The position numbers and the translations under genes were made by a program. 64,000 nt of DNA from Flexilinea flocculi (lineage in GTDB: Bacteria; Chloroflexota; Anaerolineae; Anaerolineales; Anaerolineaceae), in the NCBI RefSeq assembly GCF_001192795.1, contig NZ_DF968181.1:1912974-1976973 (forward strand). The letters are read 5' to 3'. Below, piece by piece: positions 1 through 64,000 of the stretch (positions within the stretch are counted from its first letter, which is position 1; each line of letters starts with the position of its first letter). Under the pieces are notes generated by a model. It was given only the letters and a program-made list of their open reading frames with translations. It was not told the origin of the DNA and ran no database searches.

Positions 1-1106
1 TCCTGCCGTGCAATGACACTTTCAACCAATCCGATAGCCAATGCCAAAGCCAGTGTCGAAGAACCGCCGTAGCTGACAAAAGGCAGTGTCAAACCAGTTA
101 CCGGCATAACCTGTAAATTCACCCCCATGTTAACCGACATCTGAAAAAAGAATAATGTCGCCACACCATAACAAATCAGTGATCCAAACATATCCGGTGC
201 CTTTCTTGCAGCGCGCAAACAACGCAGCACCATAAAAATTAACAATGCCATCACTGAAATGGTCCCTACAAAGCCAAATTCTTCTCCTAATGCTGAAAAG
301 ATAAAATCCGTATGACGTACTTTTAAGAATCGAAGTTGAACCTGTGTTCCATTCCCATATCCCTGACCAGTCCATCGCCCTGATCCGAGAGAAATAATCG
401 CCTGTTCGACATTATAATTATCCCCATATCGCGCATTTTCATCTGGAGCAATAAAATTTCGTACACGATTCAATTGATATTCCTGAACAAACGGAATGGT
501 ATCCGGAGAAACAAAAATCCAGACAACAATTCCTGCGATTACCAGGAGCCCGACAATTCCCAAAATTGTTAAAGTTTTCATGGGGATCTGGCTTACCCAA
601 AGCATTGAGAACCATAAAACCATCATGACAATTGAGGTACTCATATTCGGCTGCAACAAAATAAAGACTACAATGCCCATTGTAAGGAAAAAACTCGAGA
701 GCAACCAGCGCAGACCGTGTTTTTCATCCATATGATCTGAAAAATACTTCGCCAGGCTGATAATTAATACTGTTTTCGCGAACTCAGAAGGTTGTAGTCG
801 AATCGGGCCGATGGATAGCCAGCGGGCTGATCCAAATGTCGCCTGACCAAATATATTTAAAATCAGCAAGATAAAAATAATTCCCCAATACATTAAGTGC
901 GCCAGCGATTCAAAATAGTGATAATCGATTAGCGTCAACACGAGAATCATGATCAAACCGATAATCACATATTCAATCTGGCTATTGAGAGATATTTCCA
1001 AATTACCGGCCAGAGCTGAACGAATCATAACAATGCCGAAGACACAGAGAATAACAACATCTCCATATAACCAGAAGTCAAAATTTCGCCACAACTCACG
1101 CCGCAT
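1..1106 (-). CDS. rodA: RodA, SEDS-family peptidoglycan glycan-strand polymerase (C-terminus cut by window edge)
   Basis: Polytopic membrane enzyme that polymerises lipid II in the elongation complex together with PBP2. From ATG at 1106 the minus strand is open for 368 codons to the window edge, so probably only a few residues are missing. SEDS signatures are visible: SARWLSIGPIRLQPSEF at about residues 93-109, HTDFIF with the conserved Asp, and TGLTLPFVSYGGSS near the end. It starts 6 bp after the minE stop, so it is the last visible gene of the mre-min operon. FtsW is the alternative family member, but the position beside mrdA and mre genes favours RodA. Confidence 0.93.
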   Translation of the reverse strand, partial: MRRELWRNFDFWLYGDVVILCVFGIVMIRSALAGNLEISLNSQIEYVIIGLIMILVLTLIDYHYFESLAHLMYWGIIFILLILNIFGQATFGSARWLSIGPIRLQPSEFAKTVLIISLAKYFSDHMDEKHGLRWLLSSFFLTMGIVVFILLQPNMSTSIVMMVLWFSMLWVSQIPMKTLTILGIVGLLVIAGIVVWIFVSPDTIPFVQEYQLNRVRNFIAPDENARYGDNYNVEQAIISLGSGRWTGQGYGNGTQVQLRFLKVRHTDFIFSALGEEFGFVGTISVMALLIFMVLRCLRAARKAPDMFGSLICYGVATLFFFQMSVNMGVNLQVMPVTGLTLPFVSYGGSSTLALALAIGLVESVIARQ

Positions 1107-1112
1107 ATAGAG

Positions 1113-1364
1113 TTATTTCCGTCTCGGATTTTTGATCGGGATATCCGCAATCAATTTCTGTTCGCGACCATCATGCTGAATGTCAATCACAACCGATTCC
1201 GGATCAATATCGATATGTCTGGAAATCACTTCAAGTATTTCATTTTTTATTTGATCCAATTTTTCAAGTGATAAATCTGTTCGGTCATGTACCAATACAA
1301 ATTTAAGACGTTCTTTTGCAGTAGTCGAGCTTCTGGATTGATTCTCTTTATTCCAAAATCCCAT
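1113..1364 (-). CDS. minE: MinE, topological specificity factor for division-site placement
   Basis: This 83-residue protein has the usual MinE length. The N-terminal part (about 20-35, RLKFVLVHDRTDLS) matches the strand/helix that contacts MinD and stimulates its ATPase. The C-terminal part (LEKLDQIKNEILEVISRHIDID and VVIDIQ) matches the topological specificity dimerisation domain. It lies 12 bp after minD and 6 bp before rodA. A MinE rather than a DivIVA/MinJ partner implies an oscillating Min system, as known for other minCDE bacteria. Confidence 0.92.
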   Translation of the reverse strand: MGFWNKENQSRSSTTAKERLKFVLVHDRTDLSLEKLDQIKNEILEVISRHIDIDPESVVIDIQHDGREQKLIADIPIKNPRRK

Positions 1365-1376
1365 AATACCCCCAAT

Positions 1377-2168
1377 CTATCCAAATAGTTTGCGAACCTT
1401 TTCGAGAAAATTATCTTTTCCCTCAATTTCGTTAAAAGGAATCATATCTCCTTCAACTCTTGCAGCAAGATTCAGGAAAGCTCTTCCTGCCTTGGATTTT
1501 CCTTCGAAAGCAATCGGAGAACCTTTATTGGTACTGATAATAACATTTTCATCTTCTGGGATTAATCCAATCAGATCAATCGCCAGAAGCTCATTCACAT
1601 CATTCTGTGTCAACATATCCCCGCGATTTACCATCGCCGAATTAATACGATTGATAATAAGACTAGCCGGGCCTTTTTCCTCTGCTTCAATCAATCCGAT
1701 AATTCGATCGGCATCTCGGACTGCAGATACTTCAGGATTGGTAACCACAAATATCTGGTCTGCCGGGGCAATTGCATTCTTAAATCCCTGTTCTATCCCT
1801 GCCGGGGAATCAATCAAAACATAATCAAACTCAGATTTAATTTCTTCACACAAACGAATCATAGCTTCCGGTGTTATAGAATTCTTATCTCTTGTTTGGG
1901 AAGCTGGTACAAGAAACAGATCAGGAAGCCTTTTATCTCGAATCATCGCCTGTTTTAATCGGCAGCGACCTTCCACAACATCGACGATATCATAAACAAT
2001 TCGATTTTCGAGGCCTAAGATAACATCCATGTTTCTTAAGCCGATATCGCCATCAATACAAACGACTTTTTTCCCGCGAAGTCCCAAACCGACAGCAAGA
2101 TTGACAGTAACCGTCGTTTTTCCTACACCACCTTTTCCCGAAGTAATCGTTATCGTTTTTCCTGTCAT
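1377..2168 (-). CDS. minD: MinD, membrane-associated ATPase of the Min system
   Basis: ParA/MinD-type ATPase that recruits MinC to the membrane and cycles under MinE control. The deviant Walker A motif GKGGVGKTT lies at residues 11-19 with both lysines. Switch I/II regions (DGDIGLRNMD, DYVLIDSPAGIE) follow. The C-terminus ends in an amphipathic stretch, FLEKVRKLFG, the expected membrane-targeting helix. It has 263 residues, typical for MinD, and sits between minC (7 bp gap) and minE (12 bp gap). Confidence 0.96.
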   Translation of the reverse strand: MTGKTITITSGKGGVGKTTVTVNLAVGLGLRGKKVVCIDGDIGLRNMDVILGLENRIVYDIVDVVEGRCRLKQAMIRDKRLPDLFLVPASQTRDKNSITPEAMIRLCEEIKSEFDYVLIDSPAGIEQGFKNAIAPADQIFVVTNPEVSAVRDADRIIGLIEAEEKGPASLIINRINSAMVNRGDMLTQNDVNELLAIDLIGLIPEDENVIISTNKGSPIAFEGKSKAGRAFLNLAARVEGDMIPFNEIEGKDNFLEKVRKLFG

Positions 2169-2175
2169 ATTTCTC

Positions 2176-2862
2176 CTAAGATTTTATGTTGTCAGCAACA
2201 ATTTCGCCATTCTGGATTTTCAGAATCAGCGGTGCAGATCCGTTTGAATTTTGTGATTGCTTTGTAAAAATCCGCATAATCCCTGCGATGGAAATCTGCG
2301 AGTTTTCAATGAAAAGAGCTCCTACAACAGCCTGTTCGTTACCATTGGCGCCAGCTGTAATTTTCCCTTTAATTTTTCCCCAGACAAAAACACTTCCGCA
2401 GCTGATAATTTCTGCACCAGGATTCACATCCCCTACGATTACGATACTCTCTTCTTTTTCAATACGTATGCCTGACCGGACATTTTTTTGAACCAGGAAT
2501 GCACTGCCTTCATTTGGATTCAAAGCATCAGGTTTCTTCCCTTTTTTTATCCGCTTCTGGGGCATTGAGATATCCAACCCTAAAGATTTTGCATTTTTCT
2601 GAGTAATTTCGGAAAAAGATAATAATCCTCTCATTCGAATTTCAAAAGAACCGAATAAATCCCGCAGATCAGCAATTTCTGAAACTCTCAAATCCCTTGA
2701 TGCAACATCAATGTATACATCTGCCCCTTTGAAAAAAGTGGATTGCGAATTGATTCTTTCCTTAATGTCTGAGCAAACAACTTCCCACTCTCCATCCGGA
2801 AGTATCAGCATCAATCCTTCATTGATACCTTTTACAATAAGTTGGTTTGTATGATTTTCCAT
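2176..2862 (-). CDS. minC: MinC, FtsZ assembly inhibitor
   Basis: Septum-site determining protein that blocks FtsZ assembly when held on the membrane by MinD. The N-terminal domain (about 1-105) is divergent, as is usual. After a basic linker (KKGKKPDALNP) the C-terminal beta-helix (about 115-215) carries SGIRIEKEESIVIVGDVNPGAE and VWGKIKGKITAGANGNE, the MinD-binding and dimerisation repeats typical of MinC. It has 228 residues and heads minCDE. It is separated from upstream mrdA by 412 bp that contain a palindromic repeat element. Confidence 0.92.
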   Translation of the reverse strand: MENHTNQLIVKGINEGLMLILPDGEWEVVCSDIKERINSQSTFFKGADVYIDVASRDLRVSEIADLRDLFGSFEIRMRGLLSFSEITQKNAKSLGLDISMPQKRIKKGKKPDALNPNEGSAFLVQKNVRSGIRIEKEESIVIVGDVNPGAEIISCGSVFVWGKIKGKITAGANGNEQAVVGALFIENSQISIAGIMRIFTKQSQNSNGSAPLILKIQNGEIVADNIKS

Positions 2863-3019
2863 TTTATTAATAGCTCAAACGAGATAAATCAAGATTTGCT
2901 TTCCCATTAAGAAAGGAGTTTTTTATCCAAAATTGAACACCAAAGCATACAGATTGAAAAAAAATTCCATCACAATTATAACCACGAATCAAAAAATAAA
3001 CCTTTTCCTGAAATCTCGC

Positions 3020-3142
3020 CAGCAATTCGAATCATGGGAATGATTCTTTGTTGTTGTGATGGCTTTGCGCTTCGCGCAAAGCCATCACAACAACAAGTTT
3101 TTCCTTTTTAATCAAATAACAAGTTAATGTTTCAAATTACTG
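3020..3142. repeat. Palindromic intergenic element, copy 1 (123 bp, perfect 23-bp stem)
   Basis: Terminal inverted repeats CAGCAATTCGAA (left) and TTCAAATTACTG (right) bound the element. Positions 3048-3070 pair perfectly with 3074-3096 around a TTC loop. The stem is off-centre: 28 nt from the left end and 46 nt from the right end. It lies in the 412-bp gap between mrdA and minC, and the rest of that gap shows no gene. Confidence 0.9.
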
Positions 3143-3274
3143 AAATTGTGCAGCCACTCGGAAAATAATAAACCTTTCAAGAAGGTGGGGGAAAACTGAA
3201 TCCCTGTCATCATTCAAAGTGCTGATTTCCTGAAATTATCGAACAAATTCATAAAATGAATTTTACATTCAACC

Positions 3275-5350
3275 CTATCCACCGGCTTTTTCAGCATCAT
3301 ACTCCTTTAACAGAAAATAATTATCAATAATCCTGCGGACTGGATAGCCAGCCATGAATGCCCCTTCTTTTCCGTTATACATAAATGCAACGACCGCGAT
3401 CTCCGGATCATCATAAGGCGCGTAGGCAACAGTCCAGGCATGAGCTGGCCAAGCGCCAAACCTGCAGATACCTTTCTGCGTAGCAATATCATCACAATAT
3501 TCTGCGGTTCCTGTCTTTGCGGATGTTTGGTGACTGTCTCCTGCAAAAGCTTGCTCACCAGTACCCCCGGGCTGAGTGACAAGCCGCAATCCTTGTCGGG
3601 TTAATTCGATAACCTTTGGATCGACGGTTTTATATTCTCCAGTCTCCACGCCATCTTCATCGTAAACCATAATTTTCGGATCTTTTGTGATATCCCATAG
3701 AATCTGTGGCGTGAATGGCAAAACGACGTTGCTGCGTTCATCGAGAACTTCTCGAATAATCGTTGGTTTTATATGAATTCCGCGATTTGCAACAGTCACA
3801 AAGGAGCCTAATACTTGGAGTGGAGATGCTGTGATATATCCCTGCCCCATTGACGCCAGATATGTATCGCCAGTTGCCCATGATTCACCCTGATTGACAC
3901 GTTTCCAGGTTTTCGTGGGAATTAATCCATCTTCTTCACCATCCAGCTCGATTCCAGAATATTCGCCATACCCTAACGCATGTGCATATTGTCCTAATCG
4001 ATCAATGCCCAAACCCTCCGGTACTTCATTCTGATAACCACCGCCAACTTTATTGAAATAGATATTACAGGACCAGGCAAGCGCATGAATATAATCCACT
4101 TGTCCATGTCCAGTTCTTAAATGGCAGACATATTCCTGTTGTGAACCTGGATCATTTGGCGAAAAGCTTTGAGTCACAAAAATATGACCTGGACAATGCA
4201 CATAATAATCTGGAGCAACGACTTTTTCGTTGATTGAGCCGATTCCCGTGACGATTTTAAAGACAGACCCGGGGGGTTGTGCAACCTGGATGGCATGATT
4301 CATCAATGGTTTTGACAGGTCCATCGAAAGCTGCTGATAATAGTAAGCGGGTATATAACGCGTCATTCGGTTATTATCATAGGTTGGCTCTGAAACCATA
4401 GCCAAAATTTCTCCGGTTTTTGGATTCATCGCAATGGCTGCGCCATCGTACGTTATCGGTCCAGTGACACTGATATTATTATAAAAATTCATCGTGTCAA
4501 GCAAGGCCGCTCTTGCTACTTGCTGTAAACGAACATCGATCGTCAATTTTATGTTATAACCTGGAACGGGTTCCTTAGGAGGTTCAAGATCTCGCAGTTC
4601 CAGACCGGCAACATCGACTTCCACAACGCGTCTTCCATTCTTTCCAGACAAAATATCCTGTAACGAGGATTCTACACCCCCATAGCCATATTTATCCTTG
4701 TCAAGAATAAATCCTCTTTCTTCCATCTCATCGGAAATTAAATCAGGAATCGGACCTAAAAAACCGATGATTTCTGAGGTATCATAGCCTGTTGGATATT
4801 CGCGGATAGAATTGACACGGACACTGACTCCGGGCATTTCTGAGGACAGCTCCTGTATCTCCATAGCAGTTTTTTCGTCAACATCACATTTGATACCAGT
4901 TTGTTTATAAGGTGACAATGAACTGGCAATAAAAACTGTCTGTGTAATGCCAAAATCCGGTGAACATTCACTATACAATCGTACCGTTTCATCATTGATC
5001 TCACCTTTATTTACCGGTACGTCAATTAAAGCGGAAAGTTTTCGATAGATATTTTGAATATCACCTTCATCCTCAGGTAATTCCGCCGGGGTTATCACAA
5101 TGTCATACGTCGGAACATTTCTTGCTAAAACTACACCATTTCGGTCATAGATAATTCCACGTGTTGTCTGTTCTTTTACAACAGAAATTCTGTTCTCATC
5201 AGCAAGTTCCAAATAATAATCGCCATTAATAATCTGGATTGAAAACAACTTGTAAATGTAAAAAAGCATAATTCCCAGAAAGACGATATAAAAAACCACC
5301 AGCCGTTTATTTGAAAAATCCAGTTTAGTATTTTTTTGATGATCGATCAT
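3275..5350 (-). CDS. mrdA: PBP2, class B penicillin-binding protein (elongation transpeptidase)
   Basis: DD-transpeptidase that cross-links peptidoglycan during rod elongation, partner of RodA. A single N-terminal transmembrane segment lies at about 17-35 and the PBP dimerisation domain at about 55-260. The transpeptidase domain carries all three active-site motifs: SVFK (362-365, nucleophile Ser362), SCN (427-429) and KTG (612-614). It has 691 residues, within the usual class B range. It starts at ATG 5350, overlapping the mreD stop by 4 bp (ATGA), so translation is probably coupled. Confidence 0.95.
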   Translation of the reverse strand: MIDHQKNTKLDFSNKRLVVFYIVFLGIMLFYIYKLFSIQIINGDYYLELADENRISVVKEQTTRGIIYDRNGVVLARNVPTYDIVITPAELPEDEGDIQNIYRKLSALIDVPVNKGEINDETVRLYSECSPDFGITQTVFIASSLSPYKQTGIKCDVDEKTAMEIQELSSEMPGVSVRVNSIREYPTGYDTSEIIGFLGPIPDLISDEMEERGFILDKDKYGYGGVESSLQDILSGKNGRRVVEVDVAGLELRDLEPPKEPVPGYNIKLTIDVRLQQVARAALLDTMNFYNNISVTGPITYDGAAIAMNPKTGEILAMVSEPTYDNNRMTRYIPAYYYQQLSMDLSKPLMNHAIQVAQPPGSVFKIVTGIGSINEKVVAPDYYVHCPGHIFVTQSFSPNDPGSQQEYVCHLRTGHGQVDYIHALAWSCNIYFNKVGGGYQNEVPEGLGIDRLGQYAHALGYGEYSGIELDGEEDGLIPTKTWKRVNQGESWATGDTYLASMGQGYITASPLQVLGSFVTVANRGIHIKPTIIREVLDERSNVVLPFTPQILWDITKDPKIMVYDEDGVETGEYKTVDPKVIELTRQGLRLVTQPGGTGEQAFAGDSHQTSAKTGTAEYCDDIATQKGICRFGAWPAHAWTVAYAPYDDPEIAVVAFMYNGKEGAFMAGYPVRRIIDNYFLLKEYDAEKAGG

Positions 5351-5850
5351 GATTCATTACTCCGAAGATATAACGTATCCGCAATATCATTCATAATCGC
5401 AAAAACAGGAATTGCAAGGATTAAATTCAAAATCAATGATGGAATTGTGATTTGTGTAATCATAAGTTTAAAATTGATTTTTACATTCCCGAAATAAAGG
5501 GAACCAATTGAAAAGGCAGTATTTAAAATCGTTCCAAAAATTGTAAGAAACAACATTAAGATCACCGGCATTTGCCATACTCTTTTTTTTAGAAACAAGA
5601 TAAACAGCCATAAAATTCCGTAAATGATAAAATATCCGTACATCGGGAGAGCTGAAATATAGGTCATTAATAACGCAGCAAATAGAAACCAGAACCATGA
5701 ATATCGTGTCGATGAATGCAGCGCCCAGGCAATAATAATCAGCATCATCAAATCAGCAGATCCATGCAAAATCTGTATATGACTGAAAAGTGTTGTTTCT
5801 GCGATGGAACAAAGAATTAAAATCGGGAAAGAAATGATCAGCTCCCACAT
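5347..5850 (-). CDS. mreD: MreD, rod-shape determining membrane protein
   Basis: Small integral membrane protein of the elongation complex. The 167 residues form about five hydrophobic segments with few charged residues. Sequence similarity is weak, as always for MreD. The call rests mainly on size, topology and its fixed place between mreC and mrdA. It overlaps mrdA by 4 bp and begins 17 bp after mreC. Confidence 0.85.
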   Translation of the reverse strand: MWELIISFPILILCSIAETTLFSHIQILHGSADLMMLIIIAWALHSSTRYSWFWFLFAALLMTYISALPMYGYFIIYGILWLFILFLKKRVWQMPVILMLFLTIFGTILNTAFSIGSLYFGNVKINFKLMITQITIPSLILNLILAIPVFAIMNDIADTLYLRSNES

Positions 5851-5867
5851 AGGTTTGTGTTTCTATT

Positions 5868-6698
5868 TCACTCCAGCGGCGCGATATTGGATGGACGAAA
5901 ATTCGCTACAACCAGAACTGCCTGAAGGTTCTGGAAATCTTCCGCCGGTTGGACCGCAGCAGATTGAAAAAGCTCGTTTTCCAGTTTGTTTACATTCAAC
6001 ACTTGCCCGATGACTACTTCGGAAGGATATCTGCCCCCTACTCCGGAGGTCTGAATAATCTGTCCAGCTTGTAATTCTGCTTCCTGAGAAACCATTTCAA
6101 TGGTAATGTCAGCAGTTACTGAGCCAGTGATAATTCCCTCAGCACCAGCTTCTTCGATAATAGCATTCACCTGTGATTTTGCATCTGTAATTAATTGAAC
6201 ACGTGCCGCGGAAGCTGTGACAGCATCAATTCTGCCGACCAGCCCTTTTTCTGTCACCACCGGCATATTATACATCACTCCATCATCAGTACCTTTATCG
6301 ATCAACACATATTGAAGGAAAGGACTTGGATCCTTGCCGATGACAGCAGCTGCAATATAAGTTTCCTCAGGTCTTCCTCTGGCAAAACCGAGCAGCGCAT
6401 AGAGAATATCCGCTTCTTTTAAGTCCTGCTCAAGTTGGATAATTTTTTTTTGTAATAATGATACAGTATCTTGCAATTGCTGATTTTCCTGTCTCAGACT
6501 GATGACATCGCGAGGAACTGTGATGAATTCATAGATAACCTGGACTCTTTCTGAAAACCAGGTTTGTAATTCAATGACGGGATCAATAAATTGATTGAGT
6601 ATTGTTGTCAGAAATCCGCTTAATGCTAAAAGAATGATCCCGATTACAAAGATAAAAACAGTCAGCTTACGCCAATTTTCTGAAAATCGTCTTTTCAT
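5868..6698 (-). CDS. mreC: MreC, rod-shape determining periplasmic scaffold
   Basis: Scaffold that activates PBP2/RodA. It has an N-terminal transmembrane helix at about 12-32 and a coiled coil at about 62-95 (SLRQENQQLQDTVSLLQKK). The beta-barrel domain carries the MreC pattern AAVIGKDPSPFLQYVLIDKG and GLVGRIDAV, followed by DAKSQVNAII. It has 276 residues, the typical length. The 324-bp gap between this gene and upstream mreB contains two repeat copies. Confidence 0.93.
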   Translation of the reverse strand: MKRRFSENWRKLTVFIFVIGIILLALSGFLTTILNQFIDPVIELQTWFSERVQVIYEFITVPRDVISLRQENQQLQDTVSLLQKKIIQLEQDLKEADILYALLGFARGRPEETYIAAAVIGKDPSPFLQYVLIDKGTDDGVMYNMPVVTEKGLVGRIDAVTASAARVQLITDAKSQVNAIIEEAGAEGIITGSVTADITIEMVSQEAELQAGQIIQTSGVGGRYPSEVVIGQVLNVNKLENELFQSAAVQPAEDFQNLQAVLVVANFRPSNIAPLE

Positions 6699-6735
6699 TC
6701 CTTTATTATATCAACTCAAAATATCAGCCCGAAGG

Positions 6736-6811
6736 CAGTAATTCGAAAAGTGAAAAGAATTACAAATTTTCGTACTTGATTCGAAAAGTCGATCTGTATT
6801 TGGAATTACTA
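6736..6811. repeat. Core-less palindromic element (TIRs without hairpin)
   Basis: The segment begins CAGTAATTCGAAAAG and ends GTATTTGGAATTACT. It resembles the terminal repeats of the 122-bp family but lacks the central long hairpin. It is immediately followed by a core-containing copy, so the mreB-mreC gap carries two tandem members. Confidence 0.5.
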
Positions 6812-6829
6812 TCCAAATAGATAAATTAT

Positions 6830-6931
6830 GAATAATTTCAAATACAGAAAGAATTATTTATTATGGTGTTGGTTTTGCACAAAGCGTAAAACTAACACCA
6901 TAATAAATTTTCGTTTTTGTAAATCATTCAG
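6830..6931. repeat. Palindromic intergenic element, copy 2
   Basis: Positions 6857-6876 pair with 6888-6907 over 20 bp with one G-T type exception. The loop region is GCACAAAGCGT. The left flank AATAATTTCAAATACAG resembles the family terminal repeat, while the right end is degenerate. It lies between mreB and mreC inside the cell-shape operon. Confidence 0.8.
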
Positions 6932-7022
6932 AACTGCGGATTTCTATGAGGATATATGATTTCTTATTTCACAAAAAATTGAGCCAAGACTTTATCACTT
7001 ATCGAATGGATTTTTATTATAC

Positions 7023-8087
7023 TTATCGTCTACTGCTGAATCGATCCAGACTAGCCGTAAATTGATTAATCGTCGCGGGATGCTCCAATATCATACCAGC
7101 GCCTCTTGCGACGCATGTCATCGGATCTTCAGCAACCCAAACCCGAATATTGACTTCATCATTCAGTCGTTCAGCTATTCCTAAAATTTGGGATCCTCCC
7201 CCTGAAAGGCAGATTCCAGTTTCGATCAGATCTGCAACAATCTCCGGCGGAGCTTCATCAATTGCATCCTTAACCGTGTCGACGATCACCTGAATCGAGT
7301 TGGAAATTGCATCCCGAATTTCAACGCTCGAAACTTCAATCGCTTCCGGCAAACCTGTCACAAGATTCCTGCCCCGAATTACCATTGTCTTTTCAGTCGG
7401 TAATGGATGAGCAGATCCGATCGAAATTTTTGTCTGTTCTGCCATTCTCTCGCCGATAAACAGGTTATAACGGTTGCGAATGTAATTCATAATATCCTGA
7501 TCAATCTCATCTCCGGCTACACGAAGTGAACGGGACACAACGATTTCATTCATGGATAAAATTGCTACTTCGGTTGTTCCTCCACCAATATCAACGACCA
7601 TCGTGCCACGGATCTCATTAATCGGCAGCCCAATTCCGATGGCAGTTGCCTTTGGCTCTTCAATCAGGTAAATCTCACGCGCACCTGCAGCCATCGCAGC
7701 ATCATAGACGGCTCTGCGTTCGACATCCGTTGCTCCACATGGAATGCCGATCACCACACGTGGACGAGGAAAGGGGGCAACGGTTTGTTGATGGGCACGT
7801 CCGATAAAGTATCCAAGCATCGCTTTCGTAATCTCGAATTCCGCAATCACACCATCTTTCATCGGCCTGACAACGAGAAGGTTAGCTGGTGTTCTCCCAA
7901 CCATTTCTTTCGCTTGCGCACCAATAGCAACAGGCCGTCTTGTTCGTTTTTCTACAGCGACCCATGACGGCTCATTAATTACAATTCCTTTGCCTTTTAC
8001 ATATACTAGCGTGTTTGCTGTTCCCAGATCGATACCAATATCCAACGAGAACAGTCCCATCAGCCAGTTTAAAGGATTAAATGCCAA
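7023..8087 (-). CDS. mreB: MreB, actin-like rod-shape protein
   Basis: Cytoplasmic ATP-binding actin homologue whose membrane-attached filaments direct the elongation machinery. Phosphate-binding motifs are visible: IDIGIDLGTANTLVYVKGKG near the N-terminus (about 15-34), VVDIGGGTTEVAILS (about 163-177) and the adenosine motif region SGGGSQILGI. An N-terminal hydrophobic stretch MAFNPLNWLMGLF could help membrane binding. The 354 residues are slightly longer than typical. It is the first gene of the minus-strand cell-shape cluster. Confidence 0.97.
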   Translation of the reverse strand: MAFNPLNWLMGLFSLDIGIDLGTANTLVYVKGKGIVINEPSWVAVEKRTRRPVAIGAQAKEMVGRTPANLLVVRPMKDGVIAEFEITKAMLGYFIGRAHQQTVAPFPRPRVVIGIPCGATDVERRAVYDAAMAAGAREIYLIEEPKATAIGIGLPINEIRGTMVVDIGGGTTEVAILSMNEIVVSRSLRVAGDEIDQDIMNYIRNRYNLFIGERMAEQTKISIGSAHPLPTEKTMVIRGRNLVTGLPEAIEVSSVEIRDAISNSIQVIVDTVKDAIDEAPPEIVADLIETGICLSGGGSQILGIAERLNDEVNIRVWVAEDPMTCVARGAGMILEHPATINQFTASLDRFSSRR

Positions 8088-8470
8088 ATGATTACTCCAG
8101 ATTTGTAATAGTCGTTTCGCAGGTAACAGCTTAAGAAATTTGAAAAAATTTATTCAATTTTTTTTAGCATCCGTTACTTTACAAAACAAGCATCAGATTT
8201 TACACCAAATTTCGAATTACATCACCCTTATGACAAGAATTCGTCAATTCGAAAAAACAACCTATCTTTCGAATCCAGCTATTTATAATTCTTCCCATAT
8301 AACGAATTGCTACAAAAAAATCACTTCATGCGGATTTTATCATCAGTCCGCGGAGACAATTCGTCCAATAATAATTTGAAATTATTATACAAATTACTGT
8401 TTGATTATACCAAAGACGATATTGAAATCGATAAATACGGATAAATTCGAGTAATTTGAAATTTGGGTAA

Positions 8471-8591
8471 CAGCGATTCAAAATATGGACTTTCTTTTCA
8501 AAAACTACAGAGAAAGTATATTGTTGTGTTGTTTTTGCACATTGTGTAAAAACAACGCAATATATAATTATTTCCAAATTTGGAATTGTTG
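8471..8591. repeat. Palindromic intergenic element, copy 3 (121 bp)
   Basis: Left end CAGCGATTCAAAATATGG and right end AATTTGGAATTGTTG. The core stem GTTGTTTTT/AAAAACAAC surrounds a GCACATTGTGT loop. Outer pairing within 8517-8566 has a 3-nt bulge. It lies in the 798-bp gap upstream of mreB. Confidence 0.8.
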
Positions 8592-8600
8592 GATAAATTC

Positions 8601-8710
8601 GAGCCATTTAAATAAGTGAGAAGATTTTTGTTATGTGATTTTTGTACTCCAAGCAAAATAACACTTCAATAATATTTCTCTTTTTTCCAGTAAAATTCTC
8701 GAATTTTCAG
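8601..8710. repeat. Palindromic intergenic element, copy 4 (degenerate)
   Basis: Directly follows copy 3. The core GTTATGTGATTTT...AAAATAACACTTCAATAA is an imperfect hairpin with loop TGTACTCCAAGC, and the right end is CGAATTTTCAG. The 8088-8470 part of the same gap is AT-rich with scattered TTTCGAATTAC-like fragments and no gene that I can support. Confidence 0.55.
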
Positions 8711-8885
8711 TAGAATTCTTGTCAACAAGTCACTCCGATTTCTATATTAGAAATCGAATTCCGATTATAAATTTCAAATGTCCAAAAAATCATCATTTCT
8801 TCCCTGGCTTTTATCGATATGAAACTCTGCCTATATAATCAAAGAAAAACTGGATGATTTCAAAGAAAGAGTAACCAAGCCAAAC

Positions 8886-9362
8886 ATGCTCCTGAAACGA
8901 ATTCTAAAAATTTGGATTAATTATCTCAAAAGCCAGTTAGTATTGATGGTTTTCATCGGTGTAATAACATATATTGTTGGAAAAATGGTTGGATTATCGG
9001 ACACTTTGGTACTGTCAATTGTTGCAGGAGTAGGAGAAGGAATTGTGCAGATCGGTCCCATTGCCGCCACAATACCCGCTGTTGTTATTGCCTATATCAA
9101 AGGCTCATCCGTTCTTTCCGTCGAGAACTGGTTATTTGCATTAATTATTATTGCCATCTATATTCTGATACAAATGTTCGAAAATTATATACTGAAGCCA
9201 AAAATTGTCGGTGATGCCGTTAATATGCATCCGATTCTGTCTTTAGTCGGAATGACAATTTTCGGCATACTGCTGGGTATCCCCGGTTTAATTTTTGCAA
9301 TTCCCGTTATGGCGACAGCCCGTGAAATAATTCATTACCTTTTCTATGAAGAAAGAAAATAA
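8886..9362 (+). pseudogene. AI-2E family permease, N-terminally truncated
   Basis: The 158 residues match only the C-terminal half of AI-2E/PerM-type permeases, which normally have about 340-400 residues. Conserved features include the final helices and FENYILKPKIVGDAVNMHP followed by GIPGLIFAIPV. The frame is open upstream to 8823 (NSAYIIKEKLDDFKERV...) but has no start codon with a ribosome-binding site there, and the ATG at 8886 has none either. About 200 N-terminal residues are absent; the upstream DNA is repeat-rich and non-coding. It is most likely a decayed gene, although a short functional version cannot be excluded. Confidence 0.65.
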
Positions 9363-9436
9363 ATTGGATCGCAAAAATTTTTTGCACATTTCTAATTGTC
9401 GGATTTTAATGGAATCAAAAAAAGTGCAGGCAGATC

Positions 9437-10330
9437 ATGGAAAAATTGATAGAATGTGTCCCAAACTTTTCGGAAGGAACGAATCCCAATATTATTAAAA
9501 CAATTGCTGACGCAATGATCAACGCTGATGATTCAGTAAAAATGATCAATATTCATTCAGATAAGGACCATAATCGATCTGTATTTACACTCATTGGTTC
9601 ACCTCAGTCCATCCAAGCGGCTGCATTTCGAGGAATAGAAAAAGCGGCAGCTTGTATCAATCTCAATAACCACATCGGAACACATCCGCGCATTGGTGCG
9701 GCAGATGTCATTCCATTTATTCCGCTTCGAAACACCAGCATGGAAGACTGTATAAAAGTAGCCCGTGATGTAGGGAAACGGGTTGGTGAAGAACTGAACA
9801 TACCGGTATTCCTTTACGGCCAAGCTGCAATTTGTCAGGATCATTCAAATCTTTCGGATATCCGAAGAGGAGAATATGAAAAATTACGATTACTGATTGG
9901 TACTGATCGAGCACACACACCAGATTATGGTCCATTGTATATTGGACAGGCAGGCGCGTCCGCGATTGGGGCGAGAGATATACTGATCGCATTTAATATT
10001 TATTTGGATACAACAGATCTTCATTACGCAAAAATAATTGCGAAAAGTATCAGAGAATCATCCGGCGGACTGCCATATGTGAAAGCGCTTGGAATGTTGG
10101 TCAACAATAAAGCTCAGGTTTCCATGAATTTAATGAACTATCGGAAGACTTCAATTCAAACCGTTTTCACGCGGGTGAAAGAATTAGCTGAAGACTATGG
10201 AATCAGACTACATCATTCCGAATTAGTCGGTTGTCTTCCGTTGGAAGCTATGGACGGCATCCATACAGAAGATATCCTACTTTTTGACTTTAGCCAGGAT
10301 CGAATTCTTGAAAACCATTTTTCAGGTTAA
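9437..10330 (+). CDS. Glutamate formiminotransferase (FtcD N-terminal type)
   Basis: Transfers the formimino group between formiminoglutamate and tetrahydrofolate, linking histidine or purine breakdown to one-carbon metabolism. The family start LIECVPNFSEG is at residues 3-13. The active-site region NHIGTHPRIGAADVIPF, with the catalytic-type His, is at about 78-94. It has 297 residues, so it contains only the transferase domains and no fused cyclodeaminase. No hut genes or cyclodeaminase are nearby. Its stop codon lies inside a 14-bp hairpin shared with the convergent WbqC-like gene. Confidence 0.9.
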   Translation: MEKLIECVPNFSEGTNPNIIKTIADAMINADDSVKMINIHSDKDHNRSVFTLIGSPQSIQAAAFRGIEKAAACINLNNHIGTHPRIGAADVIPFIPLRNTSMEDCIKVARDVGKRVGEELNIPVFLYGQAAICQDHSNLSDIRRGEYEKLRLLIGTDRAHTPDYGPLYIGQAGASAIGARDILIAFNIYLDTTDLHYAKIIAKSIRESSGGLPYVKALGMLVNNKAQVSMNLMNYRKTSIQTVFTRVKELAEDYGIRLHHSELVGCLPLEAMDGIHTEDILLFDFSQDRILENHFSG

Positions 10331-10347
10331 TCTTGAAAAATGGTTTT
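10311..10347. terminator. Hairpin between convergent genes
   Basis: AAAACCATTTTTCA (10311-10324) pairs perfectly with 10334-10347. It overlaps the end of the formiminotransferase gene and sits 5 bp past the stop of the convergent WbqC-like gene. It probably acts as a shared terminator in both directions, although the T-run is poor. Confidence 0.6.
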
Positions 10348-10352
10348 GAGAT

Positions 10353-11057
10353 TTACCGCCCGATCGAATCCTCACGCCAGCCCCAAATATAATAGGGGGC
10401 ATCCGGTCCTGTATTAAACAGCAGATCTAAAATGGATACATGATGTTCAAAAGGCTGAAAAAGTTGCCGATATTCGGGATAATCCGAATAATCTTTCCAA
10501 ATCAATTGAATACCGGCATTTTGATAATCCTCAGCATGAATATAGCTCTTCGCTGCCGGTCCCGAAACATATACCTCTGCTCCGGTTGATTGAATTAAAG
10601 AGAGTAATTTTTGATGGCCGGATCCCGATGAAGCAAAATTTTTACTGTTGTCAAATCTGGTTGAAATTTTCAGAAAATCCGATGAGATTTTTTTTATTAA
10701 AAATTGATTAATTGCGGATATCGTTTCCCATTTTGATTCCAGATAAACAAATTCTAAAAACTCCTGATAATACCGAAAATAGGGCGCTTTTGCATAGGAA
10801 GTTAGCAACGATTGATAATGCTTCATCTGCCAGCGATTCGGAACGATGACAGCCTGATCAATACTGTCTTCCAAACTGGCTGATACTGGTACCGTCAACC
10901 ATTGAACACCAGTTTGTGTATAAATACGATTTCGATTGCGCCAATCATTCTTTGTGTACTGAACCTCATCATAAAAAAGGAACAGATCCACATCATGGAT
11001 AATATCAAAATATCCTTTCCATGGAATATAGTTCGATTGAAGTACAGCTAATTTCAT
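10353..11057 (-). CDS. WbqC-like family protein
   Basis: The 234-residue protein begins MKLAVLQSNYIPWKGYFDII, the hallmark N-terminus of the WbqC family. Members are found in polysaccharide gene clusters and their reaction is not well established. Further typical segments are FYDEVQYTKNDWRNRN and WLTVPV. The start at 11057 is chosen because its ATG overlaps the TGA of the upstream aminotransferase (ATGA), implying coupled translation. Together the two suggest aminodeoxysugar synthesis for a glycan or glycolipid, but no glycosyltransferase is adjacent. Confidence 0.85.
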   Translation of the reverse strand: MKLAVLQSNYIPWKGYFDIIHDVDLFLFYDEVQYTKNDWRNRNRIYTQTGVQWLTVPVSASLEDSIDQAVIVPNRWQMKHYQSLLTSYAKAPYFRYYQEFLEFVYLESKWETISAINQFLIKKISSDFLKISTRFDNSKNFASSGSGHQKLLSLIQSTGAEVYVSGPAAKSYIHAEDYQNAGIQLIWKDYSDYPEYRQLFQPFEHHVSILDLLFNTGPDAPYYIWGWREDSIGR

Positions 11058-12202
11058 AATATTGGATTTCGATTTTTGTAAAATTGCCAAATCGATTCGA
11101 CGACTTTGTTGATATCCTCAGATTGCAATCCGTAATACAGAGGCAGCCGCAGCAATCGCTCGCTTTCTTTTGTTGTGTACACATCATCGCCATTGAACCG
11201 CCCGAATCTCAAACCTGCTTTGGCTGAATGCAACGGGATATAATGAAAAACGGTCTCAATTTCGTGTTCTTTCATATATCGGATCAAAGCATCGCGCTCT
11301 GTGATGTCGCTTGTTTTGATATAAAACATATGCGCATTATGAACACAATCCTTTGGAATAAAGGGGATTTGAATTTTTCGTTGCTCATATAATGGATATA
11401 ACTTTTCATAATAAAAATTCCAGCTCTTTAAACGATTCTCATTAATTTCATCCGCTTTGCTAAGCTGCCCAAATAAATAAGCTGCGTTCAATTCACTCGG
11501 TAAGAATGATGAACCCAAATCCACCCAGGTGTACTTATCCACCTGACCTCTCCAAAATTGGCTGCGATTTGTTCCTTTTTCCCGCAATATTTCAGCTCGC
11601 TCTACATAATCCTGATTTTGAATAAGAAGTGCTCCGCCCTCTCCCATGCTGTAATTTTTCGTTTCATGAAAGCTGTAACAGCCAAAATCTCCCATCGCAC
11701 CAAGCGCTTTCCCCTGATAGGTAGACATGACTCCTTGTGCTGCATCTTCTACAACAAGAAGGTGATATCTTTTCGCAATGTCCAAAATTACATCCATCTC
11801 ACAACTGATTCCAGCATAATGCATGGGAACAATGGCGCGTGTTTTCGCAGTGATCGCATTTTCAATGAGTTTTTCATTAATATTCATCGTATCCGGCCGA
11901 ATATCAACAAAAACAATCTTGGCACCTCTCAGCACAAATGCATTTGCTGTTGAAACAAAGGTATAAGAAGACATAATCACTTCATCTTCCGGCTTGATAT
12001 CACATAACAATGCGGCCATTTCCAACGCACTGGTGCAAGAAGTGGTGAGCAACGCTTTTGATGTGCCTGTTTTTTCTTCAATCCAATTGTTGCAACGTTT
12101 TGTAAATTGACCATCACCACATATTTTATGATTCTGGATTACTTCATGAATGTAAATTTCTTCATTTCCATAATAAGGAGGAACATTAAATGAAATCATC
12201 AT
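11054..12202 (-). CDS. DegT/DnrJ/EryC1-type sugar aminotransferase, RffA/WecE-like
   Basis: PLP-dependent aminotransferase of nucleotide sugars, most like dTDP-4-amino-4,6-dideoxygalactose transaminase. Visible features are TTSCTSALEMAALL (cofactor phosphate region), VVEDAAQGVMSTYQGK, and SFHETKNYSMGEGGAL containing the PLP-binding lysine, the form seen in RffA. It has 382 residues, full length. It overlaps the WbqC-like gene by 4 bp. The substrate cannot be fixed from sequence; dTDP-4-keto-6-deoxyglucose is the likely one. Confidence 0.88.
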   Translation of the reverse strand: MMISFNVPPYYGNEEIYIHEVIQNHKICGDGQFTKRCNNWIEEKTGTSKALLTTSCTSALEMAALLCDIKPEDEVIMSSYTFVSTANAFVLRGAKIVFVDIRPDTMNINEKLIENAITAKTRAIVPMHYAGISCEMDVILDIAKRYHLLVVEDAAQGVMSTYQGKALGAMGDFGCYSFHETKNYSMGEGGALLIQNQDYVERAEILREKGTNRSQFWRGQVDKYTWVDLGSSFLPSELNAAYLFGQLSKADEINENRLKSWNFYYEKLYPLYEQRKIQIPFIPKDCVHNAHMFYIKTSDITERDALIRYMKEHEIETVFHYIPLHSAKAGLRFGRFNGDDVYTTKESERLLRLPLYYGLQSEDINKVVESIWQFYKNRNPIL

Positions 12203-12272
12203 CCTGCCTCTCTCAATAATTTTTAAATGCAGCTATTATTGTATATTATTTTCCAATATTCGGGCTGAAAAA

Positions 12273-12394
12273 CAGCGATTCTATTTATTCAAAGGGGAAA
12301 AATAGATCGTTGTTGCCATGTTCTTACACGGAGCGCAATAAAACATCAGATTTTCGATGTTTACTCAAGACACTTTTTCCGATCTCGAAAGGCA
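12273..12394. repeat. Palindromic intergenic element, copy 5 (degenerate core)
   Basis: Left end CAGCGATTCTATTTATTC, right end GATCTCGAAAGGCAG, 122 bp. The core GTTGTTGCCATGTTCTTACACGG...ATAAAACATC is only partly self-complementary. It lies between the divergent aminotransferase and lysA. Confidence 0.55.
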
Positions 12395-12476
12395 GATATC
12401 TGCTGCGGATTCTGTTTTCTTTATATAATTAGTTTTTAAATACTCACTATTTATCAATACGTTACAGGAAATCACA

Positions 12477-13784
12477 ATGTCATCATTTATCGAAAAAGAT
12501 TTGTTCCCGTTATCTACAGAACTTCGTCCAGATGGATCAATTACAATTGCCGGTTCCAGTTTAAAAAAATTGGCAAAAGATTTTGGATCACCGCTCTATC
12601 TTTATGATAGTGAAACGATTCGTGCAAATATTCAAAAACTGAAAAACGCTTTTTCAACGTTTTATCCTGGAAATTTCGCAATTGCTTATGCTTCAAAAGC
12701 TTATTTAAGCCGCAAATTTGCTGAAAAAATAGCAAAGCAAGATATTGAGCTGGATGTAGTGAGTATGGCTGAACTTCTGATCGCTCTAAAAGCCGGTTTT
12801 TCACCAAAACAGATCCATTTTCATGGAAACAACAAAACGACCGAAGAAATTCAAAAAGCGATTGACTGCAACATTCATGCTTTGGTGATCGACAACATGG
12901 ATGAATTATTGTATGCAGAAAAAATCGCAGCATCGAAGAATAAGTGCGTAAAAATCTGGCTTCGAATCACCCCGGATATCCATGTTAAAACACATCCTCA
13001 CATCGAAACCTCTGCAGCTGAAAGTAAATTTGGATTTCATGTAACAACCGGTGAAGCCAAAGCAGGAATTCAATACGCCTTAAAATCACATTTTTTCGAA
13101 TTGACCGGTCTCCATTGCCATTTGGGAAGTCAGATCTTTGATCCCCTTCCATATCGGATAACCATTCAAATGTTATATGACTTAGCTTCAGAATGTGGTT
13201 ATGTCCCTTCGGAATTAAGCCCTGGCGGCGGTTGGGGTGTTCCATATTCGACGGAAGATCCAGTGGCTGATCCAAATGATTGGATTGAACATATCAGTTC
13301 CGCTGTTATAGAACAATGCCGCCAAAAACAAATGCCGCTGCCAAAAATTGTCATCGAACCGGGGAGATGGCTGGTTGCAAAAGCCGGCGTTTCCATTTAT
13401 CAAATCGGATCTCAAAAATCGACACCGAATGGTCTGCGGATCATCGCTATCAATGGCGGTATGTCTGATAATCCACGAAATGCCTTGTATCAGGCAAAAT
13501 ATACTGCCGTAATTAATGGGAAAATTGCTTCAAATGAAGTTTTTCCATCGCGAATCGTCGGCAAATTCTGCGAATCGGGAGATACGCTAATTGATCAAGT
13601 TTATCTCCCTGAGGCAGAGCGAGATGATCTTTTAATCATCCCCGTATCTGGTGCATATCAGCTCAGCATGGCATCCAATTACAATCTTGCACCGCGGCCT
13701 GCTGTACTATGGTTGGAAAGTGGCGGTATTTATGAACTTCTGCAATATCGTGAAAATCCAGAGGAAAGCTCTTGGTGGGCATAA
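12477..13784 (+). CDS. lysA: Diaminopimelate decarboxylase
   Basis: Converts meso-diaminopimelate to lysine. It is a fold-III (alanine racemase-like) PLP enzyme. YASKAYLSRKF (about 70-80) carries the PLP lysine. HCHLGSQ and GGGWGVPY (phosphate cradle) and VGKFCESGD (substrate and partner-chain cysteine) follow in the expected order. It has 435 residues, full length. An SD-like AGGAA lies upstream of ATG 12477. I looked for a lysine riboswitch in the leader and saw none. Confidence 0.92.
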   Translation: MSSFIEKDLFPLSTELRPDGSITIAGSSLKKLAKDFGSPLYLYDSETIRANIQKLKNAFSTFYPGNFAIAYASKAYLSRKFAEKIAKQDIELDVVSMAELLIALKAGFSPKQIHFHGNNKTTEEIQKAIDCNIHALVIDNMDELLYAEKIAASKNKCVKIWLRITPDIHVKTHPHIETSAAESKFGFHVTTGEAKAGIQYALKSHFFELTGLHCHLGSQIFDPLPYRITIQMLYDLASECGYVPSELSPGGGWGVPYSTEDPVADPNDWIEHISSAVIEQCRQKQMPLPKIVIEPGRWLVAKAGVSIYQIGSQKSTPNGLRIIAINGGMSDNPRNALYQAKYTAVINGKIASNEVFPSRIVGKFCESGDTLIDQVYLPEAERDDLLIIPVSGAYQLSMASNYNLAPRPAVLWLESGGIYELLQYRENPEESSWWA

Positions 13785-13952
13785 TGTAATCTTAATTGTA
13801 TGACAATTAAATGACGATCAGGAAAATTGTCATAGAAGAATTTGTCCTACAATTAAAAAATCCTGAGTTATACTTGATATGCCAGTTGATAATTCAGAAA
13901 ATCTAATAGGTTAAATTTATTGTTCGATAGGAAACATCAGCAAGGAGAGACT

Positions 13953-15023
13953 ATGAAAAAACATAATTTCAATGCAGGACCCGCAATTTTACCAGATTAC
14001 ACCATTGAAAAAAGCATCGAAGCAATTAAAGATTTAAATGGAAGCGGTTTATCACTTTTGACAATTTCTCACCGCTCAAAAGATTTTGACGCAATCATGG
14101 ACGGAGCTGTTGCTGCGACGAAAAGACTGCTCGATATTCCAGAAGGTTATTCGGTGATCTTCCTTGGCGGCGGCGCAAGTACTCAGTTTTATACCATTCC
14201 CTATAATTTCCTTGGCACAAAAGCTGCTTATCTGGACACCGGTACGTGGGCTTTAGGCGGCATTAAAGAAGCGAAGTTATATGGTGAGGTCGAGGTTGTG
14301 GCATCATCCAAGGATAAGAATTATTCATATATTCCTAAAGGTTATAAAATTCCTACGGATGTAGATTATTTCGAAATCTGTTGCAACAACACGATTGAAG
14401 GCACAGAAATCCGTGAAGATTGGGATGTTTCGGTTCCTTTTATCGCTGACATGTCATCCGATATTTTCAGCCGCCCGGTTGATGTTTCAAAATATTCTCT
14501 CATTTTTGCTGGCGCCCAGAAAAACTTTGCTCCTGCAGGCGTTACCATGGTCATTATCAAGGACGCTTTCCTGGAAAAAGTGGTTCGACCGGTGCCGACA
14601 ATGGCTGATTACCGTGTTCATGTTTCCAAGAATTCCATGTTTAACACACCCCCCGTTTTTCCGATTTTTGCTGCTCTAAAGACAATGGAATGGATTGAAA
14701 TGTCAGGCGGTGTCAAAGAAATGGAAAAACGTGCTATCGACAGATCTGAAAAAGTATATGCTGAACTCGAAAGAAATAAATTCTTCGTACCAACTGTCGA
14801 AGATCCAGCTGACCGTTCCAGAATGAACATTACATTCCTGTTGAAACCGGAATATGCAGAATTGGAAACCGCTTTTCTTGATTTAGCAAAAGCGCGCGGT
14901 CTGGTTGGAATCAAAGGACACCGCTCTGTCGGCGGATTCCGCGCATCCTGTTACAACGCACTCCCGATGGAGAGCGTCGATGCACTGGTCGCCACTTTAC
15001 AGGAATTTGAAAAATCGAATTAG
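13953..15023 (+). CDS. serC: Phosphoserine aminotransferase
   Basis: Second step of serine biosynthesis: 3-phosphohydroxypyruvate plus glutamate to phosphoserine. The mature-looking start [14 protein letters not shown] at 13953 has a GGAGAG ribosome-binding site 5 nt upstream, so the longer frame from 13920 is rejected. NFNAGPA is the family N-terminus, and [15 protein letters not shown] carries the PLP lysine. [15 protein letters not shown] near the C-terminus is typical. It has 356 residues. It is followed 16 bp later by serA, so the pair forms an operon. Confidence 0.95.
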
Positions 15024-15039
15024 TTTGCAGGGAGTTAGG

Positions 15040-15963
15040 ATGAAAAAAGTATTAATTGCAACGGAAAAACCGTTTTCAAAACAAGCTTCCGATGGCATAA
15101 AAGCATTGCTTCAGGAAAAAGGGCACAAAGTTCGCACACTTGAAAAATATACAGATGTCAACCAGCTTTATGAAGCAGTTGCAGATGTAAATGCGTTAAT
15201 TGTCCGAAGCGATTTGATAACGAAAGAAGTCATGGCACACGCACCTAATCTTGAGATTGTTGTGCGGGCTGGCGCAGGATATGACAATATTGATCTGGAT
15301 GCCGCAACACAAAAAGGCATCGTCGTTGAAAATACACCCGGTCAAAATTCAAATGCAGTTGCAGAGCTGGTATTTGGCATGACAGTCATGTATATCCGAA
15401 AGTTCTTTGACGGCTCAACCGGAACAGAATTACTCGGAAAAAAGATCGGAATTCAAGGCTTTGGAGCTGTCGGACGTTGTGTAGCCCGCATCGCAAAGGG
15501 ATTCGGTATGGAAGTTTATGCTCTGGATACCTTTGCCCCAGAGGAAGTCTTTGAAAAAGCAGGAGTTCATCACGTAAAAGACATTAATGAACTTTATAAA
15601 ACCTGCCAATTCATATCCTTGCACATACCTGCAAATTCTGAGACAGTAAAATCTATCAATTATGAATTACTCTCAAAAATGCCGAAAAACGCAGTCCTCA
15701 TCAATACAGCCAGAGCTGAAGTGATTGATGAAGAAGGTTTAATTGAAATGTTCCAGAATCGCGAGGATTTCGGATATATTGCAGATGTTGCCCCCAAGAA
15801 TAAGGATCTGATTGCAGAAAGATTCCCAAAAAGGTTTTTCTTCACACCGAAAAAATGTGGCGCGCAAACCTCCGAAGCGAATAATAACGCCGGACTTGCA
15901 GCGGCCGTACAAGTCAACAATTTCTTTGAATCCGGAGATAAGAAGTACCAAGTCAATCTGTAA
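15040..15963 (+). CDS. serA: D-3-phosphoglycerate dehydrogenase, short type with Lys in place of catalytic His
   Basis: First step of serine synthesis, oxidising 3-phosphoglycerate. The start at 15040 has a GGAG ribosome-binding site 6 nt upstream. The Rossmann motif GIQGFGAVGRCVAR is at about 137-150, with substrate Arg in NTARAE (Arg225). The 307 residues lack the ACT regulatory domain. The usual TPHxGA motif reads TPKKCGAQTSEA (269-280), so lysines 271-272 occupy the place of the catalytic His, and the usual Glu motif is DVAPKN. This resembles PGDHs known from Bacteroides-like anaerobes and Entamoeba. It is operonic with serC. Confidence 0.9.
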   Translation: MKKVLIATEKPFSKQASDGIKALLQEKGHKVRTLEKYTDVNQLYEAVADVNALIVRSDLITKEVMAHAPNLEIVVRAGAGYDNIDLDAATQKGIVVENTPGQNSNAVAELVFGMTVMYIRKFFDGSTGTELLGKKIGIQGFGAVGRCVARIAKGFGMEVYALDTFAPEEVFEKAGVHHVKDINELYKTCQFISLHIPANSETVKSINYELLSKMPKNAVLINTARAEVIDEEGLIEMFQNREDFGYIADVAPKNKDLIAERFPKRFFFTPKKCGAQTSEANNNAGLAAAVQVNNFFESGDKKYQVNL

Positions 15964-15992
15964 ATCCGAATTGTACGTCCTGTAATAGAACC

Positions 15993-16035
15993 AAACCTGA
16001 AATTACAATTCAAAAAATAATTTCAGGTTTTTTTT
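15993..16035 (+). terminator. Rho-independent terminator of serC-serA
   Basis: AAACCTGAAATTA (15993-16005) pairs perfectly with 16018-16030, followed on the plus strand by a T-rich run. It begins 30 bp past the serA stop. Confidence 0.85.
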
Positions 16036-16036
16036 A

Positions 16037-16273
16037 TTAACAGGTGTATTTGTATACTATTTCAATCTTGAGTGAATTGATCATCTGGTCGATACGATTA
16101 ATGATTGAATAAAAGGCAGCAATTTTCTCTCGATCTGTGAGTGCGAGGAGGGCGTCAGCCCGATGAAGCAATCTTTTCCCGCATGTAGAAGGAGATTGAT
16201 TCCTCCCTACAAGACTCTCAATGACAGGTTCTGCCTCTGCGTGATTCTTAAAGCTTGGTTTCATCCAATCCAT
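16037..16273 (-). CDS. Small hypothetical ORF (doubtful)
   Basis: A 78-codon frame with a helical-looking C-terminal half (REKIAAFYSIINRIDQMINSLKIE). I see no clear ribosome-binding site at the ATG and no family resemblance. It occupies the 16036-16472 gap, which otherwise holds no recognisable gene or repeat copy. It may be spurious. Confidence 0.25.
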   Translation of the reverse strand: MDWMKPSFKNHAEAEPVIESLVGRNQSPSTCGKRLLHRADALLALTDREKIAAFYSIINRIDQMINSLKIEIVYKYTC

Positions 16274-16472
16274 TTGACTGGGTATCGAATCATTTCATAC
16301 ATATCATCATTCTATAATGGAAAAGCCTTGAATATTTTTAAACAAATTGTATTCATTTCTCTTTATTCGAATTACTGAATCAAGGGTGATTAAGAAAACA
16401 CATAAACAACGACAGAGTATAATCAGTGAGATTAATAAAAACGAAGACCTTTTGAGAAAGGTTATTTTTGCT

Positions 16473-17159
16473 ATGAATGAAATTAGTGTTGGCAGTGTAG
16501 TACAAGTGAAAAACGAATTAGTAGATGAAGGAACTGGCATTGACCTCAATGGCTGGAAAGCGTTTGTTCGTCAAATATTCGATCCGGATGAAAACCAACC
16601 TTTTCAGATTGTGCTGATTGAGTGGACAGCTGAAACGATTTTGCAGATCCCTGATCAATATTTTCAAAAAGTTCTAAATATTGAAGAATCATGGTCTACA
16701 TATGCTCTTCCCTCCTGTTGTGTAACAGTAATTCAGGAGTCACATTCAGCAATTGATTTGGAATGGGCAAAAGAGACCGTCAGCAATCGAATTCTCTGGC
16801 CTCTGCTTGGAAGGAATGGAAAAACTATTCAACAGGTATTTGACCAGCAAGAGTTGAATCGAGAGCAGTATCCTGCTGAATATTGGATACAATATCTTAA
16901 TCAAAACATGAAATTTCCGATCAAATGCAAAGTTGATTATGAATATGAAGATGAAGATGGAATATTAAAACTTGGAGACATCGTCATGCTGCAAAAACTT
17001 TCTGGCTGGGATGTCAATCTTGGATTATGGTGTGAAGTTACTTTTCAAAACAGGAATTATATTCTCCCCTTACAGGATATAACAGGCTTTGGCGGACCAA
17101 TATCCAAGAATAATCGATTGATTGAGGCTTATTACACATGGATCGCGTACCGCAGCTAA
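16473..17159 (+). CDS. CcbP-like (calcium-binding, SH3-like fold) two-domain protein
   Basis: The start is set at ATG 16473, after a GAGAAAGG-like site; the frame extends upstream without a better start. The 228-residue product seems to have two small beta-barrel domains. The C-terminal one (about 145-225) has FPIKCKVDYEY, LGDIVMLQKL, LPLQDI and a final YTWIAYRS. This pattern resembles the CcbP calcium-binding family (PF11535), with PL.D and a C-terminal DY..W. I do not recognise the N-terminal domain (VGSVVQVKNELVDEG). It overlaps dus by 22 bp, so expression is probably coupled. The function is unknown. Confidence 0.6.
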   Translation: MNEISVGSVVQVKNELVDEGTGIDLNGWKAFVRQIFDPDENQPFQIVLIEWTAETILQIPDQYFQKVLNIEESWSTYALPSCCVTVIQESHSAIDLEWAKETVSNRILWPLLGRNGKTIQQVFDQQELNREQYPAEYWIQYLNQNMKFPIKCKVDYEYEDEDGILKLGDIVMLQKLSGWDVNLGLWCEVTFQNRNYILPLQDITGFGGPISKNNRLIEAYYTWIAYRS

Positions 17160-18157
17160 GCCATTCATTCCGGCCTTTTTTGATCGGGGATGTGCAAGTG
17201 AATAATCCATTTATCCTTGCTCCGATGGATGGTATCAGCGACTCGCCATTCCGTTTAATAACCCGCGAACTCGGATCCGCAGTAAGTTATACAGAATTTA
17301 TTAACACGATGGATGTTGTCAGCCATGGTGTGAGTTATGAAAAACGATGTTTTTTTTCTGAAGCGGAACGACCTGTCGTTTTTCAATTATTTGATGACGA
17401 TCCGGCGAGAATGATAAAGGCATCTTTAAAACTATATCAACGATGGAAACCGGACATCATTGATGTGAATATGGGCTGTTCAGTGCGTCATGTCGTCAAT
17501 CGTGGAGCTGGTGCTGAATTACTGCGGCATCCAAATAAAATAATCGAAATCGTTGACGGGCTGGTGAAAGTTCACTCGATTCCAATTACCATCAAAATTC
17601 GATTGGGATGGGATGAGCTTTCAAAAAACTATCTCGAAGTTGGAAGAATAGCTCAGGACTATGGAGCATCAGCTATCACACTGCATGCCCGCACAAAGGA
17701 ACAAAATTTTATGGATCCGATCGATCTGGAATCGATCGCTTCATTGAAGCAATCCCTCCAAATTCCGGTGATTGGAAATGGTAACATACAATCGATCAAA
17801 GATGCTGATCAGATGTTTGAATACACAGAGTGTGATGCAGTGATGATTGGAAGAGCCGCAATCTGGAATCCATGGATTTTTTCTGGGTTCGATGAGAATG
17901 AAGTCCCCTATTCGCTTTTTCTCGAGACTGTTAAAAAGCATCTGGAAACCATGAAACAGTTCCATGGTCCTGAAAAAGGGTGCATCGTTTTTCGAAAATT
18001 CGCCAAGAAATATCTGCAAAAGTTTTCAATTCCTGCAGAAAGAATTGTTGAAATCATTACTACACAAGATCCGGTCCAATTCACTAATACTTTTTTCCAT
18101 CTGATTGAAAATAAGAATTTATATGTAAGAAGCATAACGAAGCATGATGATGAATAA
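17138..18157 (+). CDS. tRNA-dihydrouridine synthase (Dus family)
   Basis: FMN-dependent reductase that converts uridine to dihydrouridine in tRNA D-loops. A TIM barrel is indicated by FILAPMDGISDSPFRL (FMN region), DVNMGCSVRHVVNRGAGAELL (active-site Cys, with GCS in place of the usual GCP), IKIRLGW, ITLHARTKEQ, and PVIGNGNI with DAVMIGRAAIWNPW for phosphate binding. It has 339 residues, closest in pattern to DusB. It overlaps the upstream CcbP-like gene by 22 bp and the downstream YcgN-like gene by 14 bp. Confidence 0.92.
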   Translation: MDRVPQLSHSFRPFLIGDVQVNNPFILAPMDGISDSPFRLITRELGSAVSYTEFINTMDVVSHGVSYEKRCFFSEAERPVVFQLFDDDPARMIKASLKLYQRWKPDIIDVNMGCSVRHVVNRGAGAELLRHPNKIIEIVDGLVKVHSIPITIKIRLGWDELSKNYLEVGRIAQDYGASAITLHARTKEQNFMDPIDLESIASLKQSLQIPVIGNGNIQSIKDADQMFEYTECDAVMIGRAAIWNPWIFSGFDENEVPYSLFLETVKKHLETMKQFHGPEKGCIVFRKFAKKYLQKFSIPAERIVEIITTQDPVQFTNTFFHLIENKNLYVRSITKHDDE

Positions 18158-18656
18158 AATCGATTTACGTCTGTTTTTTACAGAGGAAGAATGGGAAAAA
18201 ATCTGCGACCATTGCGGAATCTGTTGCCTTTACAAAATTGAAGATTACGACACCGGTGAATATATCTATACTCGAATTGCCTGTCCTTTTCTGGATATTG
18301 AAAAAGGAAACTGTATCTCCTATTTGGATCGATTCCACAAAATGCCGACTTGTGCGAAAATTTCTGCTGAAACGTTGGAAATTGCTCATATTTGGATGCC
18401 CAGGCATTGCGCTTATCGTTGCCTATACGAAAGGCGTCCACTACCCCCATGGCATCCACTATTTACCCAAGGAAATGAACAATCGAATGCTCAATTGTTG
18501 TCAAAAATCACTGCACTCGTTACTGCGGAAAATGATATCGAAATGTGTTCAAAGGAGAAAATTCTATCTATACGAAAATCCGCCATTCAAATGAATCCCG
18601 GAAAAAAGATAGAAAAGCAACTGGTTGCAAATGTAATCAAGGATATAAAGATTTAG
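18144..18656 (+). CDS. YcgN/UPF0260-type cysteine-cluster protein (YkgJ family)
   Basis: A 170-residue protein with CDHCGICCLYKIEDYDTGE near the N-terminus, followed by ACPFLD, GNCISYLDR, PTCAKIS and PRHCAYRCLYE. These are the nine or so conserved cysteines of the UPF0260/YkgJ zinc- or iron-binding family. The biochemical role is not established. It overlaps dus by 14 bp and is followed 1 bp after its stop by a palindromic element. Residues after about 110 are less conserved. Confidence 0.88.
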   Translation: MMMNKIDLRLFFTEEEWEKICDHCGICCLYKIEDYDTGEYIYTRIACPFLDIEKGNCISYLDRFHKMPTCAKISAETLEIAHIWMPRHCAYRCLYERRPLPPWHPLFTQGNEQSNAQLLSKITALVTAENDIEMCSKEKILSIRKSAIQMNPGKKIEKQLVANVIKDIKI

Positions 18657-18657
18657 T

Positions 18658-18778
18658 CAGCAATTTAAAACAAGGATTTACTTTTCGTATCAATCAAGAA
18701 AAATTTTTGTTCTGACGGCTTTGTGTTTCGCGGAAAACCATCAGAAAAAAATAACTCTTATCCTATTTTGAATCCCTG
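18658..18778. repeat. Palindromic intergenic element, copy 6 (121 bp)
   Basis: Left end CAGCAATTTAAAAC, right end TTTTGAATCCCTG. The core TTTTTGTTCTGACGGCTTT pairs imperfectly with AAAACCATCAGAAAAA around GTGTTTCGCGG. It begins one base after the stop codon of the YcgN-like gene and lies between it and the convergent MATE-like gene. Confidence 0.8.
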
Positions 18779-18851
18779 GGATTTCGTATTTGTGTACAAG
18801 CTTTCGTATAGTTTAGAATAATTGAAACATCATTTTTTTATATACCAATCT

Positions 18852-20171
18852 CTACACGATTTCAGATTGGTACTGGCTTATAAAACGCTTTGATTTGATT
18901 CGCAGCCAGATCGTCTGAACAAGAATAGCGAAATTCATTCCGGCAGTAATAACATAAACACCGGGCCATTTTTGGCTCACAATGCCTACACCAATAAAAG
19001 CCAAAATCATTCCAAAAAAGGCAAGCAACCCTTCTAAAATCCCTTTGGTTTTCTTATTCAACATTAAGATAGCCTGATAAAAATTAAGAAAAGCGTTGGT
19101 AAACGGAATTAAAAAGATCAGTAATAAAGCATTTCGAGCCAATACGGATAGTTCATCATTTAATGCAGAGAATGTCTGGAACCAGAAATCTTTTAATGGT
19201 GTCAAAATCAAGAGGGCATACACCAAGAGGGATCCAAAAGCAACAAGGAATGTAAATTTCCTAACAGATCGGTAATAACCGGGCTGTAGTAATATTGTCA
19301 TTGTTACTTCGTTGCATGCATTTCCAAAACTTCTGAGAATGTTCAACAAACCGGACATAATCGGCCAGACTGCCAATGAGGCAATTGGAGTTATCATACG
19401 ATTCATCGCAGCGCTGCCAATGAAGACCCATCCGAAATTAATGATCTGGGTTATTACCAATGGAATGTAAAATGATGCGAGTTCCGTATTTGAAATTATG
19501 GAAACCTTTGAATCATGATCTAAAAAATGTTTCGCAACAGGAATTCCTTTAACACCTGCATAGATAGCTTCTGCGATAACACCTGCCGATAATGCAGCCG
19601 CCCCGACAAGTGCTCCACTGACATAATCTTTGAAAACATATCCCAAAACTAACACGATCATCAGGCTTAAAACTCGAACCATTGAGCCAATTGTCACCTG
19701 TTTGGAATATCCGCATCGAATCAGAATTCCTTGATAAAAACGGCGAAAACCGATTGACCATGTCCAAGGGATGACAATAATCAAACCAATCCTTGCATAA
19801 GGCAGTAATTCAGCCGGAGTTCCCATTAAATCACGAACAACAAGAGAAAAGAGAGGCGTCAAACTGATCAATACATGAATGACGGTTAATCCAGCACAGG
19901 TAGTCATCATAAATCGATACATTTTTCGGTAATTTAACCAATCTTTACACAATGCAATAGAAGCCGAAAGCATCGCAATAATTGGAGCCTCTATGACCAA
20001 TGCAATCGGTACTACTATACCGCCGTGAGCAGCAAGGCATATTTCAGGATTATTCATTCTTCCGATCACAGCCGATATTATCGGAGTATCCAAAGACATG
20101 AATAGCCAACTGATCGCCAACGGCCAAAAAATATCCAACGCTTTATTTAGTTTTGCTTTTTCAGTTAACAT
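18852..20171 (-). CDS. MATE-like / ANK-like multidrug or solute exporter
   Basis: A 439-residue polytopic protein with about twelve hydrophobic segments arranged as two halves. The N-terminal PLAISWLFMSLDTPIISAVIGR and the later ITQIINFGWVFIGSAAMNR resemble MATE/MOP superfamily exporters, in particular the branch that includes progressive-ankylosis-like proteins. No associated regulator is nearby and the substrate is unknown. Its 5' side faces a 349-bp gap with a palindromic element and a divergent glycosyltransferase gene. Confidence 0.7.
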   Translation of the reverse strand: MLTEKAKLNKALDIFWPLAISWLFMSLDTPIISAVIGRMNNPEICLAAHGGIVVPIALVIEAPIIAMLSASIALCKDWLNYRKMYRFMMTTCAGLTVIHVLISLTPLFSLVVRDLMGTPAELLPYARIGLIIVIPWTWSIGFRRFYQGILIRCGYSKQVTIGSMVRVLSLMIVLVLGYVFKDYVSGALVGAAALSAGVIAEAIYAGVKGIPVAKHFLDHDSKVSIISNTELASFYIPLVITQIINFGWVFIGSAAMNRMITPIASLAVWPIMSGLLNILRSFGNACNEVTMTILLQPGYYRSVRKFTFLVAFGSLLVYALLILTPLKDFWFQTFSALNDELSVLARNALLLIFLIPFTNAFLNFYQAILMLNKKTKGILEGLLAFFGMILAFIGVGIVSQKWPGVYVITAGMNFAILVQTIWLRIKSKRFISQYQSEIV

Positions 20172-20208
20172 GCGGTTTTTATTTTACCGCTTTCTTTTTG
20201 AAATTTGC

Positions 20209-20331
20209 CAATGAGTTGAAATATGAATGGTTTTCATTATGCTGATTCAATTTTTGTTCGAAGCGCATTAATCTCACAACCATAAAAAATCTTCTCCATA
20301 TTTCGAATAGCTAAATTGCTGATTACCGAGT
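20209..20331. repeat. Palindromic intergenic element, copy 7 (degenerate)
   Basis: Left end CAATGAGTTGAAATATG; the right end contains ATTTCGAATAGCTA and then AAATTGCTG. The core ATGGTTTTCATTATGC...CACAACCAT is imperfect, with loop TGTTCGAAGCGC. It lies in the 349-bp gap between the divergent MATE-like and glycosyltransferase genes; the rest of the gap shows no gene. Confidence 0.6.
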
Positions 20332-20520
20332 AAAAATTCTTCCAATTGATAGTAAAATGAAAACATTATATGCGGAAGCATGGTCTAATCTTTTTTACAT
20401 TGCAACAATTTAAAATTTTGAAATACTTAAAAAACAAGACTATCAGTAATTCTTCCCATTTTTCAAATCGATGGGATTACTGTGAAACGCTTGTAATAAA
20501 TCGAATGAAATCACTGACTT

Positions 20521-21618
20521 ATGAAAAAAAATCGAATCGCTTATTTTATTTCTTCTCATGGTTTTGGACACGCAGCACGGTCTTCTGCGATCATGGCGGA
20601 AACAAATCGACAAAATCCTCAAGTGGTTTTTGACATTTATACACAAACTCCTGAATGGTTCTTTCTGGAATCAGAAGCTCCTTTCGAAAAAAAATATACG
20701 GTTGTATCCGATATTGGAATTATTCAAATATCACCAATGGAGATGGATATTTCGGATACGATAAAAAAAGTAACTCATTTTTTATCATCAATTGAATCAG
20801 AATCGGCTTGTATGGCGGAATTATTACGAACACGAGAATATCAGCTCGTTATCAGTGATATCTCTCCATTAGGAATTAAATCCGCTCAAAAAGCAGGTAT
20901 CCCCTGTATTCTATTTGAAAATTTTACCTGGGATTGGATCTATGAAATTTATGAAACGGATTATCCTGAATTCATAAAAATCAATCGAATTCTTGCGGAT
21001 ATCTACCGATCAGTCGACGTACACGGACGTTTGATTCCATTTTGTGACGAAACATGGGATGCGGATCTCATCATCCCGCCTGTCAGCAGAAACCCAAAAC
21101 ATGGGAGATCAGAAACACGTAAACAATTGGGAATCGATTCCGAACAACTCATGGGATTAATCAGTATGGGAGGCATCCCGGAAAATTTCCAGCAAGTTCG
21201 CAAAGATTTCATGAACCGACAAGACACTGTTCTGGTGATTGAAGGAAATTTTCCTGCAGTAACTCGCAGTGGCTCTCAAATTTTTCTCCCACATCATTCA
21301 GAATTTTATAATCCTGATTTAGTTTCAGCTGCTGACTTTTTCATTGGGAAAGCCGGATATAGTACAGTAGCAGAATTATTCCATGAGAATATTCCGTTTG
21401 GATATATGCTACGCTCTGATTTCAGAGAGACTGGACCTTTTCGATCATTTCTTCAGCTGCAATCGAATACGCTTGAAATCGAATGGCAAACATTTAAGGA
21501 TTTCAGACTGTCAGATGCAATCAATCAGCTTATTGCGATGAAAAATCCAGAAATTCGAAGAGAGAATGGAGCAAAACTGGCGGCAGATCTTATTCTTCAA
21601 AAGCTCCGAACGGCATAA
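20521..21618 (+). CDS. MurG-like (GT-B) glycosyltransferase
   Basis: A 365-residue protein starting RIAYFISSHGFGHAARS, the GT-B glycine-rich loop seen in MurG-like and arabinokinase N-terminal-like glycosyltransferases. The second half has DFFIGKAGYSTVAELFHENIPFGYM, the nucleotide-sugar-binding pattern with a conserved Gly-Tyr-Ser and Glu. The substrate is unknown. No clear Shine-Dalgarno sequence precedes ATG 20521. It ends inside the 3' end of the convergent YigZ gene (29-bp tail-to-tail overlap). Confidence 0.78.
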   Translation: MKKNRIAYFISSHGFGHAARSSAIMAETNRQNPQVVFDIYTQTPEWFFLESEAPFEKKYTVVSDIGIIQISPMEMDISDTIKKVTHFLSSIESESACMAELLRTREYQLVISDISPLGIKSAQKAGIPCILFENFTWDWIYEIYETDYPEFIKINRILADIYRSVDVHGRLIPFCDETWDADLIIPPVSRNPKHGRSETRKQLGIDSEQLMGLISMGGIPENFQQVRKDFMNRQDTVLVIEGNFPAVTRSGSQIFLPHHSEFYNPDLVSAADFFIGKAGYSTVAELFHENIPFGYMLRSDFRETGPFRSFLQLQSNTLEIEWQTFKDFRLSDAINQLIAMKNPEIRRENGAKLAADLILQKLRTA

Positions 21619-22243
21619 TCGTTTCCGGATTCGTATCCATAATCTGCGCTTGTATTTTTCCTGCTGTCAACTCGGAAAGATCAGATTGAAACTGATCAAA
21701 AGTCTTCGTCAAGAATCGTCCTGTAATCGTCACATCTCCCTGGAAGGATTCATCCAGTATTTGTGCATTCTTTCTGATGATTAGAAGTCGGATTCTTTCA
21801 TAAAAGGAATAGGGCATACTGATCTGTACCAAACAAGTCGATACCTTGACTGCTTTCGGCATAATTTCTAAAACTGATTTTGCGGCATCTCCATAAGCAT
21901 GGACCAGACCGCCTATTCCGAGTTTTGTGCCACCAAAATAGCGAGTCACAACAATAATCGCATCACCGAAACCACTACCTTGTAAAACAGATAAAATCGG
22001 TTTACCTGAAGAACCAGATGGTTCACCGTCATCACTGCAATAAGCAACGGTAGAATTTCCATGTCCGATCACGTAAGCCGGTACATGATGCGAAGCATCC
22101 GGATATTGCCTCTTCACAGACTGAATAAACTCCCTCGCTTCCTCAGTCGAAAATACAGGACCGGCAACTGAAATAAACCGAGAATTAACCACAATCATCT
22201 CAGTGCTGACAATTTTTTCCGGAATAATGTAGCAATCAGACAT
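21590..22243 (-). CDS. YigZ/IMPACT family protein
   Basis: Conserved 217-residue protein of the YigZ (IMPACT, UPF0029) family, thought to act on translation or RNA, with no settled reaction. Family signatures are FIQSVKRQYPDASHHVPAYVIG, YCSDDGEPSGSSGKPIL and VVTRYFGGTKLGIGGLVHAYGDAAK. Start ATG 22243 has an AGGAA site upstream; a TTG one codon earlier is less likely. It overlaps the glycosyltransferase gene tail-to-tail by 29 bp. Confidence 0.92.
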   Translation of the reverse strand: MSDCYIIPEKIVSTEMIVVNSRFISVAGPVFSTEEAREFIQSVKRQYPDASHHVPAYVIGHGNSTVAYCSDDGEPSGSSGKPILSVLQGSGFGDAIIVVTRYFGGTKLGIGGLVHAYGDAAKSVLEIMPKAVKVSTCLVQISMPYSFYERIRLLIIRKNAQILDESFQGDVTITGRFLTKTFDQFQSDLSELTAGKIQAQIMDTNPETIMPFGAFEE

Positions 22244-22280
22244 CAATTTCCTGTAATTTTACGTAATTTTCATCAAATAG

Positions 22281-22402
22281 CAGTTATACGAAATATAAGA
22301 AGGATTAAATGTTATGATATCGTTTTTGTTCTCAGTGGAAAAATAACACAATAATAAATTTTCTTTGTTATTACAAATGTTGCTTCCAGATTCGAATTAC
22401 AG
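22281..22402. repeat. Palindromic intergenic element, copy 8 (122 bp)
   Basis: Left end CAGTTATACGAAATATAAG, right end CAGATTCGAATTACAG. The core GTTATGATATCGTTTTT...AAAAATAACACAATAATAA is an imperfect hairpin. It fills most of the gap between YigZ and the hypothetical gene at 22410. Confidence 0.7.
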
Positions 22403-22409
22403 AGTTCGA

Positions 22410-22841
22410 TCATTCGCTTTTACTGTTGATCATGTTTTGTAAAACCTGCCAGGATCCCACCCATGGCGTACCAAAACGATGATGTTCAGCGATCTTAATG
22501 GTTGAAAAAACCTGCGCAATTTCTACGACAATTGGAATTATCTCCGAGTAATTTTCAGTCAACACATAAGGTCGTAAACGATCAGCTAAAATCTTAGACC
22601 AATCCCAATCCATTCGAAATCGATCAGCTTTAATCCAATAACCACGTTTTTCCCATGCCTCCACAGATATATCAACCGTCTCAAAAATCCGATCTAATGA
22701 CATTAAAATATAGGCAATTAAATCTCGAGAAATATCATTTGGTTCCTGCTGTTTCATCAGTTCCCGAATGGCAATGACAATTGTTTTTGATAAACGTGTT
22801 CGCTCACTGCCTGTGTTGTCTGGATTAATTACTCTGCTCAT
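22410..22841 (-). CDS. Conserved-looking hypothetical protein
   Basis: Not recognised. The 143-residue product starts MSRVINPDNTGSERTRLSKTI and looks all-helical, with C-terminal EHHRFGTPWVGSWQVLQNM. The start at 22841 is chosen over an upstream ATG at 22874 because AGGAG lies 5 nt before it. No signal peptide or membrane segment is visible. It is a single-gene unit flanked on both sides by palindromic elements. Confidence 0.7.
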   Translation of the reverse strand: MSRVINPDNTGSERTRLSKTIVIAIRELMKQQEPNDISRDLIAYILMSLDRIFETVDISVEAWEKRGYWIKADRFRMDWDWSKILADRLRPYVLTENYSEIIPIVVEIAQVFSTIKIAEHHRFGTPWVGSWQVLQNMINSKSE

Positions 22842-22918
22842 CACCGCTCCTGTATTCTTCTCGTAGATTTCCATGCATAATCAAAGTATTATACATCCAT
22901 CTATTTCCGGGAAATAAT

Positions 22919-23033
22919 CAGCAATTTAAAATTGAGGAAGAATTCCTTTTTGTTCGTATGATTCGACGCTTAGTAGAAAACTATAAGTACAACAATGATT
23001 TCTTTTCGTATTTCCGATCGCTATTCATAAGAA
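22919..23033. repeat. Palindromic intergenic element, copy 9 (degenerate)
   Basis: Left end CAGCAATTTAAAATTGAGG, right end TATTTCCGATCGCTA. The core TTGTTCGTATGATTCG...CTATAAGTACAACAA is a weak hairpin. It lies in the 372-bp gap before the STAS gene; nothing else is recognisable there. Confidence 0.6.
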
Positions 23034-23213
23034 TAAAAGAAAAAACGGAAGAATTACTGGTAAAATCAATATTACTTCAGCCATAGTTTTATAGAATTGA
23101 TGATCAATTTTTTAATAAATTGAAATGTACTAAGGTATAAAAAAACTATTCAGAATAATCTCATTGTTTTGAGTAACAAAATCGTACGCAATCATAAAAA
23201 AAAGGAGTTTTTT

Positions 23214-23510
23214 ATGGAAATTCACGAGATGAAAGAAGGAAACAAATTAAGCATAACGCTTTCCGGGCGTTTGGATACAATTACGGCGCCAGATCTGGAA
23301 AACAAACTAAATTCCTCGCTTGACAATATTAATGAATTAATCTTTGATTTCTCAGCACTGAGTTATCTTTCCAGCGCCGGTCTGCGCGTTCTGCTTTCCG
23401 CACAAAAAAGGATGAACCGACAAGGTTCATTAGTTATCCATGGTGTCAATGAAACCATCATGGAAATATTTGAAGCAACAGGATTCACTGACATTCTCAA
23501 GATCGAATAA
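23214..23510 (+). CDS. STAS-domain anti-anti-sigma factor (SpoIIAA/RsbV type)
   Basis: The start ATG 23214 follows AAGGAGTTTTT, an excellent ribosome-binding site; the frame open from 23169 is not the start. The 98-residue STAS domain has ITLSGRLDTITAPDLE and FDFSALSYLSSAGLRVLLS, which includes the Ser that is phosphorylated in this family (SSAG). It is predicted to be phosphorylated by the RsbW-like kinase at 25358 and dephosphorylated by the PP2C at 23520, forming a partner switch. The three genes are adjacent on the same strand. Confidence 0.92.
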   Translation: MEIHEMKEGNKLSITLSGRLDTITAPDLENKLNSSLDNINELIFDFSALSYLSSAGLRVLLSAQKRMNRQGSLVIHGVNETIMEIFEATGFTDILKIE

Positions 23511-23519
23511 CAGAACAAT

Positions 23520-25361
23520 ATGCGGAAGACTTTTCAAAAATGGCTGCTTCTTTTTGTGGCAGGAGCGTTTTTTTTAACGCTTTGTCTTTCATTCTATTTA
23601 CAGACTCGCGAAGCCAATTCTAATTCAATCGATTTAATCGATCTAAAATTAGACGATGCGGTAAAACAGATTAAACTCAACACAAGAAATGTTGAAGCCA
23701 TCCGCATCATGACAGAATCAGAAGCGCTGGCAAAGGCACGCGCTTTAGCCGAAATAATTCTTAATAATCCGGATGTTCTGAAAGAAAAAGGCTGGCCAGG
23801 AAGGATGGAAAAGATCCTGGATGTGGATGAAGTTCACATCATTAACAAAGACGGGATTATCGTTGCATCCTCTTCAGCAACCGGATATGATATGAGATCA
23901 AACGCTCAATCTAAAGAATTCCTGGCAGGTTTGGGAAATCCGGATTTTGAGTATGTTCAAGAAGCACAACCCAGAGGTATGGATCAGGAAATCTTTCAGT
24001 ATACTGGAGTATCCCGTCTGGACGAAACAGGCATTGTGCAAATTGGCTATTATCCGACAAGATTAGCCAATGCTATGAGTTTGGCAGATATCGAAAATTT
24101 GGCAGATGGTTTCCGTATTGGCAATCATGGTAGCATTCTGATCACAAAAAGCGGAATTATTGTCAGTTCAATTGATGAGAAACTTTTAGGATTACGGATG
24201 GATTCGTTTGGAATCCAATCCGGGACATTGAACAAAAAAGAACCATTTTATGCAACAATTGAAGGGGTTAAATATCTTTGCAAGCCAAAAATTTTCAGCC
24301 CCTATGTACTGATTGGAATTCTTCCGGTTGATGAGATGTATGTCAGCCGCAATGAAATGATTCGTTCGATAGTTTTTTCGAATACGATTCTTTTCGGCAT
24401 CGTTTTCCTCCTGGTCTCATTTCTTGTAGATCGGGTTGTCATTTCCGGTATCTTTCATGTCAATCGCTCTCTTGAGAAAATTACAGAGGGAAATCTGGAT
24501 GAACGGGTTGATGTCCGTTCTAATCCGGAATTCGTCTCACTTTCTGATGGAATCAATTCGACTGTATCAGCTTTGAAAGACGCAATTGCAGAGGCAGCGG
24601 CAAGAATTGACAAAGAACTTGAGTTTGCCAGAGAAATCCAGCTGTCCAGTTTACCGACGCTGTTTCCTCCATTTCCAGATAGAACCGAATTTGATATTTT
24701 TGCAGCCATTTTTACAGCGAAAGAAGTCGGGGGTGACTTTTATGATTTCTTCATGATTGATGAAGACCATCTCACAATTGTCATTGCCGATGTTTCCGGC
24801 AAAGGGATCCCCGCTGCATTGTTTATGATGACATCCAAAACGATGATCCAAAACCTTGCTGAATCCGGACGTTCTCCAGCAGAAATTTTTACCGATGCCA
24901 ACCGCCATCTTTGTGAAAATAATGAAGCAGAGATGTTTGTAACCGCTTTCTTAGGGATATTAGAAATTTCAACCGGGAAATTCACCTATGTCAATGCCGG
25001 TCATAATAAGCCACTATTCAGACAATCTTTAAAAGCTTATGACTGGATCCAGACAAAACCAGGTTTTATATTAGCTGGATTAGATACTACGCAATACAAA
25101 CAAACGGAAATCATCCTTCATCCCGGTGATCAGTTATTCTTCTATACAGATGGAATTACGGAGGCTATGAATCAATCGGGAGCGTTGTTTGGGAATGATC
25201 ATCTAAAAGACTTCTTAAATTCTCCTGAAGTAATTAATTACAATCCGGCTGATCTGATACACGTTGTCAAGGAGGAGATAGATATATTTGCCAATGACGC
25301 TCCTCAGGCAGATGACATTACGATGCTGGCTTTGCAATACAAGGGACACGGAATATCATGA
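23520..25361 (+). CDS. Membrane-bound PP2C-type phosphatase with Cache sensor and HAMP (RsbU/RsbP/SpoIIE type)
   Basis: 613-residue sensor phosphatase. An N-terminal TM helix (about 10-28) and an extracellular Cache-like domain (about 30-280; VHIINKDGIIVASSSATG) are followed by a second TM (about 285-305). A HAMP domain (about 310-365; SLEKITEGNLDERVDV) and a SpoIIE/PP2C domain (about 385-610) follow. The PP2C metal-binding motifs are EVGGDFYDFF, IADVSGKGIPAALFM, NAGHNKPL, FYTDGITEAMN and ADDIT. It probably senses an external ligand and dephosphorylates the adjacent STAS protein. It ends in a 4-bp ATGA overlap with the kinase gene. Confidence 0.92.
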   Translation: MRKTFQKWLLLFVAGAFFLTLCLSFYLQTREANSNSIDLIDLKLDDAVKQIKLNTRNVEAIRIMTESEALAKARALAEIILNNPDVLKEKGWPGRMEKILDVDEVHIINKDGIIVASSSATGYDMRSNAQSKEFLAGLGNPDFEYVQEAQPRGMDQEIFQYTGVSRLDETGIVQIGYYPTRLANAMSLADIENLADGFRIGNHGSILITKSGIIVSSIDEKLLGLRMDSFGIQSGTLNKKEPFYATIEGVKYLCKPKIFSPYVLIGILPVDEMYVSRNEMIRSIVFSNTILFGIVFLLVSFLVDRVVISGIFHVNRSLEKITEGNLDERVDVRSNPEFVSLSDGINSTVSALKDAIAEAAARIDKELEFAREIQLSSLPTLFPPFPDRTEFDIFAAIFTAKEVGGDFYDFFMIDEDHLTIVIADVSGKGIPAALFMMTSKTMIQNLAESGRSPAEIFTDANRHLCENNEAEMFVTAFLGILEISTGKFTYVNAGHNKPLFRQSLKAYDWIQTKPGFILAGLDTTQYKQTEIILHPGDQLFFYTDGITEAMNQSGALFGNDHLKDFLNSPEVINYNPADLIHVVKEEIDIFANDAPQADDITMLALQYKGHGIS

Positions 25362-25768
25362 AAGAGATCACAGTCAACGCTGATCGTTCGCATTTGGAAG
25401 AAGTACAACATTTCATTGAAATTGAGCTTGAAAAGATTGCGTGTCCAATGAAAATATGTATGCAAATCGCGTTGGCAATAGAAGAGATATTTGTCAATAT
25501 CGCGGATTATGCTTATCATCCGAATACAGGCACAGTAACGATTCGGAGTACAATTCAGAAAAGCGTGCCTGCAATCATGATCCAGTTCCTGGATCAGGGG
25601 AAACCGTATAATCCGCTTGAAAGAATCGATGCAGACATCACATTGAACGCTGAAGAACGGGCTATAGGCGGTCTTGGTATATTATTGGTAAAAAAGACAA
25701 TGGATAATGTCAAATATGAGTACAAAGATGGAAAAAACATTTTAACGATTCAAAAGAACCTGAAATAA
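25358..25768 (+). CDS. RsbW/SpoIIAB-like serine kinase (GHKL ATPase)
   Basis: A 136-residue HATPase domain. ALAIEEIFVNIADYAYHP is the N-box and AIGGLGILLVKKTMDNVKYEY the G-box region. It is expected to phosphorylate the STAS protein and to bind either it or an unidentified partner such as a sigma factor. Translation is coupled to the phosphatase by a 4-bp overlap. No sigma factor gene is nearby, so the output is unknown. Confidence 0.9.
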   Translation: MKEITVNADRSHLEEVQHFIEIELEKIACPMKICMQIALAIEEIFVNIADYAYHPNTGTVTIRSTIQKSVPAIMIQFLDQGKPYNPLERIDADITLNAEERAIGGLGILLVKKTMDNVKYEYKDGKNILTIQKNLK

Positions 25769-25795
25769 GTACCCGATAGCCTCATTTTCGTGCTT

Positions 25796-25917
25796 CTAAC
25801 TTGAATAAAAAAAGAATGATTGATTGTTGTGTCGCATTTGCACTACCCTCAAAAACGACACAACAATCAATTTTCTTCCCATGTTTTCAAAATATTTTCA
25901 CAAATCTCGAATTATTG
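25796..25917. repeat. Palindromic intergenic element, copy 10 (122 bp)
   Basis: TTGATTGTTGTGTCG (25820-25834) pairs perfectly with 25856-25870 around CATTTGCACTACCCTCAAAAA. The right end is CTCGAATTATTG and the left end, CTAACTTGAATAAA, is degenerate. It lies 28 bp after the kinase gene. Confidence 0.85.
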
Positions 25918-25933
25918 AAATGAAAGTGTAATC

Positions 25934-27433
25934 ATGGAAGGAAAGACAAAGGCAGGATTCATTTTTATCAGCATTTCGCTCTTCTTTTTTGCTGGAGTAT
26001 TATTTTTTATTTCCATTCAGGAATATCAAAAACAAAGCCAAATTATACCGAGCGATTCGACCATTGGTCCGTTTTCCATTGGGGAACTGGAAATAAGCCA
26101 GGCGTTAGTAGAACCTAAAACCTTTTTCCAACAACCTGTCATGCTTTCCTACCAGGATCAATTAATCCAGGTTTCTCCTGAAATTTTTGATTTTCATTTG
26201 GATCTTAATTCTCTGGAAAGTGATCTAAAATCCCAGATGGAAAATATCTATTCCAATAAGAATTTTTTTCCATATCTTTTTGGTAAATTTCATGCAGAAC
26301 CAATTCATCTGGAATTGAAAATGAGCTGGAGCCAACAAAAAATTCGTGATTACCTTATCAACGAAATTGTTCCGCGTTATGATAAACCGGCAAAAGCGAA
26401 ACAGCCGATTCTGAATGGATCAGGTTTTCTTGCTGGAGAATTTGGTTTTGCATTGGATATTGATTCGTCCATTCAAACCATCGAGAAAGCGCTGGTTTCA
26501 GTTGAAAGCCGGTTTGCTGTTTTATCCGTTACAAGAATTGATGAACCGAAAGCAATAATCAACAATCTGGAAACTCAATTGAAACAACTTATTGACCAAA
26601 TTCAGGAACAGGGACAAATTACGGAAGTAGTTCTGATCGATCCGTCTACTGGAGACACTTTTGATTTTGCCAGACAGAATCAAAAAGATGTCCCTCCAGA
26701 AATCTCCTTCACTGCAGCAAGCACCATCAAGATTCCAATCATGATTTCATCCTTCCGTATAATGGATGAAGAACCCGATGCCACCACAAAGAAGCAATTA
26801 TCCTTGATGATTACTGAATCCAAAAATGAACAGACCGATTGGATGATGGAAAACATCATCGGAGGGAATCTGGCTCCGCTGACTGTAACGGATGATATGA
26901 GAAAACTGGGATATAAGAATATATTTCTTGCCGGATACTTCTATTTAGGAGCACCTTTGCTCGATATCATTGAAACACCGGCAAATACCCGTACGGATAT
27001 CAATTTAAAGCCGGATATGTATAATCAGACAACTGCAAAGGATATGACAAATCTTTTATTCGATTTATATCAATGCAGTCAAGACGGCTCAGGCAAATTA
27101 ACAGAAGTGTTTCCGAAAAAAATTACGCAGACAGAATGTTCCAGCATGATAGACCTCTTAAAAAGAAACCACTTGCCTTATCTGATCAGCGCTGGAGTTC
27201 CGGATGGCACTGTGGTTGCTCACAAACACGGTTGGATTGAAGAAAGTGACGGATTGTTGCACACTATGAGCAATGTGGGTATCGTTTATACTCCGAATGG
27301 AGACTATATTTTGGGTATCTATACATATCACCCAGAAAATCTGATTTTTGAAGAGGGGAATAAATTGTTTACGCAAATTTCTGCTGCAGTTTATGGGTAT
27401 TTCGTCCCGATTTCGGAAAAATCCTCAGAATAA
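25934..27433 (+). CDS. Membrane-anchored class A beta-lactamase-like serine hydrolase
   Basis: 499 residues with an N-terminal TM or signal anchor (about 8-28), a long extracytoplasmic region (about 35-235), then a class A-like serine hydrolase domain. SFTAASTIKIPIM contains the Ser-x-x-Lys nucleophile motif. ITESKNEQTDWMM supplies the SxN-like motif, and VAHKHGWIE stands for the KTG box. Such proteins can be peptidoglycan hydrolases or transpeptidase-like rather than antibiotic-resistance enzymes. The neighbouring lipoprotein gene follows 52 bp later. Confidence 0.82.
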   Translation: MEGKTKAGFIFISISLFFFAGVLFFISIQEYQKQSQIIPSDSTIGPFSIGELEISQALVEPKTFFQQPVMLSYQDQLIQVSPEIFDFHLDLNSLESDLKSQMENIYSNKNFFPYLFGKFHAEPIHLELKMSWSQQKIRDYLINEIVPRYDKPAKAKQPILNGSGFLAGEFGFALDIDSSIQTIEKALVSVESRFAVLSVTRIDEPKAIINNLETQLKQLIDQIQEQGQITEVVLIDPSTGDTFDFARQNQKDVPPEISFTAASTIKIPIMISSFRIMDEEPDATTKKQLSLMITESKNEQTDWMMENIIGGNLAPLTVTDDMRKLGYKNIFLAGYFYLGAPLLDIIETPANTRTDINLKPDMYNQTTAKDMTNLLFDLYQCSQDGSGKLTEVFPKKITQTECSSMIDLLKRNHLPYLISAGVPDGTVVAHKHGWIEESDGLLHTMSNVGIVYTPNGDYILGIYTYHPENLIFEEGNKLFTQISAAVYGYFVPISEKSSE

Positions 27434-27485
27434 TCAAATAAGCAAATCAATGAATCATTATCTGGCTCAATTTCGTTTATCTTTT

Positions 27486-28310
27486 ATGAAAAAAATAGCT
27501 TACATTTTTTTTGTATTCATTCTGACCGGTTGTTCGGCAGCAAGACCTTCTACAGAAGACATGGTAGCGAATGCAGTTATGCAGACATTGAGCGCTATTC
27601 CTTCTACTGCAACATTGACACAACAAATTAAAGGGATTCCTTCTGAAGCCGTCACGCTTCCTTCACCAACGCAAATGCCTTCGATCCAAATCGCTAATTT
27701 GCAAAATCCGCCAGAAATAAAAATAATTACACCAACACAAATTTCTTTTAAATCTGTTGTTCAAGATCAATTTACAAAAGATGCGGCTGGATTTGGGATC
27801 GCCGAAAATTTCGATGATGAAACGATCCGGATGGAAATTATTGGTGGAAATTTAAATATCAATCCCAAAATGAAAAATGGGTGGAGAAATTGGAGACTCA
27901 GACCTCCGGAAATCAGCGACGGCTTTGTTGAAATAAAGTTCAAGTTCAATTCCTGTTTTAACGCTGATCAGTTTGGAATTGTCGTTCGGGCGCCAGACTA
28001 TGCTACAGGAAACGGATATTACGGATCGATTTCTTGTGATGGCAAGGTTCAGATCCAGCGTAACGCATCAACCCTGGCTTCTGGTTTCGTAGATAGGAAC
28101 CTATTGAAAATCAATGATTTCAATTTATTAAAACTGATATTTATCGGGAATCAACTGGAAATGTACCTGAATGGAGAAAAAGCCGCAGAAGCAAAAGACG
28201 ATATATTGAAAAAAGGGTATTGTGGTTTTTTCACTGCACCAGCGGCTCAAAATTCAATGTCCGTCTCAATCGATGATTTTTCCATTTATTCAACAGATAG
28301 ACTGAATTAA
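27486..28310 (+). CDS. Lipoprotein with C-terminal LamG/concanavalin-like domain
   Basis: The start ATG 27486 gives a lipoprotein signal peptide KKIAYIFFVFILTGCSAA with lipobox LTGC (Cys16). The longer frame from 27348 overlaps the upstream gene and is rejected. A Ser/Thr/Pro-rich linker (about 20-90) leads to a jelly-roll-like domain (about 95-270; DGFVEIKFKFNS, FGIVVRAPDY, NGYYGSISCDG, LKLIFIGNQLEMYLNGE). This resembles the glucanase/LamG domains common on Chloroflexota surface proteins. A role in binding carbohydrates or surfaces is inferred. Confidence 0.75.
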   Translation: MKKIAYIFFVFILTGCSAARPSTEDMVANAVMQTLSAIPSTATLTQQIKGIPSEAVTLPSPTQMPSIQIANLQNPPEIKIITPTQISFKSVVQDQFTKDAAGFGIAENFDDETIRMEIIGGNLNINPKMKNGWRNWRLRPPEISDGFVEIKFKFNSCFNADQFGIVVRAPDYATGNGYYGSISCDGKVQIQRNASTLASGFVDRNLLKINDFNLLKLIFIGNQLEMYLNGEKAAEAKDDILKKGYCGFFTAPAAQNSMSVSIDDFSIYSTDRLN

Positions 28311-28375
28311 AAACCCTCTGCTACAAAGGATTGGAATTTTCAGGTACATCCTTCAGTGATTTTTCAAATTATTTT

Positions 28376-29029
28376 TTACAAATAATCTTTCAAATTATGC
28401 TCGACCGCATAAGCAGCCGCTTCAGCCCGATTGCTAGTTCCTAATTTCGAGAGTATACTGCTGACGTAATTGCGCACAGTCCCCTCGCCTAAGAACAGTG
28501 ATTTCGCAATCTCACGGTTTGTCTTTCCTTCAGAAACTAAAATGAGGACATGTTTTTCCTGTTGGCTCAGGATTGCAAATGCTGACGCTTCTTCTTCTTT
28601 CACAGCACGGCGAACTTCCTGAAAAACGCGCTGTGTAACCAAAGGATCCAATAAAGCATCCCCTCGGCTGACTTGTTCCAGAGAACGGATCAAATCCTCG
28701 CTGCTGATTTGTTTCAATAAATATCCTGAGGCACCAGCACGGATTGCAGAAAAAAGCATTTCATCTTCCGCATAAGATGTTAGCATAACTACACGAATAT
28801 CGGGGTACATTTGAACAATTTCTTCACAAGCATCAATTCCTGATACTCCTGGAAGACGAATATCCATCAATACAATGTCAGGTCTGATTTTCCCCGTCAA
28901 TTCGATTGCTTCTTTTGCGTTACTGGCTTCTCCAACGACTTCGAATTGTGAACTCTGATCTAATAGTGCCTTAATACCAAGTCTCACAACTTCATGATCG
29001 TCAACAAGTACTATGCGCATTTTCGCCAT
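28376..29029 (-). CDS. NarL/FixJ-family response regulator
   Basis: A 217-residue response regulator. The receiver domain (about 1-120) has the acidic pair VDDHE, phospho-acceptor Asp in VLMDIRLPG, MLTSYA and the Lys of YLLKQIS. The LuxR-type helix-turn-helix (about 150-215) has LVSEGKTNREIAKSLFLGEGTVRNYVSSIL. The pattern is closest to DevR/DosR-like regulators. AGGAG lies 10 nt before ATG 29029. No cognate kinase is adjacent, so it is an orphan here. A core-less repeat lies just upstream. Confidence 0.92.
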   Translation of the reverse strand: MAKMRIVLVDDHEVVRLGIKALLDQSSQFEVVGEASNAKEAIELTGKIRPDIVLMDIRLPGVSGIDACEEIVQMYPDIRVVMLTSYAEDEMLFSAIRAGASGYLLKQISSEDLIRSLEQVSRGDALLDPLVTQRVFQEVRRAVKEEEASAFAILSQQEKHVLILVSEGKTNREIAKSLFLGEGTVRNYVSSILSKLGTSNRAEAAAYAVEHNLKDYL

Positions 29030-29070
29030 TGTGCTGGAACTCCTGACTTTTATTCAAATGATAAAATTTT

Positions 29071-29124
29071 CAGCTATTCTTAATATAAAAAAGAATTCTT
29101 TGATTTTCGTATCTCAAATTACTG
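29071..29124. repeat. Core-less palindromic element (54 bp)
   Basis: Begins CAGCTATTCTTAATAT and ends CGTATCTCAAATTACTG, so both terminal repeats of the 122-bp family are present. The hairpin core is missing. It lies upstream of the response regulator gene. Confidence 0.6.
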
Positions 29125-29250
29125 ATAATATTTGTAAATGTCAAATGCAACATCCAAGTGAAGTATAATGTCATATCAGAACCATGTCAAAATAATAATT
29201 TCCACCTGACAAGTTACATTGTACACCAAAAAATAAAGCAAGGCAAACAA

Positions 29251-30474
29251 ATGAAAATTGGAATTTTTGGGGCAGGGCCTGCCGGAATTTTTGCAGCGCT
29301 TAATGTCCGTAATGTAATAATGAATGATATTTATCTATTTGATGCCAATCCCCGCATCGGCAAAAAATTCTCCGTCACGGGAAGCGGGCGCTGTAATATC
29401 ACGAATTTAAATATCCAATCTGACGCATATTTCAGTTTCCAGCCTGCCAACCTGAAAAAAATATTTGACCGTTATTCCCCGATCCATGTGCGAAATATTT
29501 TGGATGAGTTAGGCATACCCACCGTTACGACAGACGATGGCTGGGTTTATCCCCAATCCTATTCAGCCAATAACGTTGTACAAATTTTAAGAGACCATTT
29601 GGATTCTCGGGGGATTCATATCATCGAAGACACGAAAGTAATTTCGGTCGAAAATCGAAATAATGAGTTCATACTCACCGTTGATAACCAACAGAAAAAA
29701 TTTCATTTTGATCGTCTGGTTGCTGCGACTGGCGGGAAAGCATTCCCGCAATTACGTGCTGATACTTCCATTCTGAAGGATTTCGAAAAAATGGGAATCC
29801 AAACTGTCCCATTTCGCCCTGCACTTGTTCCTGTGGAACTATCAGAAAAGACCTTTCAACCGATCGCTGGAATTCGCATGGATGCAGAAATTCAACTTTT
29901 TAAAAATAACTTGCTGATTAGGAAAAATATTGGAAATATCATCTTTACTGATTTCGGATTAAATGGACCCGGTATCATGAATCTAAGCCATTTAATCGAT
30001 CCAAATAACGAGAAGATTTTTTCAGTCATCATCAATTTTCTTCCGGAAAGCAACCGAAAACAAATCGAGAATTTTTTTGAAAAAACAAGAAAAACGCCCT
30101 TCCATTATCGAAGCATTTTCCTATCACTCCTTCCAGAAAAAGTGGTAGATTTTTTCTTTAATCGATGGAAATTACCAGAAAACACGATTTGCAGTGATAT
30201 TCCAATAAAAAATATGCATGCTCATCTCAAAGATATGCAGAGTATTCGAGTTGGAATTCATACTGTTAAAGGGTATAAATTTGCCCAGGCATCAGCAGGC
30301 GGGATTCTTCTTTCAGAGATCGATTTGGACACAATGCAGTCAAAAAAAATTCCAGGGCTCTTTTTTGCAGGTGAAATCTTAGATGTAACGGGACCTTGCG
30401 GCGGTTACAACCTACATTGGGCGATAACTTCCGGGATCATCGCTGGAGAATCAATAAATGCTCAAGCGGATTAA
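29251..30474 (+). CDS. HI0933/YhiN-family flavoprotein (BaiN-like NAD(P)/FAD oxidoreductase)
   Basis: 407 residues from ATG 29251; upstream codons of the open frame lack family features. The N-terminal FAD motif GIFGAGPAGIFAALNVRN is followed by GKKFSVTGSGRCNITN, diagnostic of the HI0933 family. GYKFAQASAGGILL and GLFFAGEILDVTGPCGGYNLHWA close the FAD site. Family members are flavin-dependent with mostly unknown physiological substrates; BaiN acts on bile acid intermediates. It stands alone and is convergent with typA across a bidirectional terminator. Confidence 0.9.
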   Translation: MKIGIFGAGPAGIFAALNVRNVIMNDIYLFDANPRIGKKFSVTGSGRCNITNLNIQSDAYFSFQPANLKKIFDRYSPIHVRNILDELGIPTVTTDDGWVYPQSYSANNVVQILRDHLDSRGIHIIEDTKVISVENRNNEFILTVDNQQKKFHFDRLVAATGGKAFPQLRADTSILKDFEKMGIQTVPFRPALVPVELSEKTFQPIAGIRMDAEIQLFKNNLLIRKNIGNIIFTDFGLNGPGIMNLSHLIDPNNEKIFSVIINFLPESNRKQIENFFEKTRKTPFHYRSIFLSLLPEKVVDFFFNRWKLPENTICSDIPIKNMHAHLKDMQSIRVGIHTVKGYKFAQASAGGILLSEIDLDTMQSKKIPGLFFAGEILDVTGPCGGYNLHWAITSGIIAGESINAQAD

Positions 30475-30595
30475 ACAGTAATTCTTAACATCGACAGACA
30501 ATTCGAACCTATCGCAACAAATTCATCCTATTTTATAAATCAGAGAAGAATTATCGATTTCTTCCAAAAAAAGAAAAAACTACCGAATTATAAAA

Positions 30596-30630
30596 AAAAC
30601 TCACAAAATATTTTGTGAGTTTTCCTTTTT
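30596..30630. terminator. Bidirectional terminator between flavoprotein gene and typA
   Basis: AAAACTCACAAAA (30596-30608) pairs perfectly with 30611-30623. T-runs follow on both strands (TTCCTTTTTTTT on plus, TTTTTTTA on minus). It lies directly downstream of the typA stop. Confidence 0.85.
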
Positions 30631-30631
30631 T

Positions 30632-32479
30632 TTATCCAATTTTATCGCGGTGGGTTTGTTTTCCACGTTCTTCGGTATTCAGAATGCGTTTCCGAATTCT
30701 AAAACTCAATGGTGTTACTTCCAGCAATTCATCATCAGCAAGGTACTCAATAGCCTCATCCAGACTCATCTGACGTATCCCGTTCAAACGAATCTCAATA
30801 TCCTTATTGGATTGCCGCATATTGGTCAAATGCTTCTTCTTGCAGACGTTGACTGAAAGATCGGACATCCGCATGGATTCACCAATTACCATTCCCTCAT
30901 AAACATCTACGCCTGCATCAACAAAAAGAACACCGCGTTCCTCAGCATTTTTTAGCCCATAAGTGGTCGTTTGCCCATCTTCCCATGCAACAATGGAATT
31001 TGTATTACGGTTGGTTAATGCCCCGGCATAAGGGGCATATTCAAGAAAAGATGTATTAATGATTCCCATACCGTGCGTTGCAGTCAGGAACTGGTAACGG
31101 AAACCGAGTAAACCTCGCGTAGGGATAACATAAGCAAGATGAACAGACCCATCCGGATTATCATACATATCCTGCAAACGCCCTTTCCTCATTCCCATCA
31201 TTTCTACAACCGTTCCAACAGTATCCGGACTTGTATCGATATGAGCTTCTTCAAAAGGTTCCAGCATCTCGCCATTGACTCCGGACATCATAATAACTTC
31301 AGGGCGGGAGATTTGAAATTCATAGCCTTCTCTACGCATAGTTTCGATCAGGATCGCCAAGTGAAGTTCCCCGCGTCCTGAAACAATGAAACTATCTGCG
31401 CTATCAGTATCAGCAACCCGCAATGCCACATTATTGCGCAATTCAGCGTATAATCGTTCACGAAGTTTCCGGGAGGTACCCCATTTTCCTTCTCGACCGG
31501 CAAATGGAGATGTGTTGACACCAAAGGTCATTTTCACTGTTGGTTCTTCGACATAAATTGCCGGTAAAGCCTCTGGATGCTCTGGATCGGTTAATGTTTC
31601 TCCAATCGAAACACCTTCCAATCCGGCTATCGATATGATTTCTCCTGCAGCAGCAGAATTCGTTTCAACCTTTTCCAGTCCGCTATAAGTATATAAATAG
31701 CGAGCTTTCTCCGGTACGATCGATCCATCCAGCTTAATTCTGGCTAAGTTCATGCCTGCAGTGATGGTTCCGCGATGAATTCTACCGATTGCATTTAAAC
31801 CCCGATAATCGTCATAGGAAATATTTGTTACCACGATTTGAAATGGCGCATCCGGTTCAACAATAGGCGGGTTGATTTTTCTTAAGATCGTTTCAAACAA
31901 AGGCTGCAGGCTTGGCGATAATTCTTCTGTATAACCCGCACGTCCTTGAATTCCATTTGCATAAACGACCGGGAAATCAGTCTGTTCATCATTTGCTCCA
32001 AGTTCAACGAACAAATCAAATGTTTTATTTAATGTCCGATCCGGATCCGCATCTTTCCGATCCATCTTATTGATCACAACAATGACTTTGTGGCCCATTG
32101 ACAGCGCTTTTTTTAATACAAAACGTGTCTGAGCCATTGGACCTTCTGCAGCATCCACCAATAGCAAAGCCCCATCCACCATATTCATGACACGCTCTAC
32201 TTCGCCGCCAAAATCGGCATGCCCTGGAGTGTCAACGATATTGATTTTTACCAATTCACCAGTTTCGTTATCGGGAATGGCAATCGCTGTATTTTTCGAC
32301 AAAATCGTAATACCGCGTTCTCGTTCAAGATCATTTGAATCCATAATGCGCTCTTCAACCTGTTGGTTTTCACGAAATACTTTGGCTTGTTTCAGCATCG
32401 CGTCCACAAGCGTGGTTTTTCCGTGATCAACATGGGCAATGATCGCAATATTACGAATATCTTTTCTTTCAATAGTCAT
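30632..32479 (-). CDS. typA: TypA/BipA ribosome-associated GTPase
   Basis: Translational GTPase involved in ribosome assembly and stress responses. It has 615 residues. G1 is AHVDHGKTTLVDAML, then RGITILSKNTAI (G2), DTPGHADFGGEVERVM (G3) and NKMDRKDADP (G4). The C-terminal BipA-specific part contains RGLLGFRYQFLTATHGMG. The order and length are those of standard TypA. It is monocistronic, with a repeat element on its 5' side and a terminator at its 3' end. Confidence 0.97.
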   Translation of the reverse strand: MTIERKDIRNIAIIAHVDHGKTTLVDAMLKQAKVFRENQQVEERIMDSNDLERERGITILSKNTAIAIPDNETGELVKINIVDTPGHADFGGEVERVMNMVDGALLLVDAAEGPMAQTRFVLKKALSMGHKVIVVINKMDRKDADPDRTLNKTFDLFVELGANDEQTDFPVVYANGIQGRAGYTEELSPSLQPLFETILRKINPPIVEPDAPFQIVVTNISYDDYRGLNAIGRIHRGTITAGMNLARIKLDGSIVPEKARYLYTYSGLEKVETNSAAAGEIISIAGLEGVSIGETLTDPEHPEALPAIYVEEPTVKMTFGVNTSPFAGREGKWGTSRKLRERLYAELRNNVALRVADTDSADSFIVSGRGELHLAILIETMRREGYEFQISRPEVIMMSGVNGEMLEPFEEAHIDTSPDTVGTVVEMMGMRKGRLQDMYDNPDGSVHLAYVIPTRGLLGFRYQFLTATHGMGIINTSFLEYAPYAGALTNRNTNSIVAWEDGQTTTYGLKNAEERGVLFVDAGVDVYEGMVIGESMRMSDLSVNVCKKKHLTNMRQSNKDIEIRLNGIRQMSLDEAIEYLADDELLEVTPLSFRIRKRILNTEERGKQTHRDKIG

Positions 32480-32504
32480 ATATCAGTCCGTTTCCATCTT
32501 ATAC

Positions 32505-32626
32505 CAGTAATTTAAAATTGGGAAAAGTCTTTATAAAAAGAGAAAACGATTGTCGTAGTATCGCTTTTGCATGCTGTGCAAAACGACACAACAACTGAGA
32601 ATTCTTTTCCATATTTCAAATCGTTA
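32505..32626. repeat. Palindromic intergenic element, copy 11 (122 bp)
   Basis: Left end CAGTAATTTAAAATTGGG, right end ATTTCAAATCGTTA. The core TTGTCGTAGTATCGCTTTTGCA pairs imperfectly with TGTGCAAAACGACACAACAA. It lies between the 5' end of typA and the 3' end of the queuosine transporter gene. Confidence 0.8.
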
Positions 32627-32629
32627 ATT

Positions 32630-33283
32630 TTATACCGTACCATTTGAGTCTTTGACAAGATATATCATGGGAATACTCAAAATTGTAACCAGCATCTTTA
32701 AAATGACATTTCCTAAAAATATCTGCCAGACAGCATCGATTGGCATTGTTCCGAAAAATGCAATAAAAACAAATAATAACGAGTCAAGGGGAACACTGAA
32801 TCCATTAGAGACGACGACTCTTGCCCATTGATGCCGCTTTGTAACTTTTTCAACCCACCAGCTATAAACTTCCGTATCAAGCAGTTCTGAAAAAACTTCA
32901 GCCACAATCGATGCGATCGTAATCCGCCATACCGGAGTTAATACTCGAATCCAAAGATCGCTCCCTCCCGCATTTTGGTCATACGGAAGCAAAGAAATAA
33001 AATAAAAGCATAATGCCATAAATAAATTGATCACTGCAGCGCAAATGATCAAGAGACGGGCATTCTCTTTTCCCATTTTCTTTTGAACCACATCCCGAAG
33101 CGTAAAAGAAAATGGATAGATAAATGTCCCAGCATCCAGAGCTGTACCAAATATCGAAACAATCTGCAGGCTGCTGATATCAGAGATCATCTGAACACCA
33201 ATATAAGCAGAGATAATAATCACTGCACTAATTGCAGCTCTTTTTTCCAACACAGTCGCGTTAAGGGTTTGAATATTTTTCAT
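32630..33283 (-). CDS. yhhQ: Queuosine-precursor transporter, YhhQ/VUT family
   Basis: Integral membrane protein of COG1738, known to import precursors such as preQ0/preQ1 for queuosine tRNA modification. The 217 residues form about six TM segments with the family motifs GTFIYPFSFTLRDVVQKKMGK, IASIVAEVFSELLDTEVYSWW and VVSNGFSVPLDSLLFVFIAF. A GTG two codons earlier (33289) is an alternative start. No preQ1 riboswitch is recognisable upstream. Confidence 0.9.
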   Translation of the reverse strand: MKNIQTLNATVLEKRAAISAVIIISAYIGVQMISDISSLQIVSIFGTALDAGTFIYPFSFTLRDVVQKKMGKENARLLIICAAVINLFMALCFYFISLLPYDQNAGGSDLWIRVLTPVWRITIASIVAEVFSELLDTEVYSWWVEKVTKRHQWARVVVSNGFSVPLDSLLFVFIAFFGTMPIDAVWQIFLGNVILKMLVTILSIPMIYLVKDSNGTV

Positions 33284-33608
33284 AAACACGCTGGATTATA
33301 CGCAATTTCGAGAAGAATTCGAACAGAAAGTCCTAAAGACATGATAACCCGCCATAGAAATCTATACATGCAGCGACAATTTATATCTAAGAAAAGAATA
33401 TTAAGAAAATTACTCTCGACTTATTTCCTTTAATTGAATCGATTTTATTGTTTATCCTATGAAATTCAGGAAAGAAAAATAGGACAATTCTTTTATGACA
33501 AGAGACAAACAGTGTATTTAACAAGTTTTTTATCTTGCATATTTTTTGTATTTGTATTATTATTTGATTACAGATATATTATCTAATGATGATTTAAGGA
33601 ACCATGCA
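33284..33608. other. Gap without gene
   Basis: The 325-bp AT-rich gap between the divergent yhhQ and sugar-transferase genes should hold both promoters. A TATAAT-like box on the minus strand at 33295-33300 lies unusually close to the yhhQ start, but I could not match a good -35. No repeat copy and no riboswitch are seen. Confidence 0.5.
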
Positions 33609-34316
33609 GTGAATCAATCAACATTTCTACACCGAGCTAAAAATCCGGCACAACGATCAGAGAAGTGCAACGAATCAGAAAAGATTCTAAGAGATCAAGG
33701 GATTACAAAATTTTGTGATTACTTGTTCTGGAAAAAGTGGATCGATAGAATCCTGGCATTCTTATTATTAATCCTCCTTTCTCCGGTCTTTTTAATCATA
33801 GCCATAAGCGTTCTTATTTCAGTTGGGAGGCCGATTATTTTCCATCAAGAACGAATCGGATTTCAGGGAAAAGTTTTCACAATTTATAAATTTAATAAAA
33901 TGAAATCAAATTTTAATGAGAATAAACCATCGCTCTCTGAAGAACAAAGAATGACGAAGTTAGGAAAATTTCTGCGCAACTCATCTTTAGATGAACTGCC
34001 GCAGCTTTGGAACATTTTTCGAGGAGAAATGTCCTTCGTTGGACCAAGGCCAATTCTTTCCAGCGATATTATTTTTTTAAATGAAGAACAAAAGAAAAGA
34101 CATACTGTGCGTCCGGGATTGACAGGGTTAGCACAAATCAATGGCAGAAACAGTTTACTATGGGAAGACAAGTTCAATTTCGATCTGGATTACATTCATA
34201 GGCTTTCCCTGGGCATCGATCTGATAATCTGCCTAAAAACGATTTTGTGCGTCATTCAGCATAAGAATGTCAACAATGATATCAATCGAATCCATCTGAT
34301 TAATCTCGCCGAATAA
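33609..34316 (+). CDS. Exopolysaccharide initiating sugar transferase (WcaJ/RfbP-type phosphoglycosyltransferase)
   Basis: Transfers a sugar-1-phosphate to undecaprenyl phosphate at the membrane. Start GTG 33609 is chosen because AAGGA lies 8 nt upstream; a TTG at 33546 in the same frame has no such site. One TM or re-entrant helix (about 48-70) precedes the catalytic part: GRPIIFHQERIGFQGKVF, LRNSSLDELPQLWNIFRGEMS (catalytic Asp-Glu) and VGPRP, then RPGLTGLAQINGR. The 235 residues correspond to the short, monotopic form. The next gene is a GT2. Confidence 0.9.
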   Translation: MNQSTFLHRAKNPAQRSEKCNESEKILRDQGITKFCDYLFWKKWIDRILAFLLLILLSPVFLIIAISVLISVGRPIIFHQERIGFQGKVFTIYKFNKMKSNFNENKPSLSEEQRMTKLGKFLRNSSLDELPQLWNIFRGEMSFVGPRPILSSDIIFLNEEQKKRHTVRPGLTGLAQINGRNSLLWEDKFNFDLDYIHRLSLGIDLIICLKTILCVIQHKNVNNDINRIHLINLAE

Positions 34317-34327
34317 TTATTAAAAAA

Positions 34328-35341
34328 ATGGAAAAATACAGCCCGAGTGTTTCAGTCATCATCCCGGTCTACAATGAAGAAAGATACATTCGCAGATTTC
34401 TGACCTCTGTGATCAATCAGTCATTCTCAAAAGAAAAGATGGAGATCTTCATTATCGATGGATGCTCCACTGATAATACAATGAATATTGTCCGTGAATT
34501 CGATCTGCAATATCCAAATTTATTTGTTTGTTTAAAAAACGAATACCACACCGTCCCATTTGCATTAAATATGGGGATTTCACATGCAAAAGGAAAGTAT
34601 ATTATTCGTATGGATGCTCACGCTGAATTTCCCCCTGAATATATTCAACGGTGCGTTGATTATTTATCGACAAAACACTATGACAATGTAGGCGGACATT
34701 TAGTGACGGTCGGAGAAGGCTTTATAGGGGAAACAATCGCAATGTTGTTTTCCTCCAAATTCGGGGTCGGTTCTTGTCAATTCAGAACTGGTAATCAAAA
34801 TGGTTTTGTCGAAACAGTTCCTTATGGAGCATTTCCTAAAGAGCTATTTAATCGAATTGGGAAATTCAATACGCATCTGACCAGAACTCAAGATTTGGAA
34901 ATGAATTTACGGATCAAAAAAAATGGCGGCAAAGTTTTTCTTGCAAAGGATATTTACAGTAAATACTATTGCAGATCATCTCTCAAGAAAATGATCAAAT
35001 ATGCCTTAACAAATGGATACTGGTCGATTAAGAAAAATCACGTATGTGCTGGGTTGATTACAATCCGTCATCTTGTCCCGCTTATATTTCTTAGTTCGAT
35101 TATCATCTTTTCCATTCTTTTTTCCATTCACCCATTTTTTCAATGGATGCTTATTCTGGAACTATCAGTCTATTTTCTTCTGGATTTATATTTCACCTAT
35201 CAAAAAACATTTCATTCAATCAGGCAGTTTCCTTTGTTGTTTTTACTTTTTCCGATTTTCCATCTGTCCTATGGTTGTGGAGCACTGACTGGATTGCTGT
35301 GTATTCCTTTTCAAAAATCGACAATTCATCATGTGAACTGA
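34328..35341 (+). CDS. Family 2 glycosyltransferase, ExoA-like
   Basis: 337 residues. The N-terminal GT-A domain has VSVIIPVYNEERYIRRFL, IDGCSTDNT and IIRMDAHAEFPPEYI (DxD-like), with TRTQDLEMNLRIKKNGGKV as the acceptor region. Three C-terminal TM segments follow (about 240-325). The pattern matches succinoglycan-type ExoA enzymes. It lies 11 bp after the initiating sugar transferase, so the two form a minimal extracellular polysaccharide pair. Confidence 0.88.
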   Translation: MEKYSPSVSVIIPVYNEERYIRRFLTSVINQSFSKEKMEIFIIDGCSTDNTMNIVREFDLQYPNLFVCLKNEYHTVPFALNMGISHAKGKYIIRMDAHAEFPPEYIQRCVDYLSTKHYDNVGGHLVTVGEGFIGETIAMLFSSKFGVGSCQFRTGNQNGFVETVPYGAFPKELFNRIGKFNTHLTRTQDLEMNLRIKKNGGKVFLAKDIYSKYYCRSSLKKMIKYALTNGYWSIKKNHVCAGLITIRHLVPLIFLSSIIIFSILFSIHPFFQWMLILELSVYFLLDLYFTYQKTFHSIRQFPLLFLLFPIFHLSYGCGALTGLLCIPFQKSTIHHVN

Positions 35342-35446
35342 TATCAATTATTTGAAATACGAAAATATTGCCAATTCAATCAGTAAAGAATCGTTGTGAT
35401 CCAACAATTCGAAATAGATGGAAAGAAGTAATCGATATGTATGTAT

Positions 35447-36460
35447 TTATTCAAATATCCGGTTTTCAAGAATAACTTGATTCACCATTTGCAAATTTTC
35501 AATCGGAGTTTTTCCAGGCACTTCACATCCTGCTGCAATAAACGTATTTGCTCTGGATTTTCGGATACATGCAGCCACTGCATCATGTACTTGTTGTGTC
35601 GAGCCATGCAATAAAACAGATACGGGATCAAAATTACCGCAAATCGAGGCTTCATTGCCACATATACGGACAGCATCATCAAAATCGACCATCCAATCGA
35701 TATCGATCATATCAGCGCCAGTAGCCAACATTCCTTCCAGCAAATGGTTGGTATTTCCGCAGATATGCAGCTTTGCCTTCGCTCCTCTGGCATGAATCGC
35801 ATCGATAATTCTTTTTTCGTATGGGAAAACCCATTTTTGATACATTCGTTTACTGATCAGTGAAGCTGCTGCATCGCCGATACCAATAAAATCCACCCCG
35901 GCATCGATCTGTGCCTGAGCAAAGAGAATGGCCTGTTCCGTACAAAAATCCAGTAATGCGCTTGAAAATTCAGGTTCATCGACAATTGAAATCATCATGT
36001 TTGCCACGGTGTGCAAATCACAGGCTTCTGCGAAAGCGCCCTCTACCCATCCAAGAACCGGATATTCTTTTCCGACTTTTTCACGAAACAGTGACACAGC
36101 ATTCACTCGATCAGTCATCCGGCGACCATTTTCCGGTTTAATGATGCACAATTTATCAAAGTTATTTAAGCCTTCAATAAAGGCTTTCTGCAAATACGGA
36201 ACATCATCAAAGGGAAAGACCACCTCAGCGCCAAGATCTGTTGCTTCGCGAACAGGATCAGAAATAGCAGATAATAGATCAATTCCAAAAGTATCGCAGC
36301 AACGAAGATTTCCTTCCACCAGCAGCCGGTAATCCTGCACATATCGATCATAGGTCACATCAATAAATTTTGCAGCAAATGTCATCAGGATGCACAAATT
36401 CGGAATACGGTCAACCGAAAGTCCACCAATACGATTCATGACGCGTTCATATGAATTCAT
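35447..36460 (-). CDS. Uroporphyrinogen decarboxylase-family methyltransferase (MtaA/CmuC-like)
   Basis: A 337-residue TIM-barrel protein of the UroD superfamily. The zinc-type ligands KLHICGNTNH (His-x-Cys) and the C-terminal AAGCEVPGKTPIENLQMV are typical of corrinoid:thiol methyltransferase-like members rather than of true heme-pathway HemE. No corrinoid protein or other methyltransferase is adjacent. It follows the SorC regulator by 20 bp in the same direction. The substrate is unknown. Confidence 0.82.
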   Translation of the reverse strand: MNSYERVMNRIGGLSVDRIPNLCILMTFAAKFIDVTYDRYVQDYRLLVEGNLRCCDTFGIDLLSAISDPVREATDLGAEVVFPFDDVPYLQKAFIEGLNNFDKLCIIKPENGRRMTDRVNAVSLFREKVGKEYPVLGWVEGAFAEACDLHTVANMMISIVDEPEFSSALLDFCTEQAILFAQAQIDAGVDFIGIGDAAASLISKRMYQKWVFPYEKRIIDAIHARGAKAKLHICGNTNHLLEGMLATGADMIDIDWMVDFDDAVRICGNEASICGNFDPVSVLLHGSTQQVHDAVAACIRKSRANTFIAAGCEVPGKTPIENLQMVNQVILENRIFE

Positions 36461-36480
36461 TCGTGTTCACCTTTACTGCT

Positions 36481-37419
36481 TTATTCTAAAAGCGCCTTTG
36501 CAGTATCATAATCAGTCATAAATATATCGACATACTTGCCCATAAATGCAGATTTGATTGCATCGACATTGTTTTTTCCGATTGCAGCTGCAATCTTTTT
36601 TGCGTTTTTCATTTCATCGATTGTTTTTCCTAATAACAGATCCGAAATCTCAGACGGGATCAAATTTCCAAAATTATCCAGAAATGAAATTCCAATCGAT
36701 GCTGTCGCTCCTAATTTCATCAGGAGTTCGATATCTTTTACAGATAAATTCCTTAACAAAATTGAACCGGAAGGATGATTGATTCCATTGATCTCAAATA
36801 GGACAACATCACATTTTGACCCTAATTCAAGGACAGAGGCAATATCTGGTTCACTTTTTAGAATTTCTTTAGATTGTATATCGATCAATTTCGCCGGTGC
36901 ATTGAAAGAAAAATTCCTGCCGCCTGACAAACTGGCTAAATTTCGGGCTAAATAATTCGCCTGATATTCTGTATTTAAAGCGCCGACATTTCCAATTAAT
37001 GGGACAATTTCCAAGTTCTTTCGGTTAAAAGTGGTAATTCCATGAATCAGACTGCCAATTGTGAAACCGCTCAAGATTCCAACACGGTCATTATCGGCAA
37101 TATAAGAATCCAGATTAACCGCAGCCAATTGTCCGAACTTTTCGACCCGTGACAAATGGTTCGTCTCATTGATTTTTAATACCAGTGCATCCCTTAGTTG
37201 ATATCGCATAATTAATTCACGTTCAAGTCTCATTTCATTCTCAAACGGATTATTAATTTTGACAGAAATTAGATTTTTGTTCCATGCTGCAGCTAAAATC
37301 CTGCTGATTTGAGGTCGCGAAATATCCAATTCAGCAGAAATTTCCTTCTGACTTTTCTTTTCAATATAATACATATGACAAATCTTTAGAGATAGATAGA
37401 TATTATCCGCTGCTGCCAT
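36481..37419 (-). CDS. SorC/DeoR-family sugar-responsive transcriptional regulator
   Basis: 312 residues. The N-terminal helix-turn-helix (about 10-55; KKSQKEISAELDISRPQISRIL) is followed by a SorC-type effector-binding domain (VGILSGFTIGSLI, EIVPLIGNVGALNTEYQAN, GINHPSGSILL). Effectors in this family are usually phosphorylated sugars. It sits between the UroD-like and membrane GT genes in one direction and may control them or the divergent BMP transport operon. Confidence 0.88.
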   Translation of the reverse strand: MAAADNIYLSLKICHMYYIEKKSQKEISAELDISRPQISRILAAAWNKNLISVKINNPFENEMRLERELIMRYQLRDALVLKINETNHLSRVEKFGQLAAVNLDSYIADNDRVGILSGFTIGSLIHGITTFNRKNLEIVPLIGNVGALNTEYQANYLARNLASLSGGRNFSFNAPAKLIDIQSKEILKSEPDIASVLELGSKCDVVLFEINGINHPSGSILLRNLSVKDIELLMKLGATASIGISFLDNFGNLIPSEISDLLLGKTIDEMKNAKKIAAAIGKNNVDAIKSAFMGKYVDIFMTDYDTAKALLE

Positions 37420-37463
37420 GTATAGTTTCCATGTTTTTTTTCAAAGAATAGTATCCTTCAGGA

Positions 37464-38912
37464 TTAATTAGATTCTGCAAACTGATAAATCAGAAATCCT
37501 TCATTTTCATAAACCTGTTTGAATTTTTCTTGATTCAATTCTTGAATCGTTTTGAATCGTGAGAAATGGTTCTTGTCCTCAACAAAATACCGGATACCCA
37601 ATCGATCAGCCTCAGATTTCGTCGTTTCATATTGATTCAGATCTTCATTTGATATTAAACCGGCATGAACATCGGCAAAAAAAGCCAATGCCCTGGGTTT
37701 TCGAAAATAATATCCGTCATTGCCCGATTGATCAACGAATTCGTACAAATTCATTGCTGCAGGATTTGTTGCCTCTTGAATTTCATTCGCTTTTTCTTTC
37801 ATATGAAAATATTCCGGAACATAGCCGATAATCAATAGAATTAATAGGACTGGAATAATTCTTTGATCAGTTTTAAGCATTTTTTGAAGAAAAATTATCC
37901 CAAACATCAATGAAAACGGAATTAATGCGAAAATATATCTTGATCCTTGAATAGAAGGGAATATAAGCAGCAAACCCAAAAAAAAGAACGAAAAGAGAAC
38001 GACAAAATCGATTTTCTTTGAGGAATAAAGTGTTGAAATGATTCCGCCAATCACGAAAAAGATAAAAATTAGAACTATCGGTAAAACATCTGTTCTGAGG
38101 ATCGATTTTGCCAAAATTTTTGAATAATAAACGATATTAAAAAATATCGTCCCTAAAGGATCTTTAAAAATCAATCGTAAATTGAAGTACGCACTTTCAT
38201 GCAGCAACAGTTTCTGCATGATGATTAGAATTACTGTTAATACGATTGTTAATATGAGTTCTTTTTTTATTTTTTTATTCAGAAAAAGATAATACAGAAT
38301 AAAAGATGGGATCAGTACAATTCCTGCTGATCGAGATGCATAAGATAACCAGATTAGAACGGCTATTAATATCGATTGAGATACAGTTGTCTTATTGGAA
38401 AATTTTTCAATGGCAAGAATTGCAAGCATTGTAAAAAACAAAGCTGTGAAGTCAGACAGGATCTGATCCAGTTCTATAAAATAATCCGGATTTAATCCGA
38501 ACAAAATGACTACAAGGATGCTGATGAAAAACGAAAACCGCTTTCGAAAAAAAATAAATAATAAAACCAGATAAAGCACATAAAAAATCACACTGACTGT
38601 TTTTAACTTTATGAAATCCAATCCAAACCATTTATAAACCAGGGATAAAAAGAAGGGATACACCGGAGGATAAAGCCTGGGTGAATAAAGTGGTTCCCGC
38701 TCATTATAAATATATCCGGAATTCGAATACTCATGTTTTTCTGCGATATTCTTCGCCTGTTGAAGATACAGAGCAAAATCATCGCCCCAGCCATGACCAT
38801 CGGTAAGAACCGCAGATAGCAGTACAAAAAGCAATACGATAGTAAATAGGAGAAGTAGTTTTTCCGTTAACGGTGAAAATCTGATTTTTAAGATTTTTTT
38901 TTGAAGATTCAT
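37464..38912 (-). CDS. GT39/ArnT-like polytopic membrane glycosyltransferase
   Basis: Reading from ATG 38912 gives 482 residues with about ten TM helices. The first extracytoplasmic loop contains DGHGWGDDFALYLQQAKNI and RLYPPVYPFFLSLV, the acidic-pair and Pro-rich pattern of polyprenyl-phosphate-sugar glycosyltransferases. The C-terminal tail (about 390-482) is soluble. The longer frame to 39140 lacks family features. The acceptor and sugar are unknown. It precedes the SorC gene by 44 bp. Confidence 0.72.
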   Translation of the reverse strand: MNLQKKILKIRFSPLTEKLLLLFTIVLLFVLLSAVLTDGHGWGDDFALYLQQAKNIAEKHEYSNSGYIYNEREPLYSPRLYPPVYPFFLSLVYKWFGLDFIKLKTVSVIFYVLYLVLLFIFFRKRFSFFISILVVILFGLNPDYFIELDQILSDFTALFFTMLAILAIEKFSNKTTVSQSILIAVLIWLSYASRSAGIVLIPSFILYYLFLNKKIKKELILTIVLTVILIIMQKLLLHESAYFNLRLIFKDPLGTIFFNIVYYSKILAKSILRTDVLPIVLIFIFFVIGGIISTLYSSKKIDFVVLFSFFFLGLLLIFPSIQGSRYIFALIPFSLMFGIIFLQKMLKTDQRIIPVLLILLIIGYVPEYFHMKEKANEIQEATNPAAMNLYEFVDQSGNDGYYFRKPRALAFFADVHAGLISNEDLNQYETTKSEADRLGIRYFVEDKNHFSRFKTIQELNQEKFKQVYENEGFLIYQFAESN

Positions 38913-39294
38913 GATTGTATTATAAAGTATAGTTGCTGTATCAGGACAGCACATTTCGAACCTGATTGTTTGTTGATTGAATTCATTACGAATGATTGTA
39001 TATTTACCGATGCGGAGTCCGGGTATTAAATAAGTTATTAAATCGCAAATAAATACAAAATGGTTGTACTTGAATTTGATCCATACCTTGTTCTTCAAAA
39101 AAACATCCCATATAATGGACACAACAAAACTGACCATCATATTCTACTTAATTTTGGTCCAAGAGTCCAAAAAAAGCAGTATGTTAATCAATAATCACGA
39201 ATTGATGATTTCTGAATGAGATTCAGATTTTCGCTAATGAGTTTCAAACGGATTTTTATACATACTGTAAAACAAACATAAACAGGGAGATTTT
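38913..39294. other. Divergent intergenic region
   Basis: The 382-bp gap separates the minus-strand GT39/SorC/UroD genes from the plus-strand BMP importer operon. It contains one good plus-strand promoter (39088-39116) and a roughly 170-nt leader with a small ATCAAT/ATTGAT hairpin near 39190-39210. No repeat copy or known riboswitch is seen. Confidence 0.5.
39088..39116 (+). promoter_or_regulatory. Sigma-70-type promoter of the BMP importer operon
   Basis: -35 TTGTTC (39088-39093), a 17-nt spacer and -10 TATAAT (39111-39116). A start site near 39123 would give a leader of about 170 nt before the bmp ATG at 39295. Confidence 0.6.
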
Positions 39295-40371
39295 ATGAAA
39301 AAAAGAGTACTTTTAATTCTGTTCTGTTTTGTATTAGCTTCAACACTGCTTTTTGCAGCATGCAATACAAAAACCGAGCCTACTGCGGCTCCTGTTATCG
39401 AAGAGACGAAAACAGTAGCCGAAGTTCCTGCCGCTGAGAAATCCGCAGATACCAGTGTAGCAACCGATAAAAAATCCGATGTTAAAGTTGCAATGGTGCT
39501 ATCCGGCCCAATCAATGATGATGACTGGAATTCAGTGGGTTATAATGGCTTGAAAAAAGCCTGCGAAGAATTGGGTGTCGAATTCGCATATAGCGAAAGT
39601 GTTACTGACGCCGATGCAGAACGTGTAATTCGTGACTACGCTGCTCGGGGTTATCGTTTGATTTTTGCGCACAGTTTTTCTTTCGGTGAAGCAACTTTAA
39701 AAGTTGCGAAAGATTTCCCGGAGACAATTTTCATGGCCGGTACAGCAAATGAATTAACCGAAAACATGGGCACCTATGACAATCCGGATTATCAAGGAGC
39801 ATACCTCGCCGGAATGCTTGCAGCCGGAATCAGTAAGACCGGTACCATTGGCTGGGTCGATGGAATGGCCTCGCCAAACATGCTCGCGAACTTGCATGCG
39901 TATCAAGCTGGTGCGTTGGAAATGAATCCTGAAATAAAAGTACTGCATACATTCATCGGTAGTTGGTATGATCCTCCAAAAGCAAAAGAAGCAGCCATTG
40001 CTCAAATTGAACAGGGAGCAGATGTACTGAGTTCTCAGGGTGTTGGTGTCATTGACGCCGCAATCGAAAAAAAGGTCTGGGCATTAGGTGCGATGACGGA
40101 TCAGAACTTCATGGGTCCGGATGTTGTTCTTACCAGTGTTATGTGGGACTTATATCCGTGCATCAAGAATGTCACTCAGGAAGTAATTGACGGTACATGG
40201 AAAAGTGGAAATCGCTCTTATGGAATCGCAGACGGAGCAGTTTATTTTGCTGAATATCATGGTTTGGATTCAAACATACCTGCTGATGTTTTAGAGAAGG
40301 TCAATGCGAAATTCGACGCAATTAAAACTGGTGAATTTGAAGTACCGCATGATACAAGCGAAGTTAAATAG
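39295..40371 (+). CDS. BMP-family ABC transporter substrate-binding lipoprotein
   Basis: Binding protein of the BMP/PnrA/Med class, whose characterised members bind purine nucleosides. The lipoprotein signal RVLLILFCFVLASTLLFAAC has its lipid-anchor Cys at about residue 23, followed by a low-complexity linker (24-60). The binding domain has VAMVLSGPINDDDWNSVGYNGL and FMAGTANE, with YQGAYLAGMLAAGISKTGTIGWVDGM. It has 358 residues. An AGGGAG site precedes the ATG. A strong 13-bp intercistronic hairpin follows the gene. Confidence 0.93.
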   Translation: MKKRVLLILFCFVLASTLLFAACNTKTEPTAAPVIEETKTVAEVPAAEKSADTSVATDKKSDVKVAMVLSGPINDDDWNSVGYNGLKKACEELGVEFAYSESVTDADAERVIRDYAARGYRLIFAHSFSFGEATLKVAKDFPETIFMAGTANELTENMGTYDNPDYQGAYLAGMLAAGISKTGTIGWVDGMASPNMLANLHAYQAGALEMNPEIKVLHTFIGSWYDPPKAKEAAIAQIEQGADVLSSQGVGVIDAAIEKKVWALGAMTDQNFMGPDVVLTSVMWDLYPCIKNVTQEVIDGTWKSGNRSYGIADGAVYFAEYHGLDSNIPADVLEKVNAKFDAIKTGEFEVPHDTSEVK

Positions 40372-40400
40372 TCAGTTTTTTAGTCTGTAAAAACAAAAGA

Positions 40401-40429
40401 ACATGGCGGCCAAAAATTGGCCGCCATGT
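40401..40429 (+). promoter_or_regulatory. Intercistronic hairpin after the BMP binding-protein gene
   Basis: ACATGGCGGCCAA (40401-40413) pairs perfectly with 40417-40429 around AAA. It is GC-rich in AT-rich surroundings and lacks a T-run. It is more likely an mRNA-stabilising or attenuating hairpin that raises binding-protein expression over the transporter genes than a full terminator. Confidence 0.75.
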
Positions 40430-40457
40430 GTTGCTCATTCAGGGGAAAATGATTTAA

Positions 40458-41993
40458 ATGCATCCACCTTTGTCATCTCAAAAAGTAAATCTTCAAATGC
40501 AGGGAATCACAGTTCGCTATGGAAGTTTCATAGCCAATGATGGTGTCAATATTTCAGTCGATCACGGACAGACGCTGGCATTGCTTGGTGAAAATGGCGC
40601 CGGAAAAACAACTTTAATGAAAGTGCTGGCTGGAATCATTAAACCGGAATCCGGCCGGATTCAAATCAATGGGAAAGAAGTCCAAATCCTCTCGCCAATT
40701 CATTCTCAACAACTTGGAATCGGAATGGTTCATCAACATTTTATGTTGATTCCAACACTTTCAGTTGCGAAAAACGTTTGTATAGGTTTGAAGTCAGCAG
40801 GATATCCTTTCCCAAATATTTTGAAGGTTGAAAATGAACTTATAAAAATTTCTGAAAAATATAATTTGCAGATTGATCCAAAAGCAATTGTCTCCACCCT
40901 TTCAGTCGGAACTCAGCAGCGTGTAGAAATTCTGAAAGCGTTATATCGCGGTGCAAAAATACTTATCCTGGATGAACCTACATCCATATTAACCCCGCAG
41001 GAAACACATGGATTGTTTGGAATAATCAAATTTTTAACCGGACAAGGGTGCTCGGTTATTTTTATCAGTCATAAATTGAACGAAGTAATGGAGATCAGTG
41101 ACCGTATAACAGTCTTACGTCAGGGAAAAGTAACCGCCGAGATCTCAAAAGATGAAACAAATGAAAAAGATCTGTCGATCTTAATGGTTGGCCATGAATT
41201 CACAAAAAAACGGACAATTAAGCCGGTTCCACCGGAAGCTTCAGAACTGGTGAAGATCGATCGGATAACCTATTTTGATGAACGAAAATTACCGGTATTA
41301 CGAGAATTGGATTTGACAGTCAAAAAAGGTGAAATCCATGGCATTGCTGGAGTTGACGGGAACGGTCAGGTAGAACTGGCGAAAGTTTTAGCAGGTATTT
41401 TAAGACCGGATAGTGGTCGGATTTTCATCAATGGGAATGATGTGACAAAACTGTCACCCGGAAAGAGAATTACCGCCGGACTCGCACATATTCCAGGTGA
41501 TCGGCAGCGATTGGGTCTGGTGATGGACGTTTCATTAGGAGAAAATTTCATTCTGGAAACCAGTGGGAAAGAGCCTGTTTCAAAACATGGGATTCTCAAC
41601 TTCAATAACATTCGAAATACATCCAAACAATTAATTAAAGATTACGATATCCGCTGCATCAGCGTTGATCAGACAGCAGCAACATTATCTGGAGGGAATC
41701 AACAAAAATTGGTCTTGGCCAGGGAATTTTCAAGAATGCCCAAATTCATTATTGCCATGCAGCCAAGTCGAGGATTAGACGTGGGAGCAACTGAATTCGT
41801 TCATGAGAAGTTGCTTGAACAGCGGGAAAACGGAAACGGGATTTTACTTATCTCAACAGAACTTGATGAAATTTTCGAACTGTCTGACAGAATTTCCGTA
41901 ATTTATGAGGGGAAAATTCTCGCCACTTTATCTCGGGAAGTAGCAAATCGAGAGCGTATTGGATTATTAATGACTGGAAAAACTGATGTTTAA
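40458..41993 (+). CDS. ABC transporter ATPase, nucleoside/BMP type (two nucleotide-binding domains)
   Basis: 511-residue tandem ATPase of the RbsA/NupO type. The N-terminal domain has Walker A GENGAGKTTLMKVL, LSVGTQQRVEILKAL and LILDEPTSIL. The C-terminal domain has the degenerate Walker A GVDGNGQVELAKVL and LSGGNQQKLVLAREF. It powers the two permeases that follow. It overlaps the first permease by 8 bp. Confidence 0.95.
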   Translation: MHPPLSSQKVNLQMQGITVRYGSFIANDGVNISVDHGQTLALLGENGAGKTTLMKVLAGIIKPESGRIQINGKEVQILSPIHSQQLGIGMVHQHFMLIPTLSVAKNVCIGLKSAGYPFPNILKVENELIKISEKYNLQIDPKAIVSTLSVGTQQRVEILKALYRGAKILILDEPTSILTPQETHGLFGIIKFLTGQGCSVIFISHKLNEVMEISDRITVLRQGKVTAEISKDETNEKDLSILMVGHEFTKKRTIKPVPPEASELVKIDRITYFDERKLPVLRELDLTVKKGEIHGIAGVDGNGQVELAKVLAGILRPDSGRIFINGNDVTKLSPGKRITAGLAHIPGDRQRLGLVMDVSLGENFILETSGKEPVSKHGILNFNNIRNTSKQLIKDYDIRCISVDQTAATLSGGNQQKLVLAREFSRMPKFIIAMQPSRGLDVGATEFVHEKLLEQRENGNGILLISTELDEIFELSDRISVIYEGKILATLSREVANRERIGLLMTGKTDV

Positions 41994-43086
41994 CAAAGCG
42001 GATAACCATAATATCGAACTTGAATTCAAAAAGCAACGTAGGGCTGAGACACTTACTGCAGCCGGATCCAGTATCGGTGCAGTAATCCTTGCGCTAATCA
42101 TTGGGGCTGTCATCATCCGCTTATTGGGAGTAAATCCTTTTGATGCGTATCGTGCGTTGATAGATGGCGCTTTTGGCACAAAAAATAGTATTGCAGAGAC
42201 GCTGCTTAGGGCAGTTCCTTTAGCGATAACCGGAATTGGTATCACTGCTGCGTTTCGCGCTTCAATCTTTAATGTAGGAGCAGAAGGACAACTTTACCTT
42301 GGAGCTACATCCGCAGTATGCGTTGGACTGGCATTTCCTACATTGCATCCTGCAATACTCCTTCCTCTCATGGCTATAGCCGGAATGATAACAGGAGCGT
42401 TGTGGGGAGGAATTGCAGTATTGCTCAAACTCAAATTCAATGCAAATGAGATGATCAACACGATCATGATGAACTATATTGCCATATATTTTGTTTCCTG
42501 GCTTGTTCATGGACCGATCCAACAGCCTGGTTCACCGCTTGGTCAAACAGCAGGCTTATCCGACAATGCGATTCTTCCGATCATATTAAAGCAAACTCGA
42601 CTTCATATTGGATTTATTATCACGCTTTTAATGGTTCTGCTTACAGGTTTTCTGATCTATCGAACTGTTTGGGGCTATCAGATCAGAGTAACCGGGAAAA
42701 ATATGTTTGCATCACAAGCTGCGGGTATAAAAGTTAAGTGGGTTTTCCTATCCTCAATGCTTTTCAGCGGTGCAATGGCTGGATTGGCAGGATTTTTCGA
42801 AGCTGCAGGAATTCAACACCGGATGATTGAAAACATCTCATCGGGATATGGCTATACAGCGATCGTGGTTGCGTTATTAGGGCAGCTCAATCCGTTCGGA
42901 GTTTTGCTTGCTGCAATACTATTCGGAGGCTTACAGATTGGCGCCAGTACCATGGAGACTGCAGTCGGTGTTCCGGCATCTGCAGTTACATTGATTCAAT
43001 ATTTGATCGTGATTTTGTTTATCGGACGAAAAGCGTTCAGTTTAATCATTCAACAAATGAAAAAGAATCGAAAGGTTGCAGCATGA
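41986..43086 (+). CDS. ABC transporter permease 1, nucleoside/BMP type
   Basis: 366-residue BPD_transp_2 permease with about nine TM helices. It has the conserved LLRAVPLAITGIGITAAFRASIFNVGAEGQ and GSPLGQTAGLSDNAILP segments of the BMP/NupP group. It overlaps the ATPase by 8 bp and the second permease by 4 bp (ATGA). It forms the heterodimeric channel with the next gene. Confidence 0.93.
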   Translation: MFNKADNHNIELEFKKQRRAETLTAAGSSIGAVILALIIGAVIIRLLGVNPFDAYRALIDGAFGTKNSIAETLLRAVPLAITGIGITAAFRASIFNVGAEGQLYLGATSAVCVGLAFPTLHPAILLPLMAIAGMITGALWGGIAVLLKLKFNANEMINTIMMNYIAIYFVSWLVHGPIQQPGSPLGQTAGLSDNAILPIILKQTRLHIGFIITLLMVLLTGFLIYRTVWGYQIRVTGKNMFASQAAGIKVKWVFLSSMLFSGAMAGLAGFFEAAGIQHRMIENISSGYGYTAIVVALLGQLNPFGVLLAAILFGGLQIGASTMETAVGVPASAVTLIQYLIVILFIGRKAFSLIIQQMKKNRKVAA

Positions 43087-44048
43087 TTGGAGATCTTTTT
43101 TCTTTTCTGACATCATCCATTTTTGAAGGATTTCTTACTGCCAGCATGCGATTAGCAATCCCGATCATGCTCGCTGCCATTGGAGGAATTTATAACGAAA
43201 GAGCGGGGATTTCTAATATCGGTATGGAAGGATTTATGATCGTAGGCAGTCTGACAGGATTTGTCGTTTCCTATTATTCCGGTTCTGTTTGGATTGGTAT
43301 TCTTGCCGCGATTTTTCTGGGGATCCTGCTTGGTCTGATTATGGGCTATTTCGAAATTACGTTGAAAGTCAATCAGGTAGTTTTTGGAATTTCTTTAAAT
43401 CTTTTTTGTGTTGGCCTGACCAGCTTTCTTTTTCGAATTATCTTCGGAATTACATCGAATTCTCCGAGAATTACACCTCTTCCAACCATCATGATCCCGA
43501 TCCTTTCGAAAATTCCGGTTATTGGACCAATTCTCTTTCAACAAACAGCTTTAGCTTATATCACGTATATTCTGGTATTGATCACAGCGATCATCATGTA
43601 TCGTAGTGCATGGGGAATGAATATCATTGCTGCTGGAGAGAATCCTGAAGCTGCTGAAACGATGGGTGTTGATGTCATCCGGACACGCTATTATGCAATT
43701 ATCATATCAGGTGTTCTATGTTCAATCGGCGGTGCATTTCTTTCCACTGCCAGTACAGGTCTTTTTGTTCAAAACATGACTGCCGGCCGTGGTTATATTG
43801 CATTAGCGATTTTAGTCATCGGGCGCTGGGATCCGTTTGGTGTATTTATAGCCGCATTATTATTCGGTGCAGCGGATGCATTGCAACTTCGGACGCAGCT
43901 TTTCAATTTCGACATCCCCTATCAGTTTTTAGTCATGCTTCCATACATCCTTTGCATGGTCGTTATGATTTTCTTCAGCAAATCATCTCGTGCTCCAGCT
44001 GCTTTGGGTGAACCGTATGACCGTGGAGGAAAGAAAAGTGAGATATAA
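43083..44048 (+). CDS. ABC transporter permease 2, nucleoside/BMP type
   Basis: 321 residues, the NupQ-like second permease. LRLAIPIMLAAIGGIYNERAGISNIGMEG-like signatures are visible in the first 60 residues (MRLAIPIMLA, NERAGISNIGMEGFM). About eight to nine TM helices follow, with AAGENPEAAETMGVDV as the cytoplasmic coupling loop. It overlaps the upstream permease by 4 bp and the creatininase-family gene by 11 bp. Confidence 0.93.
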   Translation: MIGDLFSFLTSSIFEGFLTASMRLAIPIMLAAIGGIYNERAGISNIGMEGFMIVGSLTGFVVSYYSGSVWIGILAAIFLGILLGLIMGYFEITLKVNQVVFGISLNLFCVGLTSFLFRIIFGITSNSPRITPLPTIMIPILSKIPVIGPILFQQTALAYITYILVLITAIIMYRSAWGMNIIAAGENPEAAETMGVDVIRTRYYAIIISGVLCSIGGAFLSTASTGLFVQNMTAGRGYIALAILVIGRWDPFGVFIAALLFGAADALQLRTQLFNFDIPYQFLVMLPYILCMVVMIFFSKSSRAPAALGEPYDRGGKKSEI

Positions 44049-44769
44049 AAGTCAAGAACTAACCTGGCCAGATTTTGAACGGATAGCAAAAGACGGTGCC
44101 ATAGCAGTTTTCGCTGTCGGCGCTCATGAAGAGCATGGACCGCACTGTTGTCTGCAAACAGATACAATCATGTCGCAGGCGCTGGCTGAGAGAATCGCCG
44201 ACCAGATCGATGCGATCCTTCTGCCTGCAATTCCTTACGGTGAATGTTGGTCAACTTCCAAATATCCAGGTACGATTTCCTTACAACCCGAGACGTTGAT
44301 AGCGCTGGTTACCGATATCGCAAAAAGTTTACAGAAAAACCTTGTCCGAGCTTTATTAATCGTCAATGGACATTTTGGAAACCAATCGCCGTTATTCCTG
44401 GCATCAAGACGAATGAAAGAGATGCTTGATTATCCTGTTATGGTGTTGGATTATCCGGACATCGACAGGATTTTTTCTGAGATTTGTGAATCAAAACCCC
44501 CTGCTCCTGGTTTTTATCATGCAGATGAATTTGAAACATCGGTCATATTAGCTGTAGCTCCGCACACCGTTCAAATGGAAAAGGCAGAACCCGGATATCC
44601 AATTTTTCCGATAACCTACTCGGCTTGTCCGACATTCCTATCTGATTTCAATCCAAACGGTGTTTTTGGGGATCCAACAAAAGCAACCGCTGAAAAAGGT
44701 TGGTTAATTTTGGATGCGCTAACCGAAGCTTCGATTCCAATAGTTAAGACATTTATCGAATCTCTTTAA
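44038..44769 (+). CDS. Creatininase-family amidohydrolase
   Basis: Metal-dependent hydrolase of the creatininase superfamily (creatinine amidohydrolase, FAPy deformylase and MftE belong here). GTG 44038 is chosen as the start because GGAGGA lies 7 nt upstream; ATG 44017 and GTG 43990 lack this. Metal-ligand motifs are AVGAHEEHGPHCCLQTDT, NGHFGNQ (usual NGHGGN) and YHADEFETS. It has 243 residues. Being in the importer operon, it probably acts on the imported compound; the exact substrate is open. Confidence 0.88.
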   Translation: MRYKSQELTWPDFERIAKDGAIAVFAVGAHEEHGPHCCLQTDTIMSQALAERIADQIDAILLPAIPYGECWSTSKYPGTISLQPETLIALVTDIAKSLQKNLVRALLIVNGHFGNQSPLFLASRRMKEMLDYPVMVLDYPDIDRIFSEICESKPPAPGFYHADEFETSVILAVAPHTVQMEKAEPGYPIFPITYSACPTFLSDFNPNGVFGDPTKATAEKGWLILDALTEASIPIVKTFIESL

Positions 44770-44806
44770 GAAAATTTATCATTCAGAAATAGGAAATGGA
44801 AACAGA

Positions 44807-46168
44807 ATGAATCAAAATACGCTGGATAAGATTATTGAGAATAATTCTGATCAATATATTCAAGAGTTGGTTAGGTACTTACGACAACCCAGTCTTTCGG
44901 TAAACGGCGATGGAATTGAAAAAATGGTTGAAATAGTTGCTGAATCCCTGCAAACTCGAGGTTTTTCGGTTGAGATAATTCCGACAAATCATTGGCCTGT
45001 AATCTTTGCAGAACGAAAAGGCAGGAGCGATCGGTCGATTATTTTCTATAATCATTACGATGTTCAGCCGGGTGATCCGTTGAATTTATGGGTTTCTCCG
45101 CCGTTTGAACCTCAAATCCGGGACGGAAGGTTATTCGCCCGCGGAGCAATGGATGATAAAGGTCATTTAATTTGCAGAATTGCAGCCATTGATTCGCTCT
45201 TAGCACTAAACGACGAGCTTCCTTGCACAATCAAATTTCTTATTGAAGGGGAAGAAGAAATCGGAAGTCCGGACTTACCGACAGTTGTTGAACAATATAA
45301 AGATAGAATTCATTCTGATCTTTGTTTATGGGAATTCGGAGATGTTGATGAGGATGGTTATTCAATCCAATATCTCGGATATCGCGGAATGCTAAATATT
45401 GAATTAAATATACAAACAGCCTCAAGCGATGGCCATTCCGGTATCTGGGGAAATCTTATGCCAAATGCGGCCTGGCGTTTGGTTTGGGCACTTGCTTCTT
45501 TAAAAGATTCGAATGAAAAAGTTCTGGTTCCAGGTTTTTATGATCATATCATTCCTCCCTCGGAATCGGATATCAACTATCTAAAACAGTTGCCGCCAAT
45601 GCGTGAAAAATATATCACCACGGCAGGATCAAATACGCTCGTTACCGGTGATCTTGATAATGCTGATCTGATTATCCAATCGGTCATGCAGCCAAGTTGT
45701 ACAATCTGCGGACTAACTTCCGGATATCAAGGTGAAGGAGCCAAAACGATCGTTCCCTGCAATGCAAGCGCTAAAGTCGATTTTCGCCTTTCTCCGGGAC
45801 AAGACGCAGAAGATATTCTGGCTAAAGTCCGCCGTCATCTGGATCATAACGGTTTTACGGATATCAGCATCAAAGTCCTTGGAAAATTATCTGCCAGCCG
45901 TACACCTTCAGATCATCCACTTGTTAAACTCCTGTCCTCTTCAGCAGAAGATGTGTACGGAAAACCGCAAAGAGTACTACCAATCTGCGGTGGCAGCGGT
46001 CCAGCATTTCTATTTGATGGGATTGCTGAAACTCCAGTTTTCACTGCAGGAATTGGCAATCCGCAATCTGCAATTCATAGTCCTAACGAAAACATTAAAA
46101 TTGTCGATTTCGTGAATGGAATCCGGCATACAGCCAGGATTTGTCAATTGTTGGAGTTTTTCCCATAA
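44807..46168 (+). CDS. M20-family metallopeptidase / amidohydrolase
   Basis: 453-residue di-zinc hydrolase of the M20 dipeptidase type. FYNHYDVQPGDP (ligand His-Asp), RGAMDDKGHL (bridging Asp), IEGEEEIGSPD (catalytic Glu pair) and AIHSPNENI (C-terminal His ligand) are all present. The mid-chain dimerisation or lid domain lies at about 190-310. It follows the creatininase-family gene by 37 bp and closes the operon. A peptide- or carbamoyl-amide substrate is plausible. Confidence 0.9.
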   Translation: MNQNTLDKIIENNSDQYIQELVRYLRQPSLSVNGDGIEKMVEIVAESLQTRGFSVEIIPTNHWPVIFAERKGRSDRSIIFYNHYDVQPGDPLNLWVSPPFEPQIRDGRLFARGAMDDKGHLICRIAAIDSLLALNDELPCTIKFLIEGEEEIGSPDLPTVVEQYKDRIHSDLCLWEFGDVDEDGYSIQYLGYRGMLNIELNIQTASSDGHSGIWGNLMPNAAWRLVWALASLKDSNEKVLVPGFYDHIIPPSESDINYLKQLPPMREKYITTAGSNTLVTGDLDNADLIIQSVMQPSCTICGLTSGYQGEGAKTIVPCNASAKVDFRLSPGQDAEDILAKVRRHLDHNGFTDISIKVLGKLSASRTPSDHPLVKLLSSSAEDVYGKPQRVLPICGGSGPAFLFDGIAETPVFTAGIGNPQSAIHSPNENIKIVDFVNGIRHTARICQLLEFFP

Positions 46169-46264
46169 TAAGGAATCATGAGGAAGTCCGAAAAGTCGGA
46201 AAATTTTTTTCGGATGGTTTACAAATTACGATCCGGAAATAAACTGTCTAATGCGCTTTATAAA

Positions 46265-46388
46265 CAGAAATTCGAAATGTAGATATAAGCTTTTCAAAAA
46301 AGTAGAAAAGAAGTTGTTGTGATTTTCTTTCGCTTCGCGTTAAAAAATCACAACAACTTCTTATTTTGTCCCAATTTCGAATCGCTAT
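46265..46388. repeat. Palindromic intergenic element, copy 12 (124 bp, perfect 19-bp stem)
   Basis: Left end CAGAAATTCGAAATG, right end AATTTCGAATCGCTA. Positions 46308-46326 pair perfectly with 46344-46362. The hairpin is 43 nt from the left end and 26 nt from the right end, the reverse of copy 1. It lies between the convergent M20 gene and sugar permease gene. Confidence 0.9.
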
Positions 46389-46426
46389 TTTATAAAGCCC
46401 CACTCTTTCAAAATCGGAAATTACTT

Positions 46427-47410
46427 TTAAGCTTTGCGTGCATTCTTTCTCATATCAAGAATAACCGCAACAATAATCACAACACCTTCCACGATTTGCT
46501 GCAAATAAGATTGGATTCCTAAAATTGTCATACCATTGCGCATAACGGAAAGCACCAAAGCACCAACAACAGCGCCCCAGACCGTTCCGATCCCGCCGGA
46601 CTGACTGGTACCGCCAATTGTCGTTGACGCAATTGCAGTCAACTCATAGCCGGAAGCCAATCCGGGTTGGGCTGAGACCATTCGGCCGGTTGAAACAATT
46701 GCCGCAACGCCGGCGCACATCCCCATATAGGTATATACCCAAAGCAGGATTTTCTTTACGTTGACGCCAGATACTTCTGCTGCGTTAATATTTCCTCCAA
46801 CAGCAAAAGTTCTTTTTCCAAAGCGTGTGTTATTCAATAAAATTTTTGTAATGATGATCATGCCCAAGTATATTACTACCGGCATTGGTATACCCAACAG
46901 TCGTCCCTGCCCGATAAATTCAAAGGATGGAATTAAGGTACTGACAGGTTTTCCGGATGTATAGATATACGCAAAACCACGGCAAATCGTCATCATCCCC
47001 AAAGTTGCAATAAAAGCCGGAATGCCGGTAAAAGCAATCAGACCACCATTAATTGCACCGCAAATCGCACCGATCAATAATCCAGCCAGAATGGGTACAA
47101 TAATCGGCAGTTCGGCCATATTGGCAAAATATTTCGTAGATGCCGTACTGCTCTGGCCCAGACTGGCAGCTATCACAGCGCACAATGCTAAAATCGAGCC
47201 TACAGAAAGATCAATTCCTTTCGAAACAATTACAACGGTCATACCCAGCGCTAATATTCCATACACGGAACATTGCGTTAAAATATTCAAAATATTATTC
47301 AATGTTCGAAAGCTCGGTTTGATCATACTCATCGCAATAATCATTACGATTAATACAAACACGATTCCATATTTTGTAAAAATCTCTTGCAATCGATTTT
47401 GATGTTTCAT
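46427..47410 (-). CDS. ABC sugar permease, RbsC-like
   Basis: 327-residue BPD_transp_2 permease with about nine TM helices. QCSVYGILALGMTVVIVSKGIDLSVGS and VGGNINAAEVSGVNVKK are the RbsC/XylH-type signatures. A GAGGA site precedes ATG 47410. It is last in the SBP-ATPase-permease operon, 18 bp after the ATPase. Confidence 0.94.
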   Translation of the reverse strand: MKHQNRLQEIFTKYGIVFVLIVMIIAMSMIKPSFRTLNNILNILTQCSVYGILALGMTVVIVSKGIDLSVGSILALCAVIAASLGQSSTASTKYFANMAELPIIVPILAGLLIGAICGAINGGLIAFTGIPAFIATLGMMTICRGFAYIYTSGKPVSTLIPSFEFIGQGRLLGIPMPVVIYLGMIIITKILLNNTRFGKRTFAVGGNINAAEVSGVNVKKILLWVYTYMGMCAGVAAIVSTGRMVSAQPGLASGYELTAIASTTIGGTSQSGGIGTVWGAVVGALVLSVMRNGMTILGIQSYLQQIVEGVVIIVAVILDMRKNARKA

Positions 47411-47428
47411 TGAATCCTCTTTTATCCC

Positions 47429-48940
47429 TTAAAAATCATCTTGCGTTCCGGTTGCATACCGCATGATGGTATCTTGTGTCAAATCCGATGAGTTCTCCAA
47501 CAAGCCTGTCATTTTCCCTTCATGCATCACCATGATTCTGTCGCTCATGCCTAATATTTCCGGCAATTCCGAAGAAACCATCACAATACATTTTCCTTCA
47601 CTGGCGAGCATTGTGATCAATTTATAAATCTCTGCTTTAGCGCCAACATCGATTCCGCGAGTCGGTTCGTCCAGGAATAGGATATCGGGACCTGTCATCA
47701 GCCACCTCGCCATTAATACTTTTTGCTGATTCCCGCCGCTGAGATTCTGGATTGCCTGTTTCAGACTCGGCGTTTTGATCTGAATCTTCTCAACAAATTC
47801 ATTACACCCTTTTGTAACTGCTCTGTCATCCACCAGCCCGATTTTTGAAAGGAATTGATCGTAATTCGGAATCGCAATATTTGAATCCACTCCCAATACT
47901 GCAAAAATTCCTGTTGCTCTGCGATCCTCTGTTAAAAAGCCCATTTTATTGGCTATGCCATCCATAGGGCTATTAATTTCGGCCAGTTTCCCATTAATCC
48001 AAATTTCGCCGGATATTTTTGGACGCATGCCAAATATCGTTTCAATCACTTCCGTTCTGCCAGCTCCTACCAATCCGGCAATTCCGAAAATTTCACCCTT
48101 TCGTACTTCAAAAGAAATATTATGAAAATACTTTTTATGAGATAAATTCTTTACTTCAAGGATTGTTTCACCAATCGTACACGGGATTTTAGGATACATC
48201 TCATCCATGGTACGGCCAATCATCATTGTAATGATTTGATCCATCGTTAATTGATCGATTGCTTCAGTGCCAACATTCTTTCCATCTCTGAAAACAGTTA
48301 CCTTATCTGCAATTTCAAAAATCTCAGCTAATCGATGAGAGATATAGATGATTGAAGTACCCTGTTTTTTCAGTTTCCGGATAATTTTGAACAACTGCTG
48401 TTCTTCGTGTTCCGTCAAAGCAGAGGATGGCTCATCCATAATAATCAACTTGGCATCATAAGAAATCGCTTTCGCAATTTCCACCATCTGCATCTTTGCA
48501 ACAGTCAAATTTACCATCAAAGTGCGAGGATCTTCGTCCAGTTCAATTTCTTGCAGCACCCTCAAGCTTTTGTTATACATTTCCTGATGATCGACTAGTC
48601 CGAATCGGTTTAACGGTTCTCTTCCAAGCCAAAGGTTTTCCATGATCGGGCGATACAAAACAGGTGACAGTTCCTGATGGATCATAGAGATACCCATCGT
48701 CAATGCCTGTGCAGTTGAATAATGCTCAATCTTTTTTCCAGCAAAATAAATATCTCCGGAAGAAACCGGATACAATCCGATCAAACATTTCATTAATGTA
48801 GACTTGCCGGCTCCATTCTCACCTACCAATGCATGAACTTCACCATAACCGACATTCAGATTTACACCTTTGAGGGCTTTCACACCTGGGAAATTCTTCT
48901 CAATGTTCACCATCTGCAGAAGATCTTTTTCTTTTTCCAT
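47429..48940 (-). CDS. ABC sugar importer ATPase, RbsA/MglA-like
   Basis: The start is set at ATG 48940, preceded by AGGAG; an upstream ATG at 48967 in the same frame is less likely. The 503-residue tandem ATPase has the N-terminal Walker A GENGAGKSTLMKCL, LTVAKMQMVEIAKA and IIMDEPSSAL. The C-terminal half has the degenerate GLVGAGRTEVIETIF and LSGGNQQKVLMARWL. It is a typical ribose/galactose/inositol-type importer ATPase. Confidence 0.95.
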   Translation of the reverse strand: MEKEKDLLQMVNIEKNFPGVKALKGVNLNVGYGEVHALVGENGAGKSTLMKCLIGLYPVSSGDIYFAGKKIEHYSTAQALTMGISMIHQELSPVLYRPIMENLWLGREPLNRFGLVDHQEMYNKSLRVLQEIELDEDPRTLMVNLTVAKMQMVEIAKAISYDAKLIIMDEPSSALTEHEEQQLFKIIRKLKKQGTSIIYISHRLAEIFEIADKVTVFRDGKNVGTEAIDQLTMDQIITMMIGRTMDEMYPKIPCTIGETILEVKNLSHKKYFHNISFEVRKGEIFGIAGLVGAGRTEVIETIFGMRPKISGEIWINGKLAEINSPMDGIANKMGFLTEDRRATGIFAVLGVDSNIAIPNYDQFLSKIGLVDDRAVTKGCNEFVEKIQIKTPSLKQAIQNLSGGNQQKVLMARWLMTGPDILFLDEPTRGIDVGAKAEIYKLITMLASEGKCIVMVSSELPEILGMSDRIMVMHEGKMTGLLENSSDLTQDTIMRYATGTQDDF

Positions 48941-49063
48941 CGTTTCTCCTCGTAGGATTTTTTTCATCTTGAATTCAAAAATATTCTACTAACTATAGAA
49001 AAGAAAGTAAAAGACTTTTAATCACAAGATGCATGTAAATTTCCTAAAATAAAAAATCCAAAA

Positions 49064-49100
49064 AAAGAGGAGGAAGGGAATTCCTTCCTCCCTCCTCTTT
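49064..49100 (-). terminator. Intercistronic attenuator between binding-protein and ATPase genes
   Basis: GGAGGAAGG (49069-49077) pairs with 49083-49091 and flanking AGAGG/CCTCT pairs extend it. Read on the minus strand, a TTTTTT run follows. It probably terminates part of the transcripts after the binding-protein gene. Confidence 0.7.
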
Positions 49101-49117
49101 AATTCACAACCAATAAA

Positions 49118-50065
49118 TTATTCGAAATCTGCAATGTTTTCAGGGGTTACCAGAACATACGGAATCATCGTAATCGGATCGACTTTTTCACCGGCAAGAA
49201 CTTGCATGGCAATTTTCATTCCACCTTCGCCCTGCCCTTTGCCATCCTGCAACACAGATGCATCCAGACGTCCTTCTTTAATCGCTACCTTAGCATCGTC
49301 AATCAGATCAACACCCATTACGATTACTTTGTCTTTTATTTTTGCAGCTTCTAACGCTTCAATGGCGCCAAGTGCCATTTCGTCATTATTTGCCAGAATC
49401 GCTTTCAATTCATCACCAAAAGCGGTAATCCAGTTTTCAGTAATGGACATACCCTGATCACGCTGCCAGTCACCGTTTTTCTCAGCCAACAGTTTGTAAC
49501 CAGGATATTTATTCAGAACCTGTTTGTTCCCTTCAGTTCGAGCAACAGCAGCTTCATTGGAAAGCATACCGACAAGGATCGCATAGCCTGCTTTTGCATC
49601 TTCGCCTAATTTTTTGACAAGATATTCAGCCTGGAAAATACCGGCATCGATTGATTCCGAACCAACATAGTACGTGTTGGCAGGAATTTCTTCAGCCTTG
49701 AGCCCAGCGAAGGGATTTCTATTGACAAAAACGAGCGGAATTTTTGCTTCGGCAGCTAATTTGATAATCGGATCCATCGCGCTTGTATCGACCGGGACGA
49801 CAACCAATGCATCAACGCCTTCGGAAATAAAAACCTTGATCTGATCCTGCTGTTTAATAACATCTTCGCCAGCATCCGAATAAGAATAATCGATACCATT
49901 TGCTTCCGCATAGGCTCTCGCATATCCTTCGATCACAGTCTGGAATGTATCATTGAAGTTGTTGCAGGAATAACCAATTTTGATTTTATCCGCAGCGCTT
50001 ACTGCTCCGGGAAGAACTCCCATGGCAAGGACAACAATAAGAATTAATACTAAATACTTTTTCAT
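49118..50065 (-). CDS. Periplasmic sugar-binding protein, RbsB-like
   Basis: 315-residue secreted binding protein. The signal peptide KKYLVLILIVVLAMGVLPGAVSAA is cleaved at about residue 25. The Peripla_BP_4 domain has KIGYSCNNFNDTFQTVIEGYA, EGVDALVVVPVDTSAMDPII, and VFVNRNPF as a likely ligand contact. The adjacent IolG-like dehydrogenase suggests an inositol- or aldose-like ligand. A LacI-type operator lies about 90 bp upstream and an attenuator follows the gene. Confidence 0.93.
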   Translation of the reverse strand: MKKYLVLILIVVLAMGVLPGAVSAADKIKIGYSCNNFNDTFQTVIEGYARAYAEANGIDYSYSDAGEDVIKQQDQIKVFISEGVDALVVVPVDTSAMDPIIKLAAEAKIPLVFVNRNPFAGLKAEEIPANTYYVGSESIDAGIFQAEYLVKKLGEDAKAGYAILVGMLSNEAAVARTEGNKQVLNKYPGYKLLAEKNGDWQRDQGMSITENWITAFGDELKAILANNDEMALGAIEALEAAKIKDKVIVMGVDLIDDAKVAIKEGRLDASVLQDGKGQGEGGMKIAMQVLAGEKVDPITMIPYVLVTPENIADFE

Positions 50066-50156
50066 TATCTTCTCCTTAAAAATATAGAAAACTTATAACA
50101 ACTTACACAAACTGGATTTTGCCGAAACGCCTGCAATAATGGAAAACGATTTGGGA

Positions 50157-50172
50157 TTGCAAACGTTTACAA
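50157..50172. promoter_or_regulatory. LacI-family-type operator upstream of the sugar importer
   Basis: TTGCAAACGTTTACAA is a near-perfect palindrome matching the TGnAAnCGnTTnCA pattern of LacI/GalR-type operators, centred on CG. It lies about 92 bp upstream of the binding-protein start. No LacI-family gene is in the window. Confidence 0.65.
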
Positions 50173-50277
50173 CGGTATAACTGATTATATCAAGTCTCGA
50201 GTAAATATATAGATGATATTAAGCTATGATTCTTAAACAAATTATATGACATAAATCATAAATTGTTATTCTAAAAT

Positions 50278-50404
50278 CAATAATACGATTCGTATTAAGA
50301 GGTGAATTTTTTTTATCGTAGTTCGTTTACGTTCTGCGCAAAAACAACACGATAACAAAACTTCTCTCTTAGGTCAAAAGTTCTTACCCGATTTCGAATT
50401 GCTG
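50278..50404. repeat. Palindromic intergenic element, copy 13 (127 bp)
   Basis: Left end CAATAATACGATTCG, right end GATTTCGAATTGCTG. The core TTTATCGTAGTTCGTTT pairs imperfectly with AAAAACAACACGATAACAAA around ACGTTCTGCGC. It lies in the 614-bp divergent gap between the sugar importer and the IolG-like gene. The rest of the gap holds the LacI-type operator and no gene. Confidence 0.75.
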
Positions 50405-50679
50405 GTTTGAAAGGTTATTCAAAAATTCGGCTTTTAGTTTTACAATCAATCGATCATATATGAAAATATCTGCATTTTTTCTGCAGTTCTCGATCTAATT
50501 CTTGCAGGATATCTAAAATTCGATATGCACGTCTGGCAATTGAAAATTACCTGAGAATGAAAAATAATCCTTTACAGATCGAGGATTCACAGCTCAGTAA
50601 TACAGATCGCAAATATACCCGCAGACAGAATTGCAGATTATTTTCGACAATATATTAAATTCCATGAAAAGGAGCATAT

Positions 50680-51705
50680 ATGGAAAAGGTAAAAATTGGA
50701 GTTGCAGGGTTGGGTCGTTTAGGAAAAATACACGCAAGAAATCTGGCATTTAAAATTCCCGGAGCAGAATTAACCGCCGCCTGCAGTTTATTGGAAAGCG
50801 AATTAGCCTATGCAAAAAATGAGCTGAATGTTCAGGACTGCTATACCAATTATGATGAAATGCTTGCCAAAGCAGATATTCAGGCAGTTGCAATCGTCAC
50901 GTCAAGCGGAGAACATTGCAAACAGCTTGCTGCGGCGTTAGATGCGGGAAAACATGTTTTTTGTGAAAAACCGTTGGGCATCACAGTGGATGAGTGCTTT
51001 GCAGCGGAAAAAGCAGTTGAAAAGCACCCCGAAAAAGTCTTTTTACTCGGTTTTATGCGGCGATTTGATCCATCGTATGTATATGCCAAAGCGAAAATAG
51101 AAGATGGTGCGATTGGAGAACCTTACCTTGTAAAAGCAACGGGAGTCGATCCTTTGAAATATATTGAGGGCGCACTAAAATTTGCAAAAACAAGCGGCGG
51201 CTTGTTCATCGACATGGCGATTCATGATATTGATCTGATGCGATGGTTCCTTAAATCGGATCCTGTCTCCGTTTATGCTGTCGGATCCAGTTATGGATTC
51301 CCACAATTTGCAGAAATCGGTGATGCCGAAGCCGGTTGTGCACTCTACAAATTTCAAAATGATGCGATGGGAATCATTCACACAGGACGAACTGCAGCTC
51401 ACGGATATCATATCGAAACAGAAATAGTCGGTACAAAGGGATCGATCCGGATCAGTCCAGTCCCGCAAAAAAATCTAGCAATTTTATACAACGAACAGGG
51501 CGTTGTCACAGAATGCGTCGAAGCGTTCCCGGAACGTTTTGATGAAGCCTATCGCTCAGAATTACAGTATTTCATTGATTGCGTTCTGACCGGTAAAACT
51601 CCTGAAATCAATGTTTATGATGGAACACGATCAACTCAAATCGCATTTGCCACAACGCGTTCTTTTAAAGAAGGCGCATTGGTTCATATCCAATATTCAG
51701 ATTGA
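50680..51705 (+). CDS. Gfo/Idh/MocA-family dehydrogenase, inositol 2-dehydrogenase-like
   Basis: 341-residue NAD(P)-dependent oxidoreductase. The N-terminal Rossmann motif KIGVAGLGRLGKIHARNL is followed by CEKPLGITVDE (catalytic Lys) and FMRRFDPSYVYAKAKIEDG. GGLFIDMAIHDIDLMRW, with the conserved Asp-x-x-x-His-Asp, is as in IolG. AAGGAG lies before the ATG. Together with the divergent importer it suggests oxidation of an imported polyol or sugar; myo-inositol is the best guess. Confidence 0.9.
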   Translation: MEKVKIGVAGLGRLGKIHARNLAFKIPGAELTAACSLLESELAYAKNELNVQDCYTNYDEMLAKADIQAVAIVTSSGEHCKQLAAALDAGKHVFCEKPLGITVDECFAAEKAVEKHPEKVFLLGFMRRFDPSYVYAKAKIEDGAIGEPYLVKATGVDPLKYIEGALKFAKTSGGLFIDMAIHDIDLMRWFLKSDPVSVYAVGSSYGFPQFAEIGDAEAGCALYKFQNDAMGIIHTGRTAAHGYHIETEIVGTKGSIRISPVPQKNLAILYNEQGVVTECVEAFPERFDEAYRSELQYFIDCVLTGKTPEINVYDGTRSTQIAFATTRSFKEGALVHIQYSD

Positions 51706-51725
51706 AAGTTAAATTCACAAAAAGG

Positions 51726-51863
51726 CAGTAATCCCCGAATTTCGAAATATAAGAGTCTTACGAATTAATTGAAATAGCTTATAGGTGCGTTGGATGAGCG
51801 TGAAACGCAAAAACAACACACCTATAAACCATCCTCATCAAATATCGGATTACCGATTTTCTG
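51726..51863. repeat. Palindromic intergenic element, copy 14 (138 bp)
   Basis: Left end CAGTAATCCCCGAATTTCGAA, right end GGATTACCGATTTTCTG. The core TTATAGGTGCGTTG (51779-51792) pairs with 51814-51827 with one C-A exception. The loop is ATGAGCGTGAAACGC-like. It lies between the convergent dehydrogenase and hybrid kinase genes. Confidence 0.8.
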
Positions 51864-51907
51864 TAATAATTTGTGAAAATAAATTTGCCAGGATATTGAA
51901 TCTCAGC

Positions 51908-54900
51908 TTATTTTTTACCATTGTTTTCAAATAATCTTAATAAATCATCATATTGATATCGGTCAGCCATTTTTCGCAACTGATAAGAGAGATTCGGCGA
52001 AATGTCCGAAATTTCTTCAATTAACTCCATTAATTTATCGAATTGAGCATTCAAGGTAACGTTTTTTAACTGACTGAGCATTGTCGCAGGGATTAATGCC
52101 ATATCAGAACGGGTTAATAAGGACTCTTTCAAATTCTTCTGATTTTCTGTCTCAACTTGCTCTTCTTGATAAATAAAGATTTTTCCAAGTTGTTCCTCAA
52201 TTACGGAAAACAGTTCATAATCCTTAAAGGGTTTGCTGATATATCCACGCATTCCGCTATCCATAATTTTCTGTGTATCCAGATTCAGGACGGTTGCAGT
52301 CAATGCAATAATTGGTGTCGATTTGGTTAATTCCATCGCAAGAATTCTTCTGGCTGCTTCAAACCCGTCGATATTGGGCATTCGAATATCCATAAAAATC
52401 AGATCTGGCTTCACTTTTTGCACAGCTTCGATAGCTTTTCCGCCATCTTCAGCAACCATCGTTGTGAAACCAATCGGATCCAGCAAATCTTTAATGACGA
52501 GTCGGTTTTCTTCATTGTCATCCACGATTAATATGCGAATATCGTTTAAACCCGGTTTCAGACCGATAACCTGCTTTTCAATACGATCGACCGGTTTACT
52601 GATTTCTTCACATTCCTGAACTTCGATGACCACATGAAAACAGCTTCCTTTGCCAGGCGTACTGATCACAGTAATATCGCCTCCCATTAATTTTGCGTGT
52701 CCTTTGCTGATTGCCAGTCCAAGGCCTGTTCCGCCAATTACTTGAGATCCCCTTTGAGTTTGTTCAAATTTCTGGAACAACTTTGGAATATCATCCGCTT
52801 GAATTCCGATGCCGGTATCTTTGACATCGATAAACAAATTCAAACTCCTCGGGTCAGAACTCGAATTATTTTTCTCAGCATGGCAAATAATAGAAATTTC
52901 ACCCTCTTCAGTAAATTTCACTGCATTTCCGATCAGATTGATTAATATTGCTTTTAATTTATTCTCATCGGAAATAATGAATTGAGGCAATTTTGAATCA
53001 AGTTGAACGGTTAATATCAGATCCTTCCCTTTAATTTTTGGGATGAACATATTTTGAATATCTTTTATCAGAGACGGAAGAGAGAACTCAGCAGGATTAT
53101 ATGTGGAATGACCGGCTTCAATTTTTGACATTTCCAGAATCTCATTGATGAGCGTTAATAGGTGCTCCCCAGACCGGTTGATGATGTCTAAAAATTCGCG
53201 ATTTTTTTCATCCAACTGGTTGCTTTTGCGGATTATTTGTGAAAAGCCCAATATAGCATTCATTGGAGTACGGATTTCGTGGCTCATATTCGCTAAGAAT
53301 ATACTTTTTGCTTTATTGGCATCTTCCGCAGCTTCTTTTGCAGCTTTCAATTCACTTTCCATTTGCTTCTGGCTTGTAATATCCTGCAATACTCCGGAAA
53401 TAAGCATCCGCTTTCCATTTTTATCCCGCAAGACATTTCCAGTCTCATGAATCCAGATATTTCGTCCGTCAATAGGTCTTTTGTAAATAAATTCAACATC
53501 AAAACGATCTATTTTCCCTGATATCGTATCGTAGATTGCTCGAAATGCTTCCGTTGCCAAGTCAAAATCTCCAAGTCGGGCATTTATCAGACAATCTTTT
53601 TCAAGACTATAACAATGGTCATTTCGAACTTCTTCACCGCAGATTTCTACGACACGATCAGAGGCATAAAAATTACCCTTGTTATCCAACGGGATATACC
53701 AATAGCCCGATTTTGACAGCTCAAAGGCTATATCTGAAAAATTGTTGACTCTTCGGATTTCTTCTTCAATTTCTTTCCGCTCAGAATTATCAAAAACAGC
53801 CGTTCGGCTTCTGATAAAGTTGCCATCGGAATCATAAATACCGACTGCGCTGATAATGACAGGAAATACGCTGCCATCTTTCCGCACATATTCAAGCTCC
53901 AGATTAGAAATACTCCCGTTTTCTATAAACTGCGAAAAGGTCGCTTTAATTTTCTCCTGGCTTTCCGGGGTCGCTATTTCCAATTCAGTTTTTTCTCCAA
54001 CAATTTCTTTTTCGGAGTATCCCAACCACTTCAATTCAGTTTCATTGATCATTTGAAATACTCCATTTCGATCCAATGAATGGTATCCAATCGGCGCATG
54101 ATCATATAAATCCTGAACCTCGGCAGTTCGTTCATCGACACGCCTTTCCAACTCTCTGGAAAGATTGCGATATTTTTCTTCACTCTCACGCAACTTTTTT
54201 TCATTATTCCGCTGGTCAGTTACATCACGGATGATCAAAACCGCTTCACCAGCGACCGAATTTGCTACGACACGTGATTCATAAGTGAATACTTGACCTT
54301 CCCGCTGCAATTGATATTCAAAAAATTGAGTTCGTTTTTCTTCAAATGCCTTTTCAACCGCTCCCATACAGACAGAGCTGATTTCCTCTGAGATTAAATC
54401 TCGAATATTCTTTCCGATGAATTGATCAGGCAGGTCAAGAAACAAGAAATCGCCAGCAGAGTGATAATCAAGGAATGTACCATCTTTACGAATTCGGAAC
54501 AATAAATCGGGAATTGCGTCAACAATGACCTTATTTCGATGTTCACTGGCAATCAGGTTTTCTTCAATAATCTTTTTTTCTGTAATATCCTGGACAGCTC
54601 CATTGATACCGATCAGCCGATGATTCTCCGCATCCCATACGGGCCGCGAATAGGATCGAACCCAGACAATTCTTCCATCTTTCGTTACTGTTCGGATATC
54701 GCTGATGATCGATTCATTTCTGCGCAGCTTCTCCATATCCCGATCATCAATCTTAAGATCTTCCGGATAGACATGCGCTCGCCATCCGCCATGATCCAGG
54801 TATTCCTGAAACGTGTATCCGGTAATTTTTTCAAAAGCGCCGCCAACCCAACTCGTTCTGACGGATCCGTTTTCATCTACAACAGATGAAAAAATATAAT

Positions 54901-55894
54901 CGGTTGTTACCCCAAGAATCGAGCGGTATCTTTCCTCATTTTCCAGATTTTTTGCATTTGCCTCCATTAAATGGCGTGTTCGCTCGTTGACTTCTTTTCG
55001 CAGCAGCGCAATCCACCCCATTGCAACACCAAGCAATAGTATTGCGGAAAAAAGGAATATTAAAACAATTCTGGGCCATTTTCCAGTTGTTGACGGATTT
55101 AACCAGCGATCTGCAATTTTATAATAGACTGATCGTGTATCATTTTGCCATAACGCCAACTGAATATCAATTTGATCCAGTAAATCGTGATTTTTTCCAT
55201 TATCCACTGCGAAGAACAAGGAGGATGGAAATAGAAGGATATTTGTCTTTTTTAACTCATACTTTTGGGTGTGATAGTCGCCAAAAAATTGATTTGTAAG
55301 TGCAGCAGCTACAGTTCCATTAGACGCTAACTCGAAAGCCTCTGATTGCGAATTAACCAGTACGATTTCGACCGAAAGCTTATCTTTAGCGATCATTTCC
55401 TGAAAAAGAGGAAGTTGAATTGAGTCTCTTAGAATTGAGATTTTTTTTCCTTCTAATTGGTTGATCCATTCAATCGGGAAATCTTTATTTGAATATATCC
55501 GAGACCAGCTTTTAAATACGGGAATTTGATTAAAATCAAATATTTCATCTCGCTGCGGGGAAAAGGCGACATCAGGCATCAAATCAATGGAGCCGTTATC
55601 TAATGCTTCCAGGCATTCATCCCATTCGCACGGGAAATAATTGATGGACCATTTTTCTTTATATGCGATTTCGGACAGTAAGTCGACAAAAAAACCATCC
55701 GGATTTCCCTCTTTATTCAAAAAGATTTTTGGCTCGTTTTCATATAATCCTACACGAATTGTCTTACTTTCTGATTGGACCGATGGAACAATGAACATCA
55801 ACCAGAAAATAAGAAAAAACAGAGACAAAATCAGATTTAGTATTCTGGGACTTCTTGTTTCGAAAAACATAAAGAATTTCATAGTATTTTTCAT
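51908..55894 (-). CDS. Hybrid sensor histidine kinase with periplasmic binding domain, four PAS domains and receiver
   Basis: 1328 residues. In order: TM or signal (about 18-38); SBP_bac_3 ligand-binding domain (about 44-270; IRVGLYENEPKIFLNKEGNPDGFFVDLL); TM (about 275-297); four PAS/PAC units (about 315-440, 445-570, 605-725, 730-865). Then HisKA with FLANMSHEIRTPMNAI, a HATPase domain with GTGLGLAISKGHAKLMGG, and a receiver domain (about 1140-1260) with DLIFMDIRMPN. The C-terminal 65 residues look helical but show no phosphotransfer His. The ligand is probably an amino acid or small solute. No separate response regulator is adjacent. Confidence 0.93.
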   Translation of the reverse strand: MKNTMKFFMFFETRSPRILNLILSLFFLIFWLMFIVPSVQSESKTIRVGLYENEPKIFLNKEGNPDGFFVDLLSEIAYKEKWSINYFPCEWDECLEALDNGSIDLMPDVAFSPQRDEIFDFNQIPVFKSWSRIYSNKDFPIEWINQLEGKKISILRDSIQLPLFQEMIAKDKLSVEIVLVNSQSEAFELASNGTVAAALTNQFFGDYHTQKYELKKTNILLFPSSLFFAVDNGKNHDLLDQIDIQLALWQNDTRSVYYKIADRWLNPSTTGKWPRIVLIFLFSAILLLGVAMGWIALLRKEVNERTRHLMEANAKNLENEERYRSILGVTTDYIFSSVVDENGSVRTSWVGGAFEKITGYTFQEYLDHGGWRAHVYPEDLKIDDRDMEKLRRNESIISDIRTVTKDGRIVWVRSYSRPVWDAENHRLIGINGAVQDITEKKIIEENLIASEHRNKVIVDAIPDLLFRIRKDGTFLDYHSAGDFLFLDLPDQFIGKNIRDLISEEISSVCMGAVEKAFEEKRTQFFEYQLQREGQVFTYESRVVANSVAGEAVLIIRDVTDQRNNEKKLRESEEKYRNLSRELERRVDERTAEVQDLYDHAPIGYHSLDRNGVFQMINETELKWLGYSEKEIVGEKTELEIATPESQEKIKATFSQFIENGSISNLELEYVRKDGSVFPVIISAVGIYDSDGNFIRSRTAVFDNSERKEIEEEIRRVNNFSDIAFELSKSGYWYIPLDNKGNFYASDRVVEICGEEVRNDHCYSLEKDCLINARLGDFDLATEAFRAIYDTISGKIDRFDVEFIYKRPIDGRNIWIHETGNVLRDKNGKRMLISGVLQDITSQKQMESELKAAKEAAEDANKAKSIFLANMSHEIRTPMNAILGFSQIIRKSNQLDEKNREFLDIINRSGEHLLTLINEILEMSKIEAGHSTYNPAEFSLPSLIKDIQNMFIPKIKGKDLILTVQLDSKLPQFIISDENKLKAILINLIGNAVKFTEEGEISIICHAEKNNSSSDPRSLNLFIDVKDTGIGIQADDIPKLFQKFEQTQRGSQVIGGTGLGLAISKGHAKLMGGDITVISTPGKGSCFHVVIEVQECEEISKPVDRIEKQVIGLKPGLNDIRILIVDDNEENRLVIKDLLDPIGFTTMVAEDGGKAIEAVQKVKPDLIFMDIRMPNIDGFEAARRILAMELTKSTPIIALTATVLNLDTQKIMDSGMRGYISKPFKDYELFSVIEEQLGKIFIYQEEQVETENQKNLKESLLTRSDMALIPATMLSQLKNVTLNAQFDKLMELIEEISDISPNLSYQLRKMADRYQYDDLLRLFENNGKK

Positions 55895-56036
55895 GTAGAA
55901 TCCGTGATGAAATCAATAAATCATATAATTTATATTTGATCAATTTATCGTTTAGTGATTAAAAATTTGAAAAGGAATATTCGATTTTCATTACGTTTTA
56001 CTCTTTTGATTATACTCAATCCATAATCCATTTGAT

Positions 56037-56159
56037 CAGTAATTCAAAATATGGAAAAACCTTTCGAATAAAAAGAGGAAATATGTAGCTCTTATGGTTT
56101 TTACGCGGAGCCTAAAACCATAAGGACCAAACGGATTCATTACAAATTTCAAATTACTG
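56037..56159. repeat. Palindromic intergenic element, copy 15 (123 bp)
   Basis: The best-preserved ends in the window: CAGTAATTCAAAATATGG on the left and AATTTCAAATTACTG on the right. The core CTTATGGTTTT (56091-56101) pairs perfectly with 56114-56124 around TACGCGGAGCCT. It lies in the 380-bp gap between PopT-like and hybrid kinase genes, where no gene is seen. Confidence 0.88.
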
Positions 56160-56274
56160 ACCACGGAGAAATCAATTCGCTTTCTTATAATTTTATCAAT
56201 AAAAATAAAAGCCGGTATTGTGAAAAAAAGCCACAATACCGGCTATATTATTTTTGGATATCTATATAAAACTC

Positions 56275-57186
56275 TTAAAACAATGACTCATGCGGGTGTT
56301 TTTCATCAACGATCGACAAAATATAAGAACCTGCCGCACCTGCGATAAATAAAACAATACATACAGCAATAGACCATCCACTGACACCGCCAGGAATAAT
56401 CGCTGCTGTTGATCCAACAACAACGCCAAGAATGAAATGATACATGTTTGTATAATATTTTTTAAATAACCAGTTAATTAGTTTGGCAAAAATCAGAACC
56501 ACAATAACAACACCCAGAATTAAAGGAATAATTACGCCAAAATTAAACTGACGAATTCCGCTTGCCATCGGTTGATACAATCCCAGATAAATTAAAAAGT
56601 TCGAAGGGGACATTCCGGGTACCACCAAACCCAACCCGGTTAATGCGCCGCTCATCACCCAAATAAAGAAATTCGGTGTCAGCGTGACATTCCGAATTGT
56701 CTCCATCCAATTCATCAGGAAGAAAGTTCCCAATGCAACACTTAATAGAAGGATCCAATGCCAAGTTTTTCGTCCTTCTTTACCAGATGTTTTGATCAGC
56801 GAAGGGAATGTTCCGGAAATAAAACCAATAAACAACCAGGTAAATTGAGCTGCAAAATGCGTGAAAGCATAATCAACCACAGCGGAAAAACCAACAATTC
56901 CCAGAATTCCACCAATGCCTACCGGCAGGAAATACCGAATATTTTCAATAAATTTATGCCGTAAATTTGCTAAAAAGCGGATTAACGGTTCGTAAATTCC
57001 GAAAACCACCATTAATACACCCCCGGACAAACCTGGGACGATTGCACCGATACCGACCAGGACACCCTTGATCAGTCGAATGACCCATTCGATAACGATG
57101 TTTCCTGTTTTTTTGGTTTTTAAATTTTCTGTCGAATCTACATTACTGTTAATTTCTGTGTTTTTGAGGTTTTCCATTTGATTCAT
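56275..57186 (-). CDS. DUF368 (PopT-type) membrane protein, probable undecaprenyl-phosphate translocase
   Basis: 303 residues from ATG 57186 (GGAG 9 nt upstream); a TTG at 57201 in frame is less likely. About eight TM segments are present, with the family motifs VGIGAIVPGLSGGVLMVVFGIYE and GLGLVVPGMSPSNFLIYLGLYQPM, a repeated VPG(L/M)S pattern in the two halves. DUF368 proteins have been reported to recycle undecaprenyl phosphate across the membrane. It lies downstream of phoR on the same strand, 294 bp away, with a repeat element between. Confidence 0.85.
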   Translation of the reverse strand: MNQMENLKNTEINSNVDSTENLKTKKTGNIVIEWVIRLIKGVLVGIGAIVPGLSGGVLMVVFGIYEPLIRFLANLRHKFIENIRYFLPVGIGGILGIVGFSAVVDYAFTHFAAQFTWLFIGFISGTFPSLIKTSGKEGRKTWHWILLLSVALGTFFLMNWMETIRNVTLTPNFFIWVMSGALTGLGLVVPGMSPSNFLIYLGLYQPMASGIRQFNFGVIIPLILGVVIVVLIFAKLINWLFKKYYTNMYHFILGVVVGSTAAIIPGGVSGWSIAVCIVLFIAGAAGSYILSIVDEKHPHESLF

Positions 57187-57321
57187 CAGGTTTTTCTCCA
57201 AAATTCAATTTAAGAATACTGTTCCTTATTCTATCTCACAAGTGAGAAATACTTCGAAGTTCGTGCACCAATCAGCGAAAAAAATCATTATTTCTGCAAA
57301 AATCGCATTAATAAACAAGGT

Positions 57322-57443
57322 CAACAATTTAAAATTTGGATTGACTTTTTGAATCAATCAAAAAAATTTGTTGTTCTTATGGTTTTGCGCTAAGCGCAAA
57401 ACCATAAGAACAACAATGAACTCTTTCCGAATTTCAATTACCG
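57322..57443. repeat. Palindromic intergenic element, copy 16 (122 bp, perfect 23-bp stem)
   Basis: Left end CAACAATTTAAAATTTGG, right end GAATTTCAATTACC. Positions 57368-57390 pair perfectly with 57394-57416 around TAA. The stem is 46 nt from the left end and 27 nt from the right end, the opposite orientation to copy 1. It lies between phoR and the DUF368 gene. Confidence 0.9.
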
Positions 57444-57480
57444 GGACAAGTTGCATTATTTCCGGATTTTGATTTATAGA

Positions 57481-59208
57481 TTAAGTCGTAGGGAAACTTA
57501 GACAAACGGTTGTTCCAGTTCCAGGGATACTCGATAATTCGACTTTTGCATGATGGAGCAAGGCGCCATGCTTCACGATCGAGAGTCCAAGTCCAGTTCC
57601 TCCGGTATCCCGTGATCTTGATTTATCCACACGATAGAAACGTTCAAATACACGATCCAGATCCTCCTTGGGGATACCAATACCTGTGTCAATAACACAT
57701 AATTTTACACATTTCTCTTCAGATCCCTGATAAGTGCCAGTTATCCGGATAATTACGCTGCCATTTTCTTTATTATATTTAACGGCATTCTCACACAGGT
57801 TAAAAATCATTTCGTCCAGAATTCGGTGAACGCCTGTGACAGTTGTCGGAAAGCCCTGTTGCTCAATCGATATCTGAACGTGTTTTTCTTTGCCTAATAC
57901 CGACAATCGTTCTTTGACATCATTCGCAATTTGAAGTAAATCGACTGGTTCCATTACAGTTTCAATCTGGTTTTCATCAAGTTTCGAAAGTATCATGATA
58001 TCGTTGAGTAACGCGGTCATTCTTGCAGATTCGTTGAAGATTTTTTCACAAAAATACGGAATATCTTCCGGTTTTGCGAGGTTGTTTTTTAAGATTTCCG
58101 CATATCCGGAAATTGCTGTCAGAGGTGTCTTAAGTTCATGAGAGACATTGGCAGAAAATTCCTTTCGTCGGATTTCTGCTTCATGTTTTTCGGTAATATC
58201 CAAAATCAGAAGGACAATTCCGATGATTTTTCCATCTTCATGAACCGGATTTGCTAATAATTGATAATATCGATTCTCAATTTCAAGAACATCCTCAGCA
58301 GAGGAACCAGTTAACGCATGGCTGACAACGCACTGCATGGCAGCACTGCGATTAAGCGTATAAATCAATTTTCCTATGTAATCGTTACGATCCACGCCTA
58401 AAATTTTGAGGGCACTCTGATTGATTGAAACAATGGAAGCATGAGAATTCACCAATACGAACCCTTCTCGTAAATTTGCAACGATAAAATCAAATTCTTT
58501 TTGCTTTTTTTGAATCTCGGTAATCTGCGCTTCAATCTCGCTGCGTTGTTTTGATATTCGTTTTAATAAGGGTAAAATCTCGTCATAAATCTCATTGGAT
58601 TCCGGATCATCAAGATTTAAATTATTAATGGGAGCGATAATTCGTTTTGTCTGACGATTAGCAAGAATAATGGCAAGAATCAGAACAATTATGCCAATTA
58701 AGATCAAGTACGGAACCGTACTGAAAACAGAATACCAGACGCTGACACTGGTTTCAGCTACTCGAATTACAGAACCATCTTTCAAACGAATCGCACAATA
58801 AAAAGTTCGTTTGCCTAAAGTCTCAGAGAATCTTGCAGCTTCACCTTTTCCTTTCTCGAGCGCCGCTGCGATTTCAAGTCGGTCAGCATGGTTTTCCATT
58901 CTCTCAGGATTCTCATAATTATCATATAAGACTGTCCCGTTATTCGAAACATAAGTGATTCGTGAATTATTTTTATTAAGCGCTTTTTCCTCAATTCTCC
59001 CGGATATATCATTCAGGAGAAATGGCACCGAAAGCGCAGGATTCTCGAGATTATCAAGCGCTGCTGCAATCATTGAAGCTTCATTTTCAACTGTCCTGCG
59101 CATCTGACGATAGAGCTGCTGATACATAACAGCGCCAATTAAAGCAGTTGTAATCAGAATCGTTAACATAGCCAGGAAAAAAGTATTCTTCAGGATTTTC
59201 CGTCTCAC
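57481..59208 (-). CDS. phoR: PhoR-type phosphate-regulon sensor histidine kinase
   Basis: 575 residues from GTG 59208, which has GGAG 6 nt upstream. Two TM helices (about 10-30 and 165-187) flank an extracytoplasmic sensor region. A PAS domain (about 235-345; FDFIVANLREGFVLVNSHAS) follows. HisKA has FSANVSHELKTPLTAISGYAEIL with the phosphorylated His, then a HATPase with DRVFERFYRVDKSRSRDTGGTG. It lies 112 bp after phoB in the pst-pho operon. Confidence 0.92.
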   Translation of the reverse strand: MRRKILKNTFFLAMLTILITTALIGAVMYQQLYRQMRRTVENEASMIAAALDNLENPALSVPFLLNDISGRIEEKALNKNNSRITYVSNNGTVLYDNYENPERMENHADRLEIAAALEKGKGEAARFSETLGKRTFYCAIRLKDGSVIRVAETSVSVWYSVFSTVPYLILIGIIVLILAIILANRQTKRIIAPINNLNLDDPESNEIYDEILPLLKRISKQRSEIEAQITEIQKKQKEFDFIVANLREGFVLVNSHASIVSINQSALKILGVDRNDYIGKLIYTLNRSAAMQCVVSHALTGSSAEDVLEIENRYYQLLANPVHEDGKIIGIVLLILDITEKHEAEIRRKEFSANVSHELKTPLTAISGYAEILKNNLAKPEDIPYFCEKIFNESARMTALLNDIMILSKLDENQIETVMEPVDLLQIANDVKERLSVLGKEKHVQISIEQQGFPTTVTGVHRILDEMIFNLCENAVKYNKENGSVIIRITGTYQGSEEKCVKLCVIDTGIGIPKEDLDRVFERFYRVDKSRSRDTGGTGLGLSIVKHGALLHHAKVELSSIPGTGTTVCLSFPTT

Positions 59209-59246
59209 AGATAACTCCTATTCAACCAGCCGCTGTATATACCAAC

Positions 59247-59310
59247 GAATCTTTTGAAATTCGAAAAAGTTTTTCAAAAAAAATTCCTTCCTCATATTTC
59301 AAATCGCTAG
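59247..59310. repeat. Core-less palindromic element (64 bp, degenerate)
   Basis: GAAATTCGAAAAAG and CATATTTCAAATCGCTAG resemble the two ends of the 122-bp family, but no hairpin core lies between them. It fills the phoB-phoR gap. Confidence 0.45.
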
Positions 59311-59320
59311 TCATGAATGC

Positions 59321-60040
59321 CTATTTTCTGATTTTATAACCAATTCCGCGAATCGTTTCGATCAAATCAGCCGCAGAACCGAGCTTTGATCGTAGAGAGC
59401 GAATATGAACATCCACTGTACGCGTTTCCCCATAATATTCAAAGCCCCAAATTTGTGAAAAGAGTTGTTCTCTGGAAAAAACGATTCCCTGATGTTCCAT
59501 TAACAGACTGAGTAATTGAAATTCTTTAGGTGTTAAACTAATTTCCTTACCATCAACGGTAACACGATGTTCAGCAAAAAAAAGTGCTACATTCCCTTTA
59601 ATTATTTCTGCTTTTTCGGTCGTTTTTTCCGATCGCCGTAAAACTGCTCGAATTCTCGAGACAAGCTCCATCATCCCAAAAGGTTTGATCATATAATCGT
59701 CAGCACCAAGATCAAGTCCGGTTACTTTATCAAATTCTGAACCTTTCGCGGTCAGCATAATTACCGGAATTTGACGCGTTCGATGATCATTACGCAGCTT
59801 TTTTAATATTTGAAGACCATCTTCACCTGGCAGCATAATATCTAATAAAACCAAATCCGGCAACAAATTTTTTTTTGAGTCTTCGGAATTAATTCGTTGA
59901 GGTTCATTTTCATTCAGCCTGAGCGCTGAGAAAAATTCCTTCCCATCTGAAAAACCTTCAGCATCAAATCCTGTAGAACGAAGCGTGTAAACAACAATTT
60001 CACGAATTGCTTCATCATCCTCGACACAATAAACCATCAT
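59321..60040 (-). CDS. phoB: PhoB-type response regulator (OmpR family)
   Basis: 239 residues. The receiver domain has EDDEAIRE, phospho-Asp in DLVLLDIMLPGEDG, MLTAKG and the Lys of MIKPFG. The C-terminal winged helix has SLTPKEFQLLSLLMEHQGIVFSREQL and GETRTVDVHIRSLRSKLG. It is followed by phoR and overlaps phoU by 4 bp (ATGA). It is expected to control this pst operon under phosphate limitation. A loop of about 20 residues in the receiver (NENEPQRINSEDSKKN) is longer than usual. Confidence 0.94.
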   Translation of the reverse strand: MMVYCVEDDEAIREIVVYTLRSTGFDAEGFSDGKEFFSALRLNENEPQRINSEDSKKNLLPDLVLLDIMLPGEDGLQILKKLRNDHRTRQIPVIMLTAKGSEFDKVTGLDLGADDYMIKPFGMMELVSRIRAVLRRSEKTTEKAEIIKGNVALFFAEHRVTVDGKEISLTPKEFQLLSLLMEHQGIVFSREQLFSQIWGFEYYGETRTVDVHIRSLRSKLGSAADLIETIRGIGYKIRK

Positions 60041-60687
60041 TCGTGATCTTCCTTATGAATTCCAGTGATGGAAAACACAACCCATTCAGCGATATTCACT
60101 GCATGATCGCCGATTTTTTCAAAATACTTCGAAACCATCAGCATATCAACCGCATACTCACCAATCGAAGGATCCTGACCGATAAGTTTGATCAGATCGT
60201 CTTTTATCTCATTGAACATCTCATCGACAATGTCATCATAATCAATCACAGCTTGTGCCAGTTCCAAATCGCGTTGTACAAATGCACTGATGCTCCCATT
60301 GACCATGTCAATCGTCGCCAGCGCCATGTCTTGAATATGAATATTGCTGTTTTCTTTTGTGATGTTTTCAAGCAAAGTGATTTCCGATATATCAGCTGCC
60401 TGCGTTCCCACACGCGCCATATCAGTAATCATTTTGAGTGCGGATGAAATCAAACGCAAATCTTTTGCCACTGGTTGCTGCTGCAGAAGCAGTTTCAAAC
60501 AGAGTGTCTCAATTTCCCGTTCTTTTTTTTCAATTTCCTCTACAAGCGGAAAAACTTCTTTCGCAAGCTTCGGATTACCGCTCAGCAGCGCCTTTGTCGT
60601 CATATTGATTACTTCTTCACATAAACCACCCATCATAATAAGTTCGGAATTGAGCAGTTCAAGCTGTTCATCAAATTTATTTCTCAT
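60037..60687 (-). CDS. phoU: PhoU, phosphate signalling regulator
   Basis: 216 residues, all-helical with two repeated three-helix bundles. The motifs SALKMITDMARVGTQAADIS and MVSKYFEKIGDHAVNIAEWV carry the metal-binding Glu/Asp clusters of PhoU. It links PstB transport state to PhoR activity. It overlaps phoB by 4 bp and pstB by 1 bp. Confidence 0.95.
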   Translation of the reverse strand: MRNKFDEQLELLNSELIMMGGLCEEVINMTTKALLSGNPKLAKEVFPLVEEIEKKEREIETLCLKLLLQQQPVAKDLRLISSALKMITDMARVGTQAADISEITLLENITKENSNIHIQDMALATIDMVNGSISAFVQRDLELAQAVIDYDDIVDEMFNEIKDDLIKLIGQDPSIGEYAVDMLMVSKYFEKIGDHAVNIAEWVVFSITGIHKEDHE

Positions 60688-61436
60688 TATCCAAACCTCC
60701 CGGTGATATAATCTTCCGTTTCCTTCTGCCTGGGATTGGAAAAAATATTCTCCGTGGTGTCATATTCAATCACCTGACCAAGGAGAAAGAATGCCGTTTT
60801 ATCGGATATGCGAACGGCTTGTTGCATATTATGCGTAACGATAATAATAGTATATCGTTCTTTAAGCTCGGAAATAAGATCCTCGATCTTCGAGGTTGAT
60901 ATCGGATCCAATGCGGATGTCGGTTCATCCATGAGCAAAACTTCAGGCTGAACTGCTAACGCTCTTGCAATGCAGAGACGTTGCTGTTGTCCTCCGGATA
61001 TTCCCAAAGCGCTTTTTTTTAGTCTATCCTTAAGCTCGTCCCAAATCGCGGCATTTCGAAGAGAAGTCTCAACAATTTCATCTAATTTTATTTTTGAATG
61101 GATTCCATGAGTTCTCGGGCCATAGGCAACGTTATCATAAATGCTCATCGGAAATGGATTCGGTTTTTGAAAAACCATTCCTACCCGTTTTCGTAATAAA
61201 TTCACGTCGATATTTCCATAAATGTCCTCGCCATCCAATAAAACATTGCCGTCAATCCGGCAGCCTTCAATCAGATCATTCATGCGATTCAGGCTTTTCA
61301 GCAGCGTTGATTTTCCACATCCGGATGGCCCGATGAAAGCAGTAATCTGATTCGCTTCAATCGTCAGATTGACTTTTATTAAAGCTTTAAAAGTTCCATA
61401 ATATAAATCCAGATCAGTAATTTTAAATTTTTCCAT
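60687..61436 (-). CDS. pstB: PstB, phosphate ABC importer ATPase
   Basis: 249 residues. Walker A is [20 protein letters not shown], the Q-loop [18 protein letters not shown], the signature [17 protein letters not shown] and Walker [22 protein letters not shown] after Walker A is diagnostic for PstB. It ends one base into phoU and follows pstA by 6 bp. Confidence 0.97.
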
Positions 61437-61442
61437 ATATTC

Positions 61443-62315
61443 TCAGCTTTTTGAAATTTTTCCGGCGGTATATGAAGAGATGCGATTCAGAAGGATAACC
61501 AGAATTATCAGGACTACTGCTGTCGCATAGGCTTTATCCATAAACAAACCTTCACTGGATAGGGCGTACATATGAACGGAAAGCGTTCTGCCGGAAGATA
61601 ATAGACTGTCGGGAATGTCTGCGACTGTTCCGGATGTATAGATCAACGCGGCAGTCTCACCCACAATTCGACCGATAGCCAGAATTACTCCAGCCAGAAT
61701 ACCAGGAGTTGCAGAGGGTAGAACAATTGTAAAGACTGTACGCATTTTTCCTGCGCCAAGTCCATAACTTCCTTCGCGATACGAATCCGGAACAGCGTGG
61801 AGCGCTTCTTCAGTCGTTCTCATAATCAGAGGAAGTATCATAATCGAAAGTGTAAATCCACCAGCCAGCATGGAGAATCCCCAATGCAATGTTGTCACAA
61901 AAAACAGAAGCCCAAAAAGACCATAAATAATAGAAGGAATTCCGGATAAAGTCTCTGCCGTGATCCGAACAATTTTAACCAGTCTGCTTCCACGTCTGGC
62001 ATACTCAGTAAGGTAAATCGCAGAAAAAATGCCAAGCGGTACTGCTATCGTGATTGAAAGAATTGTCATTATCACTGTATTGATCAGAGCTGGCATGAGA
62101 GAAACATTCTGTGTATTGTATTCAAGATCAAAGAGGTCCAAAGAGAGGTTCGGAATTCCTTTATAGAGAATATATCCGATGATCACAAAAAGTATCATGA
62201 TCGTCAATGCGGCAGCGCACCAGACAAGAATTCGAAGAATTAGAGACACAGGATCTTTGGATTTTGATGTTAATTTTTTATTATTATTTATTACCGTTTT
62301 TTTGGAAGTGCTCAT
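61443..62315 (-). CDS. pstA: PstA, phosphate ABC importer permease
   Basis: 290 residues with six TM helices. IPSIIYGLFGLLFFV and EEALHAVPDSYREGSYGLGAGKMRT form the PstA-type EAA coupling loop, followed by GRIVGETAALIYT. It overlaps pstC by 4 bp (ATGA) and partners with PstC to form the channel. Confidence 0.95.
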   Translation of the reverse strand: MSTSKKTVINNNKKLTSKSKDPVSLILRILVWCAAALTIMILFVIIGYILYKGIPNLSLDLFDLEYNTQNVSLMPALINTVIMTILSITIAVPLGIFSAIYLTEYARRGSRLVKIVRITAETLSGIPSIIYGLFGLLFFVTTLHWGFSMLAGGFTLSIMILPLIMRTTEEALHAVPDSYREGSYGLGAGKMRTVFTIVLPSATPGILAGVILAIGRIVGETAALIYTSGTVADIPDSLLSSGRTLSVHMYALSSEGLFMDKAYATAVVLIILVILLNRISSYTAGKISKS

Positions 62316-63160
62316 ATGGATTTCCGATTAAGAAGCGAGAAGGAAAGATTGATGATCAAGATAAAGATAAATAAAACAACAGCAGTTGCGATTAAAGCTT
62401 CGCGATGTAAATCTGCAGCATAACCCATTTCAATAACGATATTAGCAGTCAGAGTGCGAACACCTTTCAGTAATCCTTTGGGCATACGCGCCTGATTGCC
62501 TGCCACCATGATAACCGCCATGGTTTCACCGATAGCTCTGCCTACACCCAAAACAATGCTGGCAAAAACCCCCGATTTAGCGGCTGGCAAAATCACAAAA
62601 AACGCGCTGCGTTCATGACTCGCGCCAAGCGCTCTGCCGCCCTCATAATAATTCGATGGAACAGCTCGAATTGCCGACTCAGAGACGTTGATGATTGTTG
62701 GTAAAATCATCATACCCAGCAGAATGGATGCAGTCAGCATAACGCTGCCATTTCCACCAATATAATTTCGAATAAAAGGAACAAGAACCACAAGTCCAAA
62801 AAACCCGTAGACCACCGAGGGAATCCCCGCCAGCAGTTCGATGGCAGGTTTGATCAGGCGATACAGCTTTTTTGGACAGAATAATGAGAGGTACATGGCT
62901 GTCAAAACGCCAATCGGAACTCCGATCAGAATTGCTCCGGCAGTTACGTAAATACTTCCCAATATCATCGGAAGAATTCCAAAAAGCGCGTTGGATGGTT
63001 TCCAGTTTTTCCCGAGGAGGAAATTAAAAACGCCGATTTTTGACATTGCCGGAATACCGTTTGCAAACAAAAAGATGCAGATTAAAAAAACCGCAATAAT
63101 CGATGTGCAGGCTGAAAAAAGAAATATCAAACGCATGAATTGTTCTTTTTTCTTAAGCAT
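62312..63160 (-). CDS. pstC: PstC, phosphate ABC importer permease
   Basis: 282 residues with six TM helices. The motifs LLAGIPSVVYGFFGLVVLVPF, ESAIRAVPSNYYEGGRALGASHERS and GRAIGETMAVIMVAGN are typical of PstC. Its start is 98 bp downstream of the arsC stop, a gap in which I see no gene. Confidence 0.95.
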   Translation of the reverse strand: MLKKKEQFMRLIFLFSACTSIIAVFLICIFLFANGIPAMSKIGVFNFLLGKNWKPSNALFGILPMILGSIYVTAGAILIGVPIGVLTAMYLSLFCPKKLYRLIKPAIELLAGIPSVVYGFFGLVVLVPFIRNYIGGNGSVMLTASILLGMMILPTIINVSESAIRAVPSNYYEGGRALGASHERSAFFVILPAAKSGVFASIVLGVGRAIGETMAVIMVAGNQARMPKGLLKGVRTLTANIVIEMGYAADLHREALIATAVVLFIFILIINLSFSLLNRKSI

Positions 63161-63258
63161 TGGAAAATCCTTTTCTGAAAACGATTATTTCCCGTCTTAT
63201 TCGCTTCGTCATAGCGGAACATTCCCCAGTCTTTTGAATCCAACGGGAATAAAAGTTA

Positions 63259-63681
63259 TTAGCCATATACTGTAATCAATGCTTCGACTTTCGTTTTGAT
63301 TTCATCTCGTATGGCTCTGATCTGCGCCAGTTTTTCTTCTTCCGAACCGACAACTGCTGATGGATCTGTGATATTCCAGTTCAGCGAAATACCGGCAGAT
63401 GGAAAGATCGGACAGCGTTGTCCGTTGATCTGATCACAGACTTTGACAACAATGGAATAAGTCCTACCCTCTTTAAGATATTCAAAAACAGAATTGGTGG
63501 AATTCTTGCTGATATCGATTCCAATTTCGCTCATCACTCTAACAACCAGGGGATTCAATTTTCCAGGTTCCAATCCGGCACTTTCGGCAAAAAATTTCCC
63601 TTTGCCTAATTGATTCAAAAAAGCTTCTGCCATTTGGCTTCTGGCAGAATTATGCACACAGACAAATAACACGCGTTTCAT
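63259..63681 (-). CDS. arsC: Arsenate reductase, thioredoxin-coupled LMW-phosphatase type
   Basis: 140 residues. The P-loop CVHNSARS has nucleophile Cys8 and Arg14. Cys82 and Cys90 (VCDQINGQRC) complete the redox triad seen in Staphylococcus-type ArsC. AAGGAAGG precedes the ATG. It sits inside the pst operon between a shortened pstS and pstC, which makes sense for detoxifying arsenate that enters through the phosphate importer. The position is unusual because pstS normally abuts pstC. Confidence 0.92.
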   Translation of the reverse strand: MKRVLFVCVHNSARSQMAEAFLNQLGKGKFFAESAGLEPGKLNPLVVRVMSEIGIDISKNSTNSVFEYLKEGRTYSIVVKVCDQINGQRCPIFPSAGISLNWNITDPSAVVGSEEEKLAQIRAIRDEIKTKVEALITVYG

Positions 63682-63708
63682 TTGATCCTTCCTTTTTCCT
63701 GATTTGCG

Positions 63709-64000
63709 TTATTTATGCAAATCTGACCAAAACAGAGTTTTCCCCGTGAAAATCGATTTCACTTGATCAAAACTTAAATCCTGAATCGGATTTTTCTTAT
63801 TGACAATCACAGCAAGTCCATCTTTTGCAATGATTGTCGGAACCAGACCTGCTTCCAATTCACTGTCCTTCAAATTACGGGAAGCCATACCAATGTCACA
63901 TATACCCGCAATCACTGAAGTCATGCCGGTTGATGAATCACTTTGCTGGATTTCGATAGAAACATCCGGATTTTGGAGGATATACGCTTCTTTCAGTTTT
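63709..64000 (-). CDS. pstS: PstS-like phosphate-binding protein, prematurely ended; N-terminus outside window
   Basis: The 96 visible residues match the central part of PstS: IQQSDSSTGMTSVIAGICDIGMASRNL, IAKDGLAVIVNKKNPIQDLS and VKSIFTGKTLFWSDLHK. The family normally continues for roughly 120-150 residues, beginning with a Val-x-x-Arg-x-x-x-SGT phosphate-binding motif. Here a TAA follows directly and arsC begins 27 bp later. No remnant of the missing half is found in any frame up to pstC. The product is probably non-functional or a fragment. The start lies beyond 64000. Confidence 0.75.
   Translation of the reverse strand, partial: KLKEAYILQNPDVSIEIQQSDSSTGMTSVIAGICDIGMASRNLKDSELEAGLVPTIIAKDGLAVIVNKKNPIQDLSFDQVKSIFTGKTLFWSDLHK

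Follow-up and report, generated by a model that had tools for sequence, protein, structure and literature searches.

Gene content and layout of the operon

The window, a 64,000-nt stretch of the Flexilinea flocculi genome (G000), carries a run of six open reading frames at positions 39295-46168, all on the forward strand. The first (39295..40371, +) encodes a BMP-family substrate-binding lipoprotein resembling AtzT and 3s99 (PF02608, 4.8e-54), with the lipobox cysteine at residue 23 of the translation. It is followed by the tandem ABC ATPase of the importer (40458..41993, +; two stretches matching PF00005), permease 1 (41986..43086, +; PF02653, 4.3e-40), permease 2 (43083..44048, +; PF02653, 2e-39), a creatininase-family metal-dependent hydrolase (44038..44769, +; PF02633, 1.7e-63) and an M20 metallohydrolase of PRK06446/CNDP-like type (44807..46168, +; PF01546, 6.1e-30; PF07687, 1.5e-12). 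The open reading frames and Pfam matches thus agree with the first-pass annotation on the identity of all six genes. As in BMP/PnrA-type ABC importers, PF02608, the ATPase and two BPD_transp_2 permeases are all present above their gathering cut-offs. No classical purine enzyme was found in the operon itself.

The importer genes had been described as overlapping one another. Read from the sequence, this is true of the ATPase and permease 1 (8 nt, 41986-41993) and of the two permeases (4 nt, 43083-43086), but not of the BMP and ATPase genes, which are separated by 86 nt (40372-40457). This gap contains a 13-bp hairpin (40401..40429; MFE -29 kcal/mol, z -4.5 for 40372-40457), and folding energies indicate a strong hairpin 3' of the BMP gene in the three sister operons (L060, L061 and L062) as well. 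The reported 11-bp overlap of permease 2 with the creatininase-family gene holds when translation of the latter starts at GTG 44038, which has GGAGG 8 nt ahead of it. The longest frame begins at an alternative in-frame GTG at 43990; we prefer 44038 because the longest frames of three orthologues begin there. After a 37-nt gap comes the M20 gene, and 3' of the operon, between convergent genes, lies a long hairpin (46303..46367; MFE -28.5 kcal/mol, z -6.4 for 46290-46380), a probable transcription stop. Rfam gave no riboswitch match in 38900-46500 or in the three sister operons, and a promoter scan gave no signal beyond expectation (17 found versus 17.6 expected). The importer and the two amide-type hydrolases apparently share one transcription unit.

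Similarity of the binding protein to purine-base binders

The importer had been labelled nucleoside-type, which proves too loose, as the binding protein is nearest to binders of purine bases. Its closest solved relatives by sequence are AtzT from Pseudomonas sp. ADP (6pi5, 1.4e-50) and the Brucella protein 3s99 (5.1e-45), which hold guanine and adenine, respectively (PMC6834077). The relatives on the nucleoside side are farther away: BmpA at 8.1e-21, BmpD at 8.9e-16 and TmpC/PnrA (2fqw) at 3.2e-14. Of the AtzT residues that contact guanine, Trp194, Ser97 and Phe98 are kept, as is Asn169 in the pocket, and the position of Tyr45 is occupied by Trp or Phe. Among the remaining guanine contacts, Glu165 is replaced by Asn in the F. 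flocculi clade, and Asn218 and Asn220 are not kept, their loop being two residues shorter than in AtzT. The predicted structure of the protein (pLDDT 57.7) was too poor for use. We also considered a putative vitamin B6 importer and rejected it, the scores being far below the cut-offs for all four profiles NF047927-NF047930 (115.1/400, 461.5/670, 170.1/400 and 246.5/465). A modified nucleoside, as suggested by the first-pass annotation, finds no direct support as the substrate; an oxidised or alkylated purine base is possible.

Conservation of the operon and its purine-linked company

The order BMP-ATPase-permease-permease-creatininase is kept in three other Anaerolineaceae genomes (L060, L061 and L062), Longilinea arvoryzae KOME-1 being a named strain among the holders of the operon. 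Because these five genes stay together at 48-77% protein identity across the four genomes, their association is more than chance. The refuting outcome named in the first-pass annotation, a gene order absent elsewhere, therefore did not arise for the first five genes, but the M20 gene as such is not conserved: L060 and L062 carry an M20 gene of another subfamily 3' of the five, and none was found in L061. Strong orthologues of the creatininase-family protein occur in only 2 of 11 genomes of the genus searched, F. flocculi included, and the stretch round a 49%-identity orthologue (G640, L095) has no BMP importer. A single origin of the BMP linkage was considered and set aside, since the tree needs five label changes and its starred branches force at least two, with long branches and unsure placements.

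Two of the sister operons have purine-type company. L060 adds an M20D gene, an adenine deaminase (473.6 versus a cut-off of 472.5) and a TRZ/ATZ hydrolase, and L062 carries homologues of all three together with xanthine dehydrogenase genes. Several of these assignments miss their cut-offs, namely the TRZ/ATZ proteins of both loci, the L062 adenine deaminase (368.1 versus 472.5) and the L062 XdhA (708.1 versus 780). Beside L061, no purine enzyme was present among the genes scanned. In two further BMP operons (L107 and L179), a more distant creatininase-family gene is accompanied by 8-oxoguanine deaminase (650.2 and 671.7 versus 532). TRZ/ATZ-type genes stand at 4 of 6 BMP-linked creatininase-family loci versus 0 of 36 non-BMP-linked loci of the class; for xanthine dehydrogenase the counts are 5 of the 20 loci fetched for this BMP subfamily and 0 of those 36. 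The purine genes searched for were absent from all 36 stretches round the non-BMP genes and from 13 of the 20 BMP-subfamily loci. This control is valid for loci of the class only, because at one plasmid locus, L186 of Rahnella, a creatininase-family gene without BMP lies some 5 kb away from an 8-oxoguanine-deaminase-like gene (38% to its L179 counterpart). L186 is one of 9 plasmid loci examined among the 40 listed for relatives of the hydrolase (419 records matched); at E <= 1e-5 the F. flocculi BMP protein is absent from all 9.

The two hydrolases and alternative substrates

With a PF02633 score of 214.6 bits versus a cut-off of 31.3, the first hydrolase belongs to the creatininase family. 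A fold search with its model (pLDDT 75.4, active-site loops weak) returned 26 structures at E <= 0.001, every one of creatininase type, with TM of about 0.6-0.7 and rmsd of 7-9.5. Creatininase (EC 3.5.2.10) thus provides the nearest folds, and Glu34, His36, Asp45, His120, His178 and Glu183, positions that presumably have roles in creatininase, are common to both proteins. However, the score against the creatininase profile TIGR04448 is 137.2 versus a cut-off of 235, and of the residues that we take to be creatininase-specific, Glu122 aligns with Gly, Trp154 with Pro and Trp174 is lost; PDB titles among the fold matches name mutants of these three residues. As both the cut-off and the specific residues fail, the protein is not a creatininase sensu stricto. 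It also misses the curated profiles for MftE (114.4/172), ArfB (19.3/180) and IolN (67.9/245).

These data bear on the leading alternative, in which the operon would import a small cyclic amide that is not a purine (creatinine, for example, or hydantoin or a lactam of that kind), the creatininase-family enzyme opening the ring and the M20 enzyme trimming the product. Such chemistry fits the reactions of both families, and a creatinine enzyme can indeed be paired with a BMP importer: L112, which served as our positive control, has a true creatininase (322.6 versus 235), next to which lie a BMP importer and a protein of the ADI/DDAH family. We nevertheless consider this reading unlikely, given the profile and residue failures, the lack of a creatinase-type (M24) gene in the operon by Pfam and the purine-type enzymes in L060 and L062; creatinine degradation was accordingly dropped as the lead reading. 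The idea that the hydrolase replaces an absent hydantoinase was likewise weakened, TIGR02033 being over its cut-off in 5 of 5 genomes, including F. flocculi; the genes round the F. flocculi hydantoinase gave no further clue.

Several of the close, non-orthologous relatives outside the hydrolase's clade whose surroundings were read adjoin phosphotriesterase-family, sugar-PTS, sugar-ABC and aldolase genes, which weighs against a purine role and would fit a sugar-acid or lactone-type hydrolase served by an importer of a sugar-like or nucleoside-derived compound. This alternative is somewhat more doubtful still, as the orthologous operons have no carbohydrate enzyme among the genes scanned and the binding protein is AtzT-like.

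The M20 protein narrowly misses NF005034 (PRK06446; 352.9 versus 369), and its nearest PDB sequence is 4mmo, the Sso-CP2 carboxypeptidase. This resemblance to dipeptidases and carboxypeptidases, together with the weak relationship of the first hydrolase to the family peptidase MftE, could mean that the operon imports a modified peptide or a cyclic dipeptide, which the creatininase-family enzyme would open or trim and the M20 enzyme would finish. We regard this as improbable, because the M20 subfamily differs between the operons, the relatives keep purine company and no peptide binder is named among the 14 BMP-type structures that the binding protein matched. Least probable of all is a nucleoside importer joined to hydrolase genes by chance, which the nucleoside binders of the BMP family would allow but the five-gene conservation, the permease-hydrolase overlap and the weak PnrA/TmpC similarity oppose.

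Purine genes elsewhere in the genome and known pathways

The same genome has a second BMP importer locus (L114) with an adenine deaminase (509.3 versus 472.5) and xanthine dehydrogenase genes. Its importer has the same layout and the binding proteins are 34.6% identical, but neither a creatininase-family nor an M20 gene was found in the L114 stretch. Unlinked to the operon are an 8-oxoguanine deaminase (663.5 versus 532) and an SsnA-like gene just below its cut-off (450.7 versus 455.5); SsnA exceeds the cut-off in 2 of 5 genomes. The SsnA-like gene adjoins a MobA-like NTP transferase and an aminotransferase, and no other uric acid gene was present among the seven neighbours scanned.

The first-pass annotation had held that neither hydrolase family is linked to known nucleoside catabolism. 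This premise is weakened by the purine-type deaminases in two of the three sister operons and by the M20 enzyme YgeY, which PMC12507026 places in the E. coli uric acid route; the same paper describes a reductive uric acid pathway of SsnA, HyuA, YgeW/UacY and YgeY and reports SsnA in Chloroflexota. The F. flocculi system resembles this pathway in having an SsnA-like gene and a hydrolytic M20 enzyme such as acts late in it. It differs in that the SsnA-like gene is not linked to the operon and that a search for a YgeX-type lyase found none in this genome: the diaminopropionate lyase profile TIGR01747 matched nothing in G000, G523 or G013, gave one hit above the cut-off in G608 and gave only weak hits in G535. 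The word creatininase is absent from the main text of PMC12507026. We found no paper joining "creatininase family" with "BMP family ABC transporter", and "creatininase family" did not appear among the matches listed for literature on purine, xanthine and uric acid.

Stepwise hydrolysis, as proposed here, has a parallel in the xanthinase pathway of clostridia, in which Tong et al. (2023) reportedly found xanthine to be hydrolysed in steps. That pathway requires a UbiD-family decarboxylase. It was rejected as a candidate, no such enzyme having been found in G000, G523, G535 or G608, with one in G013.

Proposed function

Taken together, the operon of this anaerobic Chloroflexota bacterium probably encodes a system for scavenging purines or purine-like rings, in an as yet unstudied form, rather than a nucleoside importer. 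Of the original proposal, the joining of importer and hydrolase genes in one apparent unit, five genes of which recur in relatives, is supported, and a heterocycle is the probable substrate; the nucleoside-type label is too loose. That the operon scavenges a purine base, or an oxopurine close to it, and performs both hydrolytic steps has, in our view, slightly better than even chances. We infer the ligand, both hydrolase reactions and their order as follows. The lipoprotein would clamp the free base between a pair of aromatic side chains, in the way AtzT binds guanine, and the ABC transporter would import it. The creatininase-family enzyme may then cleave an amide within the ring, or else a formamide or ureide outside it, either in the imported base or in what deaminases and xanthine dehydrogenases, whose genes lie at other loci of this genome, make of it. 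The linear amino-acid derivative so formed (N-acyl, N-carbamoyl or N-formimidoyl) would be cleaved by the M20 enzyme.

More tentatively, and with chances well below even, the creatininase-family/M20 pair may form a hydrolytic branch, so far undescribed, in the anaerobic breakdown of purines by Chloroflexota, which are common anaerobes in sludge and sediment. Once a purine or an oxidised guanine (for example 8-oxoguanine, or a formamidopyrimidine) has been imported and deaminated or oxidised, the creatininase-family enzyme would open the ring or deformylate and the M20 enzyme would release an amino acid, so that the former would do what unrelated hydrolases do in other bacteria. If true, BMP importers and creatininase-family ring openers would have been paired more than once, and a large, diverse creatininase-like family would gain a role in purine metabolism. 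Because the Chloroflexota SsnA clusters described in PMC12507026 are without the reductases found in other phyla, the purine route of this phylum has unassigned parts, for which the conserved importer-hydrolase operon offers concrete candidates.

Operon layout and conservation

The operon at 39295–46168 is real, and five of its genes are conserved. Its six genes, all running in the same direction, encode an importer (BMP lipoprotein, tandem ATPase and two permeases) and two hydrolases, one of the creatininase family and one of the M20 family. The gene overlaps described in the first-pass annotation hold, except that 86 nt separate the BMP gene from the ATPase gene. A 13-bp hairpin lies inside this spacer, and strong folding also occurs 3′ of the BMP gene in the sister operons of Flexilinea sp. 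MO118 (L060; z −3.5), Ornatilinea sp. (L061; z −5.0) and Longilinea arvoryzae (L062; z −5.4, for the first 145 nt only, which extend into the longest ATPase ORF). By its usual meaning, such a hairpin would have the binding protein made in excess over the ATPase. Folding also places a long hairpin at the operon end, at about 46303–46367. Genes for an MglC/MglA-like sugar-type ABC permease and tandem ATPase (46427–48967) are convergent with the operon, and a formiminotransferase gene (FTCD_N/FTCD) lies at 9437–10330, ~29 kb away.

A single contig scan with the creatininase-family protein as query, run in a mode detecting close relatives only, gave three matches, in Flexilinea sp. (58%), Ornatilinea sp. 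(52%) and Longilinea arvoryzae (47%). The proposed gene order is borne out in all three from the BMP gene through the ATPase and both permeases to the creatininase-family gene, but the M20 enzyme is of another type in L060 and L062. The permease stop and hydrolase start overlap by 4, 1 and 4 bases in L060, L061 and L062, respectively. Among 400 genomes sampled from the order, 40 have a creatininase-family match at E ≤ 1e-30 and four a strong one: the host genome, G523, G608 and G640. G523 and G608 repeat L060 and L062 and so are not extra loci, and the importer is absent from the G640 stretch. Within the genus, 2 of 11 genomes have a strong match, counting the host genome (3.5 Mb, three contigs). 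The operon is thus conserved yet sporadic.

Purine genes in related loci

In L060, the five-gene core is preceded by a GntR regulator and followed by genes for a CpsA-like M20 enzyme, an OsmC-like protein, adenine deaminase and a TRZ/ATZ aminohydrolase. Upstream of the L062 core, a GntR regulator is joined by xanthine dehydrogenase genes; downstream are genes for M20, another BMP protein, an adenine deaminase homologue and, as in L060, a TRZ/ATZ aminohydrolase. The gene for this second binding protein, at 12004–12885 of L062, sits between those for M20 and the adenine deaminase homologue. No such flanking gene of L060 or L062 was found in the L061 stretch. The window M20 enzyme is of the PRK06446/CNDP type, with a Sulfolobus carboxypeptidase nearest, and M20D enzymes occupy the same place in L060 and L062; given this swap of types, the step may matter more than the lineage of the enzyme.

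Two more distant loci, L107 from a congeneric genome and L179 from another family, combine a BMP importer with a different creatininase-family gene (products 28% and 34% identical to the window protein) and an 8-oxoguanine deaminase above its curated cut-off. L179 also carries a tandem pair of BMP binding-protein matches (7809–9776) before its single importer. A third locus, L112 (G623; 787–7383), encodes a true creatininase above the TIGR04448 cut-off, a BMP importer and an ADI/DDAH-family protein, and is a candidate operon for creatinine uptake and degradation via a BMP-type importer.

Forty creatininase-family stretches were retrieved following class and order searches, two of them L060 and L062 again. 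Of the 38 others (9 shorter than 12 kb), L107 and L112 carry a BMP importer, and no xanthine dehydrogenase, adenine deaminase or TRZ/ATZ gene was found at E ≤ 1e-15 in the 36 without one. The BMP-subfamily sample comprised 20 loci (the 19 best and one from the same genus, of 34 non-own matches listed; 6 shorter than 12 kb), with xanthine dehydrogenase in five and TRZ/ATZ in two. TRZ/ATZ genes occur in 4 of the 6 BMP-linked loci (L060, L061, L062, L107, L112 and L179, the last having entered via its BMP gene) against none of the 36 (Fisher 1.3e-4; 4.0e-4 with the window clade counted once), and xanthine dehydrogenase or TRZ/ATZ in 7/20 BMP-subfamily loci against 0/36 (Fisher 3.3e-4), values affected by the non-independence of the loci, some of which come from one genome.

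Binding protein and hydrolase

The nearest solved relatives of the window BMP lipoprotein are AtzT (PDB 6pi5) and a Brucella protein (3s99). Passages of PMC6834077 report that guanine co-purified with AtzT and binds at about 110 nM, and that the Brucella structure was modelled with adenine. In AtzT numbering, the window clade retains Trp194, Ser97, Phe98 and Asn169 of the pocket, but Tyr45 is replaced by Trp or Phe, Glu165 by Asn, and the Asn218/Asn220 loop is two residues shorter. In the five BMP proteins with a linked xanthine dehydrogenase, the loop is likewise shorter but the glutamate at Glu165 is retained. The change to Asn could fit a base whose edge at this point carries a carbonyl, such as xanthine, hypoxanthine or urate. 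Alkylated bases stay candidates as well, since AtzB-like enzymes can act on N2,N2-dimethylguanine (PMC13054789). The predicted substrate of the window importer is probably a purine-type base.

For the CREATININASE-family enzyme of the window, structure matches at E ≤ 0.001 (n = 26) are creatininase-type, using a predicted model of middling quality (pLDDT 75.4, pTM 0.78, active-site loops < 50). Equivalents of Glu34, His36, Asp45, His120, His178 and Glu183 are present; compared with creatininase, however, Gly stands in place of Glu122 and Pro in place of Trp154, and Trp174 is lost. The protein falls below the TIGR04448 creatininase cut-off, unlike that of L112, and below the curated cut-offs of MftE, ArfB and IolN. 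It is the product of the one PF02633 gene found in the host genome. In a 76-protein tree the window clade has support of 99/92, and several of its neighbours with examined surroundings lie in sugar-type contexts, which argues against an old purine role for the enzyme. Among nine plasmid loci beyond the class, one (L186, Rahnella victoriana) has an 8-oxoguanine-deaminase-like gene ~5 kb from the creatininase-family gene, with no BMP gene. At 1342–8807 of L186, the creatininase-family gene clusters with RidA, amidohydrolase, oxidoreductase and ABC importer genes. Its protein groups, with weak support, with those of L107 and L179, which supports a link to purines more for their branch than for that of the window protein.

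Apparent purine capacity of the host

Targeted literature searches found no description pairing such a BMP importer with a creatininase-family gene. PMC12507026 describes a reductive uric acid pathway with the M20 enzyme YgeY, gives differing clusters for Chloroflexota and reports the xanthinase cluster as identified in Clostridia and Bacilli; PMC3519856 (2012) states that xanthinase cluster genes could not be found. Neither UbiD nor diaminopropionate lyase was found in the host genome. An 8-oxoguanine deaminase, a hydantoinase and an SsnA-like gene (450.7 against a cut-off of 455.5) are encoded there, all unlinked to the operon, as is the closest relative of the Longilinea-operon xanthine dehydrogenase (L132, 51%).

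Three of the six other host BMP loci above the Pfam cut-off adjoin purine genes. L114 (G000:C3:653000-672900) unites a BMP importer with genes for adenine deaminase and the subunits of xanthine dehydrogenase in one operon at 3443–14141, L117 lies beside an adenine deaminase homologue, and L118 beside purine nucleoside phosphorylase, a deaminase and MtnA. Downstream of the L118 importer and phosphorylase, at 15014–16272 (G000:C2), a stop interrupts an MTA/deoxyadenosine-deaminase-like gene, with residual homology in another frame. The host genome thus looks capable of collecting and deaminating purines.
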